From contig NZ_MWMO01000006.1 of the NCBI RefSeq assembly GCF_002556635.1, positions 1 to 64,000 of the forward strand: a stretch of DNA of 64,000 nucleotides, written 5' to 3'. A model generated the notes under the pieces. That model worked only from the letters and a program-made list of their open reading frames with translations, did no database searches and was not told the origin of the DNA. Made by a program: the position numbers and the translations under genes. How positions within the stretch are numbered: the stretch's first letter is position 1; each line of letters starts with the position of its first letter. This DNA is from Novosphingobium sp. PC22D (GTDB taxonomy: Bacteria > Pseudomonadota > Alphaproteobacteria > Sphingomonadales > Sphingomonadaceae). This document shows, in pieces, positions 1 to 64,000 of this stretch.

Positions 1-1
1 G

Positions 2-1936
2 GGCTCGCTGTTTATCTCACTTTTCGTCGCCGTGCCGATTGCGGTGTGGTTCGTCGACTTCTCCCGGCGGCGCGGAAAGTCGATCCTCGAGGAGCGCCAT
101 CAGCGCGGCGCGATGCTCGTCGATGCCGCCGATCTCGCATCCGTCATCAACGATCACAACCGCGCCGCGCTCGCCCAGGAAGTCGCCGAACGCTTGCCGG
201 GAAGGACCATGGACGAGGTGCTCGCTATGCCGCTTGTCGAGCGCAAGGCAGCAGGCATCCACCATGCCTATTCGCTTGCCGGTGTGCCCTTCCCCTGGCG
301 CACCGAACAGGCGCACACGATGATGATCGGCTCGACCGGAACCGGCAAGACAACGCAGATGCGCGCGCTGATCGCGCAGATGCGCAAGCGCCGCGACCGG
401 GCCGTCGTCTTCGATCTCACCGGCGCCTATGTCGAGGCCTTCTACAATCCCGAGACCGACACGATCTTGAACCCCATGGACGAGCGCTGCCCGTCCTGGT
501 CGGTCTTTGCTGAGGCGAAAAACCATGCCGACTTTACCGGCATAGCCGCCGCCCTCCTGCCTGCCGATGGCGGCGGCGCGGAACCCTTCTGGATGCTGGC
601 GGCCCGAACGCTTTTCGTCGAGACCTGCATGCGCCTTATCAAGCTGGGTAAGGCGACCAACCAGGCGCTCGCGAGCCGACTGATGATGGCCGACCTCAAG
701 GCGGTCCACAAGCTGCTCGAGAATACCGTCGCCGATCCGCTGACCGCGCCCGAAGCGGCGAAGATGGCGGAATCGATCCGCGCGGTGTTCAACACCAATG
801 CGCAGGCTTTGCGGTTCCTTCCTGAAGGCAAGGAACCTTTCTCGATTTGCGACTGGATCCGCGATTGCGACCAGCCCGGATCGATCCTGTTCATCACTTC
901 CTCGCACAACGAACTGGTCCTCAATCGCGCGCTCCTCTCGCTCTGGATGAACCTTGCCGTGCACACGCTGATGCGCTTGCCGCGCACGCGCGATTTGCGC
1001 ACCTGGTTCTTCTTCGACGAGGTCCATGCGCTCCACCGCCTGCCTGCGATCGAGGACGGCCTGCAGACAGCGCGCGGGTTCGGCGGGGCCTTCGTGCTTG
1101 GCATCCACAGCTTCGCCAAGCTTGCCGAAACCTATGGCAAGGAAGGCGCACAGAACCTTGCATCGCTCGCGCGCACCAAGCTCATCCTTGCCGCCGCCGA
1201 TCGCGACACAGCCGAGCATTGTTCGGATTTCATCGGCCACCGCGAAGTGCGCATGATGGATGAGGCATACAGCTACGGATATTCGAACATTCGCGATGCC
1301 GCGACGATCACCCCGCGCAGCGAAGTCCAGCCTCTGGTGCTACCTGACGACATCATGAAGCTGCCGTCGTTGCGCGGTTTCCTGGTCTTCCCCGAAGGCT
1401 TCGATGCGGCACGGATCAGGCTTGCCTGGAAGGATTACCCGACCGTCGCCGAAGGCTATGTGCTGCGCGAAAATGTCGAGCCGATCGAATTTGCCGAAGA
1501 GACCGACGAAGAGGATCAGGGCGATCCGGAAGCGGGCGGGCGCGAGACCCGCGATGCGCCCGAACCCGAGCCGGAGATGGAGCGGGACGACGACCGGGAG
1601 TCTGCTCTTGAGGCCCCCGCGGACGAGGACGAACCGGCCCAATTCGGGAGCCAGGACATCGGTGAAAATGTTCCCGTTGCCAGCAGCCTGTCGCGGGCGA
1701 TGAGCTATCGTCCGGGCGCGCCGGATACCGAAATGTCCGCAGCGCAGCGCGGTGTTGAAGGCGCCCCCCGCTCGTCCACGAATGTGAAGCTGGCCGGAAA
1801 CGCCAAGCAGGTCTCGCAGACTGCGCGCGAACTCACCGAGGCACTCGAACCCGAGCACGGCGTTGAACGTTCCGCAGGCGGTCCGGGCGAAGCCCAATTG
1901 CCCGGCCTCGACGCCGCTGACGACCTTGGGTTCTAA
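2..1936 (+). CDS. traD: Type IV conjugative coupling protein TraD (5' end cut)
   Basis: This is the inner-membrane ATPase that hands the relaxosome to the F-type transfer channel. The reading frame is open from base 2, before the first possible start (GTG at 32), so the true start and first membrane helix lie outside the window; the visible N-terminus is still a hydrophobic segment followed by a basic SRRRGK stop-transfer. Counting from base 32, Walker A GSTGTGKT is at 100-107 and Walker B FFFDE at 326-330. After about residue 480 the protein becomes an acidic, low-complexity tail, as expected for the relaxase-contacting end of TraD. The stop lies 5 bases before traI, so the two are probably co-transcribed. 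Family assignment is firm; only the missing N-terminus is uncertain. Confidence 0.93.
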   Translation, partial: GSLFISLFVAVPIAVWFVDFSRRRGKSILEERHQRGAMLVDAADLASVINDHNRAALAQEVAERLPGRTMDEVLAMPLVERKAAGIHHAYSLAGVPFPWRTEQAHTMMIGSTGTGKTTQMRALIAQMRKRRDRAVVFDLTGAYVEAFYNPETDTILNPMDERCPSWSVFAEAKNHADFTGIAAALLPADGGGAEPFWMLAARTLFVETCMRLIKLGKATNQALASRLMMADLKAVHKLLENTVADPLTAPEAAKMAESIRAVFNTNAQALRFLPEGKEPFSICDWIRDCDQPGSILFITSSHNELVLNRALLSLWMNLAVHTLMRLPRTRDLRTWFFFDEVHALHRLPAIEDGLQTARGFGGAFVLGIHSFAKLAETYGKEGAQNLASLARTKLILAAADRDTAEHCSDFIGHREVRMMDEAYSYGYSNIRDAATITPRSEVQPLVLPDDIMKLPSLRGFLVFPEGFDAARIRLAWKDYPTVAEGYVLRENVEPIEFAEETDEEDQGDPEAGGRETRDAPEPEPEMERDDDRESALEAPADEDEPAQFGSQDIGENVPVASSLSRAMSYRPGAPDTEMSAAQRGVEGAPRSSTNVKLAGNAKQVSQTARELTEALEPEHGVERSAGGPGEAQLPGLDAADDLGF

Positions 1937-1941
1937 GGGCC

Positions 1942-4900
1942 ATGCATTCGATCGCACCGGTTCGCTCGGCGGGCGGCGCTGCCGACTATTTCGCGAACGA
2001 CAATTACTACACGGCTGAAGAGAACGCGGAAAGCGGGGTCTGGGGCGGCGAAGGCGCGCGCCTGCTCGGGCTTGTGGGCGAAGTCGGGCGAGATGCGTTC
2101 GAGGCAATCCTCGGTGGCCGGCTGCCCAGCGGCCAAATGGTGGGGCAGGTCGAGGGGCGCAGGCTGGGACTTGATCTCACCTTCTCGATGCCCAAGTCCG
2201 CCTCGATCCTGGCGCTCGTAACCGGCGACAAGCGTATCCTCGATGCACATCTTTCAGCCGTTAAATCGACGATGAGCGAGCTTGTCGAGAAGCGCCTTGC
2301 CGAAGCGCGCAATTACGAGCGCAATCGCAATGGTGAGCCGGAAAAGACCGGCAACCTCGTCTATGCCTTGTTCGCTCACGACACGAGCCGCGCGCTCGAC
2401 CCACAGGGCCATGTCCATGCCGTGGTCGCCAACCTGACACGCGACCTCAAGGGCAACTGGAAGGCGCTGTGGAACGGCGAGATCTGGAAGAACAACACCA
2501 CCATCGGCCAGTTCTACCATGCCGCCTTTCGCGCCCGGCTGCAGGCGATCGGTTACGAGACGGAGAGCACAGGCAAGCATGGGGCCTTCGAGATCAAGGG
2601 CGTGCCTGCTGCCGTCATCAAGGCTTTCTCGACCCGCACCGCTGAGATCGAGGCAAAGATCGCGGAGACCGGTGCCACGAGGCTGGCCACCAAGAAGCAG
2701 ATCACGCTCTACACCCGCGATCCCAAGCTCGATGTCGCCGACCGGCAAGCTCTGGTCGAGGGCTGGCAGGCGCGCGCGGCGGAACTTGGGTTTGATGGCA
2801 AGCCGCTGGTTGCCGAGGCGCAGGAACGCGCTGCCGCGCTGGCTCGCCCCACGATGCGCGAGACCGCCAGTGCTGCCTTTGCCGAAGTCGCCACCCGTAT
2901 CAATGCGGCGCTGCGAGCGCCGAGCGATCTCGCCGTATCCGGCCCCGCCGCGCTGTTCCTTTCGGCAGGTACGATCAAGGCCCAGCATGCGACCGCCTCG
3001 GCGATCCGGCACCTCTCCGAACGCGAGGCGGCATTCAGTCCGCATGCGATTCTCTCCGCAGCGCTGGGCTTCCAGATCAAGGGGCTTGAAGGCGAGGCAG
3101 TGATCGAGCGTATCGGGCAGCTGATCGATAGTGGGCATCTCATTTCCGGCAAGTCCGGCCGGCTCGACGGGCATTTCGACCTGGTGACGACGCCCGAGGC
3201 GCTGGCGCGCGAGCAGCAGATCCTCGACCGCATCGATGCCGGTGCCGGACAGGGCCGCGCGTTCATGGCGCCCGACGTGGCGGTCGAGCGGTTGCAGCAG
3301 GCCGCGCGCGAACTGGGACGCGAACGCGCGGGTTCCGAGGACTGGCAACTCAATGCCGGGCAGTTGGCGGCGGGCGTCGCGGTCCTGTCCGGCGAAGACC
3401 GTTTTCTCAACATGCAGGGCGTGGCCGGCGCGGGCAAGTCGACCCTGCTTGGCGCAGTGGCGAAGGTATTGACTGAAGACGGGGTGCGGTTTGTCGGCCT
3501 GGCCTTCCAGAACAAGATGGTTGCCGACCTGCGCGGGGGTGGCTCGCAGGCCATGTCGGTCGACGAGATGCAGGCGGCCGGCATCGAGGCCTATACGATC
3601 GCGCGTTTCGTCAGCACTTATGGTTCGGCCGCCGCGCGCGGGGAAGGCGAGCGTTTCGAGGCGGCGAAGGTTGCGCTGAAAGACACCGTCGTTGTTACCG
3701 ACGAGAGCTCGATGGTCTCCTCGCGCGATATGCTTTCGGTGATCGCGATCGCCGAGCGGCTCGATCTCGCCAAGGCCCCGTTCATGGGCGATCGCCAGCA
3801 ATTGTCGGCGATCGAGCAGGGCAAGATGTTCGCGGTCTCGCAAAGCGCGGGCCAGGCGACGGTGCGCATGGACGAGAACATCCGCCAGAAGAACTCTCCC
3901 TTGTTGCTCGCGGTCGCCGGGCTTTCGAACGAGGGTCATGCCAGCCTCGCGCTCGATCTGTTGGCATCGCATGGCAAGGTCACCGAAGCGGGCAAGGACC
4001 ATATCGCGGCGGCGGCCGATCTCTGGCTCTCCTTGCCGCCCGATCAGCGCGGGCAGACCGCGATCTTTACAGCCGGGCGCGACGATCGGGCGCAGATCAA
4101 TGCGCTGGTCCAGGCGGGCCTGCTGCGCGAAGGCGCGCTCAAGGGCGAAGGCGTGGCGCTCAAGGTGCTGCAAAGCGCCAACACCACCCGCGAAGAAATG
4201 CGCTTTGCCTCGACCTACCGCGCGGGGCAGGTGCTCGAAGCGCGCATGGAGGTGCGCGAGCTCGGGCTGGGCAAAGGCGAATACACCGTCCGCGAAGTGC
4301 GCCGCGACGGCAAGGTCCTGCTCGAGCGCGGAAACGCAAGAAAGCTCATCGATCCCGATCGGCTCGATCCGCAGCACCGCTTCGACCGGCTCGGGCTCTA
4401 CGAGCAGAAAGACCTGAGGCTGCACGACGGCGATACCGTGTTCTGGCGCGACAAGGATGCGAGCCGTGACATTGCCAAGTCGACTTATGCCACGGTGCTG
4501 GCAGCAACGAAGGATGCGGTCACGCTGGAGCTTGGCGACAGACGGCAGGTCACCCTGCCCGCCGGCGATCCGATGCTGCGCCGCCTTGACCTTGGCTATG
4601 CCCTGAATGCCCATATGGCGCAGGGCGTGACCATGGCGCGGGCGATCGAAGTCATATCCTCAAGCCAGCGCAACCTCGCCACCCAGCGCACGCAGAACGT
4701 CCTCAACACGCGCGCCACCGACGATATGCATGTCGTCACCAATGACCTGGCTGCGCTCAAATTCCAGCTCGACCGCACGCCGGGCAACAAGACTTCGGCG
4801 CTCGAGGCAACTGGCCTGATCGACGTCGACAAGCCGCCCGCGAACCCGACCGATGCCCGGCAGCTGCCAGACCTGAAGATGAGCCCGGAGCTCAAAGCCA

Positions 4901-4986
4901 AGCTCGATGCGGTGCTCGGTCCCCGGCCCGAACCGCAAGTGCGCCAGCTTCCCGTTCCCGAAAAATCGCTGGGGCTCGACCTGTGA
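1942..4986 (+). CDS. traI: MobF conjugative relaxase/helicase TraI
   Basis: This protein nicks oriT, stays bound to the 5' end and unwinds the plasmid. It has 1014 residues, shorter than F TraI and close to TrwC. The N-terminal TrwC domain shows the tyrosine pair Y22-Y23 in NDNYYTAEEN and the metal-binding histidines H146, H157 and H159 (GHVHAVV). The C-terminal half is a SF1 (RecD-like) helicase with Walker A GAGKST near 496-501 and a DESSM Walker B near 586-590. The ATG at 1942 gives the family's usual first residues (MHSIAPVRSAGGAADYF). It follows traD by 5 bases. An oriT-like region lies about 300 bases downstream. Confidence 0.95.
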   Translation: MHSIAPVRSAGGAADYFANDNYYTAEENAESGVWGGEGARLLGLVGEVGRDAFEAILGGRLPSGQMVGQVEGRRLGLDLTFSMPKSASILALVTGDKRILDAHLSAVKSTMSELVEKRLAEARNYERNRNGEPEKTGNLVYALFAHDTSRALDPQGHVHAVVANLTRDLKGNWKALWNGEIWKNNTTIGQFYHAAFRARLQAIGYETESTGKHGAFEIKGVPAAVIKAFSTRTAEIEAKIAETGATRLATKKQITLYTRDPKLDVADRQALVEGWQARAAELGFDGKPLVAEAQERAAALARPTMRETASAAFAEVATRINAALRAPSDLAVSGPAALFLSAGTIKAQHATASAIRHLSEREAAFSPHAILSAALGFQIKGLEGEAVIERIGQLIDSGHLISGKSGRLDGHFDLVTTPEALAREQQILDRIDAGAGQGRAFMAPDVAVERLQQAARELGRERAGSEDWQLNAGQLAAGVAVLSGEDRFLNMQGVAGAGKSTLLGAVAKVLTEDGVRFVGLAFQNKMVADLRGGGSQAMSVDEMQAAGIEAYTIARFVSTYGSAAARGEGERFEAAKVALKDTVVVTDESSMVSSRDMLSVIAIAERLDLAKAPFMGDRQQLSAIEQGKMFAVSQSAGQATVRMDENIRQKNSPLLLAVAGLSNEGHASLALDLLASHGKVTEAGKDHIAAAADLWLSLPPDQRGQTAIFTAGRDDRAQINALVQAGLLREGALKGEGVALKVLQSANTTREEMRFASTYRAGQVLEARMEVRELGLGKGEYTVREVRRDGKVLLERGNARKLIDPDRLDPQHRFDRLGLYEQKDLRLHDGDTVFWRDKDASRDIAKSTYATVLAATKDAVTLELGDRRQVTLPAGDPMLRRLDLGYALNAHMAQGVTMARAIEVISSSQRNLATQRTQNVLNTRATDDMHVVTNDLAALKFQLDRTPGNKTSALEATGLIDVDKPPANPTDARQLPDLKMSPELKAKLDAVLGPRPEPQVRQLPVPEKSLGLDL

Positions 4987-5036
4987 AATTCGCCCCTGCC
5001 CCCAAATCCCCCTACCTACCAAGGAGACCTCAAGCC

Positions 5037-5240
5037 ATGTCCTACGACCATCAGGAAATCGGCGATTTTGCCAGCGAAGCCGATGCGCGCGACTGGGCCG
5101 AACGAAACGGACTCGAACTACGCGACCTGCATTTGCGCACCCGCGGTGAGCGCAGCGTGACGCTCAGTGTGCGCCGTTCAGCGCTTGGCGATACGGCGCC
5201 GAGCGACCTCTCCTATGGGCGGCGCACCGGGTTCTTCTGA
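5037..5240 (+). CDS. Small protein downstream of the relaxase, unknown function
   Basis: A 67-residue, charged, soluble protein with no signal peptide or membrane segment. I chose the ATG at 5037 over an in-frame GTG at 4983 because AAGGAGA (5021-5027) sits 9 bases upstream. It starts 50 bases after the traI stop on the same strand, so it probably ends the traD-traI operon. I do not recognise a family. Its position, between the relaxase gene and an oriT-like region, would suit a relaxosome accessory factor, but that is only inference. Confidence 0.7.
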   Translation: MSYDHQEIGDFASEADARDWAERNGLELRDLHLRTRGERSVTLSVRRSALGDTAPSDLSYGRRTGFF

Positions 5241-5300
5241 TGCGCGCATTTCTCCCCTTCCCTTTCCGCCGGGCAGGCCTTGCGCCGCGCCTGACCGGAA

Positions 5301-5337
5301 CGGCGCGGTCCGGGTCGCCTCCCACCGGGCCGCGCCG
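5301..5337. repeat. Inverted repeat CGGCGCGG...CCGCGCCG
   Basis: Perfect 8-bp arms at 5301-5308 and 5330-5337 enclose a 21-base spacer that contains a second weaker pairing (CCGGG with CCGGG-like bases). It lies 60 bases after the stop of the small gene ending the traI operon. It could act as a terminator (no T-run follows) or as the hairpin usually found beside an oriT nick site. Confidence 0.5.
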
Positions 5338-5354
5338 ACCGGGCGGTGGAGAGA

Positions 5355-5395
5355 ATCGCGTAATGATCGCTTCGGATCGCGTAGGGTGTGCTTCG
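5355..5395 (+). other. Candidate origin of transfer core (oriT/nic-like)
   Basis: Three ATCGC units start at 5355, 5366 and 5376, that is 11 and 10 bases apart, so they lie on one face of the helix. The last one runs directly into GCGTAGGGTGTGCTT. From memory the F plasmid nick region reads GCGTGGGGTGT/GGTGC, so ten of eleven bases up to the nick match. Together with the inverted repeat at 5301-5337 and the MobF relaxase gene just upstream, this is the layout of an oriT. The rest of the 247-base intergenic stretch 5241-5487 shows no coding signal. No nick site can be proved from sequence alone. Confidence 0.45.
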
Positions 5396-5487
5396 CCCTT
5401 CTCATTCAAAGGGTGGCGTCGATGGTGCTTCAGCCCTAGAAGAGCCGTGACTCGCCGTTTCCGGGCGCGTGTCATTCTCCAATCGTT

Positions 5488-5724
5488 ATGAACAAGACCA
5501 TGCACCAACCGAACTCGCGCGCCGCCAATGTCCATGTCGGAACAATCGAAGCTTCACCGCGCGGGCCGCTCTTGCGCGATGACGAAGGTGTCGTCTGGCG
5601 CCTCGGGTTCGTCGATGATCAGGTGCCCGAGGATCTCGAAGGCAGGGTAAGTATTCGCGGGAAGGTCGTCGATCTCGACCGGATCGAGGTCGAGTACTGG
5701 GAGCGATTGGATGGCGGTGGTTGA
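5488..5724 (+). CDS. Small protein, DUF5818-like, unknown function
   Basis: A 78-residue soluble protein with the pattern G-x-L-L-R-D-D-x-G-x-x-W-R-L followed by a beta-rich stretch (GRVSIRGKVVDLDRIEVEYW). This resembles short DUF5818-type proteins that I associate with sphingomonads; their role is unknown. No convincing ribosome site precedes the ATG, which lowers confidence in the start. It lies alone between the oriT-like region and the convergent DUF4143 ATPase gene. Confidence 0.5.
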   Translation: MNKTMHQPNSRAANVHVGTIEASPRGPLLRDDEGVVWRLGFVDDQVPEDLEGRVSIRGKVVDLDRIEVEYWERLDGGG

Positions 5725-5805
5725 TGGCGATTTCAGAGCCACCTGCATCAAGAAACGACAAGGCCAACTCAACTCATTCGCCGAGCAGAGTATACAATCT
5801 GCGTC

Positions 5806-6969
5806 TCAGGATGAGATCAGTTCGCTTGCGAGGTCGTGAAGCGGGATTATGTCGATATCGTCCGCATATGGGAACTTTTCCGTTCCGGGATAGACGATGA
5901 GTTTCCGTGCCGGCCCGATGTCCTCGCAGGCGTTGTGAAAGCCTCTGCACACTTTCGGTGTCAGGCTGCGCTTGATTTCAACGGCCCAGACCTTGCCTGA
6001 CGGCAAAGTGAGCAGCAAATCGACTTCAGCGCCGGCCGATGTTCGATAGAAGTTTGCAAGTGTCCCTTCCGGTGCAGCGCCAATGAGGTTTTCAATCACG
6101 AATCCTTCCCAACTTGCCCCTGCCACGGGGTGAGCAAGCAAGGCTTCGAGGTTGGCGATATCCAGCAGACTGTGCACGAGACCGCTGTCGCGCACGTAGA
6201 TCCGAGGCGATTTGACGAGGCGTTTTCCGACATTGGCGTGCCAGGGGGGCAGTCGGCGCACCAGCAGCAGGTCGACCATCAGGTCCAGATATGTCGCGAC
6301 CGTCTTGCCATCGACGCCCAGCGATCGTGCAAAATCTGCTGCATTCAGCAGGCCTGACTGATGATGTGCGAGCATGGTCCAGAACCGGCGCAGCGTTTCA
6401 GCGGCGATGCGTGGCCCCAATTGCGGAATGTCGCGCTCCAGATAGGTCTTGATGAAATCCTTGCGCCAGCGTCCGCTGGCCCTGTCGCTTGATGCCAGAA
6501 AGCTGTCCGGAAAGCCGCCCTTCACCCAGAGTTCGTCTAGCATGTCAGCACCGCTTTCGAGGATATCGAGCGGTGTCATCTCCAGATAGGAAATCCGGCC
6601 AGCCAGACTTTCTCCTGACTGACGCATCAGATCGAGTGAGGCTGAGCCCAGCAGCAGGAATCTGCCGGCGCGTTGTCCTCGCTTGCGGCCTCGATCGACG
6701 AGACCGCGCAGGTTCTGGAACAGGCCTGGTAGCCGGTGAACTTCGTCGAGGATAACGAGTTTGTCTGCGTGTCCTTCAAGGTAGAGTTCAGGCTCCGCAA
6801 GACGTGCACGATCAGCATCGGATTCCAGGTCAAGGTAGATTGAGGGCATGCGCTCGCCAATTTCATGTGCGAGCGTTGTCTTGCCGACCTGGCGCGGTCC
6901 AAGTAATGCTACTACCGGGCTTTCGCCAAGGCGTTCGAGCAGTTCTTCCTGAATTCGCCGGTCAATCAT
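5806..6969 (-). CDS. DUF4143-family AAA ATPase
   Basis: A 387-residue AAA+ protein: Walker A GPRQVGKTT near residues 20-28, Walker B LVILDEVHRLP near 85-95, a winged-helix-like middle, and the C-terminal DUF4143 domain with a nuclease-like core (AEVDLLLTLPSGKVWAVEIKRS). Such ATPases are common and mostly uncharacterised, with roles proposed in DNA metabolism or toxin-antitoxin-like systems. The start MIDRRIQ at 6969 was chosen over upstream frame-open codons because it is the usual family N-terminus. It is a single gene between two blocks of transfer genes, with a long dyad directly upstream of its start. Confidence 0.88.
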   Translation of the reverse strand: MIDRRIQEELLERLGESPVVALLGPRQVGKTTLAHEIGERMPSIYLDLESDADRARLAEPELYLEGHADKLVILDEVHRLPGLFQNLRGLVDRGRKRGQRAGRFLLLGSASLDLMRQSGESLAGRISYLEMTPLDILESGADMLDELWVKGGFPDSFLASSDRASGRWRKDFIKTYLERDIPQLGPRIAAETLRRFWTMLAHHQSGLLNAADFARSLGVDGKTVATYLDLMVDLLLVRRLPPWHANVGKRLVKSPRIYVRDSGLVHSLLDIANLEALLAHPVAGASWEGFVIENLIGAAPEGTLANFYRTSAGAEVDLLLTLPSGKVWAVEIKRSLTPKVCRGFHNACEDIGPARKLIVYPGTEKFPYADDIDIIPLHDLASELISS

Positions 6970-7006
6970 CCTTGCATTTATGGAGTTTAACTCCACGATT
7001 GCAAGG
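6970..7006. promoter_or_regulatory. Long dyad abutting the ATPase start codon
   Basis: A symmetric element centred on base 6988: the perfect arms TGGAGTT/AACTCCA (6981-6987 and 6989-6995) are flanked by a second pair CTTGCA/TGCAAG (6971-6976 and 7000-7005) with the same centre. The dyad ends one base before the ATPase ATG, so on the mRNA it would cover the ribosome site. Candidate operator or mRNA hairpin for autoregulation. Confidence 0.5.
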
Positions 7007-7212
7007 TTAAATTGACATGGAGAGTGTCTGCGCAAGCAACAGCAAGCGGAATGTCGAATTTTCCCGTTGGCGTCCAAACGCTGCAATCCAGCGCATGCGC
7101 GCTGCGGGAGGAGGATGGAGCTCTAAGGGCGTGGGGCGCTGATTTGCCCTGCTATGCGATTGAAAATCGAGCCCGATCAGGCTATCCATGCAGGGATAAG
7201 GAAGAGCCTGCC

Positions 7213-7407
7213 ATGGACCATGATCGCTACGGACTCGATGGCTTGCCAATCAATGCCAAAGGCGTTGACTGCGACCCTGTGACTGGTGAAATCCTGTCGA
7301 ATGAGCCGACTGGCAGCTTTGCATTCGAGCCATACACAATTGCTCTCGTCATTCTCTCGATAGGCTTCCTCATCCTGATGGCGTTCGAGGCAGGCCTGAT
7401 CAATTAG
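7213..7407 (+). CDS. Small single-span membrane protein
   Basis: A 64-residue protein with an acidic soluble N-terminus (including a CDPVTGEI stretch) and one C-terminal hydrophobic helix (IALVILSIGFLILMAFEAGLI). The ATG at 7213 is preceded by a GGATAAGGAAGAG purine stretch. It ends 5 bases before the convergent traG stop. I do not recognise a family. It could be an entry-exclusion or transfer-associated membrane protein from its neighbourhood, but nothing in the sequence shows this. Confidence 0.6.
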   Translation: MDHDRYGLDGLPINAKGVDCDPVTGEILSNEPTGSFAFEPYTIALVILSIGFLILMAFEAGLIN

Positions 7408-7412
7408 ATTAT

Positions 7413-10400
7413 TCAATTCTTGCGCTTGGCCACATGCAGGTGGTCGCGCGCCGGGTTGTCGGGGAACCGCTCGAAGTCGACAGAATAGGATGGCCCGAGG
7501 CGTTCGCGCACACGGGCAGCCCATTGCTCACCCTGCTGGTCGGAGATATTGTTTCCCCTGAAGTCGAGCGCGCGATTGGCATAATGCGCAGACCCGGAGA
7601 CATGCTGGCTGCTGTCATTTCCAGAGGTGACCACCGGCTTTGGCAGGCCAAGCGCCCTCGCCTCTTCCGCGACCGCGCCCATCGCCGGGACCAGCGATCC
7701 ATCCATCCGGTCGGGTCGCACACCACGCTTGATGCCAAGTCCGAGCTCGCGTGCCATGGCGGCCCCATCGACCGGCCCAGCAAAGTCCTGCGTGATCAAC
7801 CTGCTCTCGCTCAGACTTCCGGTTGGTAGCGGCACGCCTGCGGGGATATCGAGATCGGCGGCCGAACCCAGAGTGCCCTGCCCCGCAATCTTCGCGACAT
7901 CGGCCAGTTCGTCGATCCGGCGGCTGCGCAAGTCACTCATCAAGTCGTCCATGATGAAGCTGATCGCCTGGTCGCGCCGGGCGATATCGCGGTAGTCGAG
8001 CCGCGGGTTGGAGATATCGGGCAGGTGCCATTCGGGATGTTCGCGTTGCAGCGTCTCGTAGCGCTCCTGGATAAGGTTCGACATGTCGCTCGAGACCTGG
8101 AAGCCATGGCTCTCCGCATAGCTGGCTTCCGACATCATGCGACCGCCGATCTCGCGGTAGCGTGCAGCGGCGGCCCGGCGTTCCTCGGCTGCGGCGACGC
8201 GCCAGTCGGTTCCGCCATTGCTGGTGCGCGACTGGCTCGAATCGGAATAATCGGAGTCCTGGCTGTAGGTCCCGCTCGATTGCACATCGCCCGCATTGCC
8301 GCTGATCACGACGCGGCTGCCAACGTCCTCCGACTTGTCAGTGCCACGGGTGACCTGGTTTGTTGACGACCGCTCGCTGCTTGCTCGGGAATCTTCGCCC
8401 CATTCCTTTCTGCCATAACCATTGACGCTCAACGAGCCAGACAGTCCGGCTCCCTTGCCCGCTTCTACATTGCCTCCGCTGCTGCCCGAATTTGCGTCGG
8501 GCTTTCCCTTCCCTGCACCACCCGGAGAACCGCCAGACAAGCGCCCCCCTAACCCGAGTGAATAGCCAAACGTCCGATTTTCGAAGTCGGAGTAGGTACG
8601 ACTATTCCCCTGCCGCAGGATCAGGTCATCGTTCGTGACCTCGCGGGTTGACTTGCCCGACGAGCCTTCGATGAGGACATTGCCGCCGACATTGTGCGTG
8701 TCGGATGCGCGTGAACCACTTTCGCTGCGCGAGCCGGTGACCTGGCTCGATGCGGCGACTTCGCTGCCGAACCGCCCGCGCGAACTGGACCAGGTAGTCG
8801 ACGTGCCGTTCTCGATCCGGTCGGCCTCGTTGAGATACCACTGGCCCTGGTTCCTGAGATCACTGGCATAGCCGCGCGTCATCGTCGCCTTGAACGGCAG
8901 CTGCGAGATCGCGCCGCTCGCATCGATCACCGAATGGGCATCGCCATAGGTGCGGTACATGCGTCCGTCCTCGCCGCGCAGGCTCGCCTGCGGCGCCCCC
9001 GCCATGAGATTGGGAGCAAGGTTCCACTGCGCCATCTGCCGGTTCTCGGCGTTGAGGTTGCCGTAGCTGACATCGCCGAACGCATAATTGCCGGTGGTTC
9101 GTTCGAGCGCGGCGGCATCGGCCGCGCCCTGGGCTGGAGACAGAAGTGCCCCCATATTGTGCGCGACCGAGAGCGTGCCGCGCATGACCATCAGCGCAAG
9201 GACCGGCACCGACATCATCAGGAACCCCGCCATCGTCGCCACGTCCTGGTTGACAGCGTCGATCCCGGCCCAGGTGACAAGGCTCACCCCGCCAGCGGTG
9301 CTGGCAACGGTCTGGCTGGCGAGCCGGTCCATGATGAACATGTGAATGAGGACGTAGAGCGGGCCCCAGGCGGCGAGGTAGAAGAACCCCGCGAAATAGC
9401 CCTTGAGCGTCGCGATGCCGGTGCGCGGGAACAGCAACAGCGGAAACACCACCGGGAACAGCGCGTAGAAGACGAGCGTCAGCACCACGCCGAGCACCGG
9501 TATCCAGATCAGCCCCTGCTCGGCGGCTGTCGTCATCGCATTGCGGGTCTGCGCATCGGCGCGCTGCAGGGCGAAGGCGTCGGCATCGGCATTGCCGAAA
9601 TCAAGCTGGGCCGCCTCGAAGGCATCGACCATGCTCTTTTGCTTGAAGAACTGGTTCCGGGTCATGGCGGTACCCGTGAGCAATTGTGCGACCACGGGCA
9701 CGTCGGCGGCAAGCCGTGCGCCGGCTGCCGCCTGGGTGAGCTTGGGATACATCGAATGGGCGAACGGCAGCGCATAGGCGTTGATCGCCCCATCCCACTG
9801 CGCGTCGAGCAGCACCCAGGCCTCGGCGCAGGTCCTCCCCTCGATATCGACCGCCCCGCCCCCGGTATCGGTGAGGAATTTCATACCGCGGTTGGTGGCG
9901 GCATTGACCCCGAGGTCGGCCCACAGGTCAGTGGATTCGGAAAGGAGCCGAAGGCTCTTGGTGCCGAGAAGGATGTCGTAGTAGGCGCATTGCTTGAGAT
10001 AGCCGTCAAGGTTCGCCTTGAAGATGGGATCGCGGATCTCGAAGCCGCGCACCTTGTCCCACAGCCGCGCGCCATAGACGAACCCGCCTGTCGAATAGTT
10101 GAGCGCGGCGGGCATGACAAAGACCGTCTCGGCGGTGCGCGTGAGGTAATCGCTTACCTGGCTGGTGAACGAGGCCATGACCCCCAGGCCAATCGGCACG
10201 TTGGCGACCGTCGCGGGCGCAAGGCCGGGATTGATGCGGTCGGTGACCTTGACCGTGACGGTCGGCACCATGAGCACGAGGTAGATCAGCGTCGACTGGA
10301 CGAACCAGCGAAACCACGCGCGCCAGTCGAGATCCATCGCGGTGATCAGCAGGGCGTAGATCAGCCCCATGACCATGCAGACGCGGATCAGCGCCTTGAA

Positions 10401-10484
10401 TCCGCCCGAGCCGGTCCAGGCAGCGATCGCGTTGAAGGTGTTGACGAGATACTCGCCGCCCCCGACGGTGAAGACCTCGAGCAT
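7413..10484 (-). CDS. traG: TraG, mating-pair stabilisation protein with C-terminal peptidase M15-like domain
   Basis: Last gene of the transfer operon, 1023 residues. The N-terminus (MLEVFTVGGGEYLVNTFNAIAAW) and several membrane helices up to about residue 450 match the F TraG/TraG-N domain needed for pilus assembly and mating-pair stabilisation. A long Ser/Gly/Asn-rich region follows (about 530-760). The last ~90 residues look like a D-Ala-D-Ala carboxypeptidase (M15) fold: SGSAHYANRALDFRGNN with H967 and D974, and DHLHV with H1015/H1017, the spacing expected for a zinc site. This tail is not part of F TraG as I know it. The gene starts 15 bases after the traH stop. Confidence 0.9.
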   Translation of the reverse strand: MLEVFTVGGGEYLVNTFNAIAAWTGSGGFKALIRVCMVMGLIYALLITAMDLDWRAWFRWFVQSTLIYLVLMVPTVTVKVTDRINPGLAPATVANVPIGLGVMASFTSQVSDYLTRTAETVFVMPAALNYSTGGFVYGARLWDKVRGFEIRDPIFKANLDGYLKQCAYYDILLGTKSLRLLSESTDLWADLGVNAATNRGMKFLTDTGGGAVDIEGRTCAEAWVLLDAQWDGAINAYALPFAHSMYPKLTQAAAGARLAADVPVVAQLLTGTAMTRNQFFKQKSMVDAFEAAQLDFGNADADAFALQRADAQTRNAMTTAAEQGLIWIPVLGVVLTLVFYALFPVVFPLLLFPRTGIATLKGYFAGFFYLAAWGPLYVLIHMFIMDRLASQTVASTAGGVSLVTWAGIDAVNQDVATMAGFLMMSVPVLALMVMRGTLSVAHNMGALLSPAQGAADAAALERTTGNYAFGDVSYGNLNAENRQMAQWNLAPNLMAGAPQASLRGEDGRMYRTYGDAHSVIDASGAISQLPFKATMTRGYASDLRNQGQWYLNEADRIENGTSTTWSSSRGRFGSEVAASSQVTGSRSESGSRASDTHNVGGNVLIEGSSGKSTREVTNDDLILRQGNSRTYSDFENRTFGYSLGLGGRLSGGSPGGAGKGKPDANSGSSGGNVEAGKGAGLSGSLSVNGYGRKEWGEDSRASSERSSTNQVTRGTDKSEDVGSRVVISGNAGDVQSSGTYSQDSDYSDSSQSRTSNGGTDWRVAAAEERRAAAARYREIGGRMMSEASYAESHGFQVSSDMSNLIQERYETLQREHPEWHLPDISNPRLDYRDIARRDQAISFIMDDLMSDLRSRRIDELADVAKIAGQGTLGSAADLDIPAGVPLPTGSLSESRLITQDFAGPVDGAAMARELGLGIKRGVRPDRMDGSLVPAMGAVAEEARALGLPKPVVTSGNDSSQHVSGSAHYANRALDFRGNNISDQQGEQWAARVRERLGPSYSVDFERFPDNPARDHLHVAKRKN

Positions 10485-10499
10485 CGCCCTCGCCCGCCC

Positions 10500-11939
10500 C
10501 TACTGGACCTGCTGGTTGAGCGTGCGCGAGAATCTGAGCGCCGCTGACATCTGCGGTGAGAGCTGCGAGCGCAGGGTCTTTTCCATCATCTGCGTGCGCT
10601 GGATGAGGGCGAAGGTCTGGTCGAACCGTTGCGATGTGCGCGCCGAGAGTCCGAGGAAATTCCGGCGGGTCTCGTAAAGCCCCTCGCGCCACTCGCGCAA
10701 GCTGTCGGCATCCGCCCCGTTGAAGTCCGAGCGCGCGTTCACCGCCATGTCGATGAAGCGCATGGTCATGGTCGTGACGAGGTCGATCGCGACGATTTCG
10801 GAGAGATCGTTGATCTCCTGCGCGGAGATGCCGAACTCGGCTGCCGCGCTGACGGTGACGATCTTGTAGACTGGCACGCTTGCCATGCCGAGCAGCTGGA
10901 CTTCGGCAGGGGTCAGCGATGCGCCCGGATCGCGCACCTTCAAGGCCATCGATTCGATCAGCGTACGGACCCTGGCTTTCAGCGCCGCATTGGGTCCGAT
11001 CACCAACGCGGTCTCGGCCGGATTCATGCATTTGGTGGTGTCCGACCCGCACGACCAGACCTTGTGCGGCGCGGCCGAGGTGCCATCGAGCATGGCGCTG
11101 ATGAGCGCCGAATCCGCCGGGCCGATAAACTGGACGCGCGGCTTGCCGCCGCTGCCTGCCGGATCGTAGATCACGGTGCCGACCAGCGTCATCAGGAATT
11201 CGCGGAACTGGGTGTCGAATCCGCCGTATTTCTTGCCCAGGGCCTCCCAGGTGTAGTTGTTGGGCATGCCGGCCTGTTCCTGCATGTCGGGATCGGAATT
11301 GCCGGCCTTCAAGGCCTCGCGCTGGCCGCCATTGTTGCACTGTTGGCGCGCTCTCGCCCAGTCGGCGACCGCGCCCTGGCTGTTCGCGATTGCCTCGCAG
11401 ATCACCGAGGATGCGGTGTCGGTCTTGGGCCAGAGCCCGCCGACCAGCGCCTGCGCGGTTTCGCAGGACGAAATGTTCATCTGGTTCATCTGCTGCACTT
11501 TCTGCGCGAGCTCATCCATGACCTTGCCAATCTCGGGCGAGATCGTGTCGATCGCGAGCTTGAAGGCGAAGCCCAGCGCATTGTTGGCGGTGGCCTTGAG
11601 CATCGCGACGAGTTCGGCGGTGTTGATGAACGAAAACGAGCCGGCGAAGAGATCGATGCCCCCGCACCCGGCGCGTGCATGGGGCAGCTGGATATTGAAG
11701 GGCTGGATGGTCTTCTGCGGAAAGCGCGCCCACATCGCGCCTCCCGAATAATAACCCGCCGACTGGCCCTGGTAGGCCGAAGGGCCGGTCACATTGGCCT
11801 GCGCGCCCATTTCGGTCATGAAGCTTTGCATCTCGCTTTCGACCCCGGCGGATGCGGGAACGGGGGCTGTCAGCACGATTGATGCGGAGAGCACGACCGC
11901 TATGGCGCGGCGCGAGGCATGAAACAGCCGCGCGCGCAT
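10500..11939 (-). CDS. traH: TraH, F-type pilus assembly protein
   Basis: A 479-residue periplasmic/outer-membrane-associated component of F-type pilus extension. The start at 11939 gives a clear signal peptide (RRAIAVVLSASIVLTAPVPASA) and overlaps the traF stop by one base (TGATG); longer upstream readings only translate the traF gene out of frame. The mature N-terminus GVESEMQSFMTEMGAQANVT and the CGGIDLFAGSFSFIN motif are typical of TraH. Coiled-coil-like helices occupy the C-terminus. It sits in the conserved traN-traF-traH-traG order. Confidence 0.93.
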   Translation of the reverse strand: MRARLFHASRRAIAVVLSASIVLTAPVPASAGVESEMQSFMTEMGAQANVTGPSAYQGQSAGYYSGGAMWARFPQKTIQPFNIQLPHARAGCGGIDLFAGSFSFINTAELVAMLKATANNALGFAFKLAIDTISPEIGKVMDELAQKVQQMNQMNISSCETAQALVGGLWPKTDTASSVICEAIANSQGAVADWARARQQCNNGGQREALKAGNSDPDMQEQAGMPNNYTWEALGKKYGGFDTQFREFLMTLVGTVIYDPAGSGGKPRVQFIGPADSALISAMLDGTSAAPHKVWSCGSDTTKCMNPAETALVIGPNAALKARVRTLIESMALKVRDPGASLTPAEVQLLGMASVPVYKIVTVSAAAEFGISAQEINDLSEIVAIDLVTTMTMRFIDMAVNARSDFNGADADSLREWREGLYETRRNFLGLSARTSQRFDQTFALIQRTQMMEKTLRSQLSPQMSAALRFSRTLNQQVQ

Positions 11940-12766
11940 CAGTAGTCGCTCCCGGGCTGGACCTGGGTGAGCTGGAACACCCGGTCCATGATCTCGTCTT
12001 GGCTGAGGATGCCGTAGCCGATCGGCATGGGCTGCTTTGTCACGCTGTCGAAGAGCACCAGCGCCGGCACCTGGCGGTCGGCGCCGAGACCGAGCCGCTC
12101 GTATTGCCCCGCATCGACGACATATTCTGGAAAGCTCGCCGAGGGTCCGCCGTCCATCGAGACCGCGAGCACGGCCAGCCCGAACTTGTCGCTCACCGAT
12201 TTGAGGATCGGTCCGAAGATCTCGCAGGCCCCGCAGCTCGAGGCATAGAAATAGAACACGCCGTAGCGCTGCGAGAGCCGGGACATGGCAAGATCGCGGT
12301 CGGTCTTGCGCTGATCGATCCATGCCCGCTTACCCAGGGTCGAGACCGGGCGCTGGAGCGTGTAGTCGAGGCCCGGATCCTGCCAGAGCGCGCGCTGCCA
12401 GACATCGGCGAATAGCGAGGATCGGTCGAGTTGTTCGCGCTGGAAGCGCACGTAAGCGGTCACATTTTCCGGGGTGGGCTCGAGAATCGCGCGCGCCTTC
12501 AGTTCCTCAAGCGCAGTGGAGATTGCCGCCAGGCGCTCGCGTGCCGGGACCTGCGCGGCAGCCTCGGGGCTACCGGGCTCGGGCCGTGGGTCTTCGCAAT
12601 AGAACCATGTGCCAAGCTTGCGCTCCTTGCAGTAGAAGCTGTCCTCGGCCTGCTCGACCTCGATGCCGTCGCCGCTGGCCGCGCGTGCGCCACCTGGTGC
12701 GAGGAGATTGAGAGCGAGGCTCGCGGCAAAGCCGGCGGCGATGGGGATGGCCTTGGCGTGGATCAC
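11939..12766 (-). CDS. traF: TraF, thioredoxin-fold conjugal pilus assembly protein
   Basis: A 275-residue periplasmic protein of the TraF family. I chose the GTG at 12766, which has AGGAACC upstream and yields the signal peptide IPIAAGFAASLALNLLAPGGARAA; the ORF remains open further upstream but that stretch is traN read in another frame. The C-terminal thioredoxin domain keeps a CGAC (CxxC) pair near residues 177-180, so it may be redox-active, whereas F TraF lacks this motif. It begins 25 bases after the traN stop and overlaps traH by one base. It probably helps fold Cys-rich TraN and TraU together with DsbC. Confidence 0.9.
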   Translation of the reverse strand: MIHAKAIPIAAGFAASLALNLLAPGGARAASGDGIEVEQAEDSFYCKERKLGTWFYCEDPRPEPGSPEAAAQVPARERLAAISTALEELKARAILEPTPENVTAYVRFQREQLDRSSLFADVWQRALWQDPGLDYTLQRPVSTLGKRAWIDQRKTDRDLAMSRLSQRYGVFYFYASSCGACEIFGPILKSVSDKFGLAVLAVSMDGGPSASFPEYVVDAGQYERLGLGADRQVPALVLFDSVTKQPMPIGYGILSQDEIMDRVFQLTQVQPGSDY

Positions 12767-12791
12767 GATCGGTTCCTGACCTTCTGGGGGC

Positions 12792-14927
12792 TCATGGCTG
12801 GTGGCTTTCGTAATAGGCTTCGATCCGGCGCTGGATTTCGACGAGCGTGGCGGCCTCATCGGGAAGCTTCGCGGCCTCGACGAATTCGGCATAGACTTCG
12901 GAAAAATCCATGACCGAGAGGTCGAGCCGCTGGAACTCGAACACAGTAAAGCCTTCGCAAGTCTCGGTCTTGGGTTTGCCCCAGGACTTACCAAGCTGGG
13001 GGCGGCCCTGTTCCTGGAGGATGCGGCTGATCTTCGATTCAAAGCAGCAGTAGACCTCTTTCCTGGTCTTGCAGATGCCGAGGAAACTCGAGGAGCAATA
13101 GGTCCCGACCTTGTGGCACAGGCCTGCATCGTCCTTCTGGTCAAGCAGGACTTCGGACGGGCTGCACAGGAGCGGCGTGAGGAGCGGTACGCCGCGTCCC
13201 GAGCAGCAGTTCGAAAGCCCGAAGAGCTTGTGCGAACAGGTCTCGCGCGTGCCGCGAAACAGCGTCAGCGTCGCCTCGTCGAATTCGGCATTGGCCTGGC
13301 CGAGCGCATTCAAGGCCACAACCGCGTCCTTGAACTCGTCAGAGGCCTCGCGCTCGATCGTCTCGCACTCGCCATTGATGCAATAGACATCGCCGCCGCA
13401 GATGTACTGCGCGGGCTCGGGAGTGCTTCCGGGAATCGGGCAGGAATAGATCCGCTCGGTCACGCCGCACGATCCGTTCGCAGCGGGCGAATCGTCGAGG
13501 CAGGTTTCGCGCGTGAGCGAGCACGAGGCATTGGCCTCGAGACTGGCGCAGTCGTTGCCGCCCCCGACAATTCGTTGGCACAGATATGGGCGGCTCTTCT
13601 GCCAGCAGGGGCGCGTGACGGGCACGCCTGCTACCGTGCGGGTCTCGTTGGGCGCGGTGCAGATTTCGTTCTGGAGCGTGCAGGCGACCGGATCGTCGGG
13701 ACAGCCCGAAGTGCTCCAGCTTTCGGTGAACCACTTCGAGACCGAGACTTCCGGCGTAAACCCAGCGAGCGTTGTGCTGCACGACCAGACTTCCTCGGGC
13801 GCGGCGGGCTCGATGCAGGTCAGATATCCGCCGCTCAGCGGATCGCCGACAAAATCCCAGGTCTTGCAGAGACTCCGCTCGGTAAGCCCTGCACTGCTTG
13901 GCGTGGTGCGGGTGCAGGCAGGCTCCGAGCCAATCGACCCGCATTGCTGGAGCCCGGTTACATAGTCGAGCGGAAAGCCGGTGACCGGATCATAGGTGAG
14001 TGCGGCGCTCAGCCCGTCACTGTTGCAGCGGTAGATATTGCTCACGACTTCGAAGGCGCCGGGCGGCGGCGGCGCCGGAACAGTGCCCAGCACGTAGGTA
14101 TTGGGATCGGCAACCGCGCTGCTGCAATCGTAATAGTCAATGGTGATGCCGTAATCGGGGATGGGATAGCTTGCGGTGCGCCGGCACTGGCCATTGCCGG
14201 CAAGCGCGGAGCAGCCATCGAAGCCTGCCGAAATCGCGCAAAGATACTGGTAGGTGAGCGCGCTCCACTCGGTAACGACAAGATTGCTGGTGCAGCTTTT
14301 GGTCTCCTTGATGACCTGCGAGCCGACATGGCAGGTCCATTCGGCGCTGTTGGGCGTGCCCGGCCCGGGCGGCAGCGGCGTGCAATCACCGGTCGAGCCA
14401 TCGGCGCCCACTCCATCGAGATAGGCGTCGGGACTTGCTTCGATCGCAGTCGCACGCGCCATGTCGTCGCGGGTGACATTGACCGTTGGGCGCGATGTCG
14501 AATTTGCCGTGCGGTAGGCCTCGCTGCTATAGCCTTCCGCGGCGCCTGCGGCATACATCTCGCCGGGATTGTCGTAGTACTGGGTGAGCCCGGGATAGGT
14601 GGCCTCGTAGCCCGGCACTTGCGCTGCCGCATCTGCTGCCTGCGTCAGGTTCTGATAGGTCTCGCGCAGCGCGCTCCCCGCAGCGCGGGCTTCGGCTTTC
14701 GCTTGTTCCGGCGTCATCGAATCCGGTGCGGGAGGAGGTGGTGACAAGGATTGCGGTAGCGGCGTCTCGCCGGCGGCGGGAAGCACCGGCAGCTCCTCGA
14801 TCAGATCGTCGGGTGGCGGGATATAGACCTGGGCTTGCGCGGCTGTGGCGGCGAAGAGCAGGCAGGACAGCATCAGGCTCGCGATCAGCGGCCTTGATCG
14901 ACCAGATGCTCGTGCGAGGCGCGCCAT
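12792..14927 (-). CDS. traN: TraN, cysteine-rich outer-membrane mating-pair stabilisation protein
   Basis: A 711-residue exported protein with dozens of cysteines, the hallmark of TraN, the outer-membrane adhesin that contacts the recipient. The ATG at 14927 (one base after the trbC stop) gives a signal peptide ending AATAAQAQ; an upstream in-frame start at 14963 would overlap trbC. The N-terminal 150 residues are Pro/Ala-rich, then comes the Cys-rich body, and a C-terminal domain with the CCSGRG and CCFESK motifs often seen in TraN. In F-like plasmids TraN variants determine recipient preference. Confidence 0.92.
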   Translation of the reverse strand: MARLARASGRSRPLIASLMLSCLLFAATAAQAQVYIPPPDDLIEELPVLPAAGETPLPQSLSPPPPAPDSMTPEQAKAEARAAGSALRETYQNLTQAADAAAQVPGYEATYPGLTQYYDNPGEMYAAGAAEGYSSEAYRTANSTSRPTVNVTRDDMARATAIEASPDAYLDGVGADGSTGDCTPLPPGPGTPNSAEWTCHVGSQVIKETKSCTSNLVVTEWSALTYQYLCAISAGFDGCSALAGNGQCRRTASYPIPDYGITIDYYDCSSAVADPNTYVLGTVPAPPPPGAFEVVSNIYRCNSDGLSAALTYDPVTGFPLDYVTGLQQCGSIGSEPACTRTTPSSAGLTERSLCKTWDFVGDPLSGGYLTCIEPAAPEEVWSCSTTLAGFTPEVSVSKWFTESWSTSGCPDDPVACTLQNEICTAPNETRTVAGVPVTRPCWQKSRPYLCQRIVGGGNDCASLEANASCSLTRETCLDDSPAANGSCGVTERIYSCPIPGSTPEPAQYICGGDVYCINGECETIEREASDEFKDAVVALNALGQANAEFDEATLTLFRGTRETCSHKLFGLSNCCSGRGVPLLTPLLCSPSEVLLDQKDDAGLCHKVGTYCSSSFLGICKTRKEVYCCFESKISRILQEQGRPQLGKSWGKPKTETCEGFTVFEFQRLDLSVMDFSEVYAEFVEAAKLPDEAATLVEIQRRIEAYYESHQP

Positions 14928-14928
14928 G

Positions 14929-15729
14929 TCACCTGGCCTTGCGCAGGTTGGCGAGCGCGACATGCGCTACTCCGGCGCCGGGGCCTCGCGCTTCGGCAAA
15001 ACGCTCGAGCGCGTATTCGACGCTGACATTGCCGCTCATGCGATCGTGATCGGGAACGGCAGAGGCGCAATCGAACCCGTCGCACAGCTCATAGGCGCGG
15101 CTTGCCACGACGAAGGTCGGTGCGGCGTGGACGGAAAATGCCCGAAACAGGCGCGGGTCGATGGCGATATGGGCTTCCTGGCGCTCGTCGGTGACGACGC
15201 GCTTAAGCCCCTCGGCGAACGCCCGCGTGCTGCCTTTCGGAAATCCGCGAAAGACCACCACGCCGCCGGCCGCGCTGGTGTCCGCAATCAGGCGCGAGAG
15301 CGAGGCTTCGGGCATCGAGAGGCTGGCAAAGGCCACGAACAGCGGTCCCTCCCCCATCGGTGCTGAAGCATTGGCGGCAGCGCCCTCGAGGATCGCGTCG
15401 AAATCGACCGGACCGTCGGGTCCCCTGGGCAGGCTGGCCGGATCGATGCCCCGCATCGCGGCCATGGCCTCATCGCGCAACTCTTCGGCTTCGCGCGCAT
15501 GTGGCAATTCGCGTCCTGCAAGGGCATCGACGAAGTCCTGCGCCTCGCTGGCCTGCCCCCCGGCGCGTGCCTTGATCGCGTCGAGATCGAGGCCATCGAC
15601 AGTCTGGGTGACGCTTTGTGCGGCGGTCTGGGTCAGCCCCGCCGAGATCCCGGCGAGCGCCAGAAATGTGGCGGCAGCGATAATCCGCGGCGATCGGAAT
15701 AGGCCGATAGAGAGACGTAACCTGTTCAT
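14929..15729 (-). CDS. trbC: TrbC, F-type pilus assembly protein
   Basis: A 266-residue periplasmic protein. The start at 15729 overlaps the traU stop by ATGA, and leads to a hydrophobic signal (RSPRIIAAATFLALAGISAGL). The C-terminal half has the TrbC-F thioredoxin-like fold with a FVAFASLSMPEASLSRL strand-helix. It interacts genetically with TraW in F, and both are present here. The N-terminal ~100 residues are helical and charged. Confidence 0.88.
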   Translation of the reverse strand: MNRLRLSIGLFRSPRIIAAATFLALAGISAGLTQTAAQSVTQTVDGLDLDAIKARAGGQASEAQDFVDALAGRELPHAREAEELRDEAMAAMRGIDPASLPRGPDGPVDFDAILEGAAANASAPMGEGPLFVAFASLSMPEASLSRLIADTSAAGGVVVFRGFPKGSTRAFAEGLKRVVTDERQEAHIAIDPRLFRAFSVHAAPTFVVASRAYELCDGFDCASAVPDHDRMSGNVSVEYALERFAEARGPGAGVAHVALANLRKAR

Positions 15730-16742
15730 AAAGCGCAGCAATTTCGCTTCCTCCACACGAGGTAGCCAAAATCCTCGCCCTTGACCGGGAAGGACTTGCC
15801 CGTGTGGGGAATGATCGTGGTCGCCCCGATCGGCGCGCAGGCGTAGCGGCCTTTGACGGTCGGGATCGGGTTGGTCATTTGCAGCCGGTACTGCTGCTTC
15901 CTCATCACCGGCATCAGGTACTTATGACACAGGGCCTTCGAGCCCATCGTCCCCCAGGCAAGCGCTTCGCGGTGCATCTTGTAGAGCATGCGTTCCGCCA
16001 CGAGCCGCGAGGCCTGGACCGGCGTGACATGGGCCGCGACATGGCCGTTCAAGGGGTACATTCCCCCGTTGCAACCCGCGCACCAGAACATCTGGTCAAT
16101 CGGGAGCTTGGCGGTCGCGGCGACACAGTCCGCGGCGCAAGCAGCGGTGGCGATGGGATTGGCGAACAGCGCGACTTCGGGATTGATGATCGAGGTAAGC
16201 GCGGAATCCTGCCAGAGCGGATCGAGCTCGGTCACATAGGCCACATCGAACGTCGTCTGCTCGAAGCAGAGGAAGTCCGTCAGGATCTCCATCCAGTAAA
16301 GCAGCGGATAGACGTAGTAGTGGGCCTGCCACTGCGAGGAGTTCTGCGTCTTGCCGCCGACCTGGCTGCGACCCTGGACATGGCCGTTGCCGATATCGAA
16401 GCCGGGGTTGAGCCGGATCCCGCCAAGGTTGGGAAAGCACCAGGACTTGTTGGTGACATCGACAAGCCGCACCGGCTCCCAGAATCCCACCGAGATGCCG
16501 ATGCGCGGGATCGGCGAACCGCAGGCGCACAAGGGGAACGAGGGATTCTTGGGATCGGGCCGCGAACCTTTCCAGATGGCAAGCCCGCCGATCGAGAGCG
16601 GAAAAAGGCACGACCAGCACACGTCGGTGATCGGATTGACGAACTTGCCATGGCAGGTGACTGAGGCGCGGGCTGGTGCGGCGTCGAGACCCATCAGCGC
16701 GAGCGTGGCAAGCGCCGCCAATATCAGGCGCGGCAGCCGCAT
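15726..16742 (-). CDS. traU: TraU, conjugal DNA transfer protein
   Basis: A 338-residue periplasmic protein needed for DNA transfer more than for pilus growth in F. Signal peptide LILAALATLALMGLDAAPARAS, then TCHGKFVNPITDVCWSCLFP, a very characteristic TraU start, and many paired cysteines (CACGSP, CAADCVAA, CAGCNGG). The ATG at 16742 overlaps the stop of the upstream small gene by one base (TGATG); a GTG one codon earlier is possible. ATGA-coupled to trbC. Confidence 0.95.
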   Translation of the reverse strand: MRLPRLILAALATLALMGLDAAPARASVTCHGKFVNPITDVCWSCLFPLSIGGLAIWKGSRPDPKNPSFPLCACGSPIPRIGISVGFWEPVRLVDVTNKSWCFPNLGGIRLNPGFDIGNGHVQGRSQVGGKTQNSSQWQAHYYVYPLLYWMEILTDFLCFEQTTFDVAYVTELDPLWQDSALTSIINPEVALFANPIATAACAADCVAATAKLPIDQMFWCAGCNGGMYPLNGHVAAHVTPVQASRLVAERMLYKMHREALAWGTMGSKALCHKYLMPVMRKQQYRLQMTNPIPTVKGRYACAPIGATTIIPHTGKSFPVKGEDFGYLVWRKRNCCAL

Positions 16743-17020
16743 CACGCCTCACATTCCTGGTTCTTGGCCCGGTTCCAGGCGGCATCGGCATTCGTTTTGG
16801 CGCGCCAGTAGATGAATCCCATGACGGGCATGGCGATAAGGAGCAGAAGCGCCGGCAATGCGCCTAACGGGCCGACGAAGCCGACGATTGCTGGGTTGAG
16901 GACAACTGCGAGCAGGAGAGCAACGCACAGCAAGACCCATGCATGACGCAGGCGCCTCAACCTCGAGGTCTCCGGGGCGGCCATCGGCGTGGCCAGGAAA
17001 GCGAGCAGCGGATGGGTCAT
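16742..17020 (-). CDS. Small two-helix membrane protein in the transfer operon
   Basis: A 92-residue protein with a basic N-terminal stretch (SRLRRLRHAW) and two hydrophobic segments separated by a short turn (LLCVALLLAVVLNPAIVGFV and LGALPALLLLIAMPVMGFIYW). It overlaps traW by ATGA at its start and traU by one base at its end, so it is translated as part of the operon. I cannot match it to a named F tra gene. Its size and topology would allow a pilus-assembly or exclusion role, but no function is claimed. Confidence 0.75.
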   Translation of the reverse strand: MTHPLLAFLATPMAAPETSRLRRLRHAWVLLCVALLLAVVLNPAIVGFVGPLGALPALLLLIAMPVMGFIYWRAKTNADAAWNRAKNQECEA

Positions 17021-17673
17021 GAGGTCCCGCCTTTTGTGCCAAGCTGGACCTCGGTGACCCGGAGCGCCTTGCCTGCCGATGTGACGACGGCAGGCGTGTG
17101 GCGAATGCCGAAGCGCGCGGTCAGCCGGCCACCTTGGTCGAACCAGAACCGGCGCTGGTGCGGCTTCATCGCATCAAAGGGCGAGCCAGCGACGAAGATG
17201 ATTTTGGCCCCTTCGGCGCTGTGGCTGCGCACGGCCCAGTCGACCTGCGTCTGGTCCGTTCCGTCAACGAAGATCAGGTCCTGTCCGAGCGCGACATGGT
17301 CGAGCGGATTAACCCGCGTGCCGCGAGCAGCGATCAAATTGCCCTTGTCGTCGCGAATGTCGGCTTCGAGCACGATCGAGGGGTCGAACAGCCATTGCCG
17401 CCGCTCGCTCGCGGCCGAAAGCCCGGCGACCGGTTTGGGACGCCGCACGCTCATCGTCGCCTGTTCCTGCATCCGGCGTTGCAGATCGGCGATCTGGCCC
17501 GAGGCTTCGAGTGTCCTCAGCCTTGCTTCGATGGTGGTGAGCAGGTCCTCCTCGATGATCGGGAAGGTCTGGCCCATCTGGCCATGGTCGGCGGCCTGCA
17601 CCATCGAGATCACGGGCCAGCCTGCCGAAAGGGCGAGTCCAAGCCCCAACACAATGCGATGGCGCGGGTTCAT
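17017..17673 (-). CDS. traW: TraW, F-type pilus assembly protein
   Basis: A 218-residue periplasmic protein. The ATG at 17673 overlaps the trhF stop by ATGA and is followed by a signal sequence ending near MVQAADHG. The family features are the coiled N-terminal helix (EEDLLTTIEARLRTLEASG), the RRQWLFDPSI motif and a C-terminal domain with IRHTPAVVTSAGKALRV. TraW partners with TrbC in pilus assembly in F. Confidence 0.9.
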   Translation of the reverse strand: MNPRHRIVLGLGLALSAGWPVISMVQAADHGQMGQTFPIIEEDLLTTIEARLRTLEASGQIADLQRRMQEQATMSVRRPKPVAGLSAASERRQWLFDPSIVLEADIRDDKGNLIAARGTRVNPLDHVALGQDLIFVDGTDQTQVDWAVRSHSAEGAKIIFVAGSPFDAMKPHQRRFWFDQGGRLTARFGIRHTPAVVTSAGKALRVTEVQLGTKGGTS

Positions 17674-18188
17674 AGCACCGATTCCCCGGTGCCGACGATC
17701 CTGTCCCGGCAGACAAATCCCACATCGGCATAGCGGCTGTCGAAGCCGTCGGCATGCGCGGTGCCCAGGTAATAGCAATGCTCGGGGATGCGGCCCACCG
17801 GTCCGGGCTCCAGCTTTTCGCCGCGTTTGCTGAAGGCCTTGATCCTTGCGACCTCGCGCCCATCGATCAGCACGACGGGTCCGTCGCGTGTCACCACATC
17901 GCCCGGCATGCCAAGCACGCGCTTGGCGAAGGGTGTTGGCACCTTCCCGAAATGCGCAACGATCAGCGGCGTGCGCGGCGGATTGAACACCACGAAGTCG
18001 CCGCGCCGGGGATCACGCTGCCGGTCGATCCAGAACGCCCAGTTGGGGAGCGACTGGGTCGTATTGATGAGCAGCGCATGATCGTCGCGCCAGGCGGCGA
18101 GCGCTGAACTGCCCGCAAGGCACAGGCCCAACCCGCCGACCGCCAGCCAGCGCCGGGCCTGGCGCGAGGGTTCACTGGGCGGGGCCAC
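17670..18188 (-). CDS. trhF: TrhF/TraF-type S26 signal peptidase of the transfer system
   Basis: A 172-residue single-span membrane serine protease of the S26 family. Catalytic serine S46 in TTQSLPNW and lysine K89 in PFAKRVLGMPGD are both present. I chose the GTG at 18188, preceded by GGGAGG at a 6-base spacing, although an open frame continues upstream inside trbI. Homologues process or cyclise pilins in several conjugation systems; here the natural substrate would be the product of traA. It overlaps trbI by 17 bases and traW by ATGA. Confidence 0.88.
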   Translation of the reverse strand: MAPPSEPSRQARRWLAVGGLGLCLAGSSALAAWRDDHALLINTTQSLPNWAFWIDRQRDPRRGDFVVFNPPRTPLIVAHFGKVPTPFAKRVLGMPGDVVTRDGPVVLIDGREVARIKAFSKRGEKLEPGPVGRIPEHCYYLGTAHADGFDSRYADVGFVCRDRIVGTGESVL

Positions 18189-18720
18189 TGTCTGCCTCCC
18201 CGGCGGGTCCGGCCATGGCGGCGCGCATGGCGCCCATGACATCGCTTCCATCGGCCGCAGCAGGCTGCGGCATGCGGACCTTGGTATAGATCTCGCGGCG
18301 CAGATCGGCAGTGATGTCGGGAACTTCGCCGGCGAGCACGGCTTCGCCCACCAGCACGATCTGGCCTGAGCGGTCCCGCGCCTTCAGGCTGCGCTCGATC
18401 TCGGCCATGAACGCGCGAGTCTCCGCGGTTACCTGGTCGGGCAGGGTTGCCGAGCGCGCCTGGGCCTGGACATATTCGCCGACGATACTGGAGAGCTGCA
18501 CCTTGGCGATCGGCGGCAGACCGGCATCGGCGAGAAGTTCCCTGGTTACCCACGCGCCCCACAGGCCCGCCGCGACCAGCGCGCTCACAAGCGCGACCGG
18601 GACAAGGTCAAGCTTGCGGGGCGTATGGCGCCTGGGCTTGCGCGCCAATGGATCGGTCTCCTCTTCGGACCTATCATCGAACAGCGGCCCGTTACCGGCC
18701 GGCGGCATGTTCCTGGCCAT
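18172..18720 (-). CDS. trbI: TrbI, F-type inner-membrane transfer protein
   Basis: A 182-residue bitopic protein: basic, proline-rich N-terminus (ARKPRRHTPRKLDL), one transmembrane helix (VPVALVSALVAAGLWGAWV), then a periplasmic helical domain. Size, topology and the place between traC and the S26 protease/traW fit F TrbI, which influences pilus length. Longer upstream readings overlap the preceding gene in another frame, so the ATG at 18720 is preferred. It overlaps the neighbouring small gene by 29 bases. Confidence 0.82.
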   Translation of the reverse strand: MARNMPPAGNGPLFDDRSEEETDPLARKPRRHTPRKLDLVPVALVSALVAAGLWGAWVTRELLADAGLPPIAKVQLSSIVGEYVQAQARSATLPDQVTAETRAFMAEIERSLKARDRSGQIVLVGEAVLAGEVPDITADLRREIYTKVRMPQPAAADGSDVMGAMRAAMAGPAGEADSGPAQ

Positions 18721-19060
18721 CGGGCCTCTCCTTGCTGGGTGCAATGAACGAGATGAGCACGGGCAGGCGCAGCACGGCGACAACGAGGAACACCGCGCCC
18801 GAAGCGAGCCAGAACTGCGCGCGGAACGCGGCCTGGCGCAGCGGATCGGCAGCCAGGTAACGGCTCGCGAAGTTGTGGAGATGGAGCACCAGCCCCGCGA
18901 AGGTGAAATCGCCAAGCGCGGCAAAGAGCAGCGCCCAGCATGCGGCGACGAATGCCATGCACACCGCCAGCCACCCGCAAAGCCTGAGCGTCACATAGCA
19001 GGCCCTCGCCCACCAGCGATCTGACGCACTGTTCCGCGCGGAGGTTGCAGGCACGCTCAC
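18692..19060 (-). CDS. Two-helix membrane protein between traC and trbI
   Basis: A 122-residue protein with two strongly hydrophobic segments (LCGWLAVCMAFVAACWALLFAALG and FWLASGAVFLVVAVLRLPVLISFI) and a loop rich in aromatic and histidine residues. GTG start at 19060 overlaps the traC stop by GTGA, and the end overlaps trbI by 29 bases, so it is firmly embedded in the operon. No named F component matches; it is a plausible extra inner-membrane part of this transfer system. Confidence 0.72.
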   Translation of the reverse strand: MSVPATSARNSASDRWWARACYVTLRLCGWLAVCMAFVAACWALLFAALGDFTFAGLVLHLHNFASRYLAADPLRQAAFRAQFWLASGAVFLVVAVLRLPVLISFIAPSKERPDGQEHAAGR

Positions 19061-21678
19061 TCTGCAGCCTCCTGCTGGAAGCCGCCTGCAACTTCGCTTT
19101 CATGAAGATCAGGCGCGCCGGGTTCGAGCGGCACAAAATCGGGAAAGGCAATGCGCTCGATCGCGTCGGGCAGCGCCATGCCGCCATTGACCAGTTCTTC
19201 GATTGCGGAGAACACGCGCGGGCTCGAGGAATAGAGCGTGGCCGAATAGGGATCGAGCACGAGGCGGCCGACGCACAGCGTCTCGGGTCCCTTGATGAGC
19301 ACGTCGGAATATTCGGTGCCGTTGCGCTTCAGGGACCGCAGCAGCGTTTCGGTATAGCGGTCCATCTCGAAGCGCTGGTGGCGCGCGAGATCGTTGATCG
19401 TCTCTTCCTTCTGCTGGAGCACCACCGACCAGTCGGAATTTTCGAGCGCTGCAAGCGAGCCTTCGGACTTGTAGAAATCATTGAGCGATTGCGTCGCAGT
19501 GACAAGCGCGCCGCCATATTTGCGGCAGGTGCGCGCATAGGTCTCGATTGCCTGGCCCATCTGGCCGCCGCCCAGCAGCTGCCAGGCCTCGTCGATCATG
19601 GTGAGCTTGGGCACCGAGCGGTCGAGATCGCGCATGACCCGGAGCGTCAGGAACATGAGCGCGGTGAGCGCCACCGAACGCAGTTCGGGCTTGGAGGAAA
19701 GGTCCGAGAGCTCGAACACGGTGAGCCCGGCGGAAAGATCGATCGAACAGGCGCCGGCAAAGAAGCCCCCGTAAGTGCCCCCTGTAAGGAACGGCGCCAT
19801 GGCATCGGCGAGATCACCGGCAAATGGCGATGGCAAGGCGCGCAGCGCGGCAGCGACGTGGTCGATGGTCCCATCGCGCTGGTGTTCGCGCCAGACTGCG
19901 CTGACCGCCGAATCGATGAGCCCGCGTTCGGTGTCCGAGAGCCTGTCCTGCTGGCGCGCCATCTGCCCGACGATGGCCTTGAGCATGGCAAGGCATTCGA
20001 CCTCGTAATCCTCGCCGTCCGCATCGTCGGTGAGCGCCGCGGCGTCGATCATGTCGAAGGGATTGAGCGAGAAGCCGGCAGACAAACGGAACTCGACGAA
20101 AGCGCCGTCGAAGGCCTTGGCCATGTGTTCGAACGAGCGGCCGTCATCGATGACGATGACCTTCGCGCCGGCTCCCGACATCGCGGCGCAGACATCCTGG
20201 AGGAACACCGATTTGCCCGAACCCGACTTGCCGAAGACCGCGACATTGTGATTGCCCGCCTGGTTCTGGAACGGCGACCAGAAGAAGGGTTGCCCGCGCC
20301 GTCCGACCAAGAGGACATGCGGGATCGTCCCGCCGAGCGGCTCGCCCTGGACCGGTGCGATGGCCGCAGCCGTTGTCGTCAGCATCGTGCGAAAGCGCTT
20401 CATGCGTTTGAGATCGGCGGAAAGCCCGTTGGGCAGCGACAGCGGCATGGCGGCGAGCAGCCCCATGACCTGGAGGTAGCGCTCGTCGATGAGGTCCCAA
20501 CCGGCAGCCTTGTAGACCGACTTCACAAGCCGCTCGTTGACGTCGCCTTTGCCGAGTGGCGACAGCGCGCCGACGCCGTAGTAGACCTGCGCCAGCTTGC
20601 GCCCCTGGCGGATCTCGGATTGCACATATTGCCATTCGTCGCGCTGGTCGGAAAGCTGGGGCAGGAAGCGCGCTGAACGACTGTCGGCAAGGCTGGTCGT
20701 GCGCATGACCTTGAGGCCTGTGCGCGAGGCGACGGCTTCCTCGTCCTGGAAGGCCAGCGCGAGCACGGTCATGACGTTGCAGCCAAAGCGCAGCTTGTCG
20801 TTGACCATGTCGCCGATGATCTTCTGCACGTCCCAGGGCGCCCATTGTTTTGGCAGGTGTCGCACCCCAAAGAAGCGCCAGTCGAAGGCGTCGGGCACGA
20901 CCTCGCCGATGACGGGCACGCCATCGAGCTTTTCGCCGGTCGGACGGAAGCGTTCGGTGCGCAGCACGATCCGCTCAGGGCTGACCTGGGTCTCCATGTC
21001 GCGGCGGATGCACTGGACGTTAATCGGATCGAGCTCGGAATAGTGTTCGGGCCGGTCGGCATTATCGACCGATGGGCAGAGGAAATCGTCAAGAAAGGCG
21101 ATAAGCTCGACCGGACCCATTTCGCGCGCGGGTATCGAGAGCGCCTGCAAGGTACCCATGAGGCTTTCGCGCACGGTCGAAAGTACGTCGGCGCCGGTCG
21201 ACGATCTGAGCGAGGCACCGACCGAAAGGATCACGCGGTGCGAACGCAGGTAGAAAGGCGCGTCACGCGAGATCGACATCCAGGCGCCGCGCCGCAGCCA
21301 GCGCGCGCGGTGCTCGGCGGCGCGGCCATAGACGCCCTTGGCGACAATACGCGGCATGACCCAGTCGGCGATACGCTCGCCTACCGAGGGGCTTTGCCAG
21401 TGGATCAGTTGGATTTCGCAGCCTGAGGGTACGGCGTCGGACAGGAATTGCGTCAGGATCTCGCCGCTGCGCTCGTCGGCGCCCATCATCGGCGCGAGTT
21501 CGAGGATGAACCCGATCGATTCCGTGTTGATGAACATCCGCGCCTTGGCATCGTAGCTGCGGTAGGGAAGCCAGTTCGACAGCATTGGCGCGCCGAGCAG
21601 CGGGCGCTCGGCCTCGGGCCGGGCGCTTTCGCCGAAGACGAGGTCGAGAAAGCTTTCCCAGAATCCGCGCCGCGCCAT
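19057..21678 (-). CDS. traC: TraC, VirB4-type ATPase of the F-type T4SS
   Basis: An 873-residue ATPase that powers pilus assembly at the inner membrane. Walker A GKSGSGKS lies near 482-489, the first acidic strand AKVIVIDDG about 30 residues later, and Walker B LTMIDEAWQLLGGG near 690-700. The N-terminal ~330 residues carry the TraC-F domain (GLKVMRTTSLADSRSARFLPQ). It starts 5 bases after the traV stop. Full-length for the family (F TraC is 875 residues). Confidence 0.96.
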   Translation of the reverse strand: MARRGFWESFLDLVFGESARPEAERPLLGAPMLSNWLPYRSYDAKARMFINTESIGFILELAPMMGADERSGEILTQFLSDAVPSGCEIQLIHWQSPSVGERIADWVMPRIVAKGVYGRAAEHRARWLRRGAWMSISRDAPFYLRSHRVILSVGASLRSSTGADVLSTVRESLMGTLQALSIPAREMGPVELIAFLDDFLCPSVDNADRPEHYSELDPINVQCIRRDMETQVSPERIVLRTERFRPTGEKLDGVPVIGEVVPDAFDWRFFGVRHLPKQWAPWDVQKIIGDMVNDKLRFGCNVMTVLALAFQDEEAVASRTGLKVMRTTSLADSRSARFLPQLSDQRDEWQYVQSEIRQGRKLAQVYYGVGALSPLGKGDVNERLVKSVYKAAGWDLIDERYLQVMGLLAAMPLSLPNGLSADLKRMKRFRTMLTTTAAAIAPVQGEPLGGTIPHVLLVGRRGQPFFWSPFQNQAGNHNVAVFGKSGSGKSVFLQDVCAAMSGAGAKVIVIDDGRSFEHMAKAFDGAFVEFRLSAGFSLNPFDMIDAAALTDDADGEDYEVECLAMLKAIVGQMARQQDRLSDTERGLIDSAVSAVWREHQRDGTIDHVAAALRALPSPFAGDLADAMAPFLTGGTYGGFFAGACSIDLSAGLTVFELSDLSSKPELRSVALTALMFLTLRVMRDLDRSVPKLTMIDEAWQLLGGGQMGQAIETYARTCRKYGGALVTATQSLNDFYKSEGSLAALENSDWSVVLQQKEETINDLARHQRFEMDRYTETLLRSLKRNGTEYSDVLIKGPETLCVGRLVLDPYSATLYSSSPRVFSAIEELVNGGMALPDAIERIAFPDFVPLEPGAPDLHESEVAGGFQQEAAE

Positions 21679-21683
21679 GGCTC

Positions 21684-22859
21684 TTAATCCTCCTCGACGG
21701 CGGGAAATGATGCGGGCGGGTTGGTCGCCGTCTGCTCGCCAGGCACCGAAGGCTGCGCAGGACTTGCAGGGCCCGATTCCGTCTGGGGTGCGCTGCTGCT
21801 AGTCGGCTGCGCGCCCATAGGCGATACGGCGGGTTCGCGCGCCACCGGAAGTCCGCCGGGCGCTTTGGCGGTCTGGCCAAGGCGCGCGTCGACTTCGGTC
21901 TTGATCGCATCGATCGGGTTGGCTGTACGCCCGGCATTGCTTCTTGCCCGGGCAGCAGCAACCACGCGCGCATCGGGCGGACCGGCAGGAGCAAGCGCGC
22001 TCACTGCTGGCGCCGGGTCGTGAGGCCCGGCTGACATTGCCGCCGGCATTTCGGGAATGGACGGGCCGGAACCCGGTGCCGCGAGCGCCGATGTTGGTGC
22101 AGCCCCTGAAAGCTGCATCCACCCGCCTTCGTCGGCGACCGTGTGCACGACGCGCGGCTCGTGGAAATTGCCCGCGCCATCGACATAAGAGGGAAACACG
22201 ACCTTCAGGACGCGCCGCTCGCGATGGACCAGGTCAGGCCGCACCGCCGCCAGCCTTCCCCGGCCCTCGTGCGTGGCGGCAGAGGACCTGACGCTGGAAT
22301 GTCGGGGTCGCCGCTCGAAAGTCGGCCCTGCCGGAAACCGTGTTTCGGGTGAAAGCGGCCGCGCGTTCTGAATGAGGCTGAGCGCCTGGTCGTCGATCAC
22401 CGTCGATGGCGCGCAAGTACCGCCCGGCGCGCTGCACGAGAAGCTGCCCTTCACATTGCTACCGAGAAAGGCCGTACAGGCGGCCAGCTGCGTCGCGGCC
22501 AGTCCGACAGCAGCGATGCGCGCCGCGCGGGCAAGCCTCGAGCGTGGTTCGCAAGTGGCAAGTTCGCCGAGGCGGCAAGCGAGACTCCACAAGGCGAGCC
22601 CCTGGTCGAGCGTGAACTGCAATTCGGACAGGATAATATGTCCATGCGAGCGCCGCCACGCGCGTCGGCGCAGATGCGCGCATTCCCGCGCGGTGAGTAC
22701 CCTGCCCTTGCCCTTCGAAAATGCGGCCGCCACATCGCGCCACAAGGCGATGGCCTCCTCGCGCCCGGGATTGCGCGCGAGTATCCGCACCTGCCCGTTT
22801 GAGCGCCGCCAAACCGCCTGGCGCAGGCTCGCTAGCTCCCTATTCGTCAGCAAGTTCAC
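21684..22859 (-). CDS. traV: TraV-like outer-membrane core protein with duplicated N-terminal extension
   Basis: The TraV part begins with an internal lipobox LAAC (C128), then GSNVKGSFSCSAPGGTC, the typical TraV mature start, and a Pro/Ala-rich C-terminus. TraV forms the outer-membrane ring with TraK and TraB. Unusually, the frame is open back to a GTG at 22859 that overlaps the dsbC stop by GTGA, adding about 110 residues made of two similar units (5-46 and 56-98, sharing T-x-R-E-x-A-x-L-R, WRRS-x-G and A-L-W). No ATG lies near the lipobox; a TTG at 22592 with AGGGG upstream is a possible internal start that would give a more normal lipoprotein. Confidence 0.8.
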   Translation of the reverse strand: MNLLTNRELASLRQAVWRRSNGQVRILARNPGREEAIALWRDVAAAFSKGKGRVLTARECAHLRRRAWRRSHGHIILSELQFTLDQGLALWSLACRLGELATCEPRSRLARAARIAAVGLAATQLAACTAFLGSNVKGSFSCSAPGGTCAPSTVIDDQALSLIQNARPLSPETRFPAGPTFERRPRHSSVRSSAATHEGRGRLAAVRPDLVHRERRVLKVVFPSYVDGAGNFHEPRVVHTVADEGGWMQLSGAAPTSALAAPGSGPSIPEMPAAMSAGPHDPAPAVSALAPAGPPDARVVAAARARSNAGRTANPIDAIKTEVDARLGQTAKAPGGLPVAREPAVSPMGAQPTSSSAPQTESGPASPAQPSVPGEQTATNPPASFPAVEED

Positions 22860-23716
22860 GAGACCGCTCCCTTGAGCCAGGTCTCGAGGAAGGCGCGCGG
22901 GCGGTAGCCTTCGATGACCGCGCCGTCCGAGCGCACGATGACTGGCGTCCCGGCAATCCCCTGCTCGCGCGCGAAGCGCTCGTTGGCATCGAGCGGCGAG
23001 GTGTCACAAGCGCGGGTGTCGGTAATCGGTGCACCGGCATAGGCGGCTTTGATCGCCTTGCGCCGGTCGCGCGCGCAGAACACCTGGTTGGCAAGATCGC
23101 GGCTGCCAAGCAGCGAGATCGGCCGCTCGATGACGCGCACATTCATCGCCTCGAGTTCGCTCGCCAGCGCGCGGCAGTAGCCACAGCGAAAATCGCTGAA
23201 GACCGTGACTGTCTTGCCCGAAGGATTGCCCCAGACGATGCCGCCGGCCTCGGGCAGTGCGGCAAGCGACATCGTCCGGGGGCTGCCGGTCGCAGCCGAT
23301 CTGGCTGCGGCAGCCGTGCTGACCCCACGCCTTGGCGCTTCGACTTCCTCGGCTTCGCGCCGGCTTCCTGCCGCGCCGCCGACCAGGAGGTCAGGATTGA
23401 CTTCGAGCAGGCGCACCGCAGTCAGGTCCTGGCGCGTCTCCATGTCGTAGACCCGCCCGATCAGGAGGTAGCGTGCGCTCCTGTCGACGTAGAAGAGCTG
23501 CGAGCCAGCGGTCACTTCGCAAATTCCATCGACCACCTGGCAATCAATCTTCGAGACCTGCGTTCGCGGCAAACGCGCCTTGAGCAAGTCGGCAACCGTC
23601 GCATCGGGATCGGAAGACTGCGCTCCCCTGCCCTCGCCGGCATTGGCCCAGACCAGCGAGGCGCCGCTCCCGAGCGCGATTGCCGACAGGGCCCAGCCAA
23701 GGCGTTTCCATTGCAT
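22856..23716 (-). CDS. dsbC: DsbC-family disulfide isomerase of the transfer system
   Basis: A 286-residue periplasmic thioredoxin-fold protein with the active site CGYC near residue 180 (FSDFRCGYCRAL), the cis-Pro loop GIAGTPV, and an N-terminal DsbC-like dimerisation domain carrying DCQVVDGICEV. The ATG at 23716 has GAGGAGG six bases upstream, better than an earlier ATG that overlaps traB. DsbC genes lie in transfer operons of related F-type systems and would help fold TraN, TraU and TraH. It is coupled to traV by GTGA. Confidence 0.9.
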   Translation of the reverse strand: MQWKRLGWALSAIALGSGASLVWANAGEGRGAQSSDPDATVADLLKARLPRTQVSKIDCQVVDGICEVTAGSQLFYVDRSARYLLIGRVYDMETRQDLTAVRLLEVNPDLLVGGAAGSRREAEEVEAPRRGVSTAAAARSAATGSPRTMSLAALPEAGGIVWGNPSGKTVTVFSDFRCGYCRALASELEAMNVRVIERPISLLGSRDLANQVFCARDRRKAIKAAYAGAPITDTRACDTSPLDANERFAREQGIAGTPVIVRSDGAVIEGYRPRAFLETWLKGAVS

Positions 23717-23727
23717 CGTATCCCTCC

Positions 23728-25086
23728 TCATCCGTTGATGAACACGCCTTCGAGGAAGACGATCTCGACATCGATTCCGGTCGGCATTTCGATTACGGGC
23801 TGGTATTGTTCGGCTCGCTCGATCAAATATTTGGAGACCATATCGGCGGAAGTGGCGACGCCTTCTCCCAAGCCCCCTTCGAGTATCTCGCCAGTGCCGA
23901 GCCGCTGGCGCTTGCCGTCGACCGTCACATTGGTGCCGGTGAGGATCGAACTTGTGTTCGCCGAAAATCCGCGCCCGAACCCCCCGGCCAGCCCTGCGAG
24001 GAACGCCTGGCCGACCAGCGCGCCTTCGCGGCTTACCACCCGGCCACGGACTCCGGTCTTGCCGCCAAAAGCGATGAACCCCTTGACCTCGGATACCGCG
24101 TAGCGTCCGTTCGGCTGCGGGCAGGTCATGCGCTGGAGCTTGACGTAGACTTTCTCGGAAGAAAGGTCGCCGCGCGCAGCCCCGTTGACGAGACAGCCCG
24201 AGATATTGGTCGTGAGCAGGCGCCCGTTGTCATAGACCGAGCGCGCAGGCCCCGTGATGCGCAGCACCACCGGCAACGGATCGGTCTGGCTCTGGACGCC
24301 GGCATTGGCGTCGACGCCGACGATCACCCGCGCCAGAGCGATCGAATTGGGCGGCAGGTAATTGGCGCTGTCGGTATAGATCGTGTTGCCCTTGGGTACC
24401 GGCGATCCGTTGCCGCTCGGGCTTCCCTCGCCGAACGAGATCATGCTCACTTCGCTGCCGCGTCCCGGCAGGCCCGCCGCTGCTGCGGCCGCTTCTCCCG
24501 CAGGTGTCGTGCCATTGGCACCGCTGCGGGGCGAGCCCGCCACCTGATATCCCGGTGGACTGGTGCGCCCGTAGAGCGCGTTGGGTCCGCCAGCAGGCAT
24601 GACCGGCGACTGGCGCGCGGCGGCGAGCGCTGCGCGCAGCTGCTCGTTCTCCGCCTGGTAGGCTGAGAGGACGCGTTCGGTCTCGGGCGAAACGCTTGCG
24701 CCCTGCTCGCGCGCCAGTTGGGCTTCGAGTTGGTCGGCGCGTTCGGCGCGCGCTGCCAGCGCGCGCATGTTGGTATCCATCGACATCATCTGCGCTTCGG
24801 ACTGCGCGCGCCATTCCTTCTCGGCCATATTCTTGTTGACCATCTCGTCGACCGAGATGCCTGCGACCGCTTCGGTAAGTTCGGCCTCGCCCTTGCCCGG
24901 ACCGTCATCGAAGATGTAGAGCGAGCCGACGATGAGCGCCGCTGCCCCCGCCCCGCCGAGCAGCAGCATTTGCTTGCGCCGCGCGGCATCATTTGCCGCC
25001 ATGGCATCGCCCGGCGGGGCGGTATCGTCGTCATCGGGGACGTCGAGCGCCTTGGGCTTTTTCTGGAAGAGGCTTCGCAGGTCCAT
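23728..25086 (-). CDS. traB: TraB, inner-membrane scaffold protein (VirB10-like)
   Basis: A 452-residue VirB10/TrbI-family protein spanning the envelope. Short cytoplasmic N-terminus, one membrane helix (MLLLGGAGAAALIVGSLYIF), a coiled coil (about 85-150), a Pro/Gly linker, and the C-terminal beta-barrel domain with GNTIYTDSANYLPPNSIALARVIVGVDANAGVQ. The start overlaps the traK stop by one base (TGATG). Together with TraK and TraV it forms the core channel. Confidence 0.94.
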   Translation of the reverse strand: MDLRSLFQKKPKALDVPDDDDTAPPGDAMAANDAARRKQMLLLGGAGAAALIVGSLYIFDDGPGKGEAELTEAVAGISVDEMVNKNMAEKEWRAQSEAQMMSMDTNMRALAARAERADQLEAQLAREQGASVSPETERVLSAYQAENEQLRAALAAARQSPVMPAGGPNALYGRTSPPGYQVAGSPRSGANGTTPAGEAAAAAAGLPGRGSEVSMISFGEGSPSGNGSPVPKGNTIYTDSANYLPPNSIALARVIVGVDANAGVQSQTDPLPVVLRITGPARSVYDNGRLLTTNISGCLVNGAARGDLSSEKVYVKLQRMTCPQPNGRYAVSEVKGFIAFGGKTGVRGRVVSREGALVGQAFLAGLAGGFGRGFSANTSSILTGTNVTVDGKRQRLGTGEILEGGLGEGVATSADMVSKYLIERAEQYQPVIEMPTGIDVEIVFLEGVFING

Positions 25087-25895
25087 CAGCGTCCTCCGCT
25101 CGACTGGATGAGGTAGACGGCGGCTTCCTCGCCGGGGCCGATGGCGCTCACCGGGGTCATGAAGGCGAGGCTGCCGCGCGCGGCGAGCACGGTCTCATCG
25201 AGGTTCTGGGTCGCGCGCCCGGTGTTGCGCACCTTGAGGACGAGGCCCTTCAATTCCGCACCGCGCCATTCGCCGACCTGCTGCACTTCGAGCGGGCCAA
25301 TCCGCACCGGCTCGAGCACCGAGGCGCGCATGTCATAGCCTTCGATAGGCTCGCCCCGGTACATCGCCTGCGCAAGCCGTACCGCTGCATCCTCGGGCGA
25401 GGTGCTCAGTTCCCAGTCGCGGGCGCGATCGCTGGCGATCGCCTCGTTGGCGACGAACACCTGCTCGGCTTCCTGCCCACGCACCTGGCAGACGAATTTG
25501 TAGACATAGCCCTTGCGGGTCGTGCCGAAGAACGAGATGGCGGCGCGAGGGAAACCGTCGGGCACCGAGATGTAGATGTCGCCGCGCACCGGCTCGTTGA
25601 CGATCTTGAAGTCTTCGGCCGGATTACCGGTCGAGATCTTCGAGACCGAGGCGAACTGGTCGCCGGCCAGACTGATGCGGGTAAGGTCCTTCGCCGAGGC
25701 CACGCACTGCACCGTGCCGTTGTCAGCGGTGAACACGTTCTGGTCGGCAAGCGCGGGGCTCGCGAGCCCGGCCAGGCCAATCGCGATGAGCACGCTGCCC
25801 AGAGGTCGTCCAACGAAGGCGAGCGGCCTGCTGGCAAGGGCCGTTCCGGCACCCACCAGGCCCCAGGCGAGGTTCCACGAGATCGGGGCGATCAT
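25086..25895 (-). CDS. traK: TraK, outer-membrane core secretin-like protein (VirB9-like)
   Basis: A 269-residue exported protein with an unusually long N-terminal region before its signal cleavage site (ASPALADQNV). The mature part is all-beta and contains the TraK signature of small loops (GDIYISVPDGFPRAAISFFG, KGYVYKFVCQV). ATG at 25895 overlaps traE by ATGA. It bridges TraV and TraB in the core complex. Confidence 0.9.
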   Translation of the reverse strand: MIAPISWNLAWGLVGAGTALASRPLAFVGRPLGSVLIAIGLAGLASPALADQNVFTADNGTVQCVASAKDLTRISLAGDQFASVSKISTGNPAEDFKIVNEPVRGDIYISVPDGFPRAAISFFGTTRKGYVYKFVCQVRGQEAEQVFVANEAIASDRARDWELSTSPEDAAVRLAQAMYRGEPIEGYDMRASVLEPVRIGPLEVQQVGEWRGAELKGLVLKVRNTGRATQNLDETVLAARGSLAFMTPVSAIGPGEEAAVYLIQSSGGR

Positions 25896-26464
25896 GCCTC
25901 GCCTCCGTTCTTGTCCTTATCCGTTACTTGTCCGAACCCGGCGAGTTTCAGGCTCACCCCCGAGTAGGACCAGACGAAGCGAAAGGTGCGCGCCTCGGCT
26001 GTCACTTCCTTCGAGCCGACGACGGTGTGCAGGATGCCGTTGACTTCGCTGGTCAGTTCCTGGGGGTCGACGCTCAGCTTTTCGATCGTGAAATACTGCG
26101 AGACGTTCGAGCCGTTCTGCTCGCTCATGATCTTCATCAGCTCGGCCTTCATGCGGCCGTGAGTTCTGGGATCGGTGATCTCGAGGATCGAATCCATCCA
26201 GTATTGCAGGTTCGACGGCGAGCGGTTGAGCGTCAACAGCGCCGCATCGCGGGTGACGAGCTCGAGATAATCCTTGTCGACATGGCTCGAGGACAGGGTT
26301 AGCGGTTTGGCGAGCACCGGCTGCAGCACCACTTCCTTATCGCGGCTTGCCGCGGTCAGCGTCAGCAGTACGCAGATGCCGAACAGCAGCGCGCAGCCGA
26401 TCGCGAGGTGATTGCGCTGACGGAGCAGGCGCTGTGCCTGGTTGTGCGAGATCGAGAGGTCCAT
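25892..26464 (-). CDS. traE: TraE, inner-membrane pilus assembly protein (VirB8-like)
   Basis: A 190-residue bitopic protein: short N-terminus, membrane helix LAIGCALLFGICVLLTLTAASRD, then an NTF2-like periplasmic domain typical of TraE/VirB8. It lies one base after traL and is ATGA-coupled to traK, in the universal traL-E-K-B order. Confidence 0.93.
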   Translation of the reverse strand: MDLSISHNQAQRLLRQRNHLAIGCALLFGICVLLTLTAASRDKEVVLQPVLAKPLTLSSSHVDKDYLELVTRDAALLTLNRSPSNLQYWMDSILEITDPRTHGRMKAELMKIMSEQNGSNVSQYFTIEKLSVDPQELTSEVNGILHTVVGSKEVTAEARTFRFVWSYSGVSLKLAGFGQVTDKDKNGGEA

Positions 26465-26465
26465 A

Positions 26466-26750
26466 TCAGCCTGCCATCACGCGAAGGTGCGAGGGTGGCG
26501 TCGCCTTGAGGCCCATGAAGGAGCCCGGCAGGTACCAGTAGGCGGTATGGATGATCCACGAGACCGCGCGGCCTGCCTTCAACTTGCGCAATCCCCACCA
26601 GGCCAGCACGCTTGCAAAGAGCCCAATCAGAATATGTTGAGACAGGACGCCCCAGGCGAAGGGCACGATCATCGCGATGAACTCGTCGAGCGTCCAGAAG
26701 CCGATCAGCTCCGGGTCATCGAGATGTGCTGGGACCGTGTACCGGTTCAT
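26466..26750 (-). CDS. traL: TraL, pilus assembly membrane protein (VirB3-like)
   Basis: A 94-residue membrane protein with the TraL N-terminus NRYTVPAHLDDPELIGFWTLDE and two helices (FIAMIVPFAWGVLSQHILIGLFASVLAWW). Start taken at the ATG 26750, matching the family N-terminus; a GTG four codons upstream is possible. It is separated from traA by 72 bases holding an inverted repeat. Confidence 0.92.
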   Translation of the reverse strand: MNRYTVPAHLDDPELIGFWTLDEFIAMIVPFAWGVLSQHILIGLFASVLAWWGLRKLKAGRAVSWIIHTAYWYLPGSFMGLKATPPSHLRVMAG

Positions 26751-26773
26751 TGCCGCCGCCACCCTCTTGGCTG

Positions 26774-26810
26774 TTCCGGCGCGGGACCATGCGAGAACCC
26801 CTGGCCGGAA
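26774..26810 (-). terminator. Hairpin between the pilin gene and traL
   Basis: Arms TTCCGGC (26774-26780) and GCCGGAA (26804-26810) with a further GGG/CCC pairing inside the loop. It has no T-run, so it is more likely an mRNA stabiliser or partial terminator that lets the pilin message exceed the rest of the operon than a full stop. Confidence 0.45.
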
Positions 26811-26822
26811 ACGGTGAATGGT

Positions 26823-27137
26823 TCAGATCGTCGCGGTGACCGCGGCGGTGACGATCGGCACGCCCGTGCCCGCGCCGACGCCTACGCCGACGGGGATCGC
26901 GACCTGGCCGAGGCTGAAGCGGCCCGAGGCGAGCCCGACGATGCCGCCGGCGAGGCTGAGCACGGTGATGATCTTGCCGCCCGAGCCTTCGAGGAAACCG
27001 GTGAACGCGGTGAGCGCCGTGTTGAACGTGGCGTCCGCGCCGGCAAAGGCCGCGCTGCTTCCCAACAGCGCCGCGATCGCGACAGCTGCTGCGCCTTGCG
27101 CGAGCGCCCTTCCCTTCCCCTTGATCATCAATTGCAT
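26823..27137 (-). CDS. traA: TraA-type conjugative pilin precursor
   Basis: A 104-residue prepilin. A long basic leader and hydrophobic stretch end at AAFA, giving a mature pilin GADATFNTALTAF... of about 72 residues, the size of F pilin. The mature protein has two hydrophobic helices joined by a short basic loop (GRFSLG), as in TraA/VirB2. Ribosome site AGGAAGGA is 8 bases before the ATG. First gene of the minus-strand transfer operon; its promoter should lie in 27138-27475. Confidence 0.9.
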   Translation of the reverse strand: MQLMIKGKGRALAQGAAAVAIAALLGSSAAFAGADATFNTALTAFTGFLEGSGGKIITVLSLAGGIVGLASGRFSLGQVAIPVGVGVGAGTGVPIVTAAVTATI

Positions 27138-27263
27138 CGTCTCGTCCTTCCTGCTGCGTCAGCCGCGTTGTTGCCGGCCGGGTCAAAAGGACAGCGCTGG
27201 AACTCGCGCGGCAATCGGCAGTTGCAGCGCATCGCGTGTGCACCGCGATAGAATTGCCGAATC

Positions 27264-27430
27264 GGGAAAGGTTGAAAGGTTGGGATTTCCGGGATCGGAA
27301 TTACCTGTGCCGGGTCGGGGGTCGCCGTCTCCAGAAATGGGAAATAGGTATTCCCGTCAAGGAAATAGCGGTTTCCAGGTTGGAAATTGCGGCCCGCGAT
27401 TCGCCATCAGAGTGCTGCGACTCGGGAAAT
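27264..27430. repeat. Cluster of phased GGAAAT boxes upstream of the transfer operon
   Basis: GGAAAT starts at 27340, 27361 and 27382, exactly 21 bases apart (two helical turns), and again at 27425. Reverse-orientation copies (ATTTCC 27285-27290, GTTTCC 27371-27376) make local inverted repeats such as GGGAA-N7-TTCCC (27339-27355) and GGAAA-N6-TTTCC (27361-27376). The whole 338-base gap 27138-27475 has no credible gene. The array may be the operator/promoter region of the tra operon, or a replication or transfer site. Confidence 0.55.
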
Positions 27431-27475
27431 TAACGATTCTGGCTCATAATTGCGTCTGCATGGAGGCGCACGCGA

Positions 27476-27844
27476 ATGCAGTCGGTGGCCGGCGGGACGC
27501 GCAACATACGCATAACCGTGAGCCGGGAGTGCTTCGCGCTCCTGGCCGAAGCCATGTGCGAATTTTCCAAGACCACAAGCCGGTTCCGGAGCTTGCGTTC
27601 GACAGTCCAGCACGCCTGTGAACGCGCGAAAAGCCTTACGTTTGCGCGCGAGGATGTCGAGAGGTTCCTCTCTCGTTATCCACTCGATGGACAGATCTCG
27701 ATCTGGCTCGAAGTCAAACCCGACTGGATCGAAGATTATGATTGGATCCGCCATAAAATCGCGGATACCTGTGGCAAGGTCATGCACGACAGGGTCGTGA
27801 TTGCATTCGTAGTCTGGCTTGCACGCACCAATAATCAATTCTGA
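27476..27844 (+). CDS. Hypothetical protein divergent from the pilin gene
   Basis: A 122-residue soluble protein beginning with RNIRITVSRECFALLAEAM, a strand-helix pattern that could be a ribbon-helix-helix DNA-binding domain, followed by basic helices and an acidic, Trp-rich middle (IWLEVKPDWIEDYDWI). Ribosome site GGAGG 9 bases before the ATG. It is transcribed away from the tra operon across the GGAAAT repeat region. No firm family; a regulator or relaxosome accessory protein would suit the position. Confidence 0.6.
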   Translation: MQSVAGGTRNIRITVSRECFALLAEAMCEFSKTTSRFRSLRSTVQHACERAKSLTFAREDVERFLSRYPLDGQISIWLEVKPDWIEDYDWIRHKIADTCGKVMHDRVVIAFVVWLARTNNQF

Positions 27845-27884
27845 ATTGGACCCAATAGTTCGCAAAATTCAGCGTTTCACGCTC

Positions 27885-27907
27885 TTGACATCTTATGGTA
27901 TCCCATA
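27885..27907 (+). promoter_or_regulatory. TTGACA box with overlapping dyad TATGG-TATC-CCATA
   Basis: A consensus -35 hexamer TTGACA (27885-27890) is followed by the inverted repeat TATGG/CCATA (27894-27898 and 27903-27907). No good -10 lies at 17 bases, so the promoter call is tentative. The dyad sits about 30 bases before the ATG of the HTH-like gene and may be its own operator. Confidence 0.4.
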
Positions 27908-27934
27908 GAGCGATTGGTGCGGGAGGGTCTCTCA

Positions 27935-28456
27935 ATGCCGCACCGAACCTTGACGCCGGAAACGGCCTTCAAGCCGAAGGCCCAGACGGCTGACGATTCC
28001 GCCTTCTCGTTTGCGCCACCAGTGCCGCGGTTGACCGAGCAGGATCAATACAGGCTGCTGATCACGGATCAAGCCGCGAAACAGGCGCTGCCGCTCGCCC
28101 ATCTTGCCGATCGACTCGGTGTTGGCCGCTCACGGCTTCACAAAGTCTTGCGCCAGGGTGCAGCCCTAGTCGACGACCTGCGAGACCGTCTGTTTGAGGC
28201 GCTTGGCATCGATTACGTCCGGGCCAAGTTTTGTGTCGCGCTTCTCCATGATTTTACGGCCTATGACGATCCGGCCATCCTTCTTGTTTGCGAAGCCATG
28301 AAGGGGTTCTATTGCGAGGTCGTCTCTTGCCGGCGCGGCGAACTCCATGTTGCGATCCGCCCGCAGCTCATACACGAGGCTCTCGGCCGCGCATACGAGA
28401 TGCTGCTTGCGCATCAGGAACGCGTACTCGAGGCCGATCGCTCGCTGCAGGACTGA
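27935..28456 (+). CDS. Putative HTH protein, possible transfer regulator
   Basis: A 173-residue soluble protein. The ATG at 27935 has GGGAGGG eight bases upstream; an earlier TTG is less likely. Residues about 50-90 (QALPLAHLADRLGVGRSRLHKVLRQG) look like a helix-turn-helix. The C-terminal half is helical and has several cysteines (CEAMKGFYCEVVSCRRG). No named family recognised. It is next to the transfer operon and preceded by a dyad, consistent with an autoregulated transcription factor. Confidence 0.65.
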   Translation: MPHRTLTPETAFKPKAQTADDSAFSFAPPVPRLTEQDQYRLLITDQAAKQALPLAHLADRLGVGRSRLHKVLRQGAALVDDLRDRLFEALGIDYVRAKFCVALLHDFTAYDDPAILLVCEAMKGFYCEVVSCRRGELHVAIRPQLIHEALGRAYEMLLAHQERVLEADRSLQD

Positions 28457-28490
28457 AGGAAAAACGAGTTCGCAGCCTCATCGGTGGGCT

Positions 28491-29351
28491 TTACCTTGAT
28501 CCGGTGTAGCCCATAAACTCTACGGTACGATAGGTGGAAGCGTTGACGGCAGACATTGCCGCCTGTGCGCGATCAACTGAAATTGAGCCTGGACGGTCAA
28601 GCTCTGCAAGACGGGCCAAGTCCGTCATGATCGCGCGCACGTAGTTAAGGGTTTCCGGAATGCGGGGAACAGTACCCTGTTGAAGCGTTCGCCGTTCTGG
28701 TCCGGCGTTGTAGGCAGCGAGCGCCAGATCAACCCGGCCAAAGCGTTCAAGTTGCTGGCGCAGATATCGCGCCCCGGCCCGCATGTTGGCGATAGGGTCG
28801 TAAGGGCGTGACAGGCCGAGTGCTCGCGCAGTCCCCGGCATGATCTGCATGATACCCATAGCGCCAGCACTGCTGATCGCTAGTGAATTGTAGCCGGATT
28901 CCCGGGCGATCACCGCATCGAGCAACCGTGCCGGGACGCCATTCTCGCAGGCGATATTGACAATCGCGCTGAAGTACGCGGCGCGGCGGGCCTCGACTGA
29001 GCGTGGGAGCCACCAGGTTGGGGAATATGACGCGTCTTTGCAGGCAGGACCGATTGTTTGAAGACCCCAGCGGGCCCGGCCTGATCCAGCGATCTGCGAT
29101 GCCGAAATGTCGTAGGCTGACCGCAATGGCGCGGGAGGGGCATTGGCATGTCCTTCCGGGCGGCCTTCGAAGTATTCCCGCAACCTGCCAGAAATGGCTT
29201 CAAGGGCTTTGGTATCACTGGTTGGTGATGCGGATGTCTCTTCGATCGAGAGATTATGGCCAAATTGCAGCAGATCGACTTCACGCGCTGCGGATGGCAT
29301 CGCCCCGCCAGCAAGCAGGATTGCGATTGTCACCAGCTTCAAGAATTTCAT
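28491..29351 (-). CDS. Lytic transglycosylase (SLT family), probably for conjugation
   Basis: A 286-residue periplasmic peptidoglycan hydrolase. Signal peptide MKFLKLVTIAILLAGGAMPSAA; the C-terminal SLT domain has the catalytic glutamate in ARESGYNSLAISSAGAMGIMQIMPGTA and the AYNAGPERR motif. Such enzymes (VirB1, F Orf169/P19) open the wall for the transfer apparatus. Start uncertain between ATG 29351 and 29363. It lies convergent to the HTH-like gene and closes the transfer region. Confidence 0.9.
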   Translation of the reverse strand: MKFLKLVTIAILLAGGAMPSAAREVDLLQFGHNLSIEETSASPTSDTKALEAISGRLREYFEGRPEGHANAPPAPLRSAYDISASQIAGSGRARWGLQTIGPACKDASYSPTWWLPRSVEARRAAYFSAIVNIACENGVPARLLDAVIARESGYNSLAISSAGAMGIMQIMPGTARALGLSRPYDPIANMRAGARYLRQQLERFGRVDLALAAYNAGPERRTLQQGTVPRIPETLNYVRAIMTDLARLAELDRPGSISVDRAQAAMSAVNASTYRTVEFMGYTGSR

Positions 29352-29751
29352 TTCACGCACCATGTGGCGCGTGCTTTCCCGAGGGATTGCGCGTACGCCA
29401 TCAACCAAATCGAGTCGTTCGTGTCAACGGCGCGGGAAAGTCACTTTCATGCGCTCCTCGCCGTTGCAGCTATGCCGCGCGGGCCAGATGGCGAGCAAAC
29501 CCTGATGTTATTGCTTCGGCGCAAAAGCAACCGAACATTCAAGGCTGCGTATCTGGCTCTGGTTGTCCGGACATTCGCATGGCTGAGCAACGACTCGAAT
29601 TGTCTTCGGCTCATCGGGATTGGCAGCAGAGAAGATACCGCTCCATTGTAGGCATGAAGCCGGTGTCACTGGTACAAGCCGATAACAAAGCGAAGGCCCC
29701 CCATAGGGGACGACGTTGGACGCCATCCCCCGTCGAGGGCGAGCGCGCAGC
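29352..29751. other. Intergenic stretch, no gene recognised
   Basis: Four hundred bases between the transglycosylase start and the end of the TonB receptor gene. Open frames here are short and lack ribosome sites or recognisable motifs. It marks the border between transfer genes and metal-related cargo. No inverted repeat or insertion sequence end stands out. Confidence 0.5.
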
Positions 29752-31812
29752 CTAGAAACGCATGCGGGCGGTGAAGCGCCCATTGATCGGCGCGCCAGGC
29801 GTGATGTTATTGTTGTTGTGCGCGTCCGCGTAATAGGTTTCGTCGAATACGTTCTCGACATTGACCTGGAACTCCACCGTATCGTTCATCGTGTAGAAGA
29901 ATGCCGCGTCGACCCGCGTGAACCCAGGCAGCCGTGTGGTTGTCGCGGAAGTGCGGTTGGCCGCGAACTGGCTGGACTGGTGAATGACGCCGAGCCCGAA
30001 TCCGACTGATGGATTAAAGTCATACCGATTCCACAAGGCAAACTGGTGCTTTGGCACTTGACCAAGGCGCACGAACTCGTTGCCGCGTAGCTTGGCGTCC
30101 TGATAGGTATAGCCGCCGCTTATTTGCCAACCGGGAAACACCTGCCCGGTGACGGCGAGTTCCGCACCGTGCGTCCGGGTCTTGCCAGCAACGATGCTGG
30201 TTGCAGGGTTGGCCGGATTCGGCGTCGTGGCATTGGTCCGGTCGAGTTGGAACAGAGCGAGAGTGACGTTGAGATCGGGCCGAATGTCCCACTTGGCGCC
30301 GACCTCGTAATTGGTAAACTTCTCGGGGGCGAGATCCTCGTCGCTCGTCGAGAGCGTCAGGAACTGGTCGCCCGAGCGTGGAAGGAACGACTGGCTGTAG
30401 CTGCCGTAGATCGAGACATTCTCCTGCGGCTTCAGGATCAGGCCGATGCGCGGCGACCATTTCTCGTCTTTTCGGCCGAAAGGACGGTTGCCGTCCTGAA
30501 TGTCGATACCCTTGATCTGAAACCGGTCGTAACGAAGTCCAACTACAAGATCGACGTGCGCCCCAAAGCTGATCTGGTCCTGTGCGTAGGCGGAGAAGAA
30601 CTCGACGTCCGAAGTGCGGTTGCGGCTGATGGCCGGGAACGTCACCGTCGGGTAGACGATGTTGGAAAGGTCGAGCGTGCCGTTGGAGAGTGCCGCATCG
30701 CGACGCTGGTTGGTCGAACCCTGGTCGCCGTATTCAACGCCAAGCAATATCTTGTTGGCAAGCCCGCCGAAGTCAACGGCCGCGACCAGATTGCTTTGCG
30801 CAAGAAAATTCTGCCGTGTGGTCGGATCGGTATACCCTGAGAGTGCTACGGTGCCGTTTATTCCGGTCGCCGCGCCATTGGCGTAAACGTTGGTATAGTA
30901 CTTGTCGTAGTCGCCGTAGAGCAGCGTTGTTGACCAGTTGAGGCCTTCGGCCAGTTCACCGTCCAGACGGGCCTTAACGATGTGGGCCTCGAGACCCGTG
31001 CGGTTCACGTCGGGCACACCAAAGAAAGTGTCGCGATGACCGGGCAGAGGCTCGCCGTTCAAAGACGGGATGCCGCGATCGGTAACGCGATCATCGTGAA
31101 CGTACTCATAGGAAATCCCCGCCTTCCAGCCCGGGGCCAATTCGAACGCGATGTAGGGGTTCACCGCGTAGCGCTCGCCGTCGAAGAAATCGCGGTGGTT
31201 GTTCAGTTTCTCGTAGAAGGCGTTCAGGCGGAATGCCGCGCCTTCGGCAATGGGCGCGTTCACGTCGGCAGCGACTTCCCATGCGCCAAACGTGTTGATG
31301 CTGACCTCGCCGCCCATGAAGAAGCGGTCGGTGGAGGGTGTCTTCTGGACACGATTGACAATGCCGCCGCCGCCGCCCCGACCGAAGATGAGGGCATAAG
31401 GGCCTTTCAGGACCTCGACGCGTTCGATGTTATAGAGGTTCCGAAAATACTGGATGTCGTCGCGCACACCATCGAGGAAGAAGTCGGCGGTGGTGTTCTG
31501 CCCGCGCAACGTGATCTGATCACGATTGCCTTCGCCCTGGCCGATGGTGACGCCCGGGACGTAGCGAAGGACATCCGCAAGACTTCGATGTGCCTGGTCC
31601 TCGATCTGTTCGCGAGTTACGGCGCTGATCGTTTGGGGTACGTCGATAAGCGGCGTATCGGTCTTGGTTGCCGTAGCCGAGTCAATGGTGAGATAGCCAT
31701 CGGACTTGCCAATGACGAGGATTGTATTGCCGCTTTCGTCGCCCGCCTCACTAGCGAGTGCGGTCCCGGGCAAGGCCAGCGTCGCGGCCGAAATCATTAG
31801 CAAGTTTCTCAA
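29752..31812 (-). CDS. TonB-dependent siderophore receptor
   Basis: A 686-residue outer-membrane receptor. Signal peptide ending ALASE, then a plug domain (DVPQTISAVTREQIEDQAHRSLADVLRYVPGV, LRGQNTTADFFLDGVRDD, IERVEVLKGPYALIFGRGGGGG) and a 22-strand barrel ending in a C-terminal aromatic (FTARMRF). The LRG-x-x-T...FLDG pattern and IDVPQTISAV are typical of FhuE/Fiu-type Fe(III)-siderophore receptors. A Fur-like box lies 44 bases upstream, supporting iron regulation. The exact ligand cannot be read from sequence. Confidence 0.92.
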   Translation of the reverse strand: MRNLLMISAATLALPGTALASEAGDESGNTILVIGKSDGYLTIDSATATKTDTPLIDVPQTISAVTREQIEDQAHRSLADVLRYVPGVTIGQGEGNRDQITLRGQNTTADFFLDGVRDDIQYFRNLYNIERVEVLKGPYALIFGRGGGGGIVNRVQKTPSTDRFFMGGEVSINTFGAWEVAADVNAPIAEGAAFRLNAFYEKLNNHRDFFDGERYAVNPYIAFELAPGWKAGISYEYVHDDRVTDRGIPSLNGEPLPGHRDTFFGVPDVNRTGLEAHIVKARLDGELAEGLNWSTTLLYGDYDKYYTNVYANGAATGINGTVALSGYTDPTTRQNFLAQSNLVAAVDFGGLANKILLGVEYGDQGSTNQRRDAALSNGTLDLSNIVYPTVTFPAISRNRTSDVEFFSAYAQDQISFGAHVDLVVGLRYDRFQIKGIDIQDGNRPFGRKDEKWSPRIGLILKPQENVSIYGSYSQSFLPRSGDQFLTLSTSDEDLAPEKFTNYEVGAKWDIRPDLNVTLALFQLDRTNATTPNPANPATSIVAGKTRTHGAELAVTGQVFPGWQISGGYTYQDAKLRGNEFVRLGQVPKHQFALWNRYDFNPSVGFGLGVIHQSSQFAANRTSATTTRLPGFTRVDAAFFYTMNDTVEFQVNVENVFDETYYADAHNNNNITPGAPINGRFTARMRF

Positions 31813-32215
31813 GGAATCCCCCTGTTGGTGCGTGATTGATCCGCAGCCGATTAGTGCTAATGAGAATGGGTTGCAATAATGTTATGAGGATTTCCTGCAG
31901 TTGCGGACAACAGGAGCTGTGCCGCAGTCCCGACCCGGGTTGCCTTGCTTGAAGCAATCAGGAATTGCCGGTGCAGATCGGCAAATGAGACTGGCTCCTG
32001 CGTTATCCCGACTAACCCACGCACGAATTCCTCGGCAAGCGGCTTTCAAGTCGCAGCAAGAATTTGGTACATCGGGCGATTGTGGCCGAAGCGATAGACG
32101 AGGAATGCGCGGCGTGGCTCATCTTCAACGCCTTCGTTCGCCAGCAAGTCGCGTAGGTAAAAAAGGCCCCGAGAGTGCTGGCTGGTGGCTCTACACTCGC
32201 GGGGAACCGAACTGA
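31813..32215. other. Intergenic region upstream of the siderophore receptor
   Basis: About 400 bases separate the receptor start from the end of dmeF. Apart from the Fur-like box near the receptor, I see no gene: the frames are short and carry no motif. Confidence 0.5.
31856..31874. promoter_or_regulatory. Fur-box-like sequence
   Basis: GCTAATGAGAATGGGTTGC matches 12 of 19 positions of the classical Fur consensus, including the AATGA-x-AAT core. It lies 44-62 bases upstream of the siderophore receptor ATG on the minus strand, where a Fur/Irr-type repressor would block the promoter. Confidence 0.45.
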
Positions 32216-33163
32216 TTAAGCCGCCCTGAGTTCAGGGTGTTCGCCCCGGCATTTATGAATTTCGACGGTGACGTGGACATATTCCTCGTGAATCAAGAGC
32301 CGGGCGGCATACTCCGTCGGTTCCAAGGGTTCAGCGGCAACGAGCGAAACAACCGCAGCATATTTCCCTGGTCCTACTCGCCAGATGTGCAGGTCGGTGA
32401 CCGACGCGTCTCCATCTTCGATCGTCTCACGGACCTCGGCGAATTGGGCGCTATCGGCATCGGCATCGACCAGCACAGCCGCGGTATCCCGCAGCAAGGA
32501 CCATGACCATCGCCCGATAACCAGCGCTCCGACAAGACCCATCGCAGCATCCATCCAAGCCCAGTCGAGATATCGACCGGCAAATAGTGCAATGATCGCC
32601 AATACGGAGGTCAGTGCATCGGCCAGAACATGAAAATAAGCGGATCGCAGGTTGTTGTCGGTATGCGTGTGGTCGTGACCGTGCTCGTGTCCGTGCACAT
32701 GGTGATGAGCGGCACCTAATAGCCAAGCGCTCAGTAGATTGACGAGAAGCCCGAGGACCGCAATCCAGATGGCCTCGCTGTAAGCAATTGCCTGAGGGCT
32801 AATGAGGCGTTGGAATGACTCTACAGCGATCCCGATGGCGAAGATCGCCAATACCACCGCACTGGCAAATCCTGCGAGGTCGCCAATTTTACCGGTTCCA
32901 AGGGTGAACCTGGGATTGTCAGCGTGTCGCCGGGCAAACCAGTACGCGAAAGCTGCAACTCCAAGCGCGCCGGCATGCGTCGCCATGTGAATGCCATCGG
33001 CAAGGAGAGCCATAGATCCGGTCAACAGGCCAGCGACGATCTCGACGACCATCATCGCTGCGGTCAGCATTACGACATACCGCGTTCGGCGCTCGTTGGC
33101 GTCGTGATAGGCGCTCAGGAAATTGTGGCTATGAGCAAAGTCGCTCACGTCGTTGTGATGCAT
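32216..33163 (-). CDS. dmeF: CDF family cobalt/nickel efflux transporter DmeF
   Basis: A 315-residue cation diffusion facilitator. The N-terminus MHHNDVSDFAHSHNF with scattered histidines is diagnostic for DmeF. Six membrane helices contain the metal site ADGIHMATHAG (D/H) in TM2 and DALTSVLAIIALF in TM5, with a His-rich cytoplasmic loop HVHGHEHGHDHTHTDNN between helices 4 and 5. ATG 33163 has AAGG upstream; a longer reading starts in non-coding sequence. The C-terminal domain is complete. It lies in the iron/metal cluster. Confidence 0.92.
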   Translation of the reverse strand: MHHNDVSDFAHSHNFLSAYHDANERRTRYVVMLTAAMMVVEIVAGLLTGSMALLADGIHMATHAGALGVAAFAYWFARRHADNPRFTLGTGKIGDLAGFASAVVLAIFAIGIAVESFQRLISPQAIAYSEAIWIAVLGLLVNLLSAWLLGAAHHHVHGHEHGHDHTHTDNNLRSAYFHVLADALTSVLAIIALFAGRYLDWAWMDAAMGLVGALVIGRWSWSLLRDTAAVLVDADADSAQFAEVRETIEDGDASVTDLHIWRVGPGKYAAVVSLVAAEPLEPTEYAARLLIHEEYVHVTVEIHKCRGEHPELRAA

Positions 33164-33451
33164 GAGAATACCTTGGTGACTACGATGTCTGATCGGAGAT
33201 AGAAGATATTTCAGCTGACAGGCGTTGAACAACCTTTGAAGAGTCGGTGATTTCTTGGGGATGACCTGTCAGGACTGGCTGAAATTTCCGATCATTCTGA
33301 CCGCCGGCGTCGACGTGGAAGGCCTTCAGCATGGGCGCTTTCAAGTGCGGAAGGGTTGCCCAACAAAATGGCAAACACCATCATGGCGAATTCTCCCGGC
33401 GTTGCGTCTGCTTGCACGACGTTGCGCGGGGAGCGGCGCGCCGCAGCATCT
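33164..33451. other. Intergenic stretch between the FTR1 fusion and dmeF
   Basis: Nearly 290 bases with only short frames in all six readings; none has a ribosome site or motif. I see no promoter element strong enough to name, although a dmeF promoter must lie here. Confidence 0.5.
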
Positions 33452-35392
33452 CTATTCAACAGCGCTACGAACGACATTTTTGCGTCCGTTGTACCAGAAC
33501 CCGATCCAAAGGCTCACAACCGTCAGAAGCTGGAGAAGCAGCGGCTGCAATGCTGGAAAAATGCCGAGCATCGATAGTCTGGGCACATATGCGACCGGCG
33601 TGATGTCGATCAGGCCTGCTTCTTGAAGTGCAGCCGTCCCCTTGCCAGCGAGAACCACCGCGAGGACGGCGATGAGTGCCGAACTGTAAGTGAAGAATTT
33701 CCCGATGGGCAGCGAACGGCTGTAGCGCAGCATGGCCCAGGCGATTGCCGCGAGGAACGCAATCGCAGCGGCAGTACCTGCCGCGATGACGCTGCCGCGT
33801 CCCTGTGCCGCCAACGCCGCGAAGAAGAGGATCGTCTCGAAGGCTTCGCGATAGACGACAAGGAAAGCGAGACCGAATAGGAACCACGCCGAACTGCGTG
33901 ACAGAGCCTTGCCCAGCACCTTATCTATGTAGCGCTGCCAGCTCTCGGCTTGCGACTTGCCATGCATCCAGATTCCGACAGAGACGAGCACTACCGCCGC
34001 AAAGAGCGAGCCGAAGCCTTCCGTGAGTTCCCGGCTCGCGCCGCTGATCCCGATCGCATAAGTGGCGACCGCCCAGGTCGCTCCGCCCGCAACGAGCGCC
34101 GCAATCCAACCGCCATGAACATAGGGCAGCACTTCGGGTCGGTCGGCCTTGCGAAGAAAGGCGATCATCGCAACGACGATCAGCAGCGCCTCTAGTCCTT
34201 CACGCAAGAGGATGGTGAGCGCACCGATAAAGGTCGAAGCGTCGCTCGCCGCATCGGGTGAAAGAACAGCCTCAACATCCGCAAAAAGGCTTTCAAGCAC
34301 GGCTTCTTTTCCGGCAAGCTCCTCAGCGGTGACACCGCGTCTAATTGCGGCCCGGTATTCGCCCATCGCACCCTCGATGCGCGCCATGAGCGTCGCGTCT
34401 CGCGCCGCCAGGATTGGCTCCACCGGCTCGAACCCGTCGAGATAGGCGGAGAGAGCCAACCGCTTGGCTGCTTGCCTGTCGCCCCCGCGATAGGCAGCGA
34501 GGCTCTGCCTGAGCTTTTCGCGCGCGACAGTGAGCGAAGCTGGCGTCGCCATGTTGAGTGCCTGCGGGTTCGCACGCAGATAGCCCATGGCGGCGTCGGC
34601 CTTGTCCTGGTCGATGGTGCGGCCAAGGGTCTCGGGCGTCATGGTGGCCAAGGTCTGGAGGTCGGGGATGCGCTGGCGCAGGGCCAGGTCGCTTTTCCAG
34701 AAGCGCTCACCGGCAGCCGCATCCTTGAAAGCCAGGCTTCCTACATAGGTTGCCAGCGCCCACCTATCTTGGGAGGGCATGTCCGCGAAGCTCTGCATGG
34801 CAGTGCCGTCGAGTCCCTGATCGATCACCTGGTAAAGCGCGAACAGGCTGCGCTTGCGCGCGCGCTCAGTATCAGTGAAGGCGATCGGCGGCGGGTCGAG
34901 CCCTGCGGCCTGCGGACCGTGGCCATCGCCGTTTGCGCCGTGGCAACTTGCACAATTCTCTGCGTAGAGCGCCGCGCCACGAGCCAGATCAGGAGCCTTT
35001 GCTGGCGCGAGTGGCACCGGATAGGCGGCGAGCAGGTCGCTCGCCAGAGAACGTGCCTTTTGCGCGACAATATCAGGGGCTGCCTTGGACGCTATTGCGG
35101 TCTGGAGCCCTTCCGCTTCGACAATGAGCCGCCCGCGCTCGGCCTTCGCGGGAAGCGCCGCGATACCGCTGCGGATCGTCGCGGAGAACTCGGTCATCTC
35201 GGCATATTCAGCCGAGCTGGTGACGCGACCGTTCGACACTGCGCCGGCATAGTCAACGGCCACATAATCGAGCAGCCTCCAAACGGTCTGAGCCTCAACG
35301 GCTTCCGCCCGCGCGGCGGTGTGGTTGAGCATGAGACCCGCAAATACGGCCAGAAGGCTGACAAAAAAGCGAAGGCGGAATGGGATAGACAC
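33452..35392 (-). CDS. Cytochrome c-FTR1 iron permease fusion
   Basis: A 646-residue protein. Signal peptide to about residue 29; periplasmic helical segment; cytochrome c domain with CASCH at 147-151 and a later Met ligand region (DMPSQDRWALATYVGSL); a second helical domain; then a seven-helix FTR1 permease with both iron motifs REGLE (about 396) and REAFE (about 514). FTR1 permeases import iron together with ferroxidase or electron-transfer partners; here a heme domain is fused in front. The gene follows the truncated CDF gene by 17 bases. Confidence 0.9.
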   Translation of the reverse strand: MSIPFRLRFFVSLLAVFAGLMLNHTAARAEAVEAQTVWRLLDYVAVDYAGAVSNGRVTSSAEYAEMTEFSATIRSGIAALPAKAERGRLIVEAEGLQTAIASKAAPDIVAQKARSLASDLLAAYPVPLAPAKAPDLARGAALYAENCASCHGANGDGHGPQAAGLDPPPIAFTDTERARKRSLFALYQVIDQGLDGTAMQSFADMPSQDRWALATYVGSLAFKDAAAGERFWKSDLALRQRIPDLQTLATMTPETLGRTIDQDKADAAMGYLRANPQALNMATPASLTVAREKLRQSLAAYRGGDRQAAKRLALSAYLDGFEPVEPILAARDATLMARIEGAMGEYRAAIRRGVTAEELAGKEAVLESLFADVEAVLSPDAASDASTFIGALTILLREGLEALLIVVAMIAFLRKADRPEVLPYVHGGWIAALVAGGATWAVATYAIGISGASRELTEGFGSLFAAVVLVSVGIWMHGKSQAESWQRYIDKVLGKALSRSSAWFLFGLAFLVVYREAFETILFFAALAAQGRGSVIAAGTAAAIAFLAAIAWAMLRYSRSLPIGKFFTYSSALIAVLAVVLAGKGTAALQEAGLIDITPVAYVPRLSMLGIFPALQPLLLQLLTVVSLWIGFWYNGRKNVVRSAVE

Positions 35393-35409
35393 GCAAGAAG
35401 CTCCGAAAA

Positions 35410-35790
35410 TCAGGACGCCAGTCCCAGTTCATGCAGCTCGGCATCGGGAGCGACGGCGGTCAGTGCGCGCCAGATTGCGACCCCGATCACGCCAAGACCG
35501 AGGGTCCTAAGGAATATACCCTGCACGAGCGCTATGCGTGCCCGCGCCACCACAGCCCGGCCGAGTGCGATCAATCCGACCAGCGTGATCGTCCCATCTC
35601 CGACGAAGTCGAGCGCATCGGCCTTGAGCGCCTGGCTGTCGGCGACGAACCCGCCGACGATCTCGCATGCGCCAAAGCCCAGATTGAGCAGCACGACGAT
35701 CCATAACGCCCGCCGATATGCTGGGTTTCGTTCAGCGCGCTTGCTCTCTCCGGTGCAGCCGCAGTCGCCTGATTGATTCGAATCCACCAT
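35410..35790 (-). pseudogene. Truncated CDF-family cation transporter
   Basis: A 126-residue product matching the N-terminal part of short CDF transporters: CGCTGESKRAERNPAYRRALWIVVLLNLGFGACEIVGG, then SQALKADALDFVGDGTITLVGLIALG with the TM2 metal aspartates (D-x-x-x-D). The family is usually about 200 residues; the reading ends after ELHELGLAS, about four helices in, so the C-terminal third is missing. It may be a 3' deletion joined to the FTR1 operon. A short functional protein cannot be excluded. Confidence 0.65.
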
Positions 35791-36162
35791 GGCAACAATC
35801 TACAAGCTCCAGCCACTCTAAAAGCAAGCATTTTTGCGAATCGTTCGCGATATGCAATCTCTGGCACGTCAACCGCTTCATTCCCGACGCAACACAGTTG
35901 GATTAAGGCATGGATATCCGTAAGTTCTCCAGTGCCCTACGTTCACTTTCAAGGCGACCTTTCCTTCAGAACATGTTCCGGTAAGCTAGGGCGAGACCGG
36001 TCGGAACATCCAAAGGAGGGACACCGATCTGCGACCCCAATGGCCATGGGTCGGGGAACCGCGATATTCTGGTTGCCGAAGGGGCAAGATGTCCGGTAGC
36101 AGGCCAGTTATCCAAACTTGGGGCGGAGAAACACCAATTGTATGAGTCTTGGGATCAGACAT
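35791..36162. other. Intergenic region with a possible MerR-type promoter
   Basis: No gene recognised in 372 bases. On the minus strand, TTGCTT (35822-35827) and TAGATT (35797-35802) are 19 bases apart, the long spacer typical of MerR-activated metal promoters, and would drive the truncated CDF gene with almost no leader. No merR gene is present nearby. The remainder shows no motif. Confidence 0.3.
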
Positions 36163-36810
36163 CTATTGTGTTTTCTCTGATCCCTGCGCCTCATCCACCA
36201 GGTTTCTCCACTTTCCCCAACGGGGAATGAACATCGGTACCCGGGACTGGTAGGTTCGGTAGGTGTTTCCGAACAGGGTTACCATGCGACGTTCCTCGCT
36301 GCGCGCAAGAAGGAAATAGGCGATCACAATCAAAGGGAACAGGCCAACCGAGAAGAGCGTCGGCCAGTGAACGACCCCTTCGCCAAAGAGCGCCAGGAAC
36401 AAGCCCAAATACTGCGGATGCCTAACGAACCTGTACAGCCCGTCCGTCACGAGCTGGTCCTCTTGACGAGCGCGATGGACCTCTCGCCAGCCCTGGATGA
36501 AGATACCTATGCCGATAAATGCGAGGCCGTAGCCCAGAATCATCGAAATCAACATGCCCGTTTCGCCGACACCGGCAAGTGTCGACCAAAGGCTTGCGCT
36601 GACATATTCCCTGTCGAGGCCAAACGAACGCACCAGCAAGTAGATTGTCAACGGGAAACCATACATTTCTGCATAAAGTGCGATGATAAAGGCCTGGACC
36701 AGACCCGCACCCGCCCATTCCCGCCAAGCCTGCGGTGCAAAATATCGGTAGAATATCCAGGATACCACTACGATCATTATCGCCGCGAGGCCCCACCCGA
36801 ATGTTCCCAT
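36163..36810 (-). CDS. Membrane methyltransferase of the ICMT/PEMT family
   Basis: A 215-residue integral membrane protein with five or six helices. The C-terminal motif RFVRHPQYLGLFLALFGEGVVHWPT followed by ARSEERRMVTLFGNTYRTYQSRVPMFIP is the SAM-binding signature of isoprenylcysteine methyltransferase-like and phospholipid methyltransferases. These often lie in metal-resistance islands beside copper and CDF genes; their substrates there are unknown. Transcribed alone on the minus strand. Confidence 0.85.
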   Translation of the reverse strand: MGTFGWGLAAIMIVVVSWIFYRYFAPQAWREWAGAGLVQAFIIALYAEMYGFPLTIYLLVRSFGLDREYVSASLWSTLAGVGETGMLISMILGYGLAFIGIGIFIQGWREVHRARQEDQLVTDGLYRFVRHPQYLGLFLALFGEGVVHWPTLFSVGLFPLIVIAYFLLARSEERRMVTLFGNTYRTYQSRVPMFIPRWGKWRNLVDEAQGSEKTQ

Positions 36811-37188
36811 GATATCCCCCTAATGTTGGTGCAATGGCATGCGTCTAGCGTTGTGCCCTGCAGAAATACTGATCGTTGTCCATTCAGCGGACTAAGACGC
36901 GCCAGCGGATGAAATCTTACAGGTTCGCTGGCAGCCGACTGCAATTGGCAGAAGAAGTTTGCGGGGCTGATGCCGTCGAAGATCTTAGCGGCTGCGCCAG
37001 CTCAAGGTGGAGAAGCGCATTGAAGACAACGACCCGTCCGAACGCTTCGAGAACTGCAACCGCCGGTCCGAGGCCATCCGCGAACCGAAGCGAGTGGCAA
37101 GTCCAGTCACAACCCTCCCCGCGCCCGCCACTGCGCGCTAGGGGCGGTAGCGGCCCGCCTCTGGGTCAAGTGCTGCCAATCGAGCACA
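36811..37188. other. Intergenic region, possible decayed coding sequence
   Basis: Between the methyltransferase and the cus operon. A stretch around 36995-37085 reads like protein (KVEKRIEDNDPSERFENCNRR) but has no start, no end that fits and no recognised family. It may be the remnant of a deleted gene. Nothing else is visible. Confidence 0.3.
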
Positions 37189-37216
37189 AGCGGCAGGGCG
37201 AAACAGCCCTGCCGCT
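37189..37216 (-). terminator. Strong hairpin ending the cus operon
   Basis: Perfect 11-bp arms AGCGGCAGGGC (37189-37199) and GCCCTGCCGCT (37206-37216) with the loop GAAACA. It lies 26 bases after the cusF stop on the minus strand. No long T-run follows, but stability and position make it the likely terminator of cusCBAF. Confidence 0.75.
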
Positions 37217-37241
37217 CCATCGTCCCTCAAGCGGATGAAGT

Positions 37242-37619
37242 TTACTGTTTCTGAATCGCCGTCACCTCGCCCGCACCGCCTTCGAGCGCAAGATCGAAGG
37301 CGACCTTGTCGCCTGCCTGCAGGTTCTCGATCAGTTCGGGTTTGGCCTTGAACGCCATGGTCATGGCCGGCCAGTTGGCTTCCGGGATGGGCGCATGGTC
37401 GAGGGTGATCTTCCCTTCGGTCATGTCGATCGCGGTCACGGTGCCGGTGCCTTTCGCCATCATGGCAGCTGTGTCTCCAGACATCTCCATTTTGTCCATG
37501 CTATCGGACATGCCCGGCGCCATCTGGCTATTGGCCGCCTCGCCTGTGGTTTCGCCGCTCTGGCCACAAGCGGCCAGCAATATGGCCAGGCCAGGTCCCG
37601 CAAGCTCATGTAGTCTCAT
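37242..37619 (-). CDS. cusF: CusF-like periplasmic copper-binding lipoprotein
   Basis: A 125-residue protein. Lipobox LAAC, then a Met-rich linker (MAPGMSDSMDKMEMSGDTAAMM) and a small beta-barrel with the CusF Cu(I)/Ag(I) site W-x-x-M-x-M in EANWPAMTMAF and H in LDHAPI. The ATG at 37619 has AAGGAG upstream; it starts 13 bases after the cusA stop. It should deliver copper to the CusBA pump. Confidence 0.9.
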   Translation of the reverse strand: MRLHELAGPGLAILLAACGQSGETTGEAANSQMAPGMSDSMDKMEMSGDTAAMMAKGTGTVTAIDMTEGKITLDHAPIPEANWPAMTMAFKAKPELIENLQAGDKVAFDLALEGGAGEVTAIQKQ

Positions 37620-37632
37620 TCCAACGTCTCCT

Positions 37633-40600
37633 TCACTGTTGAACAAGTCGAGTATCAGGTTTCGTATGCCTTCGCCGCATCAGCAGATAGGCGGCGGGGA
37701 TCACGAACATGGATAGCAGTGGCGCGGTCACCATGCCGCCAACCATGGGGGCTGCGATGCGGCTCATGACTTCGGATCCTGCGCCGGAGCCGATGAAGAT
37801 CGGCAGCAGGCCGGCGATGATCACTGCCACGGTCATTGCCTTCGGCCGCACTCGGAGCAGCGCGCCTTCCCGGACAGCTTCGCCGACCTCTGTCTCAGAC
37901 GGGGTTTCCCCGCGCTCCTCGAGCGCGTCCTTGAGATAGATGAGCATGACGACACCGAATTCCGCGGCGACACCAGCCAGCGCGATGAACCCGACGCCGG
38001 TCGCGACCGACTGATTGTAGCCGAGGAGGTAGAGCAGCCAGAACCCGCCGGTGAGCGCGAAGGGTAGCGTACCCATGATCAGCAACGCCTCGTCGAGCCG
38101 GCCGAAGATCAGGAACAGCAGCACGAAGATGATCGCGAGCGTCGCCGGCACCACGATCGTCAACCGATCGATTGCGCGCTCGAGATATTCGAACTGCCCC
38201 GAATAGGCGATCGAGACGCCGGGGGACAGCCTGACACCTTTCGCCGCCGCCCGTTGCAAGTCATCGACGACCGAGGCCAGGTCGCGCCCGCGCACATCGA
38301 CATAGACCCAGGTCGAAAGCCTGCCATTCTCGGTTTTGAGCATCGGCGGTCCGTCGATCACGGCCAGGCGCGCCACGGTGCCAAGCGTGATCTGCTCACC
38401 TTGCGGTGTGAGGATGGGCAGCGTCCGCAGTTCCTCCAGGCTGTCCCTGATCTCGCGTGGATAGCGAACATTGATCGGATAGCGCGCCAGCCCCTCGACC
38501 GTCTGGCCCACATTCTCGCCGCCGACGGCACCGGCGATGATTTCCTGCACGTCGGCGATGTTGAGCCCGAAGCGGGACGCAGCCACACGGTCGATCGCGA
38601 CATCGACGTAGCGCCCGCCGGTCAATCTCTCGGCCAGTGCCGAACTGACGCCGTCCACCCCCTTCGCCGTCGTCTCGACGTCGTGGGCTATGCGATCGAG
38701 CTCGGCCAGATCGGATCCTGAAACCTTGACGCCGATCGGGCTCTTGATGCCCGTCGCGAGCATGTCGATGCGGTTGCGGATCGGCGGCACCCAGATATTG
38801 GCGAGGCCCGGCACTTTCACGACGCGGTCCAGCTCCTCCACCAGCTTATCGGGCGTCATGCCGGGCCGCCACTGGTCGCGCGGCTTGAAGCGAATCGTCG
38901 TTTCGAACATTTCGAGCGGTGCAGGGTCGGTCGCGGTTTCGGCGCGCCCGGCCTTGCCGAACACGCTTTCGACCTCGGGTACCTGCTTGATCATCCGGTC
39001 GGTCTGCTGGAGCAACGCGGAGGCCTTCGCGGCGGATAGGCCGGGCAGAGCCGAAGGCATATAAAGCAGATCACCCTCGTTCATAGCCGGCAGGAACTCG
39101 CCGCCGAGCCGCGACAAGGGCCAGGCGGTGGTTGCGAAGACAAGCGCGGCGATGACCAGCGTTGTCTTGGGCCGCCTCAGTGCCCAGTCGATTGCGGGCT
39201 TATAGGCTCTGGTAAGTGCCCGGTTGACCGGATTGGCCTGTTCGGATGGGATGCGCCCCCTGATCAGCCAGCCCATCAGCACCGGCACCAGCGTTACCGA
39301 CAGGATTGCGGCTGCCGCCATCGCATAGGTTTTGGTGAAGGCCAGCGGTGCGAACAACCGCCCCTCCTGCGCCTCCAGCGTGAATACCGGCACAAAGGAC
39401 AGGGTGATGATGAGAAGGGAGAAAAACAGTGCCGGCCCGACTTCCATCGCGGCTTCAGTGACGGCGATCCATCGCTTTGGTCCGTGAAGGTGCTCGCCCG
39501 GATGGTCAGCTTCCCAGCGCTCGATCTTCTTGTGGGCATTCTCGATCATGACGATTGCGGCATCGACCATCGCGCCGATCGCGATCGCGATGCCGCCCAG
39601 CGACATGATATTCGCGTTGACCCCTTGGAGGCGCATCACGATGAACGCGGCGAGCACGCCCAGCGGCAGCGTGACGATCGCGACCAGCGCCGAGCGGACG
39701 TGCCAGAGGAACAGCGCGCAGACGATGGCGACGACGACGAATTCCTCGCCCAGCTTGTGCGTCAGATTCTCGATGGCGGCATCGATGAGCTGCGCGCGGT
39801 TATAAGTGGTGAGGATCTCGACACCCAGCGGCAGGCTCTTCTTCAAATCGTCAAGTTTTGCCTCTACCGCCGAAATCGCGCTCCGCGCGTCGGCGCCTTG
39901 GCGCAAGACGATGACGCCGCCCGCCACTTCGCCCTCGCCATCGAGTTCGGCAATGCCGCGCCGGATTTCGGGGCCAAGCTGAATTGTCGCAACATCGCCC
40001 AGCGTCACAGGTACACCGCCGGCCGCGGTGCGCAGCGGGATCGCCCGGAAATCGTCGAGCGACTGAAGATAGCCGGAAGCGCGGACCATGTACTCGGCCT
40101 CGGCCAATTCGAGCACCGAGCCGCCGGTTTCCTGGTTCGCACGCCGGATCGCTTCAACTGCCTGGCTGTGGGTTACGCCGTAACCGGCGAGCTTCACCGG
40201 ATCGAGCACGACCTGATACTGCTTCACCATCCCGCCAAGGCTTGCAACCTCGGCGATCCCCGGAATGGTCTTGAGTTCATAGCGCAGGAACCAGTCCTGC
40301 AGGGATCGGAGCTGCGAGAGGTCATTGCGTCCCGTGCGATCGACGAGCGCATATTCGTAGATCCAGCCGACGCCGGTTGCATCGGGTCCGATGGCGCTCT
40401 TCGCTGTCTCGGGCAGGTCGCCCTGTACCTGGTTCAGATATTCGAGCACGCGCGAGCGTGCCCAATAAAGGTCGGTGCCGTCCTCGAAGATCACATAGAC
40501 GTAGCTGTCGCCAAAGAAGCTGTATCCTCTCACCGTTCTTGCGCCGGGCACCGAAAGCATGGTGGTGGCGAGCGGATAGGTGACCTGATCCTCCACAATC

Positions 40601-40776
40601 TGCGGCGCTTGTCCGGGATAGCTGGTGCGGATGATCACCTGCGTGTCGGAAAGATCGGGCAGCGCATCGATCGGAGTCGTCCGCACAGCCCAGAGCCCGG
40701 CGAAGAGCAGCGCCAGCGCGCCCAATACGACAAAGAAGCGGTTCTGGACCGACCAGTGGATGAGCCGAGCGATCAT
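37633..40776 (-). CDS. cusA: CusA-type heavy-metal RND efflux pump
   Basis: A 1047-residue HME-RND transporter, full length. Typical start [40 protein letters not shown], twelve membrane helices in two halves, charged relay residues in TM4 ([16 protein letters not shown]), and Cu/Ag methionines in the porter domain ([38 protein letters not shown]). This set points to monovalent Cu(I)/Ag(I) rather than divalent CzcA-type export. ATGA overlap with cusB. Confidence 0.96.
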
Positions 40777-42245
40777 TGGCCCGTCTCCCGAACCATCGAT
40801 CGAACCGTTGGCCCTCGTGCCGCCTGTTCGAAAGTGAAGCGCACGCGGTCACCGGGCTTGAATCCCTTCCCAAGCGACTGGCTGCCAAGCCGGAAGGTCA
40901 TCGTCATCGCGGGCCAGTTCATCGTCGGCACGGGGCCGTGGCTGAGCGTCACGCTGTCGGGTGCGATCTTCTCAATCCGGCCGGTCGCTTGATGGCTTGT
41001 GGCCTTGGCGGGAGCCGGCGCGGTGCCGCCATCTAGCGGCCGCACCTCCAAACCCGACAGACTTGCCTCGGAATCGATCAGGAACTGACCTGAAGTGATG
41101 ACCTTCTCGCCCTCGGAGAGCCCGGCGAGGATTTCGGTCCGGCCGCCCGTTTCCATGCCGGTCTTTACCTCGGCCGGCTGATAGCGGCCCTTGTCCAGCG
41201 CCAGCATGACAAGCGTGCGTTTGCCAGTGCGGATGACGGCCTCGGACGGGACGAGCAGTGCGCTGCGCGGCACGCCTGCAAAGGTCACCGTTGCGAACAT
41301 GCCGGGGCGCAGGCGCCCGCCGCGATTGGCCAGTTCGACGCGCGCGGTCACTGTCCGGCTCTCGGTCTCCGCCTGCGGGAGGATCGCGCGCACGCGCCCC
41401 TGGAAGGTCTCGCCCGGAAAGGCGGTCAGGGTTGCTGTAACGGGTCTTCCCGGCTGCGCTTGCCCGGCCATCGCCTCGGGCACCGCGGCATCGAGCCAGA
41501 CGGTGCCGAGGCCGTTGACCTCGGCGAGGGTCTGGCCCGCCATCACGCTCATACCGGATCGCACCCCGAGAGACTTGATCGTGCCCCCGATTGGCGAAGT
41601 GATGGTGATGACGGTGTGCGGTCTGCCGCTCCGCTCGGCTGCGGCGATGGTGGATTGCGGCATTCCCAGCAGAATCAGCCTTTGCCGCGCGGCGCCTGCC
41701 AACGCTCTGTCGCCGGTGCGCAGGACGGCAAGATATTCTTCCTGCGCGCCGCCCCAGTCCGGGATCAGCAAATCGACGAGCGGTGCGCCCGCGCCGACCA
41801 CATCATCGGGCGCGCGGTTATAGGTGCGCTGGACAAAGCCGCTCGCCCGCGGCTGGATGATTGCGACCTCACGCTCGTTATAGCCGATCGTACCGATTGC
41901 GGTGAGCCCACCGTCCAGCGTTCCGCGCCGCGCTTCGGCAGTGCGCAGGCCCAGGCTCTGAACCAGCGTGGGATCGATGCGTACCCCGCCTTCCTCCCCG
42001 GCCGCGTCGGCATATTTGGGAACAAGCTCCATATCCATGAACGGCGACTTGCCTGGCTTGTCGAAATGCTGATTGGGGACCATCGGATCGTACCAGTAGA
42101 GCACCTTGCGATCTCCGGAGGTCGCTTCCTTTGCCGTATCACTGCCCCCCAGGGACGCGACGCCATAGCCGGCGGCGACGCCAGCAAGCGCAATAGCGGC
42201 GGCCGCAAGGCCAAGCCGCGCTTTCGAAGATAGTTCCAGATTCAT
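40773..42245 (-). CDS. cusB: CusB-type periplasmic adaptor with C-terminal CusF-like domain
   Basis: A 490-residue membrane fusion protein. N-terminal signal/anchor ([24 protein letters not shown]), then a heavy-metal-binding [29 protein letters not shown] motif, the hairpin, lipoyl and barrel domains. Residues about 420-480 form an extra CusF-like domain with [13 protein letters not shown], so the adaptor carries its own copper chaperone. Start ATG 42245 overlaps cusC by ATGA; an upstream frame-open codon would lie inside cusC. Confidence 0.94.
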
Positions 42246-43471
42246 CGATCGTCTCCGAAGTTCAGAGCCAACCACGCCTCATGGCGGGCAACCGCGGCTT
42301 CCCGGTCCAGTGTGTCGAGCTCGGTCCGGGCAAGACTGGCCTCCGCCTCGATCACGTCGAGCAGCCCGGCGCGTCCAGCGGCGTAGCTGGCGGTCTCAAG
42401 CTCTGCTTCCCGCCGCGCAAGCGGCAGGAGCGTATCCTTCGCCCGAATCCATTGTTCGTGATGCATGGCGTGCTCCGCGAGTCCGGCATCGAGCTGCGCC
42501 TGCAAAGTCCGGCGCACGTCTTCCTGCTCGGCGCGCGCGGCCGCCGCGTCCGAGGCCGCCGCCGCGATCCGTGGGTTCTGCCGGCGACCGGGAAAGATCG
42601 GCAGCGACATGGTCACCCCGACCGACACCATATTGCCGAATTGTGGATCGCGTCGCTGGAAAGCGACATTGAACCCCCAGTCGGGCCGCTTTTCCGCCCG
42701 TGCGGCGTCGATATCGGCGAGCGCCTGGCCGACATTTGCAGAGGCCATCTCGAGATCCGGATGGCGAGCGATAGCCGCGCTGAGCCCGGATCGCGAAACG
42801 TCGAACTGCGGGATCGTCCCGGTGGGGACCGGATCGGGCTCGCCGGTCCAGCGCGCCAGTTCCGCGCGAGCCTTGCCCGCCTCCGCGACAAGCACGCTGC
42901 GGCGGTCTTCGAACAGTTCGGCAATCGACTGGCGGATGTTGAGACTTTGCGCCGGCCGTCCCGTTCCTGCCGTCACGGCCGAAACGGCGGCACCGGGCAG
43001 ACGCCGCAGCCGTTCCAATATGATGTCCATCGCCTCAAGGCGTTTTTGCGCATAGAAAGCGTCGATCCAAGCAATCGCGGTGGCAACTCTGATCCTGCGA
43101 AGATCCGAACTGCTTTTGGCCTGCGCCGCTACGATATCAGCCTCCGCCCTGTCCTGTCGGGCGTGCCGCTTGGCGAGATTCGGCACTTCCTGCTCGATGC
43201 CGAGCCGTTCCATCGTCATGTTCTCTCGGGTGAAGCTAAAAGCTGGCGGGCCGGATACGGGAAAATTGTCGACGCCGATCCCGAGCTTCGGGTCGGGCAG
43301 TTGCCCCGCGGCAATCGCGGCCGACTGACGTGCGCGAACCTGTTGCGCCCGCGCTTCAAGCAACGGGGCGTCGTTTGCCGCGCGGTTCAACGCTTCCTCG
43401 AAACCGAGCGGACCGGCCAGTGCCGGGCTCGAGAACACCACGAGCAATGGCGCGCAATACAATAGGCGCAT
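42242..43471 (-). CDS. cusC: CusC/TolC-type outer-membrane efflux channel
   Basis: A 409-residue TolC-family protein. Signal peptide MRLLYCAPLLVVFSSPALAG; two outer-membrane efflux repeats with the conserved LEARAQQVRARQSAAIAAGQLPDPKLGIG start and alpha-barrel helices. Ribosome site CAGGAG seven bases before the ATG 43471. First gene of the cusCBAF operon, completing a tripartite copper/silver exporter. Confidence 0.9.
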   Translation of the reverse strand: MRLLYCAPLLVVFSSPALAGPLGFEEALNRAANDAPLLEARAQQVRARQSAAIAAGQLPDPKLGIGVDNFPVSGPPAFSFTRENMTMERLGIEQEVPNLAKRHARQDRAEADIVAAQAKSSSDLRRIRVATAIAWIDAFYAQKRLEAMDIILERLRRLPGAAVSAVTAGTGRPAQSLNIRQSIAELFEDRRSVLVAEAGKARAELARWTGEPDPVPTGTIPQFDVSRSGLSAAIARHPDLEMASANVGQALADIDAARAEKRPDWGFNVAFQRRDPQFGNMVSVGVTMSLPIFPGRRQNPRIAAAASDAAAARAEQEDVRRTLQAQLDAGLAEHAMHHEQWIRAKDTLLPLARREAELETASYAAGRAGLLDVIEAEASLARTELDTLDREAAVARHEAWLALNFGDDR

Positions 43472-43533
43472 GGAAGTCTCCTGATTCGCAGCAATCAGAC
43501 CGATGCGTAAACAAAGGTGGCTCGGCAAACGGA

Positions 43534-43564
43534 CGCCGGCGAAGATGAGGGATCTCCGCCGGCG
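43534..43564 (-). terminator. Hairpin between the small copper protein gene and cusC
   Basis: Arms CGCCGGCG (43534-43541) and CGCCGGCG (43557-43564), the latter its own reverse complement, with an inner AGAT/ATCT pairing (43543-43546, 43552-43555). It lies 63 bases before cusC and 48 bases after the upstream gene's stop. Likely terminator or attenuator dividing the two transcripts. Confidence 0.6.
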
Positions 43565-43611
43565 CCACGCGCCTGGCTCACATGTTTATTGCTATCGACC
43601 AGGCAATAATC

Positions 43612-43887
43612 TTAGCCCGCCGATGGAGCGGCTTTGTGATCATGCATGCTCTTCATGCACTCATTGGCGCTCATCTTCATCATGTCGCAGTCGCAATTCG
43701 GCATCTTCGGATTATGTGCCACCCAGACCCGCTTGCGCGCGGGACCGGTCGCGCGTGGACCGAATTGAGGAGCCGACCGCCACTCGTAATGGCCCAGGCC
43801 ATTCTGTTGCTGGCGATCGCCTGCAAGGGCGGGAAGGGGCAGGGCAAGCGCCATGCCGGCGGCGACGAAAAGAACTCGAACCTTCAT
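43612..43887 (-). CDS. Small exported Met/Cys-rich protein, probably copper-related
   Basis: A 91-residue protein with signal peptide VRVLFVAAGMALALPLPALAG. The mature part ends in a metal-ligand-rich stretch, NCDCDMMKMSANECMKSMHDH, with three cysteines, five methionines and two histidines. ATG 43887 has AAAGGA upstream. Lying just ahead of cusC, it is a likely periplasmic copper sponge or chaperone. I know no named family for it. Confidence 0.78.
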   Translation of the reverse strand: MKVRVLFVAAGMALALPLPALAGDRQQQNGLGHYEWRSAPQFGPRATGPARKRVWVAHNPKMPNCDCDMMKMSANECMKSMHDHKAAPSAG

Positions 43888-43991
43888 CACGAATATCCTT
43901 TGGCTAGATCATGGCGATAACCGCGCGGCAAGCAGGACATCCGGACGGGCATCAAGTGCACCGAACCGACCGCCGCTACGGCTGACAGGGA

Positions 43992-44354
43992 TCAGCCAAG
44001 GATTTGGGGAGGATGTTGCTCTGGTGGAATCTCGTTTCCGGCAAAGATCGACGTCGTGGGCCAGAATGCCAGGGACGAAACAAAGAGCGGCGCAGTCATC
44101 GGCACCGCTGGTTCCTTCAGGATGATCGGAACGACGCAGCCCATCGCGGCGATGCAGTCGAATGTCAGGCCCTTGCAGGGCTTCTGCGCCGGCTGCGGCT
44201 GCTCATCCTGCATCATTTCCATGCAATCAGGGCTCATCTGAAAAACAGCCGCTGGGACCGTGACCACGCGCTCGCTCGCCGCAAAAGCGGCTTGCTGGCC
44301 GAAGATGCCAAGAAGCGCTCCGAAGAGAAGCAGAAGGCGGAGTGCGCGTCTCAC
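43992..44354 (-). CDS. Exported protein with Cys/Met motifs, unknown function
   Basis: A 120-residue protein with signal peptide LRLLLLFGALLGIFGQQAAFAAS. The mature region has CMEMMQDE, KPCKGLTFDCIAAMGC and a C-terminal hydrophobic segment (APLFVSSLAFWP). The paired cysteines and methionines next to copper genes suggest metal binding, and similar small proteins occur in sphingomonad copper islands. Function unproven. Confidence 0.75.
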   Translation of the reverse strand: MRRALRLLLLFGALLGIFGQQAAFAASERVVTVPAAVFQMSPDCMEMMQDEQPQPAQKPCKGLTFDCIAAMGCVVPIILKEPAVPMTAPLFVSSLAFWPTTSIFAGNEIPPEQHPPQILG

Positions 44355-44361
44355 TATGATC

Positions 44362-44852
44362 TTAGCTAGCCGTTTCCTGTTGCCGTGACAATGACATTAG
44401 CCACTTCGCCAACGGTTTGCCGTCGGCGATGATATGCAAAAATTCGCTCGCCAGAAAAGCCGAAGGCGGTGAAGTCGGGTGTTGGTGCATTTCCACGCCG
44501 AGTGGCCCGATCGACATTCCAGCCTCAGCAAGACCTCTAATGTCATGCTCGCGGAACTCAAAGGCGCGTTTCATTCCGCTATGGGTACATTATCCCCGGA
44601 TACCATCCCATCCATGATCGCTGTATGGCATGATGCCAGATGTACCGGCACACCGTGAGCGCGCTGGAAAGCAGTGTGGCGTTGAGCATCGATCGCCGGG
44701 ACGCGCCTCGCGAACTGCGCGAGCACCTGTGGCACCCAGTGCTTGCAGTATCCGCAACCCGGATACCGGCGCACAATGACTGCTGATGCCGCCTGGGCGA
44801 GCGACAGCGTCGCGAGGGCAAACAAAGCAGCAAGCAACGAGGCGGATGGCAT
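44362..44852 (-). pseudogene. DUF411 metal-related protein split by a frame change
   Basis: DUF411 proteins (about 150 residues) are periplasmic and linked to copper resistance. Here the first half (44571-44852) has the signal peptide, CGYCKHWVPQVL and SCHTAIMDG but stops after DNVPIAE; the second half (44362-44574) continues KRAFEFREHDIRGLAEAGMSIGPLGVEMHQHP, the expected DUF411 end, in the -1 frame. The junction is a four-base ATGA (44571-44574). A one-base indel is the simple explanation; coupled translation of two chains is the alternative. Confidence 0.7.
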
Positions 44853-45375
44853 TTTGTCACTCCAGTTTCAGGCCGGGGCCGCCAAGAGTTTTCTGGCAAT
44901 TCCCAACATTCAAGAGTCCCGCTCACGTTTTACGCAGGAAGAGGATCGATCCTTCGAAATTTCGATTGCAACCAAGTTCGAAAGGTATCGCTTCTTGCCG
45001 CCGTTCCACCTTAACGCGGCTGGTCAAAGTTTGCTCGGAGTGCGCTGGCGTTCAAGACACCACGTTGCACGACCGTTCAAATGGATGCGTGCCCCGTTGG
45101 CTCCAATTCGCTGAGCGCGTCGTGGTCGTGGACATTCAATTTACCAGACGGACACGAAACACCGTCCTTCGACACCCCGTAACGTCGGAAAAATTCACCT
45201 CTAACGCTCACCGGTGAGGGAAAGGTCAGTCCAGTGCGTATTCAAGAAGACTGATGTTTCACGGAGCGAGGTCCGCTTCGCTGTTCGAGTTGGACGCCCG
45301 CTGCCTCGATCCGTGATTCCGCAGTCTCCGATCAGCGTTAAACGTTCCTATTGTGCATATAGAGAGGATTTTGCG
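44853..45375. other. Intergenic region between divergent copper-region genes
   Basis: More than 500 bases, with lower G+C than the flanking genes. The frames are short and none shows a family motif. It should hold promoters for the DUF411 gene (minus) and the lipoprotein gene (plus). One perfect palindrome is listed separately. Confidence 0.45.
45207..45218. promoter_or_regulatory. Perfect 12-bp palindrome CTCACCGGTGAG
   Basis: A fully symmetric 12-mer about 160 bases upstream of the lipoprotein gene. It could be a dimeric regulator site. The distance makes the assignment weak. Confidence 0.3.
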
Positions 45376-45654
45376 ATGCGCCGGCAATCTATCGCAGTTT
45401 TCTTGGCAGTTTCCCTGGGCAGTCTCCTGCTTTCGGCCTGCATTGGCCGCCAGGAGATGCTCGCCCGTCATCGGGCAGCGTGCATTACCTATGGCTACAC
45501 TCCGGGCACCGAGCAATATTCCAACTGTCTTCTGCAACTCGACGTGGGCGACTATGGTTACGGCCATCATGGGCGCAGGCCGATGTGGAACCAAGGTAAA
45601 CCCGAACTGCCTCCGCCTCCGCCTCCGCCCTCCCCCGACCCGCAGCAGCGATGA
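45376..45654 (+). CDS. Small lipoprotein with proline-rich tail
   Basis: A 92-residue lipoprotein: signal SIAVFLAVSLGSLLLSAC with lipobox LSAC, a short body ACITYGYTPGTEQYSNCLLQLD with two cysteines, a Tyr/Gly/His stretch and a C-terminal tail of consecutive prolines. The AITYGYTPGTxxYxxC pattern recurs in many small proteobacterial lipoproteins of unknown role. AGAGAGG precedes the ATG; a longer upstream reading has no support. Confidence 0.8.
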   Translation: MRRQSIAVFLAVSLGSLLLSACIGRQEMLARHRAACITYGYTPGTEQYSNCLLQLDVGDYGYGHHGRRPMWNQGKPELPPPPPPPSPDPQQR

Positions 45655-45869
45655 CGGTTGCTACCGATCCCATTGGTCTCAGCCCTGGCTCTATCGGAAG
45701 GAGATAGCCTGAGATTGCGCTGAACGTGTTCTCGAACGGCAATCCTCCCGCCGTCTCCTTTCGATACGGGTGAAACTGCCTATCCGTCATGCTTGGACTG
45801 GCAACCGCCAACCGCTTCTACATGACTCCCGCGCTCGAGCCTCCGATATCGGGGATGTAGCCGCTCGCC

Positions 45870-47153
45870 TCAGGGCAACCGATGGGCGATCGCCTTGATT
45901 GCCTTGAGGCCGGAACCGAAGCGCGCGATCGCCTCGCGGTGCCGTTCGAGCTCGCCATAGGGAAGATAGGAAATATCGAGATCGGCGACCCGGCTAAACG
46001 CCGGACGGCGCAGCTGGGCGCGGACATCGGCCTCGCGCGCGTCTGGCGCGACAAGAAACAGCCCGGCGGAGGCATGAAGATCATCGCCGCTCAGTGCGAG
46101 ATCGAGCATGCGGACAATTCCTGAATAGATCGACGTCGAGTGCTCCACCTCGAAGGCGGCGGCGACATTGGCGTTGCTCCGCTCCAGCCAGAGGACATCG
46201 ATCAGGCGGATGGAATCCCCGCCGGCGGCGGTTGCGACTGCATTGGGCAAATGATCGAGACAGCGCGTGCCCAGCGGCACGCCGTCGTGAAGCCGCCCCC
46301 GGTCGTTTGCGGCGATCCAGACATCATAACCCAATGCGTGTCCAAGATCGCGCAGCCAGGCCTGGATCTCGGTATGGCTGCGATCGCTTTCGTTCTGGGC
46401 GATCGTCACCTTGTCGAGCTTTTCCGCCTGCGCTCGCGCCTCGTCGAGCCGGGCCAGCCAGTCCCCCGCCACGCTCTGGGCATTGTCGAGAGGCGGCGGC
46501 GGATAGCGGCCGGAACCCACATCAAACAACAGCCCGCCGATCGCGCCCAGATCGTTCGAAAGCAGATCGCGGTAGCGGTCGTTGAGATCGAGGATACCGG
46601 AGCGCATGGCAAGAAAATGCTCCCAGCTTCCAAGCTTCACAGTGGCACCGGTGAGCGCATTGTACCCTTTGACAATGGCCGTGTTGAACGGGGGAACCAG
46701 CGTCGGGTGCAGAAAATAGAGCAGATTGGCCACCGCCGGCCCCAACCCCTTGATCTTCAACCGGTCGATCGCGTGGATGCCTGAGATGATCTCCTCCGCG
46801 CTGTCGCAGCACGAGCAATGATGAAGCAGCCGCCCGAAGGCGCGCTGGTTATCTGGATTTTCGTAAATGTCGGGAATACGGAGCTTGGGCTTCCAGAGGA
46901 AAGCGTGATCAGCGCCCTTGAAGATCTGGCGCTGCTCGGCCACTGAGTGCACGACCGTCTCGAGCGAAGAACCGCGATAGGCGACACCAAAGCGGCCCGC
47001 TTCGATCTCTGCAACGACTTGCGTGATTCCCCGCCGGATCGAGCGAAAGTTCTTCAAGCGCTCGTCCCAGAGGAACCAGCTCCGGTAGGTTGCTCCCGGA
47101 TCCTCGCGCCAGCGACCGATCAGTTCGCGGACCAGGTCGCGCCCGGTGTTCAT
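45870..47153 (-). CDS. HhH plus PD-(D/E)XK-like putative nuclease
   Basis: A 427-residue soluble protein. Residues 134-150 (IKGLGPAVANLLYFLHP) form a helix-hairpin-helix DNA-binding motif. The C-terminal half has a possible PD-(D/E)XK core: E262 in HTEIQAWLRDLGHALGYDVW, D319 in RLIDVLWLE, then F-E335-V-E337-H-S-T-S-I-Y-S-G. The EVEHSTSIYSG signature recurs in restriction-like or repair endonucleases. No methyltransferase gene is adjacent. ATG 47153 was chosen because GGAGG lies 10 bases upstream; in-frame ATGs at 47171 and 47162 are possible. Confidence 0.7.
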   Translation of the reverse strand: MNTGRDLVRELIGRWREDPGATYRSWFLWDERLKNFRSIRRGITQVVAEIEAGRFGVAYRGSSLETVVHSVAEQRQIFKGADHAFLWKPKLRIPDIYENPDNQRAFGRLLHHCSCCDSAEEIISGIHAIDRLKIKGLGPAVANLLYFLHPTLVPPFNTAIVKGYNALTGATVKLGSWEHFLAMRSGILDLNDRYRDLLSNDLGAIGGLLFDVGSGRYPPPPLDNAQSVAGDWLARLDEARAQAEKLDKVTIAQNESDRSHTEIQAWLRDLGHALGYDVWIAANDRGRLHDGVPLGTRCLDHLPNAVATAAGGDSIRLIDVLWLERSNANVAAAFEVEHSTSIYSGIVRMLDLALSGDDLHASAGLFLVAPDAREADVRAQLRRPAFSRVADLDISYLPYGELERHREAIARFGSGLKAIKAIAHRLP

Positions 47154-47286
47154 ACAGACCATCCCTCCCATCGACTCGATGTTCGCAAACCATCATATTT
47201 CAAGGCAAACGGATCGCGATCAGAAATTGGAACGGCAAATAGCGAGTTCAAATCGGGCGCTTCATCGGGCCAAACGACTTGCGGGG

Positions 47287-47922
47287 TCAATGCGCTCCCT
47301 CGCGATGTGAGTGGGGCTGGGCCTCTTCGTGCGGCGTATTCTGCATGTCCCCCGTTTCCTTCATTATTGCGTCGTGATCCATCGGGGCGTCACTTGTCAT
47401 TTCCTGATACTGCGCCGGCGATAGTTTGGGCAATTGCTGGATGAAGGCGACCATGTCCCAGATCAGCTTGTCGTCATGGGTTTTACCCCATGCCGGCATG
47501 GCGGTCAGCTTGACACCATGCTTGATAATCCAGAATTGCTGCGCCGGCGTATGGTCCGATACTCGGGCGAGCTCCGGCGCCTGTGGGTAGAGGCCCTGAC
47601 TGATTTCGGTCTTCTCCATCCCCGGCGCCAGATGGCAACCGCTGCACATCTCGGTGTAGAGGCCCGCGCCTGCGGAGGCGCGCTTTGGATCGGCCAGATC
47701 TTTGGGCACGGCGATCGATTTCGCGCGGACTGCGATTGACTGGTCACGGAGGTTTTCGATGAGCCAATAGGTAGGTCTGTAGTGGGGGGCATCGGCCGCG
47801 ATGTTATATACGCCGAGGTAGATCGCGATCGCGGCCAGCCCGGCGAATATCAGAAGCGTGAGCCCGACGAAGGTCGTGCTTGGCAAATGGCGCCGGAAAT
47901 CGAAATTTCGCAATCCAGCCAT
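47287..47922 (-). CDS. Membrane-anchored cytochrome c
   Basis: A 211-residue protein with one N-terminal helix (TTFVGLTLLIFAGLAAIAIYLGVYNIAAD) and a periplasmic mono-heme domain: CSGCH, then the Met ligand in TAMPAWG. The C-terminus is His-rich (TPHEEAQPHSHREGAH). Start 47922 has GGGAGA upstream; a longer reading carries no motif. It probably passes electrons to a terminal oxidase or a reductase not in the window. The nearest neighbours are a nuclease-like gene and a hydroxyacid dehydrogenase. Confidence 0.87.
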   Translation of the reverse strand: MAGLRNFDFRRHLPSTTFVGLTLLIFAGLAAIAIYLGVYNIAADAPHYRPTYWLIENLRDQSIAVRAKSIAVPKDLADPKRASAGAGLYTEMCSGCHLAPGMEKTEISQGLYPQAPELARVSDHTPAQQFWIIKHGVKLTAMPAWGKTHDDKLIWDMVAFIQQLPKLSPAQYQEMTSDAPMDHDAIMKETGDMQNTPHEEAQPHSHREGAH

Positions 47923-48218
47923 TGGTTGTCTCCCGTAACAGCGCCCACAGGTCGGGCGTCCATGTGCGAGGCGCTGTTTTTCGCGCGCCCTGAACACAAT
48001 ACGCAGTATGAAGCCCTATCCCTCGAATGAAGCTGATAGATTGCTGCGCTGGAGGTTGCCGATGTTCTCACGCCAGCTTGAGCGCGACTGTCGAAGCCGG
48101 GATTCGGCGAATTCCGACCGGCCTGTAACCACGGGGTTTGTCGCGCGTCCCAATAGATGGAGACGGCCGAGCATCGCTTTTGGCTGTCTTTCGCTCCCTA
48201 AACGGGCAAGAGGGCCAT

Positions 48219-49253
48219 ATGAAGCTGATCGCATTCGAAACCGAAGCTTGGGAGGCCGAGGCGTGCCACACCCTTCCGCCGGAGATCGAGTTCACCTGCA
48301 CCGAGGGCGCGCTCGACGAAACCAATGTCGCCGCCTACCACGACGCGGAAATCATAACCGTTTTCGTCCATTCGAGATTGACGATACCGGTTCTGGCCCA
48401 GATGCCACATCTCAGGCTTATCGCGACGCGGTCGACTGGTTATGATCATATCGACCTGAACTTTTGCGCAAAGGCGGGCATCGCTGTCGCGAATGTGCCC
48501 GGTTATGGCGATGTGACTGTCGCCGAGCATGTGTTTGCACTCCTGCTGGGCTTGGCGCGCCATCTGCCTGCCTATAGCGAAAGGGCTCGGCATGGCGAAT
48601 TCGACCCGGCCGATCTGCGAGGGTTCGATCTGTTCGGCAAGACCATCGGAGTGATCGGCACCGGCCGGATCGGCCAATGTGTCATCCGGATCGCCCGCGG
48701 TTTCGGAATGAGCGTGGTCGCCCATGACATCTCGCCTCGCAATGAGATCGCCCAGGCTCTTGATTTTCGATATGTCGATCTCCCTGCCTTGCTTGGCGAA
48801 GCCGATATCGTTTCGCTGCACCTGCCCGCGACCTCGGGCACGGAGGGGATGATCGGGGATGCCGAATTCGAACTGATGAAGGAGGGAGCCGTCCTGATCA
48901 ACACGGCCCGCGGCAACATCATTGAGACCGAGGCTCTCGTTCGGGCGATCACCAGCGGGAGGATACGGGCAGCGGGTCTTGATGTTCTTCCGCAGGAGCC
49001 GCTTATCCGGGACGAAGCCGAAGTCTTTCGTGGACGCGAGATTGGGGCGGACGCACTCAAGGAACTGCTTGCCCATCATGTCTTGGCGAGCGCTTCCAAT
49101 GTCCTCATCACGCCGCATGTTGCCTATAACACTGAGGATGCTCTTCGCCGGCTCATCGACATGACGATCGAGAACATTCGTGCCTTTGCCGCAGGCAATC
49201 CGATCAACCTTGTGGCGATGGACTCGGCGCAGGCTCGCGCGGTGAGCGTTTGA
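48219..49253 (+). CDS. D-isomer-specific 2-hydroxyacid dehydrogenase
   Basis: A 344-residue NAD-dependent enzyme of the D-lactate dehydrogenase family. Rossmann motif GTGRIG followed by ARGFGMSVVAHD; catalytic Arg in NTARGNIIETEAL, Glu region in LPQEPL, and histidine in LITPHVAYNT. ATG 48219 has AGAGGG five bases upstream. An N-terminal pattern IITVFVHSRLTIPVL resembles fermentative D-LDH. It may provide NADH reoxidation under low oxygen, fitting the nearby FixLJ genes. Exact substrate not decided. Confidence 0.9.
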   Translation: MKLIAFETEAWEAEACHTLPPEIEFTCTEGALDETNVAAYHDAEIITVFVHSRLTIPVLAQMPHLRLIATRSTGYDHIDLNFCAKAGIAVANVPGYGDVTVAEHVFALLLGLARHLPAYSERARHGEFDPADLRGFDLFGKTIGVIGTGRIGQCVIRIARGFGMSVVAHDISPRNEIAQALDFRYVDLPALLGEADIVSLHLPATSGTEGMIGDAEFELMKEGAVLINTARGNIIETEALVRAITSGRIRAAGLDVLPQEPLIRDEAEVFRGREIGADALKELLAHHVLASASNVLITPHVAYNTEDALRRLIDMTIENIRAFAAGNPINLVAMDSAQARAVSV

Positions 49254-49266
49254 AGCTCTGGGACCG

Positions 49267-50058
49267 TCAATGTGAGAGAAGCAACGGGATTGGACAATCA
49301 AGAAGCAACGTGCGCGTGACGCCCCCGAACATCCTTTCACGATAGCGCGAATGGCCGTAGCCGCCCATGACAATGCACGAGACCCCCAATTCGCGCGCCG
49401 AGGCAGTAAGCGCTTCTGCCACCGATGGCTCGGCTGGCCGCTCGTGTATTTCCGCATGAATCCCGTGCCGTGAGAGGTAGGCCGCGACATCGGTCGGTGG
49501 AAAGTCCAGGCGCTCTTCCGCGATCGTCACAATATGCACGCTTGCGGCCGCTCTCATCATTGCGAGGCTGTGGCGGACCGAATTGGCGGATTCCGCCGTT
49601 CCGTTCCAGGCGATCATGATTGGATCGCCGGGGTCGAATTGCGATGCAGTGACCGGCACGGCTAGAATCGGCACATGGCCATGTACGACAAGCGCTCCAA
49701 CCGCGGAAATGTCCGGTGCCTCATCTCCTGTAGCGGCCACGATCACATCGGCCAGCAGCGCCTCTCTGAGTATCTCGATGGCGCTGTTCCCGTTTCTGGT
49801 GCGCCAGTCCCAGGACACCATATCGCTGTTCAGCCGCGCTTCCAGAGCAGCGCGCAGCTCGCGCGCGGGCACCTCGACGCTGTCAACGAAGAGATTGAAA
49901 GTTTCGGGTGATACCGGACCGTCGGCCGGAAAATAGGGGGTTGGCGTCACCTGGAGGCAGGTAAGATGGCCACCTTGATCGCGGGCCAGCGACAAGGCCG
50001 TCTGGAAACGGGCTTCCATCCCAGGATCGTCCTGGACATGCAGTAGGATGTTCTTCAC
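49267..50058 (-). CDS. Tandem universal stress protein (UspA family)
   Basis: A 263-residue protein with two Usp domains. The second retains the ATP-binding loop GGYGHSRYRERMFGGVTRTLL; the first is degenerate (VAATGDEAPDISAVGALV). The GTG start 50058 (VKNILLHV) matches the family N-terminus; an ATG at 50106 is possible. Convergent with the hydroxyacid dehydrogenase gene and divergent from fixL. Usp genes are often in oxygen-limitation regulons. Confidence 0.88.
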   Translation of the reverse strand: MKNILLHVQDDPGMEARFQTALSLARDQGGHLTCLQVTPTPYFPADGPVSPETFNLFVDSVEVPARELRAALEARLNSDMVSWDWRTRNGNSAIEILREALLADVIVAATGDEAPDISAVGALVVHGHVPILAVPVTASQFDPGDPIMIAWNGTAESANSVRHSLAMMRAAASVHIVTIAEERLDFPPTDVAAYLSRHGIHAEIHERPAEPSVAEALTASARELGVSCIVMGGYGHSRYRERMFGGVTRTLLLDCPIPLLLSH

Positions 50059-50290
50059 GCGCACCTTCTCTTTGAGCGATCGCCACAACAGGTCTGACGC
50101 CGACATTTAGACGTTCCCAGATACCGGTAATTACGGTCACCCTAAAAATTTTTCTCATTAGCATGAGGGATACGGGCGGCGGGTGCGTATGACAAACAAC
50201 GGCAGAGCCGGACAGCGAGGTTTGGCGAGCAGCGCAATGGGGATTTTGCCTTGCCGTCAACCGATGGTTTTCAAGGCAGAAGATGAGGCG

Positions 50291-51844
50291 ATGGAAGGAC
50301 CCGAAAATCACAGACCCATGGCAGGAAGGGTTGGCGAGCCAAGCGTCGACCAGCTACTGCGCTTTATCGACTGCCTTGAAAATGAAGCCATTCTCATGCT
50401 CGATGAGGCAGGATGCATCACGCTCTGGAGCAAGGGTGCTCAGCAAATCAAAGGATGGAGCGCGGACGAAGTGCTGGGCCGGCACTGGTCGATCCTGTAT
50501 CCGGCGGAGGCGATTGCCCAAGGCAGGCCGGATCATGTCTTGGAGATTGCCCGAACAGAAGGGCACTATTTCGGAGAGGAGCTTCGTGTCCGCAAGGATG
50601 GGGCCGAGTTTCTCGCACAAGTAGCCATTCATACCCTGCGCGACTTGGACGGAAATATCGTCGGCTATGGCAAGGTTGTTCGCGACATCACTGAATGGCA
50701 GCGTGCGCAATCCGCCTTGCAGACCCAGGAAGACCATCTGCGATCCATCCTTAATACCGTGCCGGATGCAATGGTGGTGATCGACGAAAGAGGAATTATT
50801 CAATCATTCAGCGCGACGGCGGAAAGGCTCTTCGGGTACCGGGAGGATGACGTTGTGGGGCGCAACGTCAGCCTGCTGGCCCCCTCCCCCCATCACGAAG
50901 CACACGATGGCTATCTCGCGCGATATCTCGCGACAGGGGAACGGCGCATAATCGGCATCGGTCGCGTGGTGTCTGGCCGCAAACGCGATGGCAGCATTTT
51001 CCCGATGGAGCTTGCAATAGGTGAGGCCATGAAAGCAGATGGCCACCGGCTGTTCACCGGGTTCATCCGGGATCTGACGACCAAGCAGGATGTCGAGCGG
51101 CGCTTGCAGGATCTCCAGGACGAGCTGATCCATATTTCTCGCGTGTCTGCCGTGGGAAGCATGGCATCGACGCTTGCCCATGAGCTGAATCAGCCGCTGA
51201 CGGCAGTAGCCAGTTACGCAATGGCGGCACAAGCGCTTTTGGACGCCGATCGACCAGGTGCCGCAGCGGAAGCCCGTCAGGCGCTTGCTGATGGCATCGC
51301 CGAAGCGGTCCGCGCCGGTCAGATCGTGCGTCGCCTTCGGGATTTCGTTTCGCGGGGTGAAACCGAGCGGGAAATTGTTGGTTTGACGAAATTGATCGAA
51401 GAGGCCGCGGCGCTTGCGCTTGCCGGCGCGAGTCTGCGTGGGGTCAGTGTGGAGACGAACCTCGACCCGGCCGTGACGCGTGTCCTCGTCGATCGCGTCC
51501 AGATCCAACAGGTCCTGCTTAACCTGATCCGCAACGCGGTCGAGGCGATGGAAGGCTGCGAACGCCGGGATCTCTTGATTTCGACAGCGGCCGTCAGCGA
51601 CGAGGAGGTCGAACTGGCGGTCACCGATAGCGGCGTCGGGCTTTCGGACGAGATTGCCGAACGGTTGTTCGAACCCTTCAACAGCACCAAGGAGCTAGGC
51701 CTTGGGGTGGGCCTTTCCATATGCCGCACCATTGTCGAGGCTCACGGGGGGCGCCTCTGGGCCGAGCCAGGACCAGAAGGAGGTACGGTGTTTCGTTTCA
51801 CGTTGACGCGAATGGATCGAGCGGAGCAGCAGGATGTCCGTTGA
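50291..51844 (+). CDS. fixL: FixL-type oxygen-sensing PAS histidine kinase
   Basis: A 517-residue soluble kinase with two PAS domains and HisKA/HATPase. The second PAS matches rhizobial FixL closely: heme-ligand H205 in EAHDGYLARY, and RRIIGIGRVVSGRKRDGSIFPMELAIGE with the distal arginine. Phospho-acceptor H297 is in LAHELNQPLTAV; ATP-lid boxes NLIRNAVEAM, DSGVGLSDEI and GLGVGLSICRTIVEAHGG follow. No membrane helix. The start is uncertain: ATG 50291 is used, but 50264 and 50189 are open in the same frame. It overlaps fixJ by 11 bases. Confidence 0.9.
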   Translation: MEGPENHRPMAGRVGEPSVDQLLRFIDCLENEAILMLDEAGCITLWSKGAQQIKGWSADEVLGRHWSILYPAEAIAQGRPDHVLEIARTEGHYFGEELRVRKDGAEFLAQVAIHTLRDLDGNIVGYGKVVRDITEWQRAQSALQTQEDHLRSILNTVPDAMVVIDERGIIQSFSATAERLFGYREDDVVGRNVSLLAPSPHHEAHDGYLARYLATGERRIIGIGRVVSGRKRDGSIFPMELAIGEAMKADGHRLFTGFIRDLTTKQDVERRLQDLQDELIHISRVSAVGSMASTLAHELNQPLTAVASYAMAAQALLDADRPGAAAEARQALADGIAEAVRAGQIVRRLRDFVSRGETEREIVGLTKLIEEAAALALAGASLRGVSVETNLDPAVTRVLVDRVQIQQVLLNLIRNAVEAMEGCERRDLLISTAAVSDEEVELAVTDSGVGLSDEIAERLFEPFNSTKELGLGVGLSICRTIVEAHGGRLWAEPGPEGGTVFRFTLTRMDRAEQQDVR

Positions 51845-52454
51845 GAAGCTCGTCTATATCGTCGACGACGACGGCGCCATTCGCCGTTCGACCAGCCTTT
51901 TCCTCCGCACCCAGGGCTATGCGGTCGAAAGTTACAATTCAGGCGTGTTGTTTCTCGAGGCAGCTCAAACGTTGCGGCCTGGCTGCGTATTGCTTGATGT
52001 ACGAATGCCCGAAATTGACGGGGTCACAGTGCTTGAACGGTTGCGCGCCGGGGGATCGGATTTGCCGGTGGTCGTGATGACCGCGCATGGCGACATCGGC
52101 ACTGCGGTCACAGCGATGCGCAAGGGTGCTCACAATTTCATCGAAAAGCCCTTCGAGCAGGACACGATACTTCAAGCTCTGGAGGAAGTCTTTGCTATCG
52201 CCGAGCAGGCGGATGCACAACGGTTGACCGCGGCTGCGGCAATGTCGCGCATCGAAACGCTGACGCCTCGTGAACGGGATGTGCTCGAGGGCCTGGCCGC
52301 CGGGCAGACCAACAAGATGATCGCACGCGCCCACGGCATCAGCCCGCGGACCGTGGAGATCCACCGGGCCAACATGATGGAAAAACTCGGTGTGCATACA
52401 TTGCCCGAGGCTTTGCGCATCGCGCTGATCGCGGGCCTCGGCGCCGACCTCTAG
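51834..52454 (+). CDS. fixJ: FixJ-type response regulator
   Basis: A 206-residue regulator: receiver domain with phospho-acceptor D55 in VLLDVRMPEIDG and conserved lysine in FIEKPF, then a LuxR/FixJ-type HTH (LTPRERDVLEGLAAGQTNKMIARAHGISPRTVEIHRANMMEKLGV). It overlaps fixL by 11 bases, so the two form an operon. In rhizobia FixJ-P activates fixK and micro-aerobic genes; here no fixK is visible. Confidence 0.93.
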   Translation: MSVEKLVYIVDDDGAIRRSTSLFLRTQGYAVESYNSGVLFLEAAQTLRPGCVLLDVRMPEIDGVTVLERLRAGGSDLPVVVMTAHGDIGTAVTAMRKGAHNFIEKPFEQDTILQALEEVFAIAEQADAQRLTAAAAMSRIETLTPRERDVLEGLAAGQTNKMIARAHGISPRTVEIHRANMMEKLGVHTLPEALRIALIAGLGADL

Positions 52455-52532
52455 CCTGCCTACTTATTAAGGGAACGCACCTATACTGCGCGGCCGGAGG
52501 CCAGCGTAGGGCAGAAGCGGCAACCCTTGAGG

Positions 52533-52542
52533 TGTCGCGACA
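52533..52542. promoter_or_regulatory. Palindrome TGTCGCGACA before the receiver gene
   Basis: A perfect 10-bp palindrome 21 bases upstream of the GTG start of the third regulator. It lies where an operator or promoter of this gene would be expected. The cognate factor is unknown. Confidence 0.35.
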
Positions 52543-52562
52543 AATAGTGTGGGACGTTCCGT

Positions 52563-52985
52563 GTGATCAGGACTGACGGGAAGGACGATGCCAGCCATTG
52601 CGTGCAGCTCGTCGACGACGACGAGGCGGTGCGTCGCTCGATCAGTCTGCTACTTCGCGCGCACGGCTTCTGCGTCTGCGATTTCGGTTCGGCCACCGAA
52701 TTGCTGGAAAGTGACACCTGCGGTGGTTGTCAGTGCCTGATCACGGATTATTCGATGCCATCGATGGACGGGATCACGCTGCTTGCACGGCTTCGCCAGA
52801 GCGGATGGCCGGGGACCGCCATTCTTATTACCGGTCGCTACCAGCACGATCTGGAGAAACGCGCGCTGGAAGCAGGGTTCTCCGCATTGGTTGAAAAGCC
52901 TTTGACTGACAAGAAATTGGTCGGCTTGATCGCGCAGTGCCTCGATAGGCCGCCACTGCCGGACAGATCCCGACCTGCGTCCTAA
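52563..52985 (+). CDS. Stand-alone receiver-domain protein
   Basis: A 140-residue single receiver domain. Acidic pocket VDDDEA, phospho-acceptor D62 in LITDYSMPSMDG, Thr in LITGRY and lysine in LVEKPLT. No output domain. GTG start. In some FixLJ systems a single receiver (FixT-like or sink protein) dampens the kinase; here it follows fixJ by 108 bases and could compete for phosphate from FixL. That role is inference. Confidence 0.88.
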   Translation: MIRTDGKDDASHCVQLVDDDEAVRRSISLLLRAHGFCVCDFGSATELLESDTCGGCQCLITDYSMPSMDGITLLARLRQSGWPGTAILITGRYQHDLEKRALEAGFSALVEKPLTDKKLVGLIAQCLDRPPLPDRSRPAS

Positions 52986-53607
52986 TCAGAGCAGAAGCGT
53001 CCGTCGAATTGCCGCGCCGGAAACCTTGATGCCGGACTTCCATCTTCTGTCATATCTGCCAGCCGAGCGCCATGATCGCGGCCATCCGGGCTCGCACTTC
53101 GTGCAACTTCCCGGCGGTCATGGCGCTTCGATTACAGCGCAAACGATATGATGTCGCGTCGCATTAGGTAACCGCCCGTAGTCCTTCTGGCAGAAACGCG
53201 TGATAGCCCGTTCCCATCAGATGAGTGGAGGGCACCATGCTGGCGCAGTCTGGTTCTGTTGGATGTGGAATAGAAAGCACCGTAATATCTTACAAGAATA
53301 GCGCGTCTATTTTCAATAGGATGCAACATTCTCCCAGTGCCACGTACAGCATCGTTCCGAACGTTTTTCATGATTTTCGCAATTCATTGACGGCGCTGAA
53401 TGGCGGCGTGCGGATGCCTGGAGCCCCCCGGTCGGGAACCTGCCAAAATGCTGTTCGCCGGTTTGGTTTAAGCCCTCCCTCGGGATCCAGCCGTCGATGC
53501 ACTCGTCACAAGAGACATGCGGTGAAGCCTAATGCGCTGTCCATTGCGATCCGGCACCATTCTTGCCGCGCCGGGATGAGACTGCCGTCGAAATAGGGAG
53601 TACAGCC
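52986..53607. other. Long intergenic region before the sigma factor gene
   Basis: Over 600 bases without a convincing gene. A frame at 53225-53596 is open for 123 residues but has no motif and an erratic composition. The region must hold the promoter of the sigma factor gene. No tRNA, repeat or insertion sequence end was seen. Confidence 0.45.
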
Positions 53608-54252
53608 ATGTTCGACATATGCCCTGACAACGAAACACACGCCGAGGAAAGCGACTCCTTCGGTGGGGACGCGGCAGATGAAACGAAGCGCCGCCTCGTG
53701 CGCAAGGAACTTGCGTGTTGTTACCAGCGCTACCGGGCCATGGCCGCTCGCCGGTTGCGCGACGAGGTTGCGGCCGATGACGTGGTGCAGGCGTTCGCGC
53801 TCAAGGCGCTGGAGCGTTTCGAACAATTACGTGACGCGCGAGCTGTCCATGGCTGGCTTCGCCGCTTGTTCGAAACCACGTTGATCGATTTCTGCCGACG
53901 CCGGGGAACCCGCCGCCAACGCGAGGTGACATTCGAGATCGAGCATCACGATCGTCCGCACGAGGCCCTGACGGACAGCTTGCCAGATCCGGAGGGCACG
54001 ATCTTGGGCCTGATGTCGAACATCAGGCAGGAATATGCGGATGTCATCTACCGGCTTGACCTGCAAAACCAGCCCAAGGACGACGCGGCGCGAGAGCTGG
54101 GCATAAGCGTGAACAATCTGACGGTCCGGGCCCACAGGGCGCGCCGTGCACTTCGCGACGCGATCGATACAGTGCCGGTTTCGTTCGGCGCTTCGCTGCC
54201 CACTTCGGGAGGCGCGGTTTGCTCACCGGCATTTGCGCTGGCGAGCGCATAG
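53608..54252 (+). CDS. ECF-type RNA polymerase sigma factor
   Basis: A 214-residue sigma-70 family protein. Sigma-2-like region ARRLRDEVAADDVVQAFALKALERFEQ, with LRRLFETTLIDFCRRRGTRRQRE, and region 4 in EYADVIYRLDLQNQPKDDAARELGISVNNLTVRAHRARRALRDAI (HTH). TAGGGAG precedes the ATG at 53608. The C-terminal tail (VSFGASLPTSGGAVCSP) is unusual for an ECF factor. No anti-sigma gene lies on either side. Confidence 0.85.
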   Translation: MFDICPDNETHAEESDSFGGDAADETKRRLVRKELACCYQRYRAMAARRLRDEVAADDVVQAFALKALERFEQLRDARAVHGWLRRLFETTLIDFCRRRGTRRQREVTFEIEHHDRPHEALTDSLPDPEGTILGLMSNIRQEYADVIYRLDLQNQPKDDAARELGISVNNLTVRAHRARRALRDAIDTVPVSFGASLPTSGGAVCSPAFALASA

Positions 54253-54284
54253 CGCTCCCAACATTGGCCGCCGCGGTCACCATG

Positions 54285-54303
54285 CCTCAGCCATCGGCTG
54301 AGG
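54285..54303. terminator. Hairpin between convergent genes
   Basis: CCTCAGCC (54285-54292) and GGCTGAGG (54296-54303) form a perfect 8-bp stem with the 3-base loop ATC. It lies between the ends of the sigma factor gene and the convergent efflux channel gene, and may terminate either. Confidence 0.5.
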
Positions 54304-54433
54304 GTGTGGGGTTCCAGCTTCGGTTCGAGAACTAGCTCGCTGCTGCGGCCGATTTAATGATCCGCGGTTCGCCACAACGGACGGACTGGTGAAACCAGAC
54401 GAGATGCTTCCATCTCGATTGCCGTAACATCGG

Positions 54434-56026
54434 TCACCGATCCCATTGGTCAGCTTGGTCCGCGCAGGAATTGACTGCGTCCGCCGATCCCTCCCATCCG
54501 CCGCCAAGGGCCTTATAAAGCGCGACAAGGCGTATTGAGATGGCCGTCGTGCTGTCCGCTTGCAGCGCTTCGCTTTCGTGCAACGTCCTTTCCGCATCGA
54601 GCACTTCGAGAATGCTGTCGAGGCCATTCTCATAGCGCAACCGGGCCAGGCGGACCGCGGCCCTGTTCTGGCTCACCGCCTCGACGACAAGAGCGCGCCG
54701 CTTCTGCTCCTCGGCGTAGGCGGTAAGAGCACTATCCACCTCATGCAGTGCATTGAGCACGGTGCGCCCATAGTCGACCGCTGCCGCTTCGGTGCGATAG
54801 CCTGCCGCCGCGACCTTGGCGCGGCGGCGTCCGCCATCAAATAGTGGCGCCGCGAGCTGGGGACCAACCAAGCCAAACCGGCTCGCCCAATCAAACAGGT
54901 TGGCGAGGTCTTGCGCCTGATATCCTCCGCCGACGGTTAGGGTCAGGCGCGGAAAGCGATCGGCAATGGCAACGCCCTGGCGCGCGGTCGCCGCATGGAG
55001 GCGCTTTTCAGCGCCTCGAATGTCGGGACGCCTGCACAGGAGTTCAGCGGGAAGACCGACCGCAACCTGCGGCGGAATCACTGGGACCGGTTTGGCGGAT
55101 TCGAGCTCGCTCCTGAGCGCGCCAGGCTCGCGATCGATGAGCCGGCTGAGCTCGTTGATGTCGGCAACAATCTGCCGCTCGAGCAACGGGAGCTGCGCCT
55201 CGATCAGGCTGGCCTGTGCTGCCGCGCGCGAAACGTCGATCTCGCTCGACAGTCCCAGAATGCGCCTACGCCTTGCGATGCGCAGCAGATCGCGCGCGGT
55301 GACCAGGTTGTCCAGGGCAACCGCGCGCTTGAGCTGGGCGCCGCGCAGGTCGATGTAGGCACGCGCTACTTCACCGAACAGCGCCACCTCGACGCCGCGC
55401 CAGTCCTCCAGGGCCGTTGCTGCATCCGCGTCGGCTGCTTCTATGCTTCGCCGGATTCCGCCGAAGAGATCCAGTTCCCAGACCGCATCAAAGCCGAGTT
55501 GAAATTGTCCGTAGGGGTTCGCGATCGAGGCGCCGGGCGAGTTCGCCAATCCAGGAATATCGCCCGCCAGTCCAAAAAGCTTGCCGCTGGGCGTGTTCTC
55601 GCTGATGCGTTGCCCTTGCCAGGATCCGGCGGTGTCGAGCGATGGCCCTGCTGCCGCGCCGACGACGGCGCGTTGGGCCCGCGCTTCCTGGATGCGCAAA
55701 GCAGCGAGCCGCAAGTCGGCATTTGCGGATGCGGCTCTCTCTATCAGTGAGGTGAGCATCGGATCGTTGAAGGTCGTCCACCACTTCGGCTGCTGAAAGC
55801 CTTGGGTGGTTGCGCGGCTTTGCGGCCCGGCCCCGGGTGAGGACCATGCCGCAGGCACATCGGGTTTCGGACGCTGGAAGTCGGGTCCGACAACACAGCC
55901 GCTCAAGGCAGTTGTGGCAAATAGCGCCGGTGAAAGCCAAGCCATGCGAGCAATGCGCCGGCATAGCCTGTCTCGGCGGTTTCCCGCGTTGGTCTGGCTG
56001 CCACCTCTCACGTCCGACATCTCCAT
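54434..56026 (-). CDS. NodT-family outer-membrane efflux lipoprotein
   Basis: A 530-residue outer-membrane factor. Signal and lipobox LSGC, followed by VVGPDFQRPKPDVPAAW, the standard start of NodT/OprM-type channels, then two efflux repeats with coiled hairpins (LRLAALRIQEARAQRAVVG; RRALVVEAVSQNRAAVRLARLRYENG). The start may be ATG 56026 or 56020. It diverges from the HlyD-ABC operon and probably supplies its outer-membrane exit. Confidence 0.9.
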   Translation of the reverse strand: MEMSDVRGGSQTNAGNRRDRLCRRIARMAWLSPALFATTALSGCVVGPDFQRPKPDVPAAWSSPGAGPQSRATTQGFQQPKWWTTFNDPMLTSLIERAASANADLRLAALRIQEARAQRAVVGAAAGPSLDTAGSWQGQRISENTPSGKLFGLAGDIPGLANSPGASIANPYGQFQLGFDAVWELDLFGGIRRSIEAADADAATALEDWRGVEVALFGEVARAYIDLRGAQLKRAVALDNLVTARDLLRIARRRRILGLSSEIDVSRAAAQASLIEAQLPLLERQIVADINELSRLIDREPGALRSELESAKPVPVIPPQVAVGLPAELLCRRPDIRGAEKRLHAATARQGVAIADRFPRLTLTVGGGYQAQDLANLFDWASRFGLVGPQLAAPLFDGGRRRAKVAAAGYRTEAAAVDYGRTVLNALHEVDSALTAYAEEQKRRALVVEAVSQNRAAVRLARLRYENGLDSILEVLDAERTLHESEALQADSTTAISIRLVALYKALGGGWEGSADAVNSCADQADQWDR

Positions 56027-56277
56027 CCGCTTCCATGTGTAATGGACTGTGGCCCCCGCGGCTCTATCCGAACAAGCGCCGAAAGGATGGCAATTCTCCA
56101 GCGTGTACCGAAATCACAGTCTTCACAGTATCATGACGCGACGGCGTCCAAGATTATTACATGTGACTTTTGTCGCCCCATCGCCGTAATGTCGATGGCG
56201 CCGCCGCGTCTAAGGTATCGCCGCGCAATGCCTGACGGCGGATTGATCGCAAACTGAAAGACAGATCGGAGATTGCC

Positions 56278-57249
56278 TTGGCATTGCAAGCCAAACATCT
56301 GACCCGACTGGTGGCCTTCGGGTTGCTCGCCATAGTTGTCGTGTCGGCAGGCCTTTACTGGATGTTGAAACCGCAGCCTCAACCCGCTCAGGTGATCTAT
56401 GGCAGCGGCCGTATCGAGGCCGACGAGGTCCGGATAGCCGTCGAGCTTCCGGGAAGGTTGCTGGAAAATGCGGCAGTCGAGGGCCAAAATATTGCGACAG
56501 GCCAGCTTGTGGCCCGGCTCGATCCCAATGATTATGTGCTTGAAGCCAATCGTGCCGAAGCACACCGGGCGGCGGCGCAGCGCGCGGCGGCACAGCTCGT
56601 TCCGCAGATCAGTCTCGCCCGGCATCACGCACGAACCGCCGAAACCGACCTTCGGCGGTTCGAGGCCTTGTCCGGCGAAGGCGCGGTCTCGGCGCGCGAG
56701 GTGGACTTTCAGCGGAATGCCAATCGCGCCGCTATCGACGAAGTGCGAATCTTGCAGGAGCAGCAAGCCAAAGCCAGAGCCGAGGCCGACGTAGCTGCAG
56801 AAAACCTGGCTCTGGCTCGGTCGCAGCTCAACAAGACGCGAATTTTCGCGCCCATTTCAGGATCCGTGCTCGAGCGGCTCGTCGAGCCGGGCGAAGTGCT
56901 GGCCGCCGGCCAGGCGGTGGCGGTCGTGGCGAATCTGTCCCGGGTGAGGCTCAAGCTGTTTGTGAGCGAGCGTGATCTCGGCAAGGTGCGCTTGGGTGCC
57001 GTGGCGCGCTTGCGCGTCGACGCTTTTCCCGAACGGTTCTTCACGGCGAAGGTGGCGCGCATTGATGCGCAAGCCCAGTTCACTCCTCGCGATATTCACA
57101 TGGAAGATGAACGCAGCCGGACCGTTTACGGTGTGACACTGGAAGCCAACAATCCCGATGGTCTGCTCAAGCCCGGGATGCCTGCCGATGCCTGGATACT
57201 CTGGGACAAGCGAGCCGGCTGGCCCGCGCGCCTGACGGTGCCGGAATAG
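56278..57249 (+). CDS. HlyD/YbhG-type membrane fusion protein
   Basis: A 323-residue periplasmic adaptor with one N-terminal helix (RLVAFGLLAIVVVSAGLYWML), a lipoyl half-motif (GSGRIEADEVRIAVELPGRL), a coiled-coil hairpin and a barrel domain (ARIDAQAQFTPRDIHMEDERSRTVYGVTLEA). The second lipoyl half is IFAPISGSVLERLVEPGEVL. The TTG start has GGAG seven bases upstream. First gene of a four-gene export operon; the next gene starts 3 bases later. Confidence 0.9.
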   Translation: MALQAKHLTRLVAFGLLAIVVVSAGLYWMLKPQPQPAQVIYGSGRIEADEVRIAVELPGRLLENAAVEGQNIATGQLVARLDPNDYVLEANRAEAHRAAAQRAAAQLVPQISLARHHARTAETDLRRFEALSGEGAVSAREVDFQRNANRAAIDEVRILQEQQAKARAEADVAAENLALARSQLNKTRIFAPISGSVLERLVEPGEVLAAGQAVAVVANLSRVRLKLFVSERDLGKVRLGAVARLRVDAFPERFFTAKVARIDAQAQFTPRDIHMEDERSRTVYGVTLEANNPDGLLKPGMPADAWILWDKRAGWPARLTVPE

Positions 57250-57252
57250 GCC

Positions 57253-58956
57253 ATGGTGCCGGATTCCATCGTCGAGGCCGAAGGGCTCGGTCGCCGATAT
57301 GGCGGACGTGCAGTGCTGCAGGATGTGAGCTTTCAAGTCGGACCCGGAGAAGTGTTCGGTGTCGTCGGTCCCGACGGCGCGGGAAAGACGACGCTGTTGC
57401 AGATGCTGGCAGCCATTCTGACCCCAAGCGAGGGCAGATGCCGCGTGCTGGGGGAAGATGTCCGCCGCAGAGCGAGCCTTGTTCAGGCGCGTGTTGGCTA
57501 TATGTCGCAAGGCTTCTCGCTCTACGACCGGTTGACGGTCGCGGAAAACATCGCGTTTGCCGCTGATATCCGTGACGTCCCCAGGACAGAACTGGGTGAA
57601 CGGCGAGCCCAGTTGCTGGCAATGGCCGGACTGGAGCGATTCCAGGACAGGCGCGAGGGTGCGCTCTCGGGTGGGATGCGCAAGAAGCTGGCCCTCTGCA
57701 CAAATCTGATTCACGAGCCGCCGCTACTCATTCTCGATGAACCTAGCCTTGGCGTGGATCCACTCTCGCGCCGCGAATTGTGGAAGATACTGGATACGGC
57801 CAGGGCTGCCGGGCGATCCATCGTCTTTGCGACCTCCTATATGGAAGAGGCGGACGCCAGCGACCGGGTGCTGCTGCTCCGGGACGGCCGTCCGCTGGCG
57901 ATGGGAACGCCTGCTGAACTTCGGGCCGGGGCGCAGGGCCGGGTTTACCGGATCGCAACCGCCGAACCGGCCTCTATCGAGCGCGAGCTTGCGGCCGATG
58001 CGGCAGTCATCAGCTTTCAGCGCCTTTCGGGCAACGAGATTCGGACGCAGTTGCGAATGGCGCGGCCGCCCAGGATCAGCGGCAACGCCGTGACTTTGAT
58101 TGAACCGACCGAGCCGACAATGGAGGATGTCTTTACCGTCGGTTCGGCGGATGCAGCGCCGCCGATTAGCGAAGCTCATGCTGCGCCGCCCGCGCAGCAA
58201 ATGGGAGCGTCGGTCGTTGTTGCCGAGTGTGTTACGCGCCGTTTCGGGGCGTTTACCGCCGTCGACAGAGTGAGCCTGTCTATTCGGGCGGGCGAAGTGC
58301 TGGGACTTCTGGGCCCGAACGGCGCAGGCAAGACCACATTGATTCGCATCCTGTGCGGGCTCCTTGCGCCTACAGAAGGTCGAGCCGAGATCGCCGGATT
58401 CGATGTAGCGCGTCAGAGCGAAGCGGTGCGGGTGCGTATCGGGTATATGTCGCAGAAATTCTCACTCTACCCGGACCTCACGGCGCGCGAAAACCTCGGC
58501 TTCTTTGCTCGAGCCTACGGCGTACCGCGCGCCGAGTTCGCAAGCCGGATCGGGTGGGCGGTGGCGCGTGCGGGGCTTGAGCAGATAGACGAAAAGCCGG
58601 TCGGAGGTCTGTCGGGCGCGATCCGCCAGCGACTGGCGCTCGCCTGCGCAATTGTGCACCGTCCTCAGGTGCTGTTTCTCGACGAGCCCACCTCCGGTGT
58701 GGACCCGCTCTCGCGCTTCCGGTTCTGGCGGTTGATCGCCGCCCTCGCCGCCGACGGCGTGAGCATCGTTGTCACGACCCATTATCTGGAAGAGGCCACC
58801 TTCTGCGACCGACTCGGTCTGATGATGGATGGGAGGCTGATCGCCATCGGTGCGCTCGCGACCCTCAAGGCGGACCTTGGCTTATCCCAAGGCAGCGTCG
58901 AGGAGGTGTTCCTAGGGTTCATTGCTCGTGAACGCGAGAACGAGAGGGTAACATGA
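57253..58956 (+). CDS. ybhF: YbhF-type double ABC ATPase
   Basis: A 567-residue protein with two ABC domains. Walker A GPDGAGKTT (about 38-46) and GPNGAGKTT (about 350-358); signatures LSGGMRKKLAL and LSGAIRQRLAL; Walker B LLILDEPSLG and VLFLDEPTSG. The domains are joined by a Pro/Ala linker. This layout is that of YbhF, which works with YbhS/YbhR permeases. Overlaps the permease gene by ATGA. Confidence 0.93.
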   Translation: MVPDSIVEAEGLGRRYGGRAVLQDVSFQVGPGEVFGVVGPDGAGKTTLLQMLAAILTPSEGRCRVLGEDVRRRASLVQARVGYMSQGFSLYDRLTVAENIAFAADIRDVPRTELGERRAQLLAMAGLERFQDRREGALSGGMRKKLALCTNLIHEPPLLILDEPSLGVDPLSRRELWKILDTARAAGRSIVFATSYMEEADASDRVLLLRDGRPLAMGTPAELRAGAQGRVYRIATAEPASIERELAADAAVISFQRLSGNEIRTQLRMARPPRISGNAVTLIEPTEPTMEDVFTVGSADAAPPISEAHAAPPAQQMGASVVVAECVTRRFGAFTAVDRVSLSIRAGEVLGLLGPNGAGKTTLIRILCGLLAPTEGRAEIAGFDVARQSEAVRVRIGYMSQKFSLYPDLTARENLGFFARAYGVPRAEFASRIGWAVARAGLEQIDEKPVGGLSGAIRQRLALACAIVHRPQVLFLDEPTSGVDPLSRFRFWRLIAALAADGVSIVVTTHYLEEATFCDRLGLMMDGRLIAIGALATLKADLGLSQGSVEEVFLGFIARERENERVT

Positions 58957-60047
58957 AGCTGCGGCGCATGTTCGCGTTCTCTCGCAAGGAGGTGCTGGAG
59001 ATTTCGCGTGATCCCTTCACCTTATGGGTGGCGATCTTCATGCCGCTCGTCATGCTGTTTCTGTTCGCTTACGCAATCTCGCTCGACGTCGAGAACGCGC
59101 CGCTGGTCGTAGTCGATCAGGACAAGAGCGCGGCAAGCCGGGAGTTGCAGGCGCGGTTTCTGAACTCGGGTTATTTCATGCTCACGGACGCGCCCCAGGA
59201 TGCACGCGTGGCCGAGCACGCCCTGATGCGGGGAGAAACGCGCGCCGCGCTATTCATTCCCAACGGCTTTGCGCGACGCTTGAGCCGTGGCGAGCCGGCG
59301 CCGGTTCAGCTCATCGTCGATGGCACCTATGCGACCACGGCTTCCATTCTTTCAGCCTACGGACGGGCGATACTCTATGCCTTTCCTGGAGAGCTGCGAT
59401 TGCCGATCCAGCCGGAAGTCCGGGTCTGGTATAATCCACAGTTAAGAAGCCGCGACTTCATCGTGCCGGGCCTGTTCGCGGTCATCCTGATGGCATTTCC
59501 GCCGCTTCTCACCGCGCTTGCCGTAGCGCGGGAAAAGGAATTGGGCACCATCGCGCAGATCTACGCGTCACCCATGACCAAAGGAGAGTTCATCGCAGGC
59601 AAGCTACTGCCCTATGCCGTCCTCGCGTTTCTGGAACTCCTGATCGTGGTTGGCGGAGGCCTTTTATGGTTCTCCGTGCCAATTCGCGGCAGTCTCCTGC
59701 TGCTGATCGTGGTTGGCCTCCTCTACGTCGTGTGCACGGTGTCGATTGGCCTGCTGGTGTCCACGCTTGTCAGAACGCAATTGGCCGCCATGCTGGTTGC
59801 GCTGATCGTTACTTTGATGCCGGCATTCCTGTTCTCGGGCTTCGTCTATCCCATCTTCACCATGCCTGCCGCGTTCCAGACTTACGCATCGGCGTTCCCG
59901 ACGCGCTACTTCCTGGAGGCTTCGCGAGGCATCGTCCTGCGAGGGGCGGGTCTGAAGGAAATCTGGGTCTATGTCGCAATCATTGCCGCTTACACGACAG
60001 TCGTGTTCCTCCTTGCCGCCTGGCGCTTTCGAAAGAGGATTGCCTGA
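58953..60047 (+). CDS. ybhS: ABC-2 type permease (YbhS-like)
   Basis: A 364-residue ABC-2 permease: N-terminal helix, a large periplasmic domain (VVVDQDKSAASRELQARFL, VRVWYNPQLRSRDFIVPGL), then five C-terminal helices. Ends with the TGATG junction to the second permease. Together with that gene it forms the heterodimeric membrane part of the exporter. Substrate not readable from sequence; in E. coli the related genes concern drugs and cations. Confidence 0.92.
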   Translation: MKLRRMFAFSRKEVLEISRDPFTLWVAIFMPLVMLFLFAYAISLDVENAPLVVVDQDKSAASRELQARFLNSGYFMLTDAPQDARVAEHALMRGETRAALFIPNGFARRLSRGEPAPVQLIVDGTYATTASILSAYGRAILYAFPGELRLPIQPEVRVWYNPQLRSRDFIVPGLFAVILMAFPPLLTALAVAREKELGTIAQIYASPMTKGEFIAGKLLPYAVLAFLELLIVVGGGLLWFSVPIRGSLLLLIVVGLLYVVCTVSIGLLVSTLVRTQLAAMLVALIVTLMPAFLFSGFVYPIFTMPAAFQTYASAFPTRYFLEASRGIVLRGAGLKEIWVYVAIIAAYTTVVFLLAAWRFRKRIA

Positions 60048-61147
60048 TGTGGGGACGTATAGCCGGGTTGACTGTCAAGGAATTCAGGCAGGTCCTGCGC
60101 GACCCGATCATACTTTTTCTCATCGTATATCTCTATAGCGCCGAACTGGTGATTTGCACGCTGGCGCTCGGATTTGACGTCCAGAACCTGAAACTCGGTG
60201 TGATCGACCATGACCGGACCGAAGCCAGCCGCTCGGTGATCCAGGCGCTGACAGGAGGCGACAATTTCGTGCTGGCTGCCCAGCTTGCCGACATGCGTCA
60301 GGTCGAAGACCACCTGCAACGGGGAGCCCTCGACGCGGTCGTGGAAATCCCTCCCGGTTTCGCCCGACGGATCGCAGCCGGTCGCAGAGTCGATCTTGGC
60401 GTCGTCGTCGATGGGTCGAATGGCAACATCGCCGCCCGCGCCCGCGCCTATGTCATCGAGATCCTTGCGCGTTTCGCGCAAGAGCGAACCGCCGTGCAGA
60501 TACACACACATGGCGTGCAGCCGGTTCTGCGAGTCTGGTATAATCCCGACCTGACGAACACCCGATTCATGGCGTTGACGATGTTGGCCGAGGCAGGGCT
60601 GATGCTCGGGGTGGTGCTGCCGGCGGCTGCGATCGTGCGCGAAAAGCAGGGCGGCACCATAGAACAACTGCGGGTAACCCCTGTTCGCGCTCACGAATTG
60701 TTCCTGGCCAAGATCACGCCGACCATCGTGATCTGCTCGGGCGCGGTTTTTCCGGTTCTTTTCATCCTGACGTTGCTGGGCATTCCGGTGCAAGGGGGCA
60801 TCGGAACCTTGCTTGCATTAACAGTCGTTTTCCTGATGAGCGCGGTCTCGATCGGCGTGTTTGTGGCGACAATCACCAACACTTTGCAGCAGGCCATGCT
60901 GGTCAGTTTCTTCGGTTTGTTCCCGCTGCTGTTCCTCTCGGGGACGATCGCGCCGATCGAGTCCATGCCTGGGTGGCTGCAGGCAGCCTCCCAGGCCAGT
61001 CCACTGCTACATTATGTGGACATCGTGTCGGGGCTGTTCCTGAAAGGCGCCGGAATCGGCGAACTCTGGTCACACGCCGCGGCCCTTATCGCAATCAGTG
61101 CGGCAATGTTCGCCGGAGGTTGGTTCCTGTTCAAGCGGCAGTGGTGA
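60047..61147 (+). CDS. ybhR: ABC-2 type permease (YbhR-like)
   Basis: A 366-residue paralogue of the preceding permease with the same topology (VIDHDRTEASRSVIQALTGG, RVWYNPDLTNTRFMALTML, REKQGGTIEQLRVTP). ATG 60047 overlaps the previous stop by one base; longer upstream readings are the preceding gene in another frame. Last gene of the HlyD-ATPase-permease-permease operon. Confidence 0.92.
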   Translation: MWGRIAGLTVKEFRQVLRDPIILFLIVYLYSAELVICTLALGFDVQNLKLGVIDHDRTEASRSVIQALTGGDNFVLAAQLADMRQVEDHLQRGALDAVVEIPPGFARRIAAGRRVDLGVVVDGSNGNIAARARAYVIEILARFAQERTAVQIHTHGVQPVLRVWYNPDLTNTRFMALTMLAEAGLMLGVVLPAAAIVREKQGGTIEQLRVTPVRAHELFLAKITPTIVICSGAVFPVLFILTLLGIPVQGGIGTLLALTVVFLMSAVSIGVFVATITNTLQQAMLVSFFGLFPLLFLSGTIAPIESMPGWLQAASQASPLLHYVDIVSGLFLKGAGIGELWSHAAALIAISAAMFAGGWFLFKRQW

Positions 61148-61431
61148 ATTTGCGGTCGTGGCCTTCGATATGTGCAAGCATCGAAGTGGCTTGGCACTGC
61201 CGATCCATCGCCGACTGAATGCGTTGCGGCCAGACCTTTCCCGGGGCTGAAATCGGCTCTGACTCGCTCAATCTGACCTCGACGCTGTGGCGACTGGCGA
61301 CTGACCGGATGCCTTCCCGCGTCTCGTTCCACCGCTCGACCAGCCGGAGCTGTAATAAAGCGTTCTCGACTGCGTCGAATGCTGACCACCGTGCGAATGG
61401 GAACTCAAACCAGCTCGAAAGAGAGGCAGAG

Positions 61432-62043
61432 ATGATCAGTTGGCCCAAATCCGCCCGTAACTGGGCAATTGCTACCATTGCTGCGTTCGCGCTTGCCGGC
61501 TGCGGTATCAATTCTGTACCGACGGCGCAAGAGAACGCAAAGGCGAAGTGGGCCGACGTCCAGGCTGCGTTCCAGGAGCGAACCAACCTGGTTCCGAATC
61601 TCGCCGTCGTCGCCAAGGGCGCGGCCGAGCAGGAGAAAGGCATCCTCACCGGCGTGATCGAAGCTCGCGCCAAGGCGACCAGCATCCAGCTCAATGCCAA
61701 TGAGCTCTCTGACCCCGCCAAGATGGCACAATTCCAGGCGGCACAGAACCAATTGTCGAATTCGCTTGCGGGCTTCGGTCGGCTGCTCGTCAATGTCGAG
61801 CGCTACCCCGAACTCAAGAGCATTGCCAACTACCAGATGTTGCAGAGCCAGTTGGAAGGCCAGGAAAACCGTATCCGTGTGGCTATCCGAGACTACAATG
61901 GCGCGGTCCAGGACTACAACACGCGCGTGCGCACCTTCCCCGAGATGATTGGCGGCGCGATTCGGGGTGCCAAGCCGATGGTGCCTTATCAGGCGGTGAC
62001 GCCCGGCTCCGAGGTCGCGCCAAGCCTCGAAGGCAAGCTCTGA
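61432..62043 (+). CDS. lemA: LemA-family lipoprotein
   Basis: A 203-residue protein. Lipobox-like ALAGC at residues about 20-24, then the LemA helical bundle with VQAAFQERTNLVPNLAVVAKGAAEQEKGILTGVIEARAKA, a four-helix array of heptads, and RTFPEMIGGAIRGAKPMVPY. AGAGAGG precedes the ATG at 61432; about 284 bases without a recognised gene separate it from ybhR. LemA genes typically precede TPM-domain genes, as here. Confidence 0.93.
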   Translation: MISWPKSARNWAIATIAAFALAGCGINSVPTAQENAKAKWADVQAAFQERTNLVPNLAVVAKGAAEQEKGILTGVIEARAKATSIQLNANELSDPAKMAQFQAAQNQLSNSLAGFGRLLVNVERYPELKSIANYQMLQSQLEGQENRIRVAIRDYNGAVQDYNTRVRTFPEMIGGAIRGAKPMVPYQAVTPGSEVAPSLEGKL

Positions 62044-62844
62044 GTGCGGCGCAGTCCAATGAGGCTTGTTTACCCCGTCCTAGCCTTTGTTGCCGGGCTC
62101 CTCCTCGTGCTGGCGGTCCTCGTCATGCCCGCGCTGGCCGCGCCGAACTTTCCGCCACTGACCGGCCGGGTAGTCGATGCGGCCAACATCGTCCCGCCCG
62201 ATATCGAGACGCGGCTGACGCAAAAGCTCGAAGCGCTCGAAAAGAAGTCCGGCCGCCAGCTGGTCGTGGCCACCATCCCGGACCTCCAGGGATATGAGAT
62301 ATCGGACTACGGCTATCAACTCGGTCGCGCCTGGGGTCTGGGTGACAAACAGCGCAACGATGGGGCGCTGCTCATCGTCGCCCCGGGCCAGCGCAAGGTT
62401 CGAATCGAGGTCGGCTACGGTCTTGAAGGAATTCTGACCGACGGGATGTCCTCGCTGATCATCACCCAGACGATCGTGCCCAGATTCAAGCGAGGTGATA
62501 TCGGCGGGGGCATAGAGGCTGGAACCGATGCGCTGATCCGTCAGCTGACCCTGTCAGACAGCGACGCACGAGCCCAGGCCAAGGCCGCTGACCAAGCGAC
62601 GGAGCGGTCGCAGAGCGACACTGAGGTCGGACCCGCATCCCTCTTCCCGCTGCTGATTTTCGGCATCTGGGCGCTGATGGCGTTCGGCGGCCATGGCCAT
62701 GGCCGCCGGCACCGGCATGGATCGGGCCTGCCAACGATTCTTTGGGGACCAGGTCTGGGAGGGCGCGGCCGTGGCGGCTCTCGCGGAGGTTTCCGCGGTC
62801 GCGGCGGCTCATTTGGCGGCGGCGGCGCGTCTGGAGGCTGGTGA
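62044..62844 (+). CDS. TPM-domain membrane protein (YgcG family)
   Basis: A 266-residue protein: signal peptide ending PALAAPNFPP, TPM domain (LTGRVVDAANIVPPDIETRLTQKLEALEKKSGRQLVVATIPDL; DKQRNDGALLIVAPGQRKVRIEVGYGLEG), one C-terminal helix (LFPLLIFGIWALMAFGG) and a Gly/Arg/Phe-rich tail ending SFGGGGASGGW, typical of YgcG/TPM phosphatase-like proteins. The start could be GTG 62044, directly after the lemA stop, or ATG 62059. Confidence 0.9.
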   Translation: MRRSPMRLVYPVLAFVAGLLLVLAVLVMPALAAPNFPPLTGRVVDAANIVPPDIETRLTQKLEALEKKSGRQLVVATIPDLQGYEISDYGYQLGRAWGLGDKQRNDGALLIVAPGQRKVRIEVGYGLEGILTDGMSSLIITQTIVPRFKRGDIGGGIEAGTDALIRQLTLSDSDARAQAKAADQATERSQSDTEVGPASLFPLLIFGIWALMAFGGHGHGRRHRHGSGLPTILWGPGLGGRGRGGSRGGFRGRGGSFGGGGASGGW

Positions 62845-62845
62845 G

Positions 62846-63529
62846 ATGATATTAAGCGATGCCGAGCACCAGAAGGTCGCGGACGCTATTCGCCGCGCGG
62901 AAACCAGCACCTCCGGTGAAATCCTGTGCGTCTTAAGCGAGGCCGACAGCTACTATCCGCAGGTAGCGCTCGCCTGGGCTGCCGCTATTGCCCTGCTTGC
63001 ACCCTATCTTCTGTGGCTAACAGGCATCGATATCGGGATGATGATGCCCCCTGGTTGGCAGCCAGGTCATTGGGAGGATGCAACAACGATCGCCTATCAC
63101 CGTTTCGGGCTTGGATACACCGTTCTGCCTATCGCGTTATTCATTCTGACTTATGCTCTCACGCTTGTCCCGCCGGTTTCTCGGTTTCTCACGCCTCGGC
63201 GCATCCGGCGCCAGCATGTCCATCGCTCGGCGCTCGAGCAATTCCGAGCCAGGGGCTTGCGCCGGACCGCCAGGCGTACCGGCGTGCTCATATTCGTCTC
63301 GCTCAGCGACCGGCAGGCCGAGGTGATAGCCGATGAGGGAATCTACACGAGAGTTCCGCCAGAGGCCTGGGCCGATGCAGTTGCCGCCATAGTCGCCGGC
63401 ATCAAGCGCAACGAGATCGCAACAGGCCTGGTCGAAGCCGTTGAACGCGTTGGGACGCTGCTTGCAACACATTTTCCGCCTAGTGCGGAGAACCCCAACG
63501 AGCTGCCTGACAAGGTCGTCGAGCTTTGA
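62846..63529 (+). CDS. TPM-domain protein without signal peptide
   Basis: A 227-residue protein paired with the preceding TPM gene. The N-terminus (ILSDAEHQKVADAIRRAETSTSGEILCVLSEADSYY) and the C-terminal half (RTGVLIFVSLSDRQAEVIADEGIYTRVPPEAWADAVAAI) form the TPM fold, split by two membrane helices. ATG 62846 has GGAGG upstream; it overlaps nothing but lies 1 base after the previous stop. LemA-TPM-TPM is a common three-gene set. Confidence 0.88.
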   Translation: MILSDAEHQKVADAIRRAETSTSGEILCVLSEADSYYPQVALAWAAAIALLAPYLLWLTGIDIGMMMPPGWQPGHWEDATTIAYHRFGLGYTVLPIALFILTYALTLVPPVSRFLTPRRIRRQHVHRSALEQFRARGLRRTARRTGVLIFVSLSDRQAEVIADEGIYTRVPPEAWADAVAAIVAGIKRNEIATGLVEAVERVGTLLATHFPPSAENPNELPDKVVEL

Positions 63530-63550
63530 AGCGCTACGAGGACCGGCTGA

Positions 63551-63562
63551 CCGGCATGCCGG
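63551..63562. repeat. Perfect palindrome CCGGCATGCCGG
   Basis: A 12-bp palindrome between the TPM gene and the MFS leader. It could form a small hairpin or be a regulator site for the MFS gene. Confidence 0.35.
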
Positions 63563-63597
63563 CGCCAGAGTCGCTGTTCATCGCCGGAGGATTCGGA

Positions 63598-63627
63598 ATG
63601 ACGCCTGAGCCGTTTACCGCCAGATGA
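63598..63627 (+). CDS. Nine-codon leader ORF overlapping the MFS start
   Basis: ATG at 63598 has GGAGG (63586-63590) seven bases upstream and encodes MTPEPFTAR before TGA at 63625-63627, which overlaps the MFS ATG (63624) as ATGA. The MFS start itself has no separate ribosome site, so it may be translated by coupling through this leader. An alternative is a sequencing or natural frame change at a longer N-terminus. Confidence 0.45.
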   Translation: MTPEPFTAR

Positions 63628-64000
63628 TGCCCGCGCGAGCACTCAGCCCGCTGGCGCTCGCCTCGCTGCTGCTTGCGGTCTTTGTCGTCTGGTTCGGCTA
63701 CAGTGTCGTGCTTCCCGTTCTGCCTTCATTTATCCTGGCGGCAGATGCCAGCCTGAGTGCGGAGGCTATAGCCCGACACACAGGTTTGGCATCCTCGCTT
63801 TACACTCTGGCGCTCTTCCTGTTTGCACCGATGTGGGGCTGGCTTTCGGATCGGCACGGCCGACGGACGGTGATCGCCGCTGGACTGTTTGGCTATGGTG
63901 TCAGCCTGCTTGGCGTCGCCTCGCTCGGAGGTATTGCCGGCCTTTATGGCGAGCGGCTGCTGTCAGGACTGTTCGCTGCTGCGATCAGTCCTGTAGCATC
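63624..64000 (+). CDS. MFS transporter, N-terminal part (cut by window end)
   Basis: The frame stays open to the last base. The visible 125 residues include the first helix (LALASLLLAVFVVWFGYSVVLPVLPSFI), a second helix (LASSLYTLALFLFAPMWGWLSDRHGRRTVIAAGL), which holds the MFS motif A G-x-L-S-D-R-x-G-R-R, and later helices. Specificity cannot be judged from this fragment; drug/H+ antiporters have this start. Confidence 0.85.
   Translation, partial: MMPARALSPLALASLLLAVFVVWFGYSVVLPVLPSFILAADASLSAEAIARHTGLASSLYTLALFLFAPMWGWLSDRHGRRTVIAAGLFGYGVSLLGVASLGGIAGLYGERLLSGLFAAAISPVA

Follow-up and report, generated by a model that had tools for sequence, protein, structure and literature searches.

To our knowledge, the way in which DNA and machinery cross peptidoglycan, above all the peptidoglycan of the recipient, is unsettled for Gram-negative conjugation. 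In the F-type TraG of the plasmids F and R100, the C-terminal half is described as periplasmic and residues 610-673 as setting exclusion specificity (available text of PMC9797247), and the C-terminal half of F TraG, anchored in the inner membrane, has been proposed to reach the recipient through the mating pore (PMC9797247, PMC7555446). In Gram-positive bacteria, PrgK and the TraG of pIP501 are also T4SS membrane proteins with wall-cutting domains, including LytM and CHAP (PMC12857230). Lysostaphin, D-Ala-D-Ala carboxypeptidase, and Shh are placed together in the LAS group, in which a catalytic Glu accompanies ligands of the patterns H-x6-D and H-x-H (available text of PMC6027127).

The window analyzed in this study, a whole stretch of 64,000 nucleotides from Novosphingobium sp. 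PC22D (contig NZ_MWMO01000006.1, positions 1 to 64,000), encodes a TraG that resembles those of F and R100 in its TraG_N region, in its traN...traH-traG neighborhood, and in a variable segment located at the place of the exclusion region. However, the window TraG scored under the cut-off of the NCBIfam TraG equivalog NF010295 (265.5 bits over residues 3-589, cut-off 600), and it ends in a putative peptidase tail that F TraG is without: as the initial annotation of this DNA had stated, F TraG (938 aa, NC_002483) ends differently, with no match to three tail profiles at E ≤ 10. While PrgK and the TraG of pIP501 are VirB1 homologues, the domain is here carried by a TraG_N mating-pair protein and the SLT gene is separate. 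The predicted fold and the zinc motif of the tail are those of the hedgehog N-domain and the bacterial Hh-DD-peptidases (PMC6027127), but its identity to hedgehog is 17-22%, the hedgehog family PF01085 remained under cut-off, and the tail is joined to TraG. Similarly, the M15 endolysin LysECD7 (8q2g), the endopeptidase ChiX (5opz), and MepA (1u10, 1tzp) have the same kind of zinc-peptidase fold at 14-15% identity, but these are standalone enzymes, in contrast to the tail of a conjugation protein found here. Among the literature matches listed for wall enzymes on TraG, no title concerned a peptidase tail on an F-type TraG.

The traG gene and its C-terminal domain

The traG gene (7413..10484, minus strand) encodes 1023 aa. 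Because the Pfam domain TraG_N (PF07916) matched residues 3-455 (9120..10478, minus strand) with 346.7 bits against a cut-off of 36.1 (E = 2.9e-103), the ORF is identified by its sequence as an F-type TraG. Hydrophobic segments of this membrane region were located at residues 32-50, 60-78, 333-351, 367-385, and 415-433, and a Pfam search found no SLT domain in TraG itself. The gene is flanked by traH (10500..11963 as the stretch tested; PF06122 on residues 45-400), traN (12792..14963; PF06986, E = 1.5e-88), and further F-type genes, which include trbC (14929..15756; PF09673), traU (15726..16745; PF06834), traC (19057..21678; PF11130), a dsbC-like gene (22856..23731; PF10411), a traB or TrbI-like gene (23728..25086; PF03743), and traK (25086..25895; PF06586 and PF23536), all on the minus strand. 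The traI gene for a TrwC-type relaxase (PF08751, E = 4.9e-81) lies on the plus strand at 1942..4986. An SLT lytic transglycosylase that is VirB1-like by domain and position is encoded at 28491..29408 (minus strand; PF01464), and with this gene beside the transfer genes, the idea of the TraG tail as a substitute for a missing lytic transglycosylase was rejected.

The closest plasmid record found was pLA1 of Novosphingobium pentaromativorans US6-1, which is typed MPF_F and conjugative and has a TraG of 92.8% identity. An AAA_14/DUF4143 ATPase gene located between traG and traI in the window (5806..7086, minus strand) had no counterpart among the genes listed between traG and traI in pLA1. In addition, the same genome contains three more TraG genes on the contigs C22, C8, and C12 (L080, L081, and L082), with tail-less open frames of 935, 947, and 907 aa, respectively.

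The initial annotation had proposed a C-terminal domain resembling M15 peptidases at positions 7413-7610 and had suggested structure prediction of residues 930-1023; positions 7413-7610 encode residues 958-1023 and the stop. A domain was indeed found there, but it is larger, starting near residue 905 and covering residues about 905-1021 (7422..7772, minus strand). H967, D974, and DHLHV (residues 1014-1018, including H1015 and H1017) were present at the positions given, and the putative active site comprises H961, H967-x6-D974, E1005, and H1015-L-H1017 (7434..7604, minus strand). The two ligand patterns of LAS/M15 enzymes are thus represented by H967-x6-D974 and H1015-x-H1017. E1005, an invariant Glu ahead of the H-x-H, may be the catalytic Glu by its likeness to E177 of hedgehog (PMC6027127), so that H967, D974, H1017, and E1005 would complete the LAS elements.

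Seven residues (H961, S965, H967, D974, E1005, H1015, and H1017) were invariant in 14 full-length TraGs, the window among them, and the motif set was complete in 56 of 57 3'-complete ORFs from a scan of 84,980 species genomes, where D974 was given by the search since the query peptide ALDFRGNN contains it. This conservation argues that the motif is not a product of chance. D974 was also invariant in a 15-row alignment, most rows of which came from a pattern-free search. The one exception among the 57 ORFs (L129) is a LysM-type protein with HLR instead of HLH. The tail is under purifying selection, with a median dN/dS of 0.086 (183 of 528 pairs passing the dS filter), compared with 0.121 for the N part of TraG and 0.262 for its variable segment.

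Searches of the window tail alone against Pfam, PHROGs, and NCBIfam gave no match at E ≤ 1, and a single-sequence search against the PDB returned nothing useful. Neither the tail nor its relatives reached the Pfam cut-offs of the Peptidase_M15 families or HH_signal, with relatives matching only below them (best E of 0.0029 for HH_signal and 0.072 for Peptidase_M15_3), and the tail is therefore not filed in a Pfam M15 family. When a profile of 35 relatives was compared with the PDB, hedgehog N-domains ranked first, though with weak E-values (0.024 and worse), in a match that spans the zinc motif H..S-L-H-Y..R-A-L-D and aligns H967 and D974. When the 35 relatives were searched singly, seven touched HH_signal (best E 0.0041) and 12 touched ATPgrasp_N (best E 1e-4), the latter being stronger by E. 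The ATPgrasp_N match, which covered only 31 residues in L010, was taken for a chance match.

The tail was modeled with AlphaFold (pLDDT 86.9, pTM 0.83), and this model matched hedgehog N-domains in the VIA list with Z of 10.1-11.5 and rmsd of 2.7-3.6 over 105-113 residues, standing clear of unrelated folds. The model also matched LysECD7 (Z 7.7), ChiX (7.1), and MepA (7.0-7.1), where a VIA Z of about 7 is weak alone, as designed switches, phosphatases, and other unrelated folds score 6-8. Foldseek agreed on hedgehog (E from 6.9e-4) and listed MepA only at E 0.23. The matches in a viral library included proteins named peptidase M15A and a hedgehog-named Microviridae protein, as well as proteins whose names refer to GH19 or LT_GEWL domains. 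The initial annotation had been prepared to give up its reading if the predicted fold lacked the M15 core; the LAS fold core was recovered in the model and the structure comparisons, which reached both hedgehog N-domains and the M15 endolysin. A clustering of the residues, on which that reading also depended, is suggested by the way H967 and D974 line up with the zinc motif of hedgehog in the profile comparison. Hence, the M15-like reading held for the modeled fold but not for membership in a Pfam M15 family. By sequence and model, the tail appears to be an LAS/M15-type domain resembling these peptidases, and it would presumably bind zinc.

Hedgehog, the nearest solved fold, is disputed as an enzyme (available text of PMC6027127) and often thought inactive, and inactive VirB1 homologues have been proposed as adhesins (PMC12857230). 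The tail might likewise be a catalytically dead module of LAS fold that merely binds the wall as an anchor or adhesin of the mating junction. However, the ligand and Glu positions are kept in all but one of the 57 ORFs and in each of the 14 full TraGs, and the tails that replace this domain in related TraGs match M23 and M74 peptidase families with their zinc motifs kept, which makes a dead module unlikely.

Occurrence of the domain and exchange of TraG tails

Among 296 Sphingomonadales genomes, 13 contained the domain, including one weak match (G086, E 4e-5). The search for the same fusion in other sphingomonad TraGs, which the initial annotation had suggested, was productive: the species-genome collection contained 59 loci, which BLAST against a single reference for each class sorted into 35 TraG, 15 LysM/cell-wall-hydrolase-type, four VgrG3-type, and five fragmented or disrupted loci. 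Three of the proteins, L009, L010, and L011, were searched against Pfam. The first two combine a LysM domain over cut-off with a Hydrolase_2-like region (23.0 and 24.1 bits, cut-off 27), and L011 is VgrG3-like (PF21277, E 5.2e-47) with the same domain at its end. The LAS-type domain, below Pfam cut-offs, also ends the LysM/hydrolase-type and VgrG3-like proteins of L009-L013, L118-L126, and L129-L138, which are mostly sphingomonad. Of 72,556 plasmid records, 20 carried the domain, 17 at traG genes (two of these being records of the IS-interrupted pNL1) and three on LysM proteins. A scan of viral contigs with the single peptide ALDFRGNN gave no match, and two of 50,697 records in a phage collection matched, both of them Microviridae (E 7e-4 and 5e-3). 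Among the class- and phylum-level TraGs read, tailed TraGs were confined to the order of the window.

Other TraGs end in different peptidase domains. An M23 domain was found at the C-terminus of six TraGs (97.9-111.4 bits, cut-off 28.7), and an M74/MepA domain at that of two (28.9 and 27.6 bits, just over the cut-off of 25). Both types keep zinc motifs of the form HxxxD/HxH or Hx6D/HxH in sequences read by eye. An M23-tailed and an M74-tailed TraG shared 69.3% identity over residues 1-947 of the former, where the match ended. The M74-tailed TraG of Croceicoccus marinus is already annotated as "penicillin-insensitive murein endopeptidase" in the database, and the M74-TraG fusion is thus already visible in database records.

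A TraG phylogeny was constructed from 140 distinct TraG_N regions of 166 TraG ORFs after dropping identical matches and those under 400 residues. No tail was found in 91 rows, some of which are shortened ORFs such as L030 (778 aa) and L039 (831 aa); an M15-like tail was found in 37 rows, a number that gives no frequency since the tail itself served as the query that brought in most of them; and the remaining rows included six M23 tails, two M74 tails, three ORFs truncated where a locus or contig ends, and one broken ORF. The survey covered loci with a TraG-profile match, leaving aside nine loci that had none, G224:C37 at a contig edge, and several further matches. In a search with TraG_N only, TraG occurred in 53 of the 296 genomes of the order, eight of which had a tailed TraG (seven M15-like and one M23). 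A branch with SH-aLRT 98 sets all 45 tailed rows, along with the broken row and 13 that have no tail, apart from the others, and this 59-row group of Sphingomonadales TraGs requires at least seven changes of tail state in a tree that was a quick search with a midpoint root and several long branches, so that its deep joins are unsure. The M23 and M74 rows interleave inside one subgroup (SH-aLRT 98). Additionally, 11 tailed rows that do not belong to the window's subgroup were compared, and seven of them (L053, L015, L210, L205, L209, L016, and L140) have a loose P..SP(L)-like element just ahead of the tail; it is absent from L206, L208, L058, and L211, from the window, and from the four untailed rows shown.

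From these sequence comparisons, we conclude that the C-terminal end of TraG is probably an exchangeable site for peptidoglycan peptidases in this sphingomonad group. Lysostaphin is an M23 enzyme, and MepA is the M74 one. Lysostaphin and murein endopeptidase are named within one fold group (PMC6027127); since M23 and M74 share this fold group with the tail, three LAS-type enzymes appear to be used at this end of TraG. The same observations bear on the suggestion that the tail is a processing peptidase acting on TraG or another Tra protein. A self-peptidase activity has been proposed for hedgehog (PMC6027127), but the replacement tails match families of peptidoglycan peptidases and the domain itself occurs alongside LysM and lysozyme-like modules, making a processing role highly improbable.

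A small ORF adjoining traG

A hypervariable candidate entry-exclusion ORF of 64 aa with one hydrophobic segment (7213..7407, plus strand) adjoins the end of traG in convergent orientation, and ORFs of this type were present beside 38 of 44 M15-tailed TraG ORFs. Differences between its alleles at codon positions 1, 2, and 3 numbered 602, 424, and 1984 (pairwise, first 12 aligned codons), and this enrichment at third positions in the conserved start marks the ORF as coding. A family profile search found no known exclusion family over cut-off for it, and none of the papers found in a literature search concerned exclusion proteins of sphingomonad plasmids by its title.

Covariation was analyzed in 33 distinct pairs of small ORF and TraG. 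Distances between small ORFs tracked a hypervariable segment of TraG at residues 618-722 (8319..8633, minus strand), proposed as the exclusion-specificity region from this covariation and the F alignment, with window correlations of 0.65-0.81 there and 0.02-0.47 elsewhere. The partial Mantel correlation of this segment with the small ORF, holding the rest of TraG, was 0.739, and none of 2000 permutations was as high. With residues 1-610 held, the values were 0.21 for the tail (1/2000) and 0.219 for residues 740-890 (0/2000), and the N part of TraG gave 0.043 (356/2000 as high) with residues 740-890 held. Weak links of the small ORF to the tail and to residues 740-890 remain.

Allele classes of the small ORF and the TraG segment agreed in 32 of 33 pairs, with the classes defined after viewing the sequences and those of the small ORF loosened afterwards, before which L083 had no small-ORF class and L094 no TraG class. 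The lone mismatch, L111, is possibly a recent recombinant. In three class tests with 6, 7, and 7 phylogenetically independent pairs, means of 5.8, 7.0, and 6.8 agreed in direction, and no pair ran counter to it. Residues 610-673 of F TraG, the exclusion region in F and R100, align to residues 628-724 of the window TraG, and the locus thus shows the pairing of the TraS type, in which the alleles of a traG-adjacent gene pair with the equivalent of TraG 610-673. Judged from these sequences, the small ORF likely encodes an exclusion protein with TraG 618-722 as its partner.

This exclusion-like covariation speaks against the tail as an exclusion determinant, and the suggestion of the initial annotation that the tail could shape exclusion found no support, as the covariation maps to residues 618-722. 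A tail that determines exclusion specificity would account for its weak correlation with the small ORF, but the segment correlates far more strongly although the tail is, by coordinates, the nearer of the two to the small ORF, and the segment coincides with the exclusion region of F and R100. Moreover, the tails of the window and pLA1 are 97.5% identical, in contrast to 38.5% for their small ORFs. With partial Mantel values of 0.739 for the segment and 0.21 for the tail, setting exclusion was rejected as the main role of the tail, and that reading is the least probable of those considered.

The small ORF also bears on a toxin-like function, in which the tail would harm recipients or non-kin like the effectors of evolved VgrGs and give no help to transfer. 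The same domain is found behind VgrG3-like enzymes, and the tail differs among relatives, but the sole small gene hugging traG covaries with another part of TraG, and such a toxin is considered very unlikely.

Possible role of the tail in DNA transfer

The preferred reading, with a probability of roughly three in four (0.74), is that the tail is a zinc peptidase of the LAS group that cuts peptidoglycan at the periplasmic end of TraG and opens the wall for transfer. The N-terminal half of TraG would be anchored in the inner membrane of the donor with the C-terminal half in the periplasm, a position presumed by analogy to that reported for F TraG (available text of PMC9797247). The tail, comprising the last ~115 residues, would act on peptidoglycan by cutting its peptide stems or cross-links, and from its place at the tip of a long arm it may open the peptides of the wall around the mating junction or the channel as it assembles. 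The separate SLT enzyme would complement it by cutting glycan strands. The wall that is cut may be that of the donor during assembly or that of the recipient during mating. The wall-cleaving tail of the initial annotation thereby gains indirect support, from its domain context and from the M23 and M74 peptidases found in its place, and its activity, the bond cut, its effect on transfer, and its periplasmic position here are all presumed. A model of full-length TraG (pLDDT 43) was too poor to place the tail.

The tail is probably not essential for transfer. In pNL1 (L213), an IS630 element separates traG from the tail, and yet pNL1 is reported to transfer (available text of PMC3877037), in a statement that cites older work, whose strain may differ from the one sequenced. 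This reported conjugation with a severed tail, together with the 13 tail-less rows of the TraG group, indicates that the tail is not generally required. In Novosphingobium olei (L116), traG is likewise apart from the tail, which forms a separate ORF of 133 aa.

A more far-reaching version of the proposed role, which is tentative and rather doubtful, has the TraG arm pass through the mating pore, where residues 618-722 would act as a sensor that checks, through the small exclusion protein (7213..7407), whether the recipient has the plasmid, and the LAS tail would loosen the recipient's wall if it does not. If so, the type of tail (M15/hedgehog-like, M23, M74, or none) would tune which wall chemistries of recipients can be opened.

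The fusions described here suggest that TraG itself has a part in opening a wall when DNA is transferred. Since its wall peptidase is built in and naturally swapped, such a mating-pair protein would offer a direct handle on the passage of DNA through peptidoglycan, and TraG-peptidase fusions may serve as a natural reporter that TraG has its end toward a wall. For the degradative plasmids of sphingomonads, the covariation between the 64-aa ORF and TraG 618-722 provides a concrete candidate for an exclusion pair.
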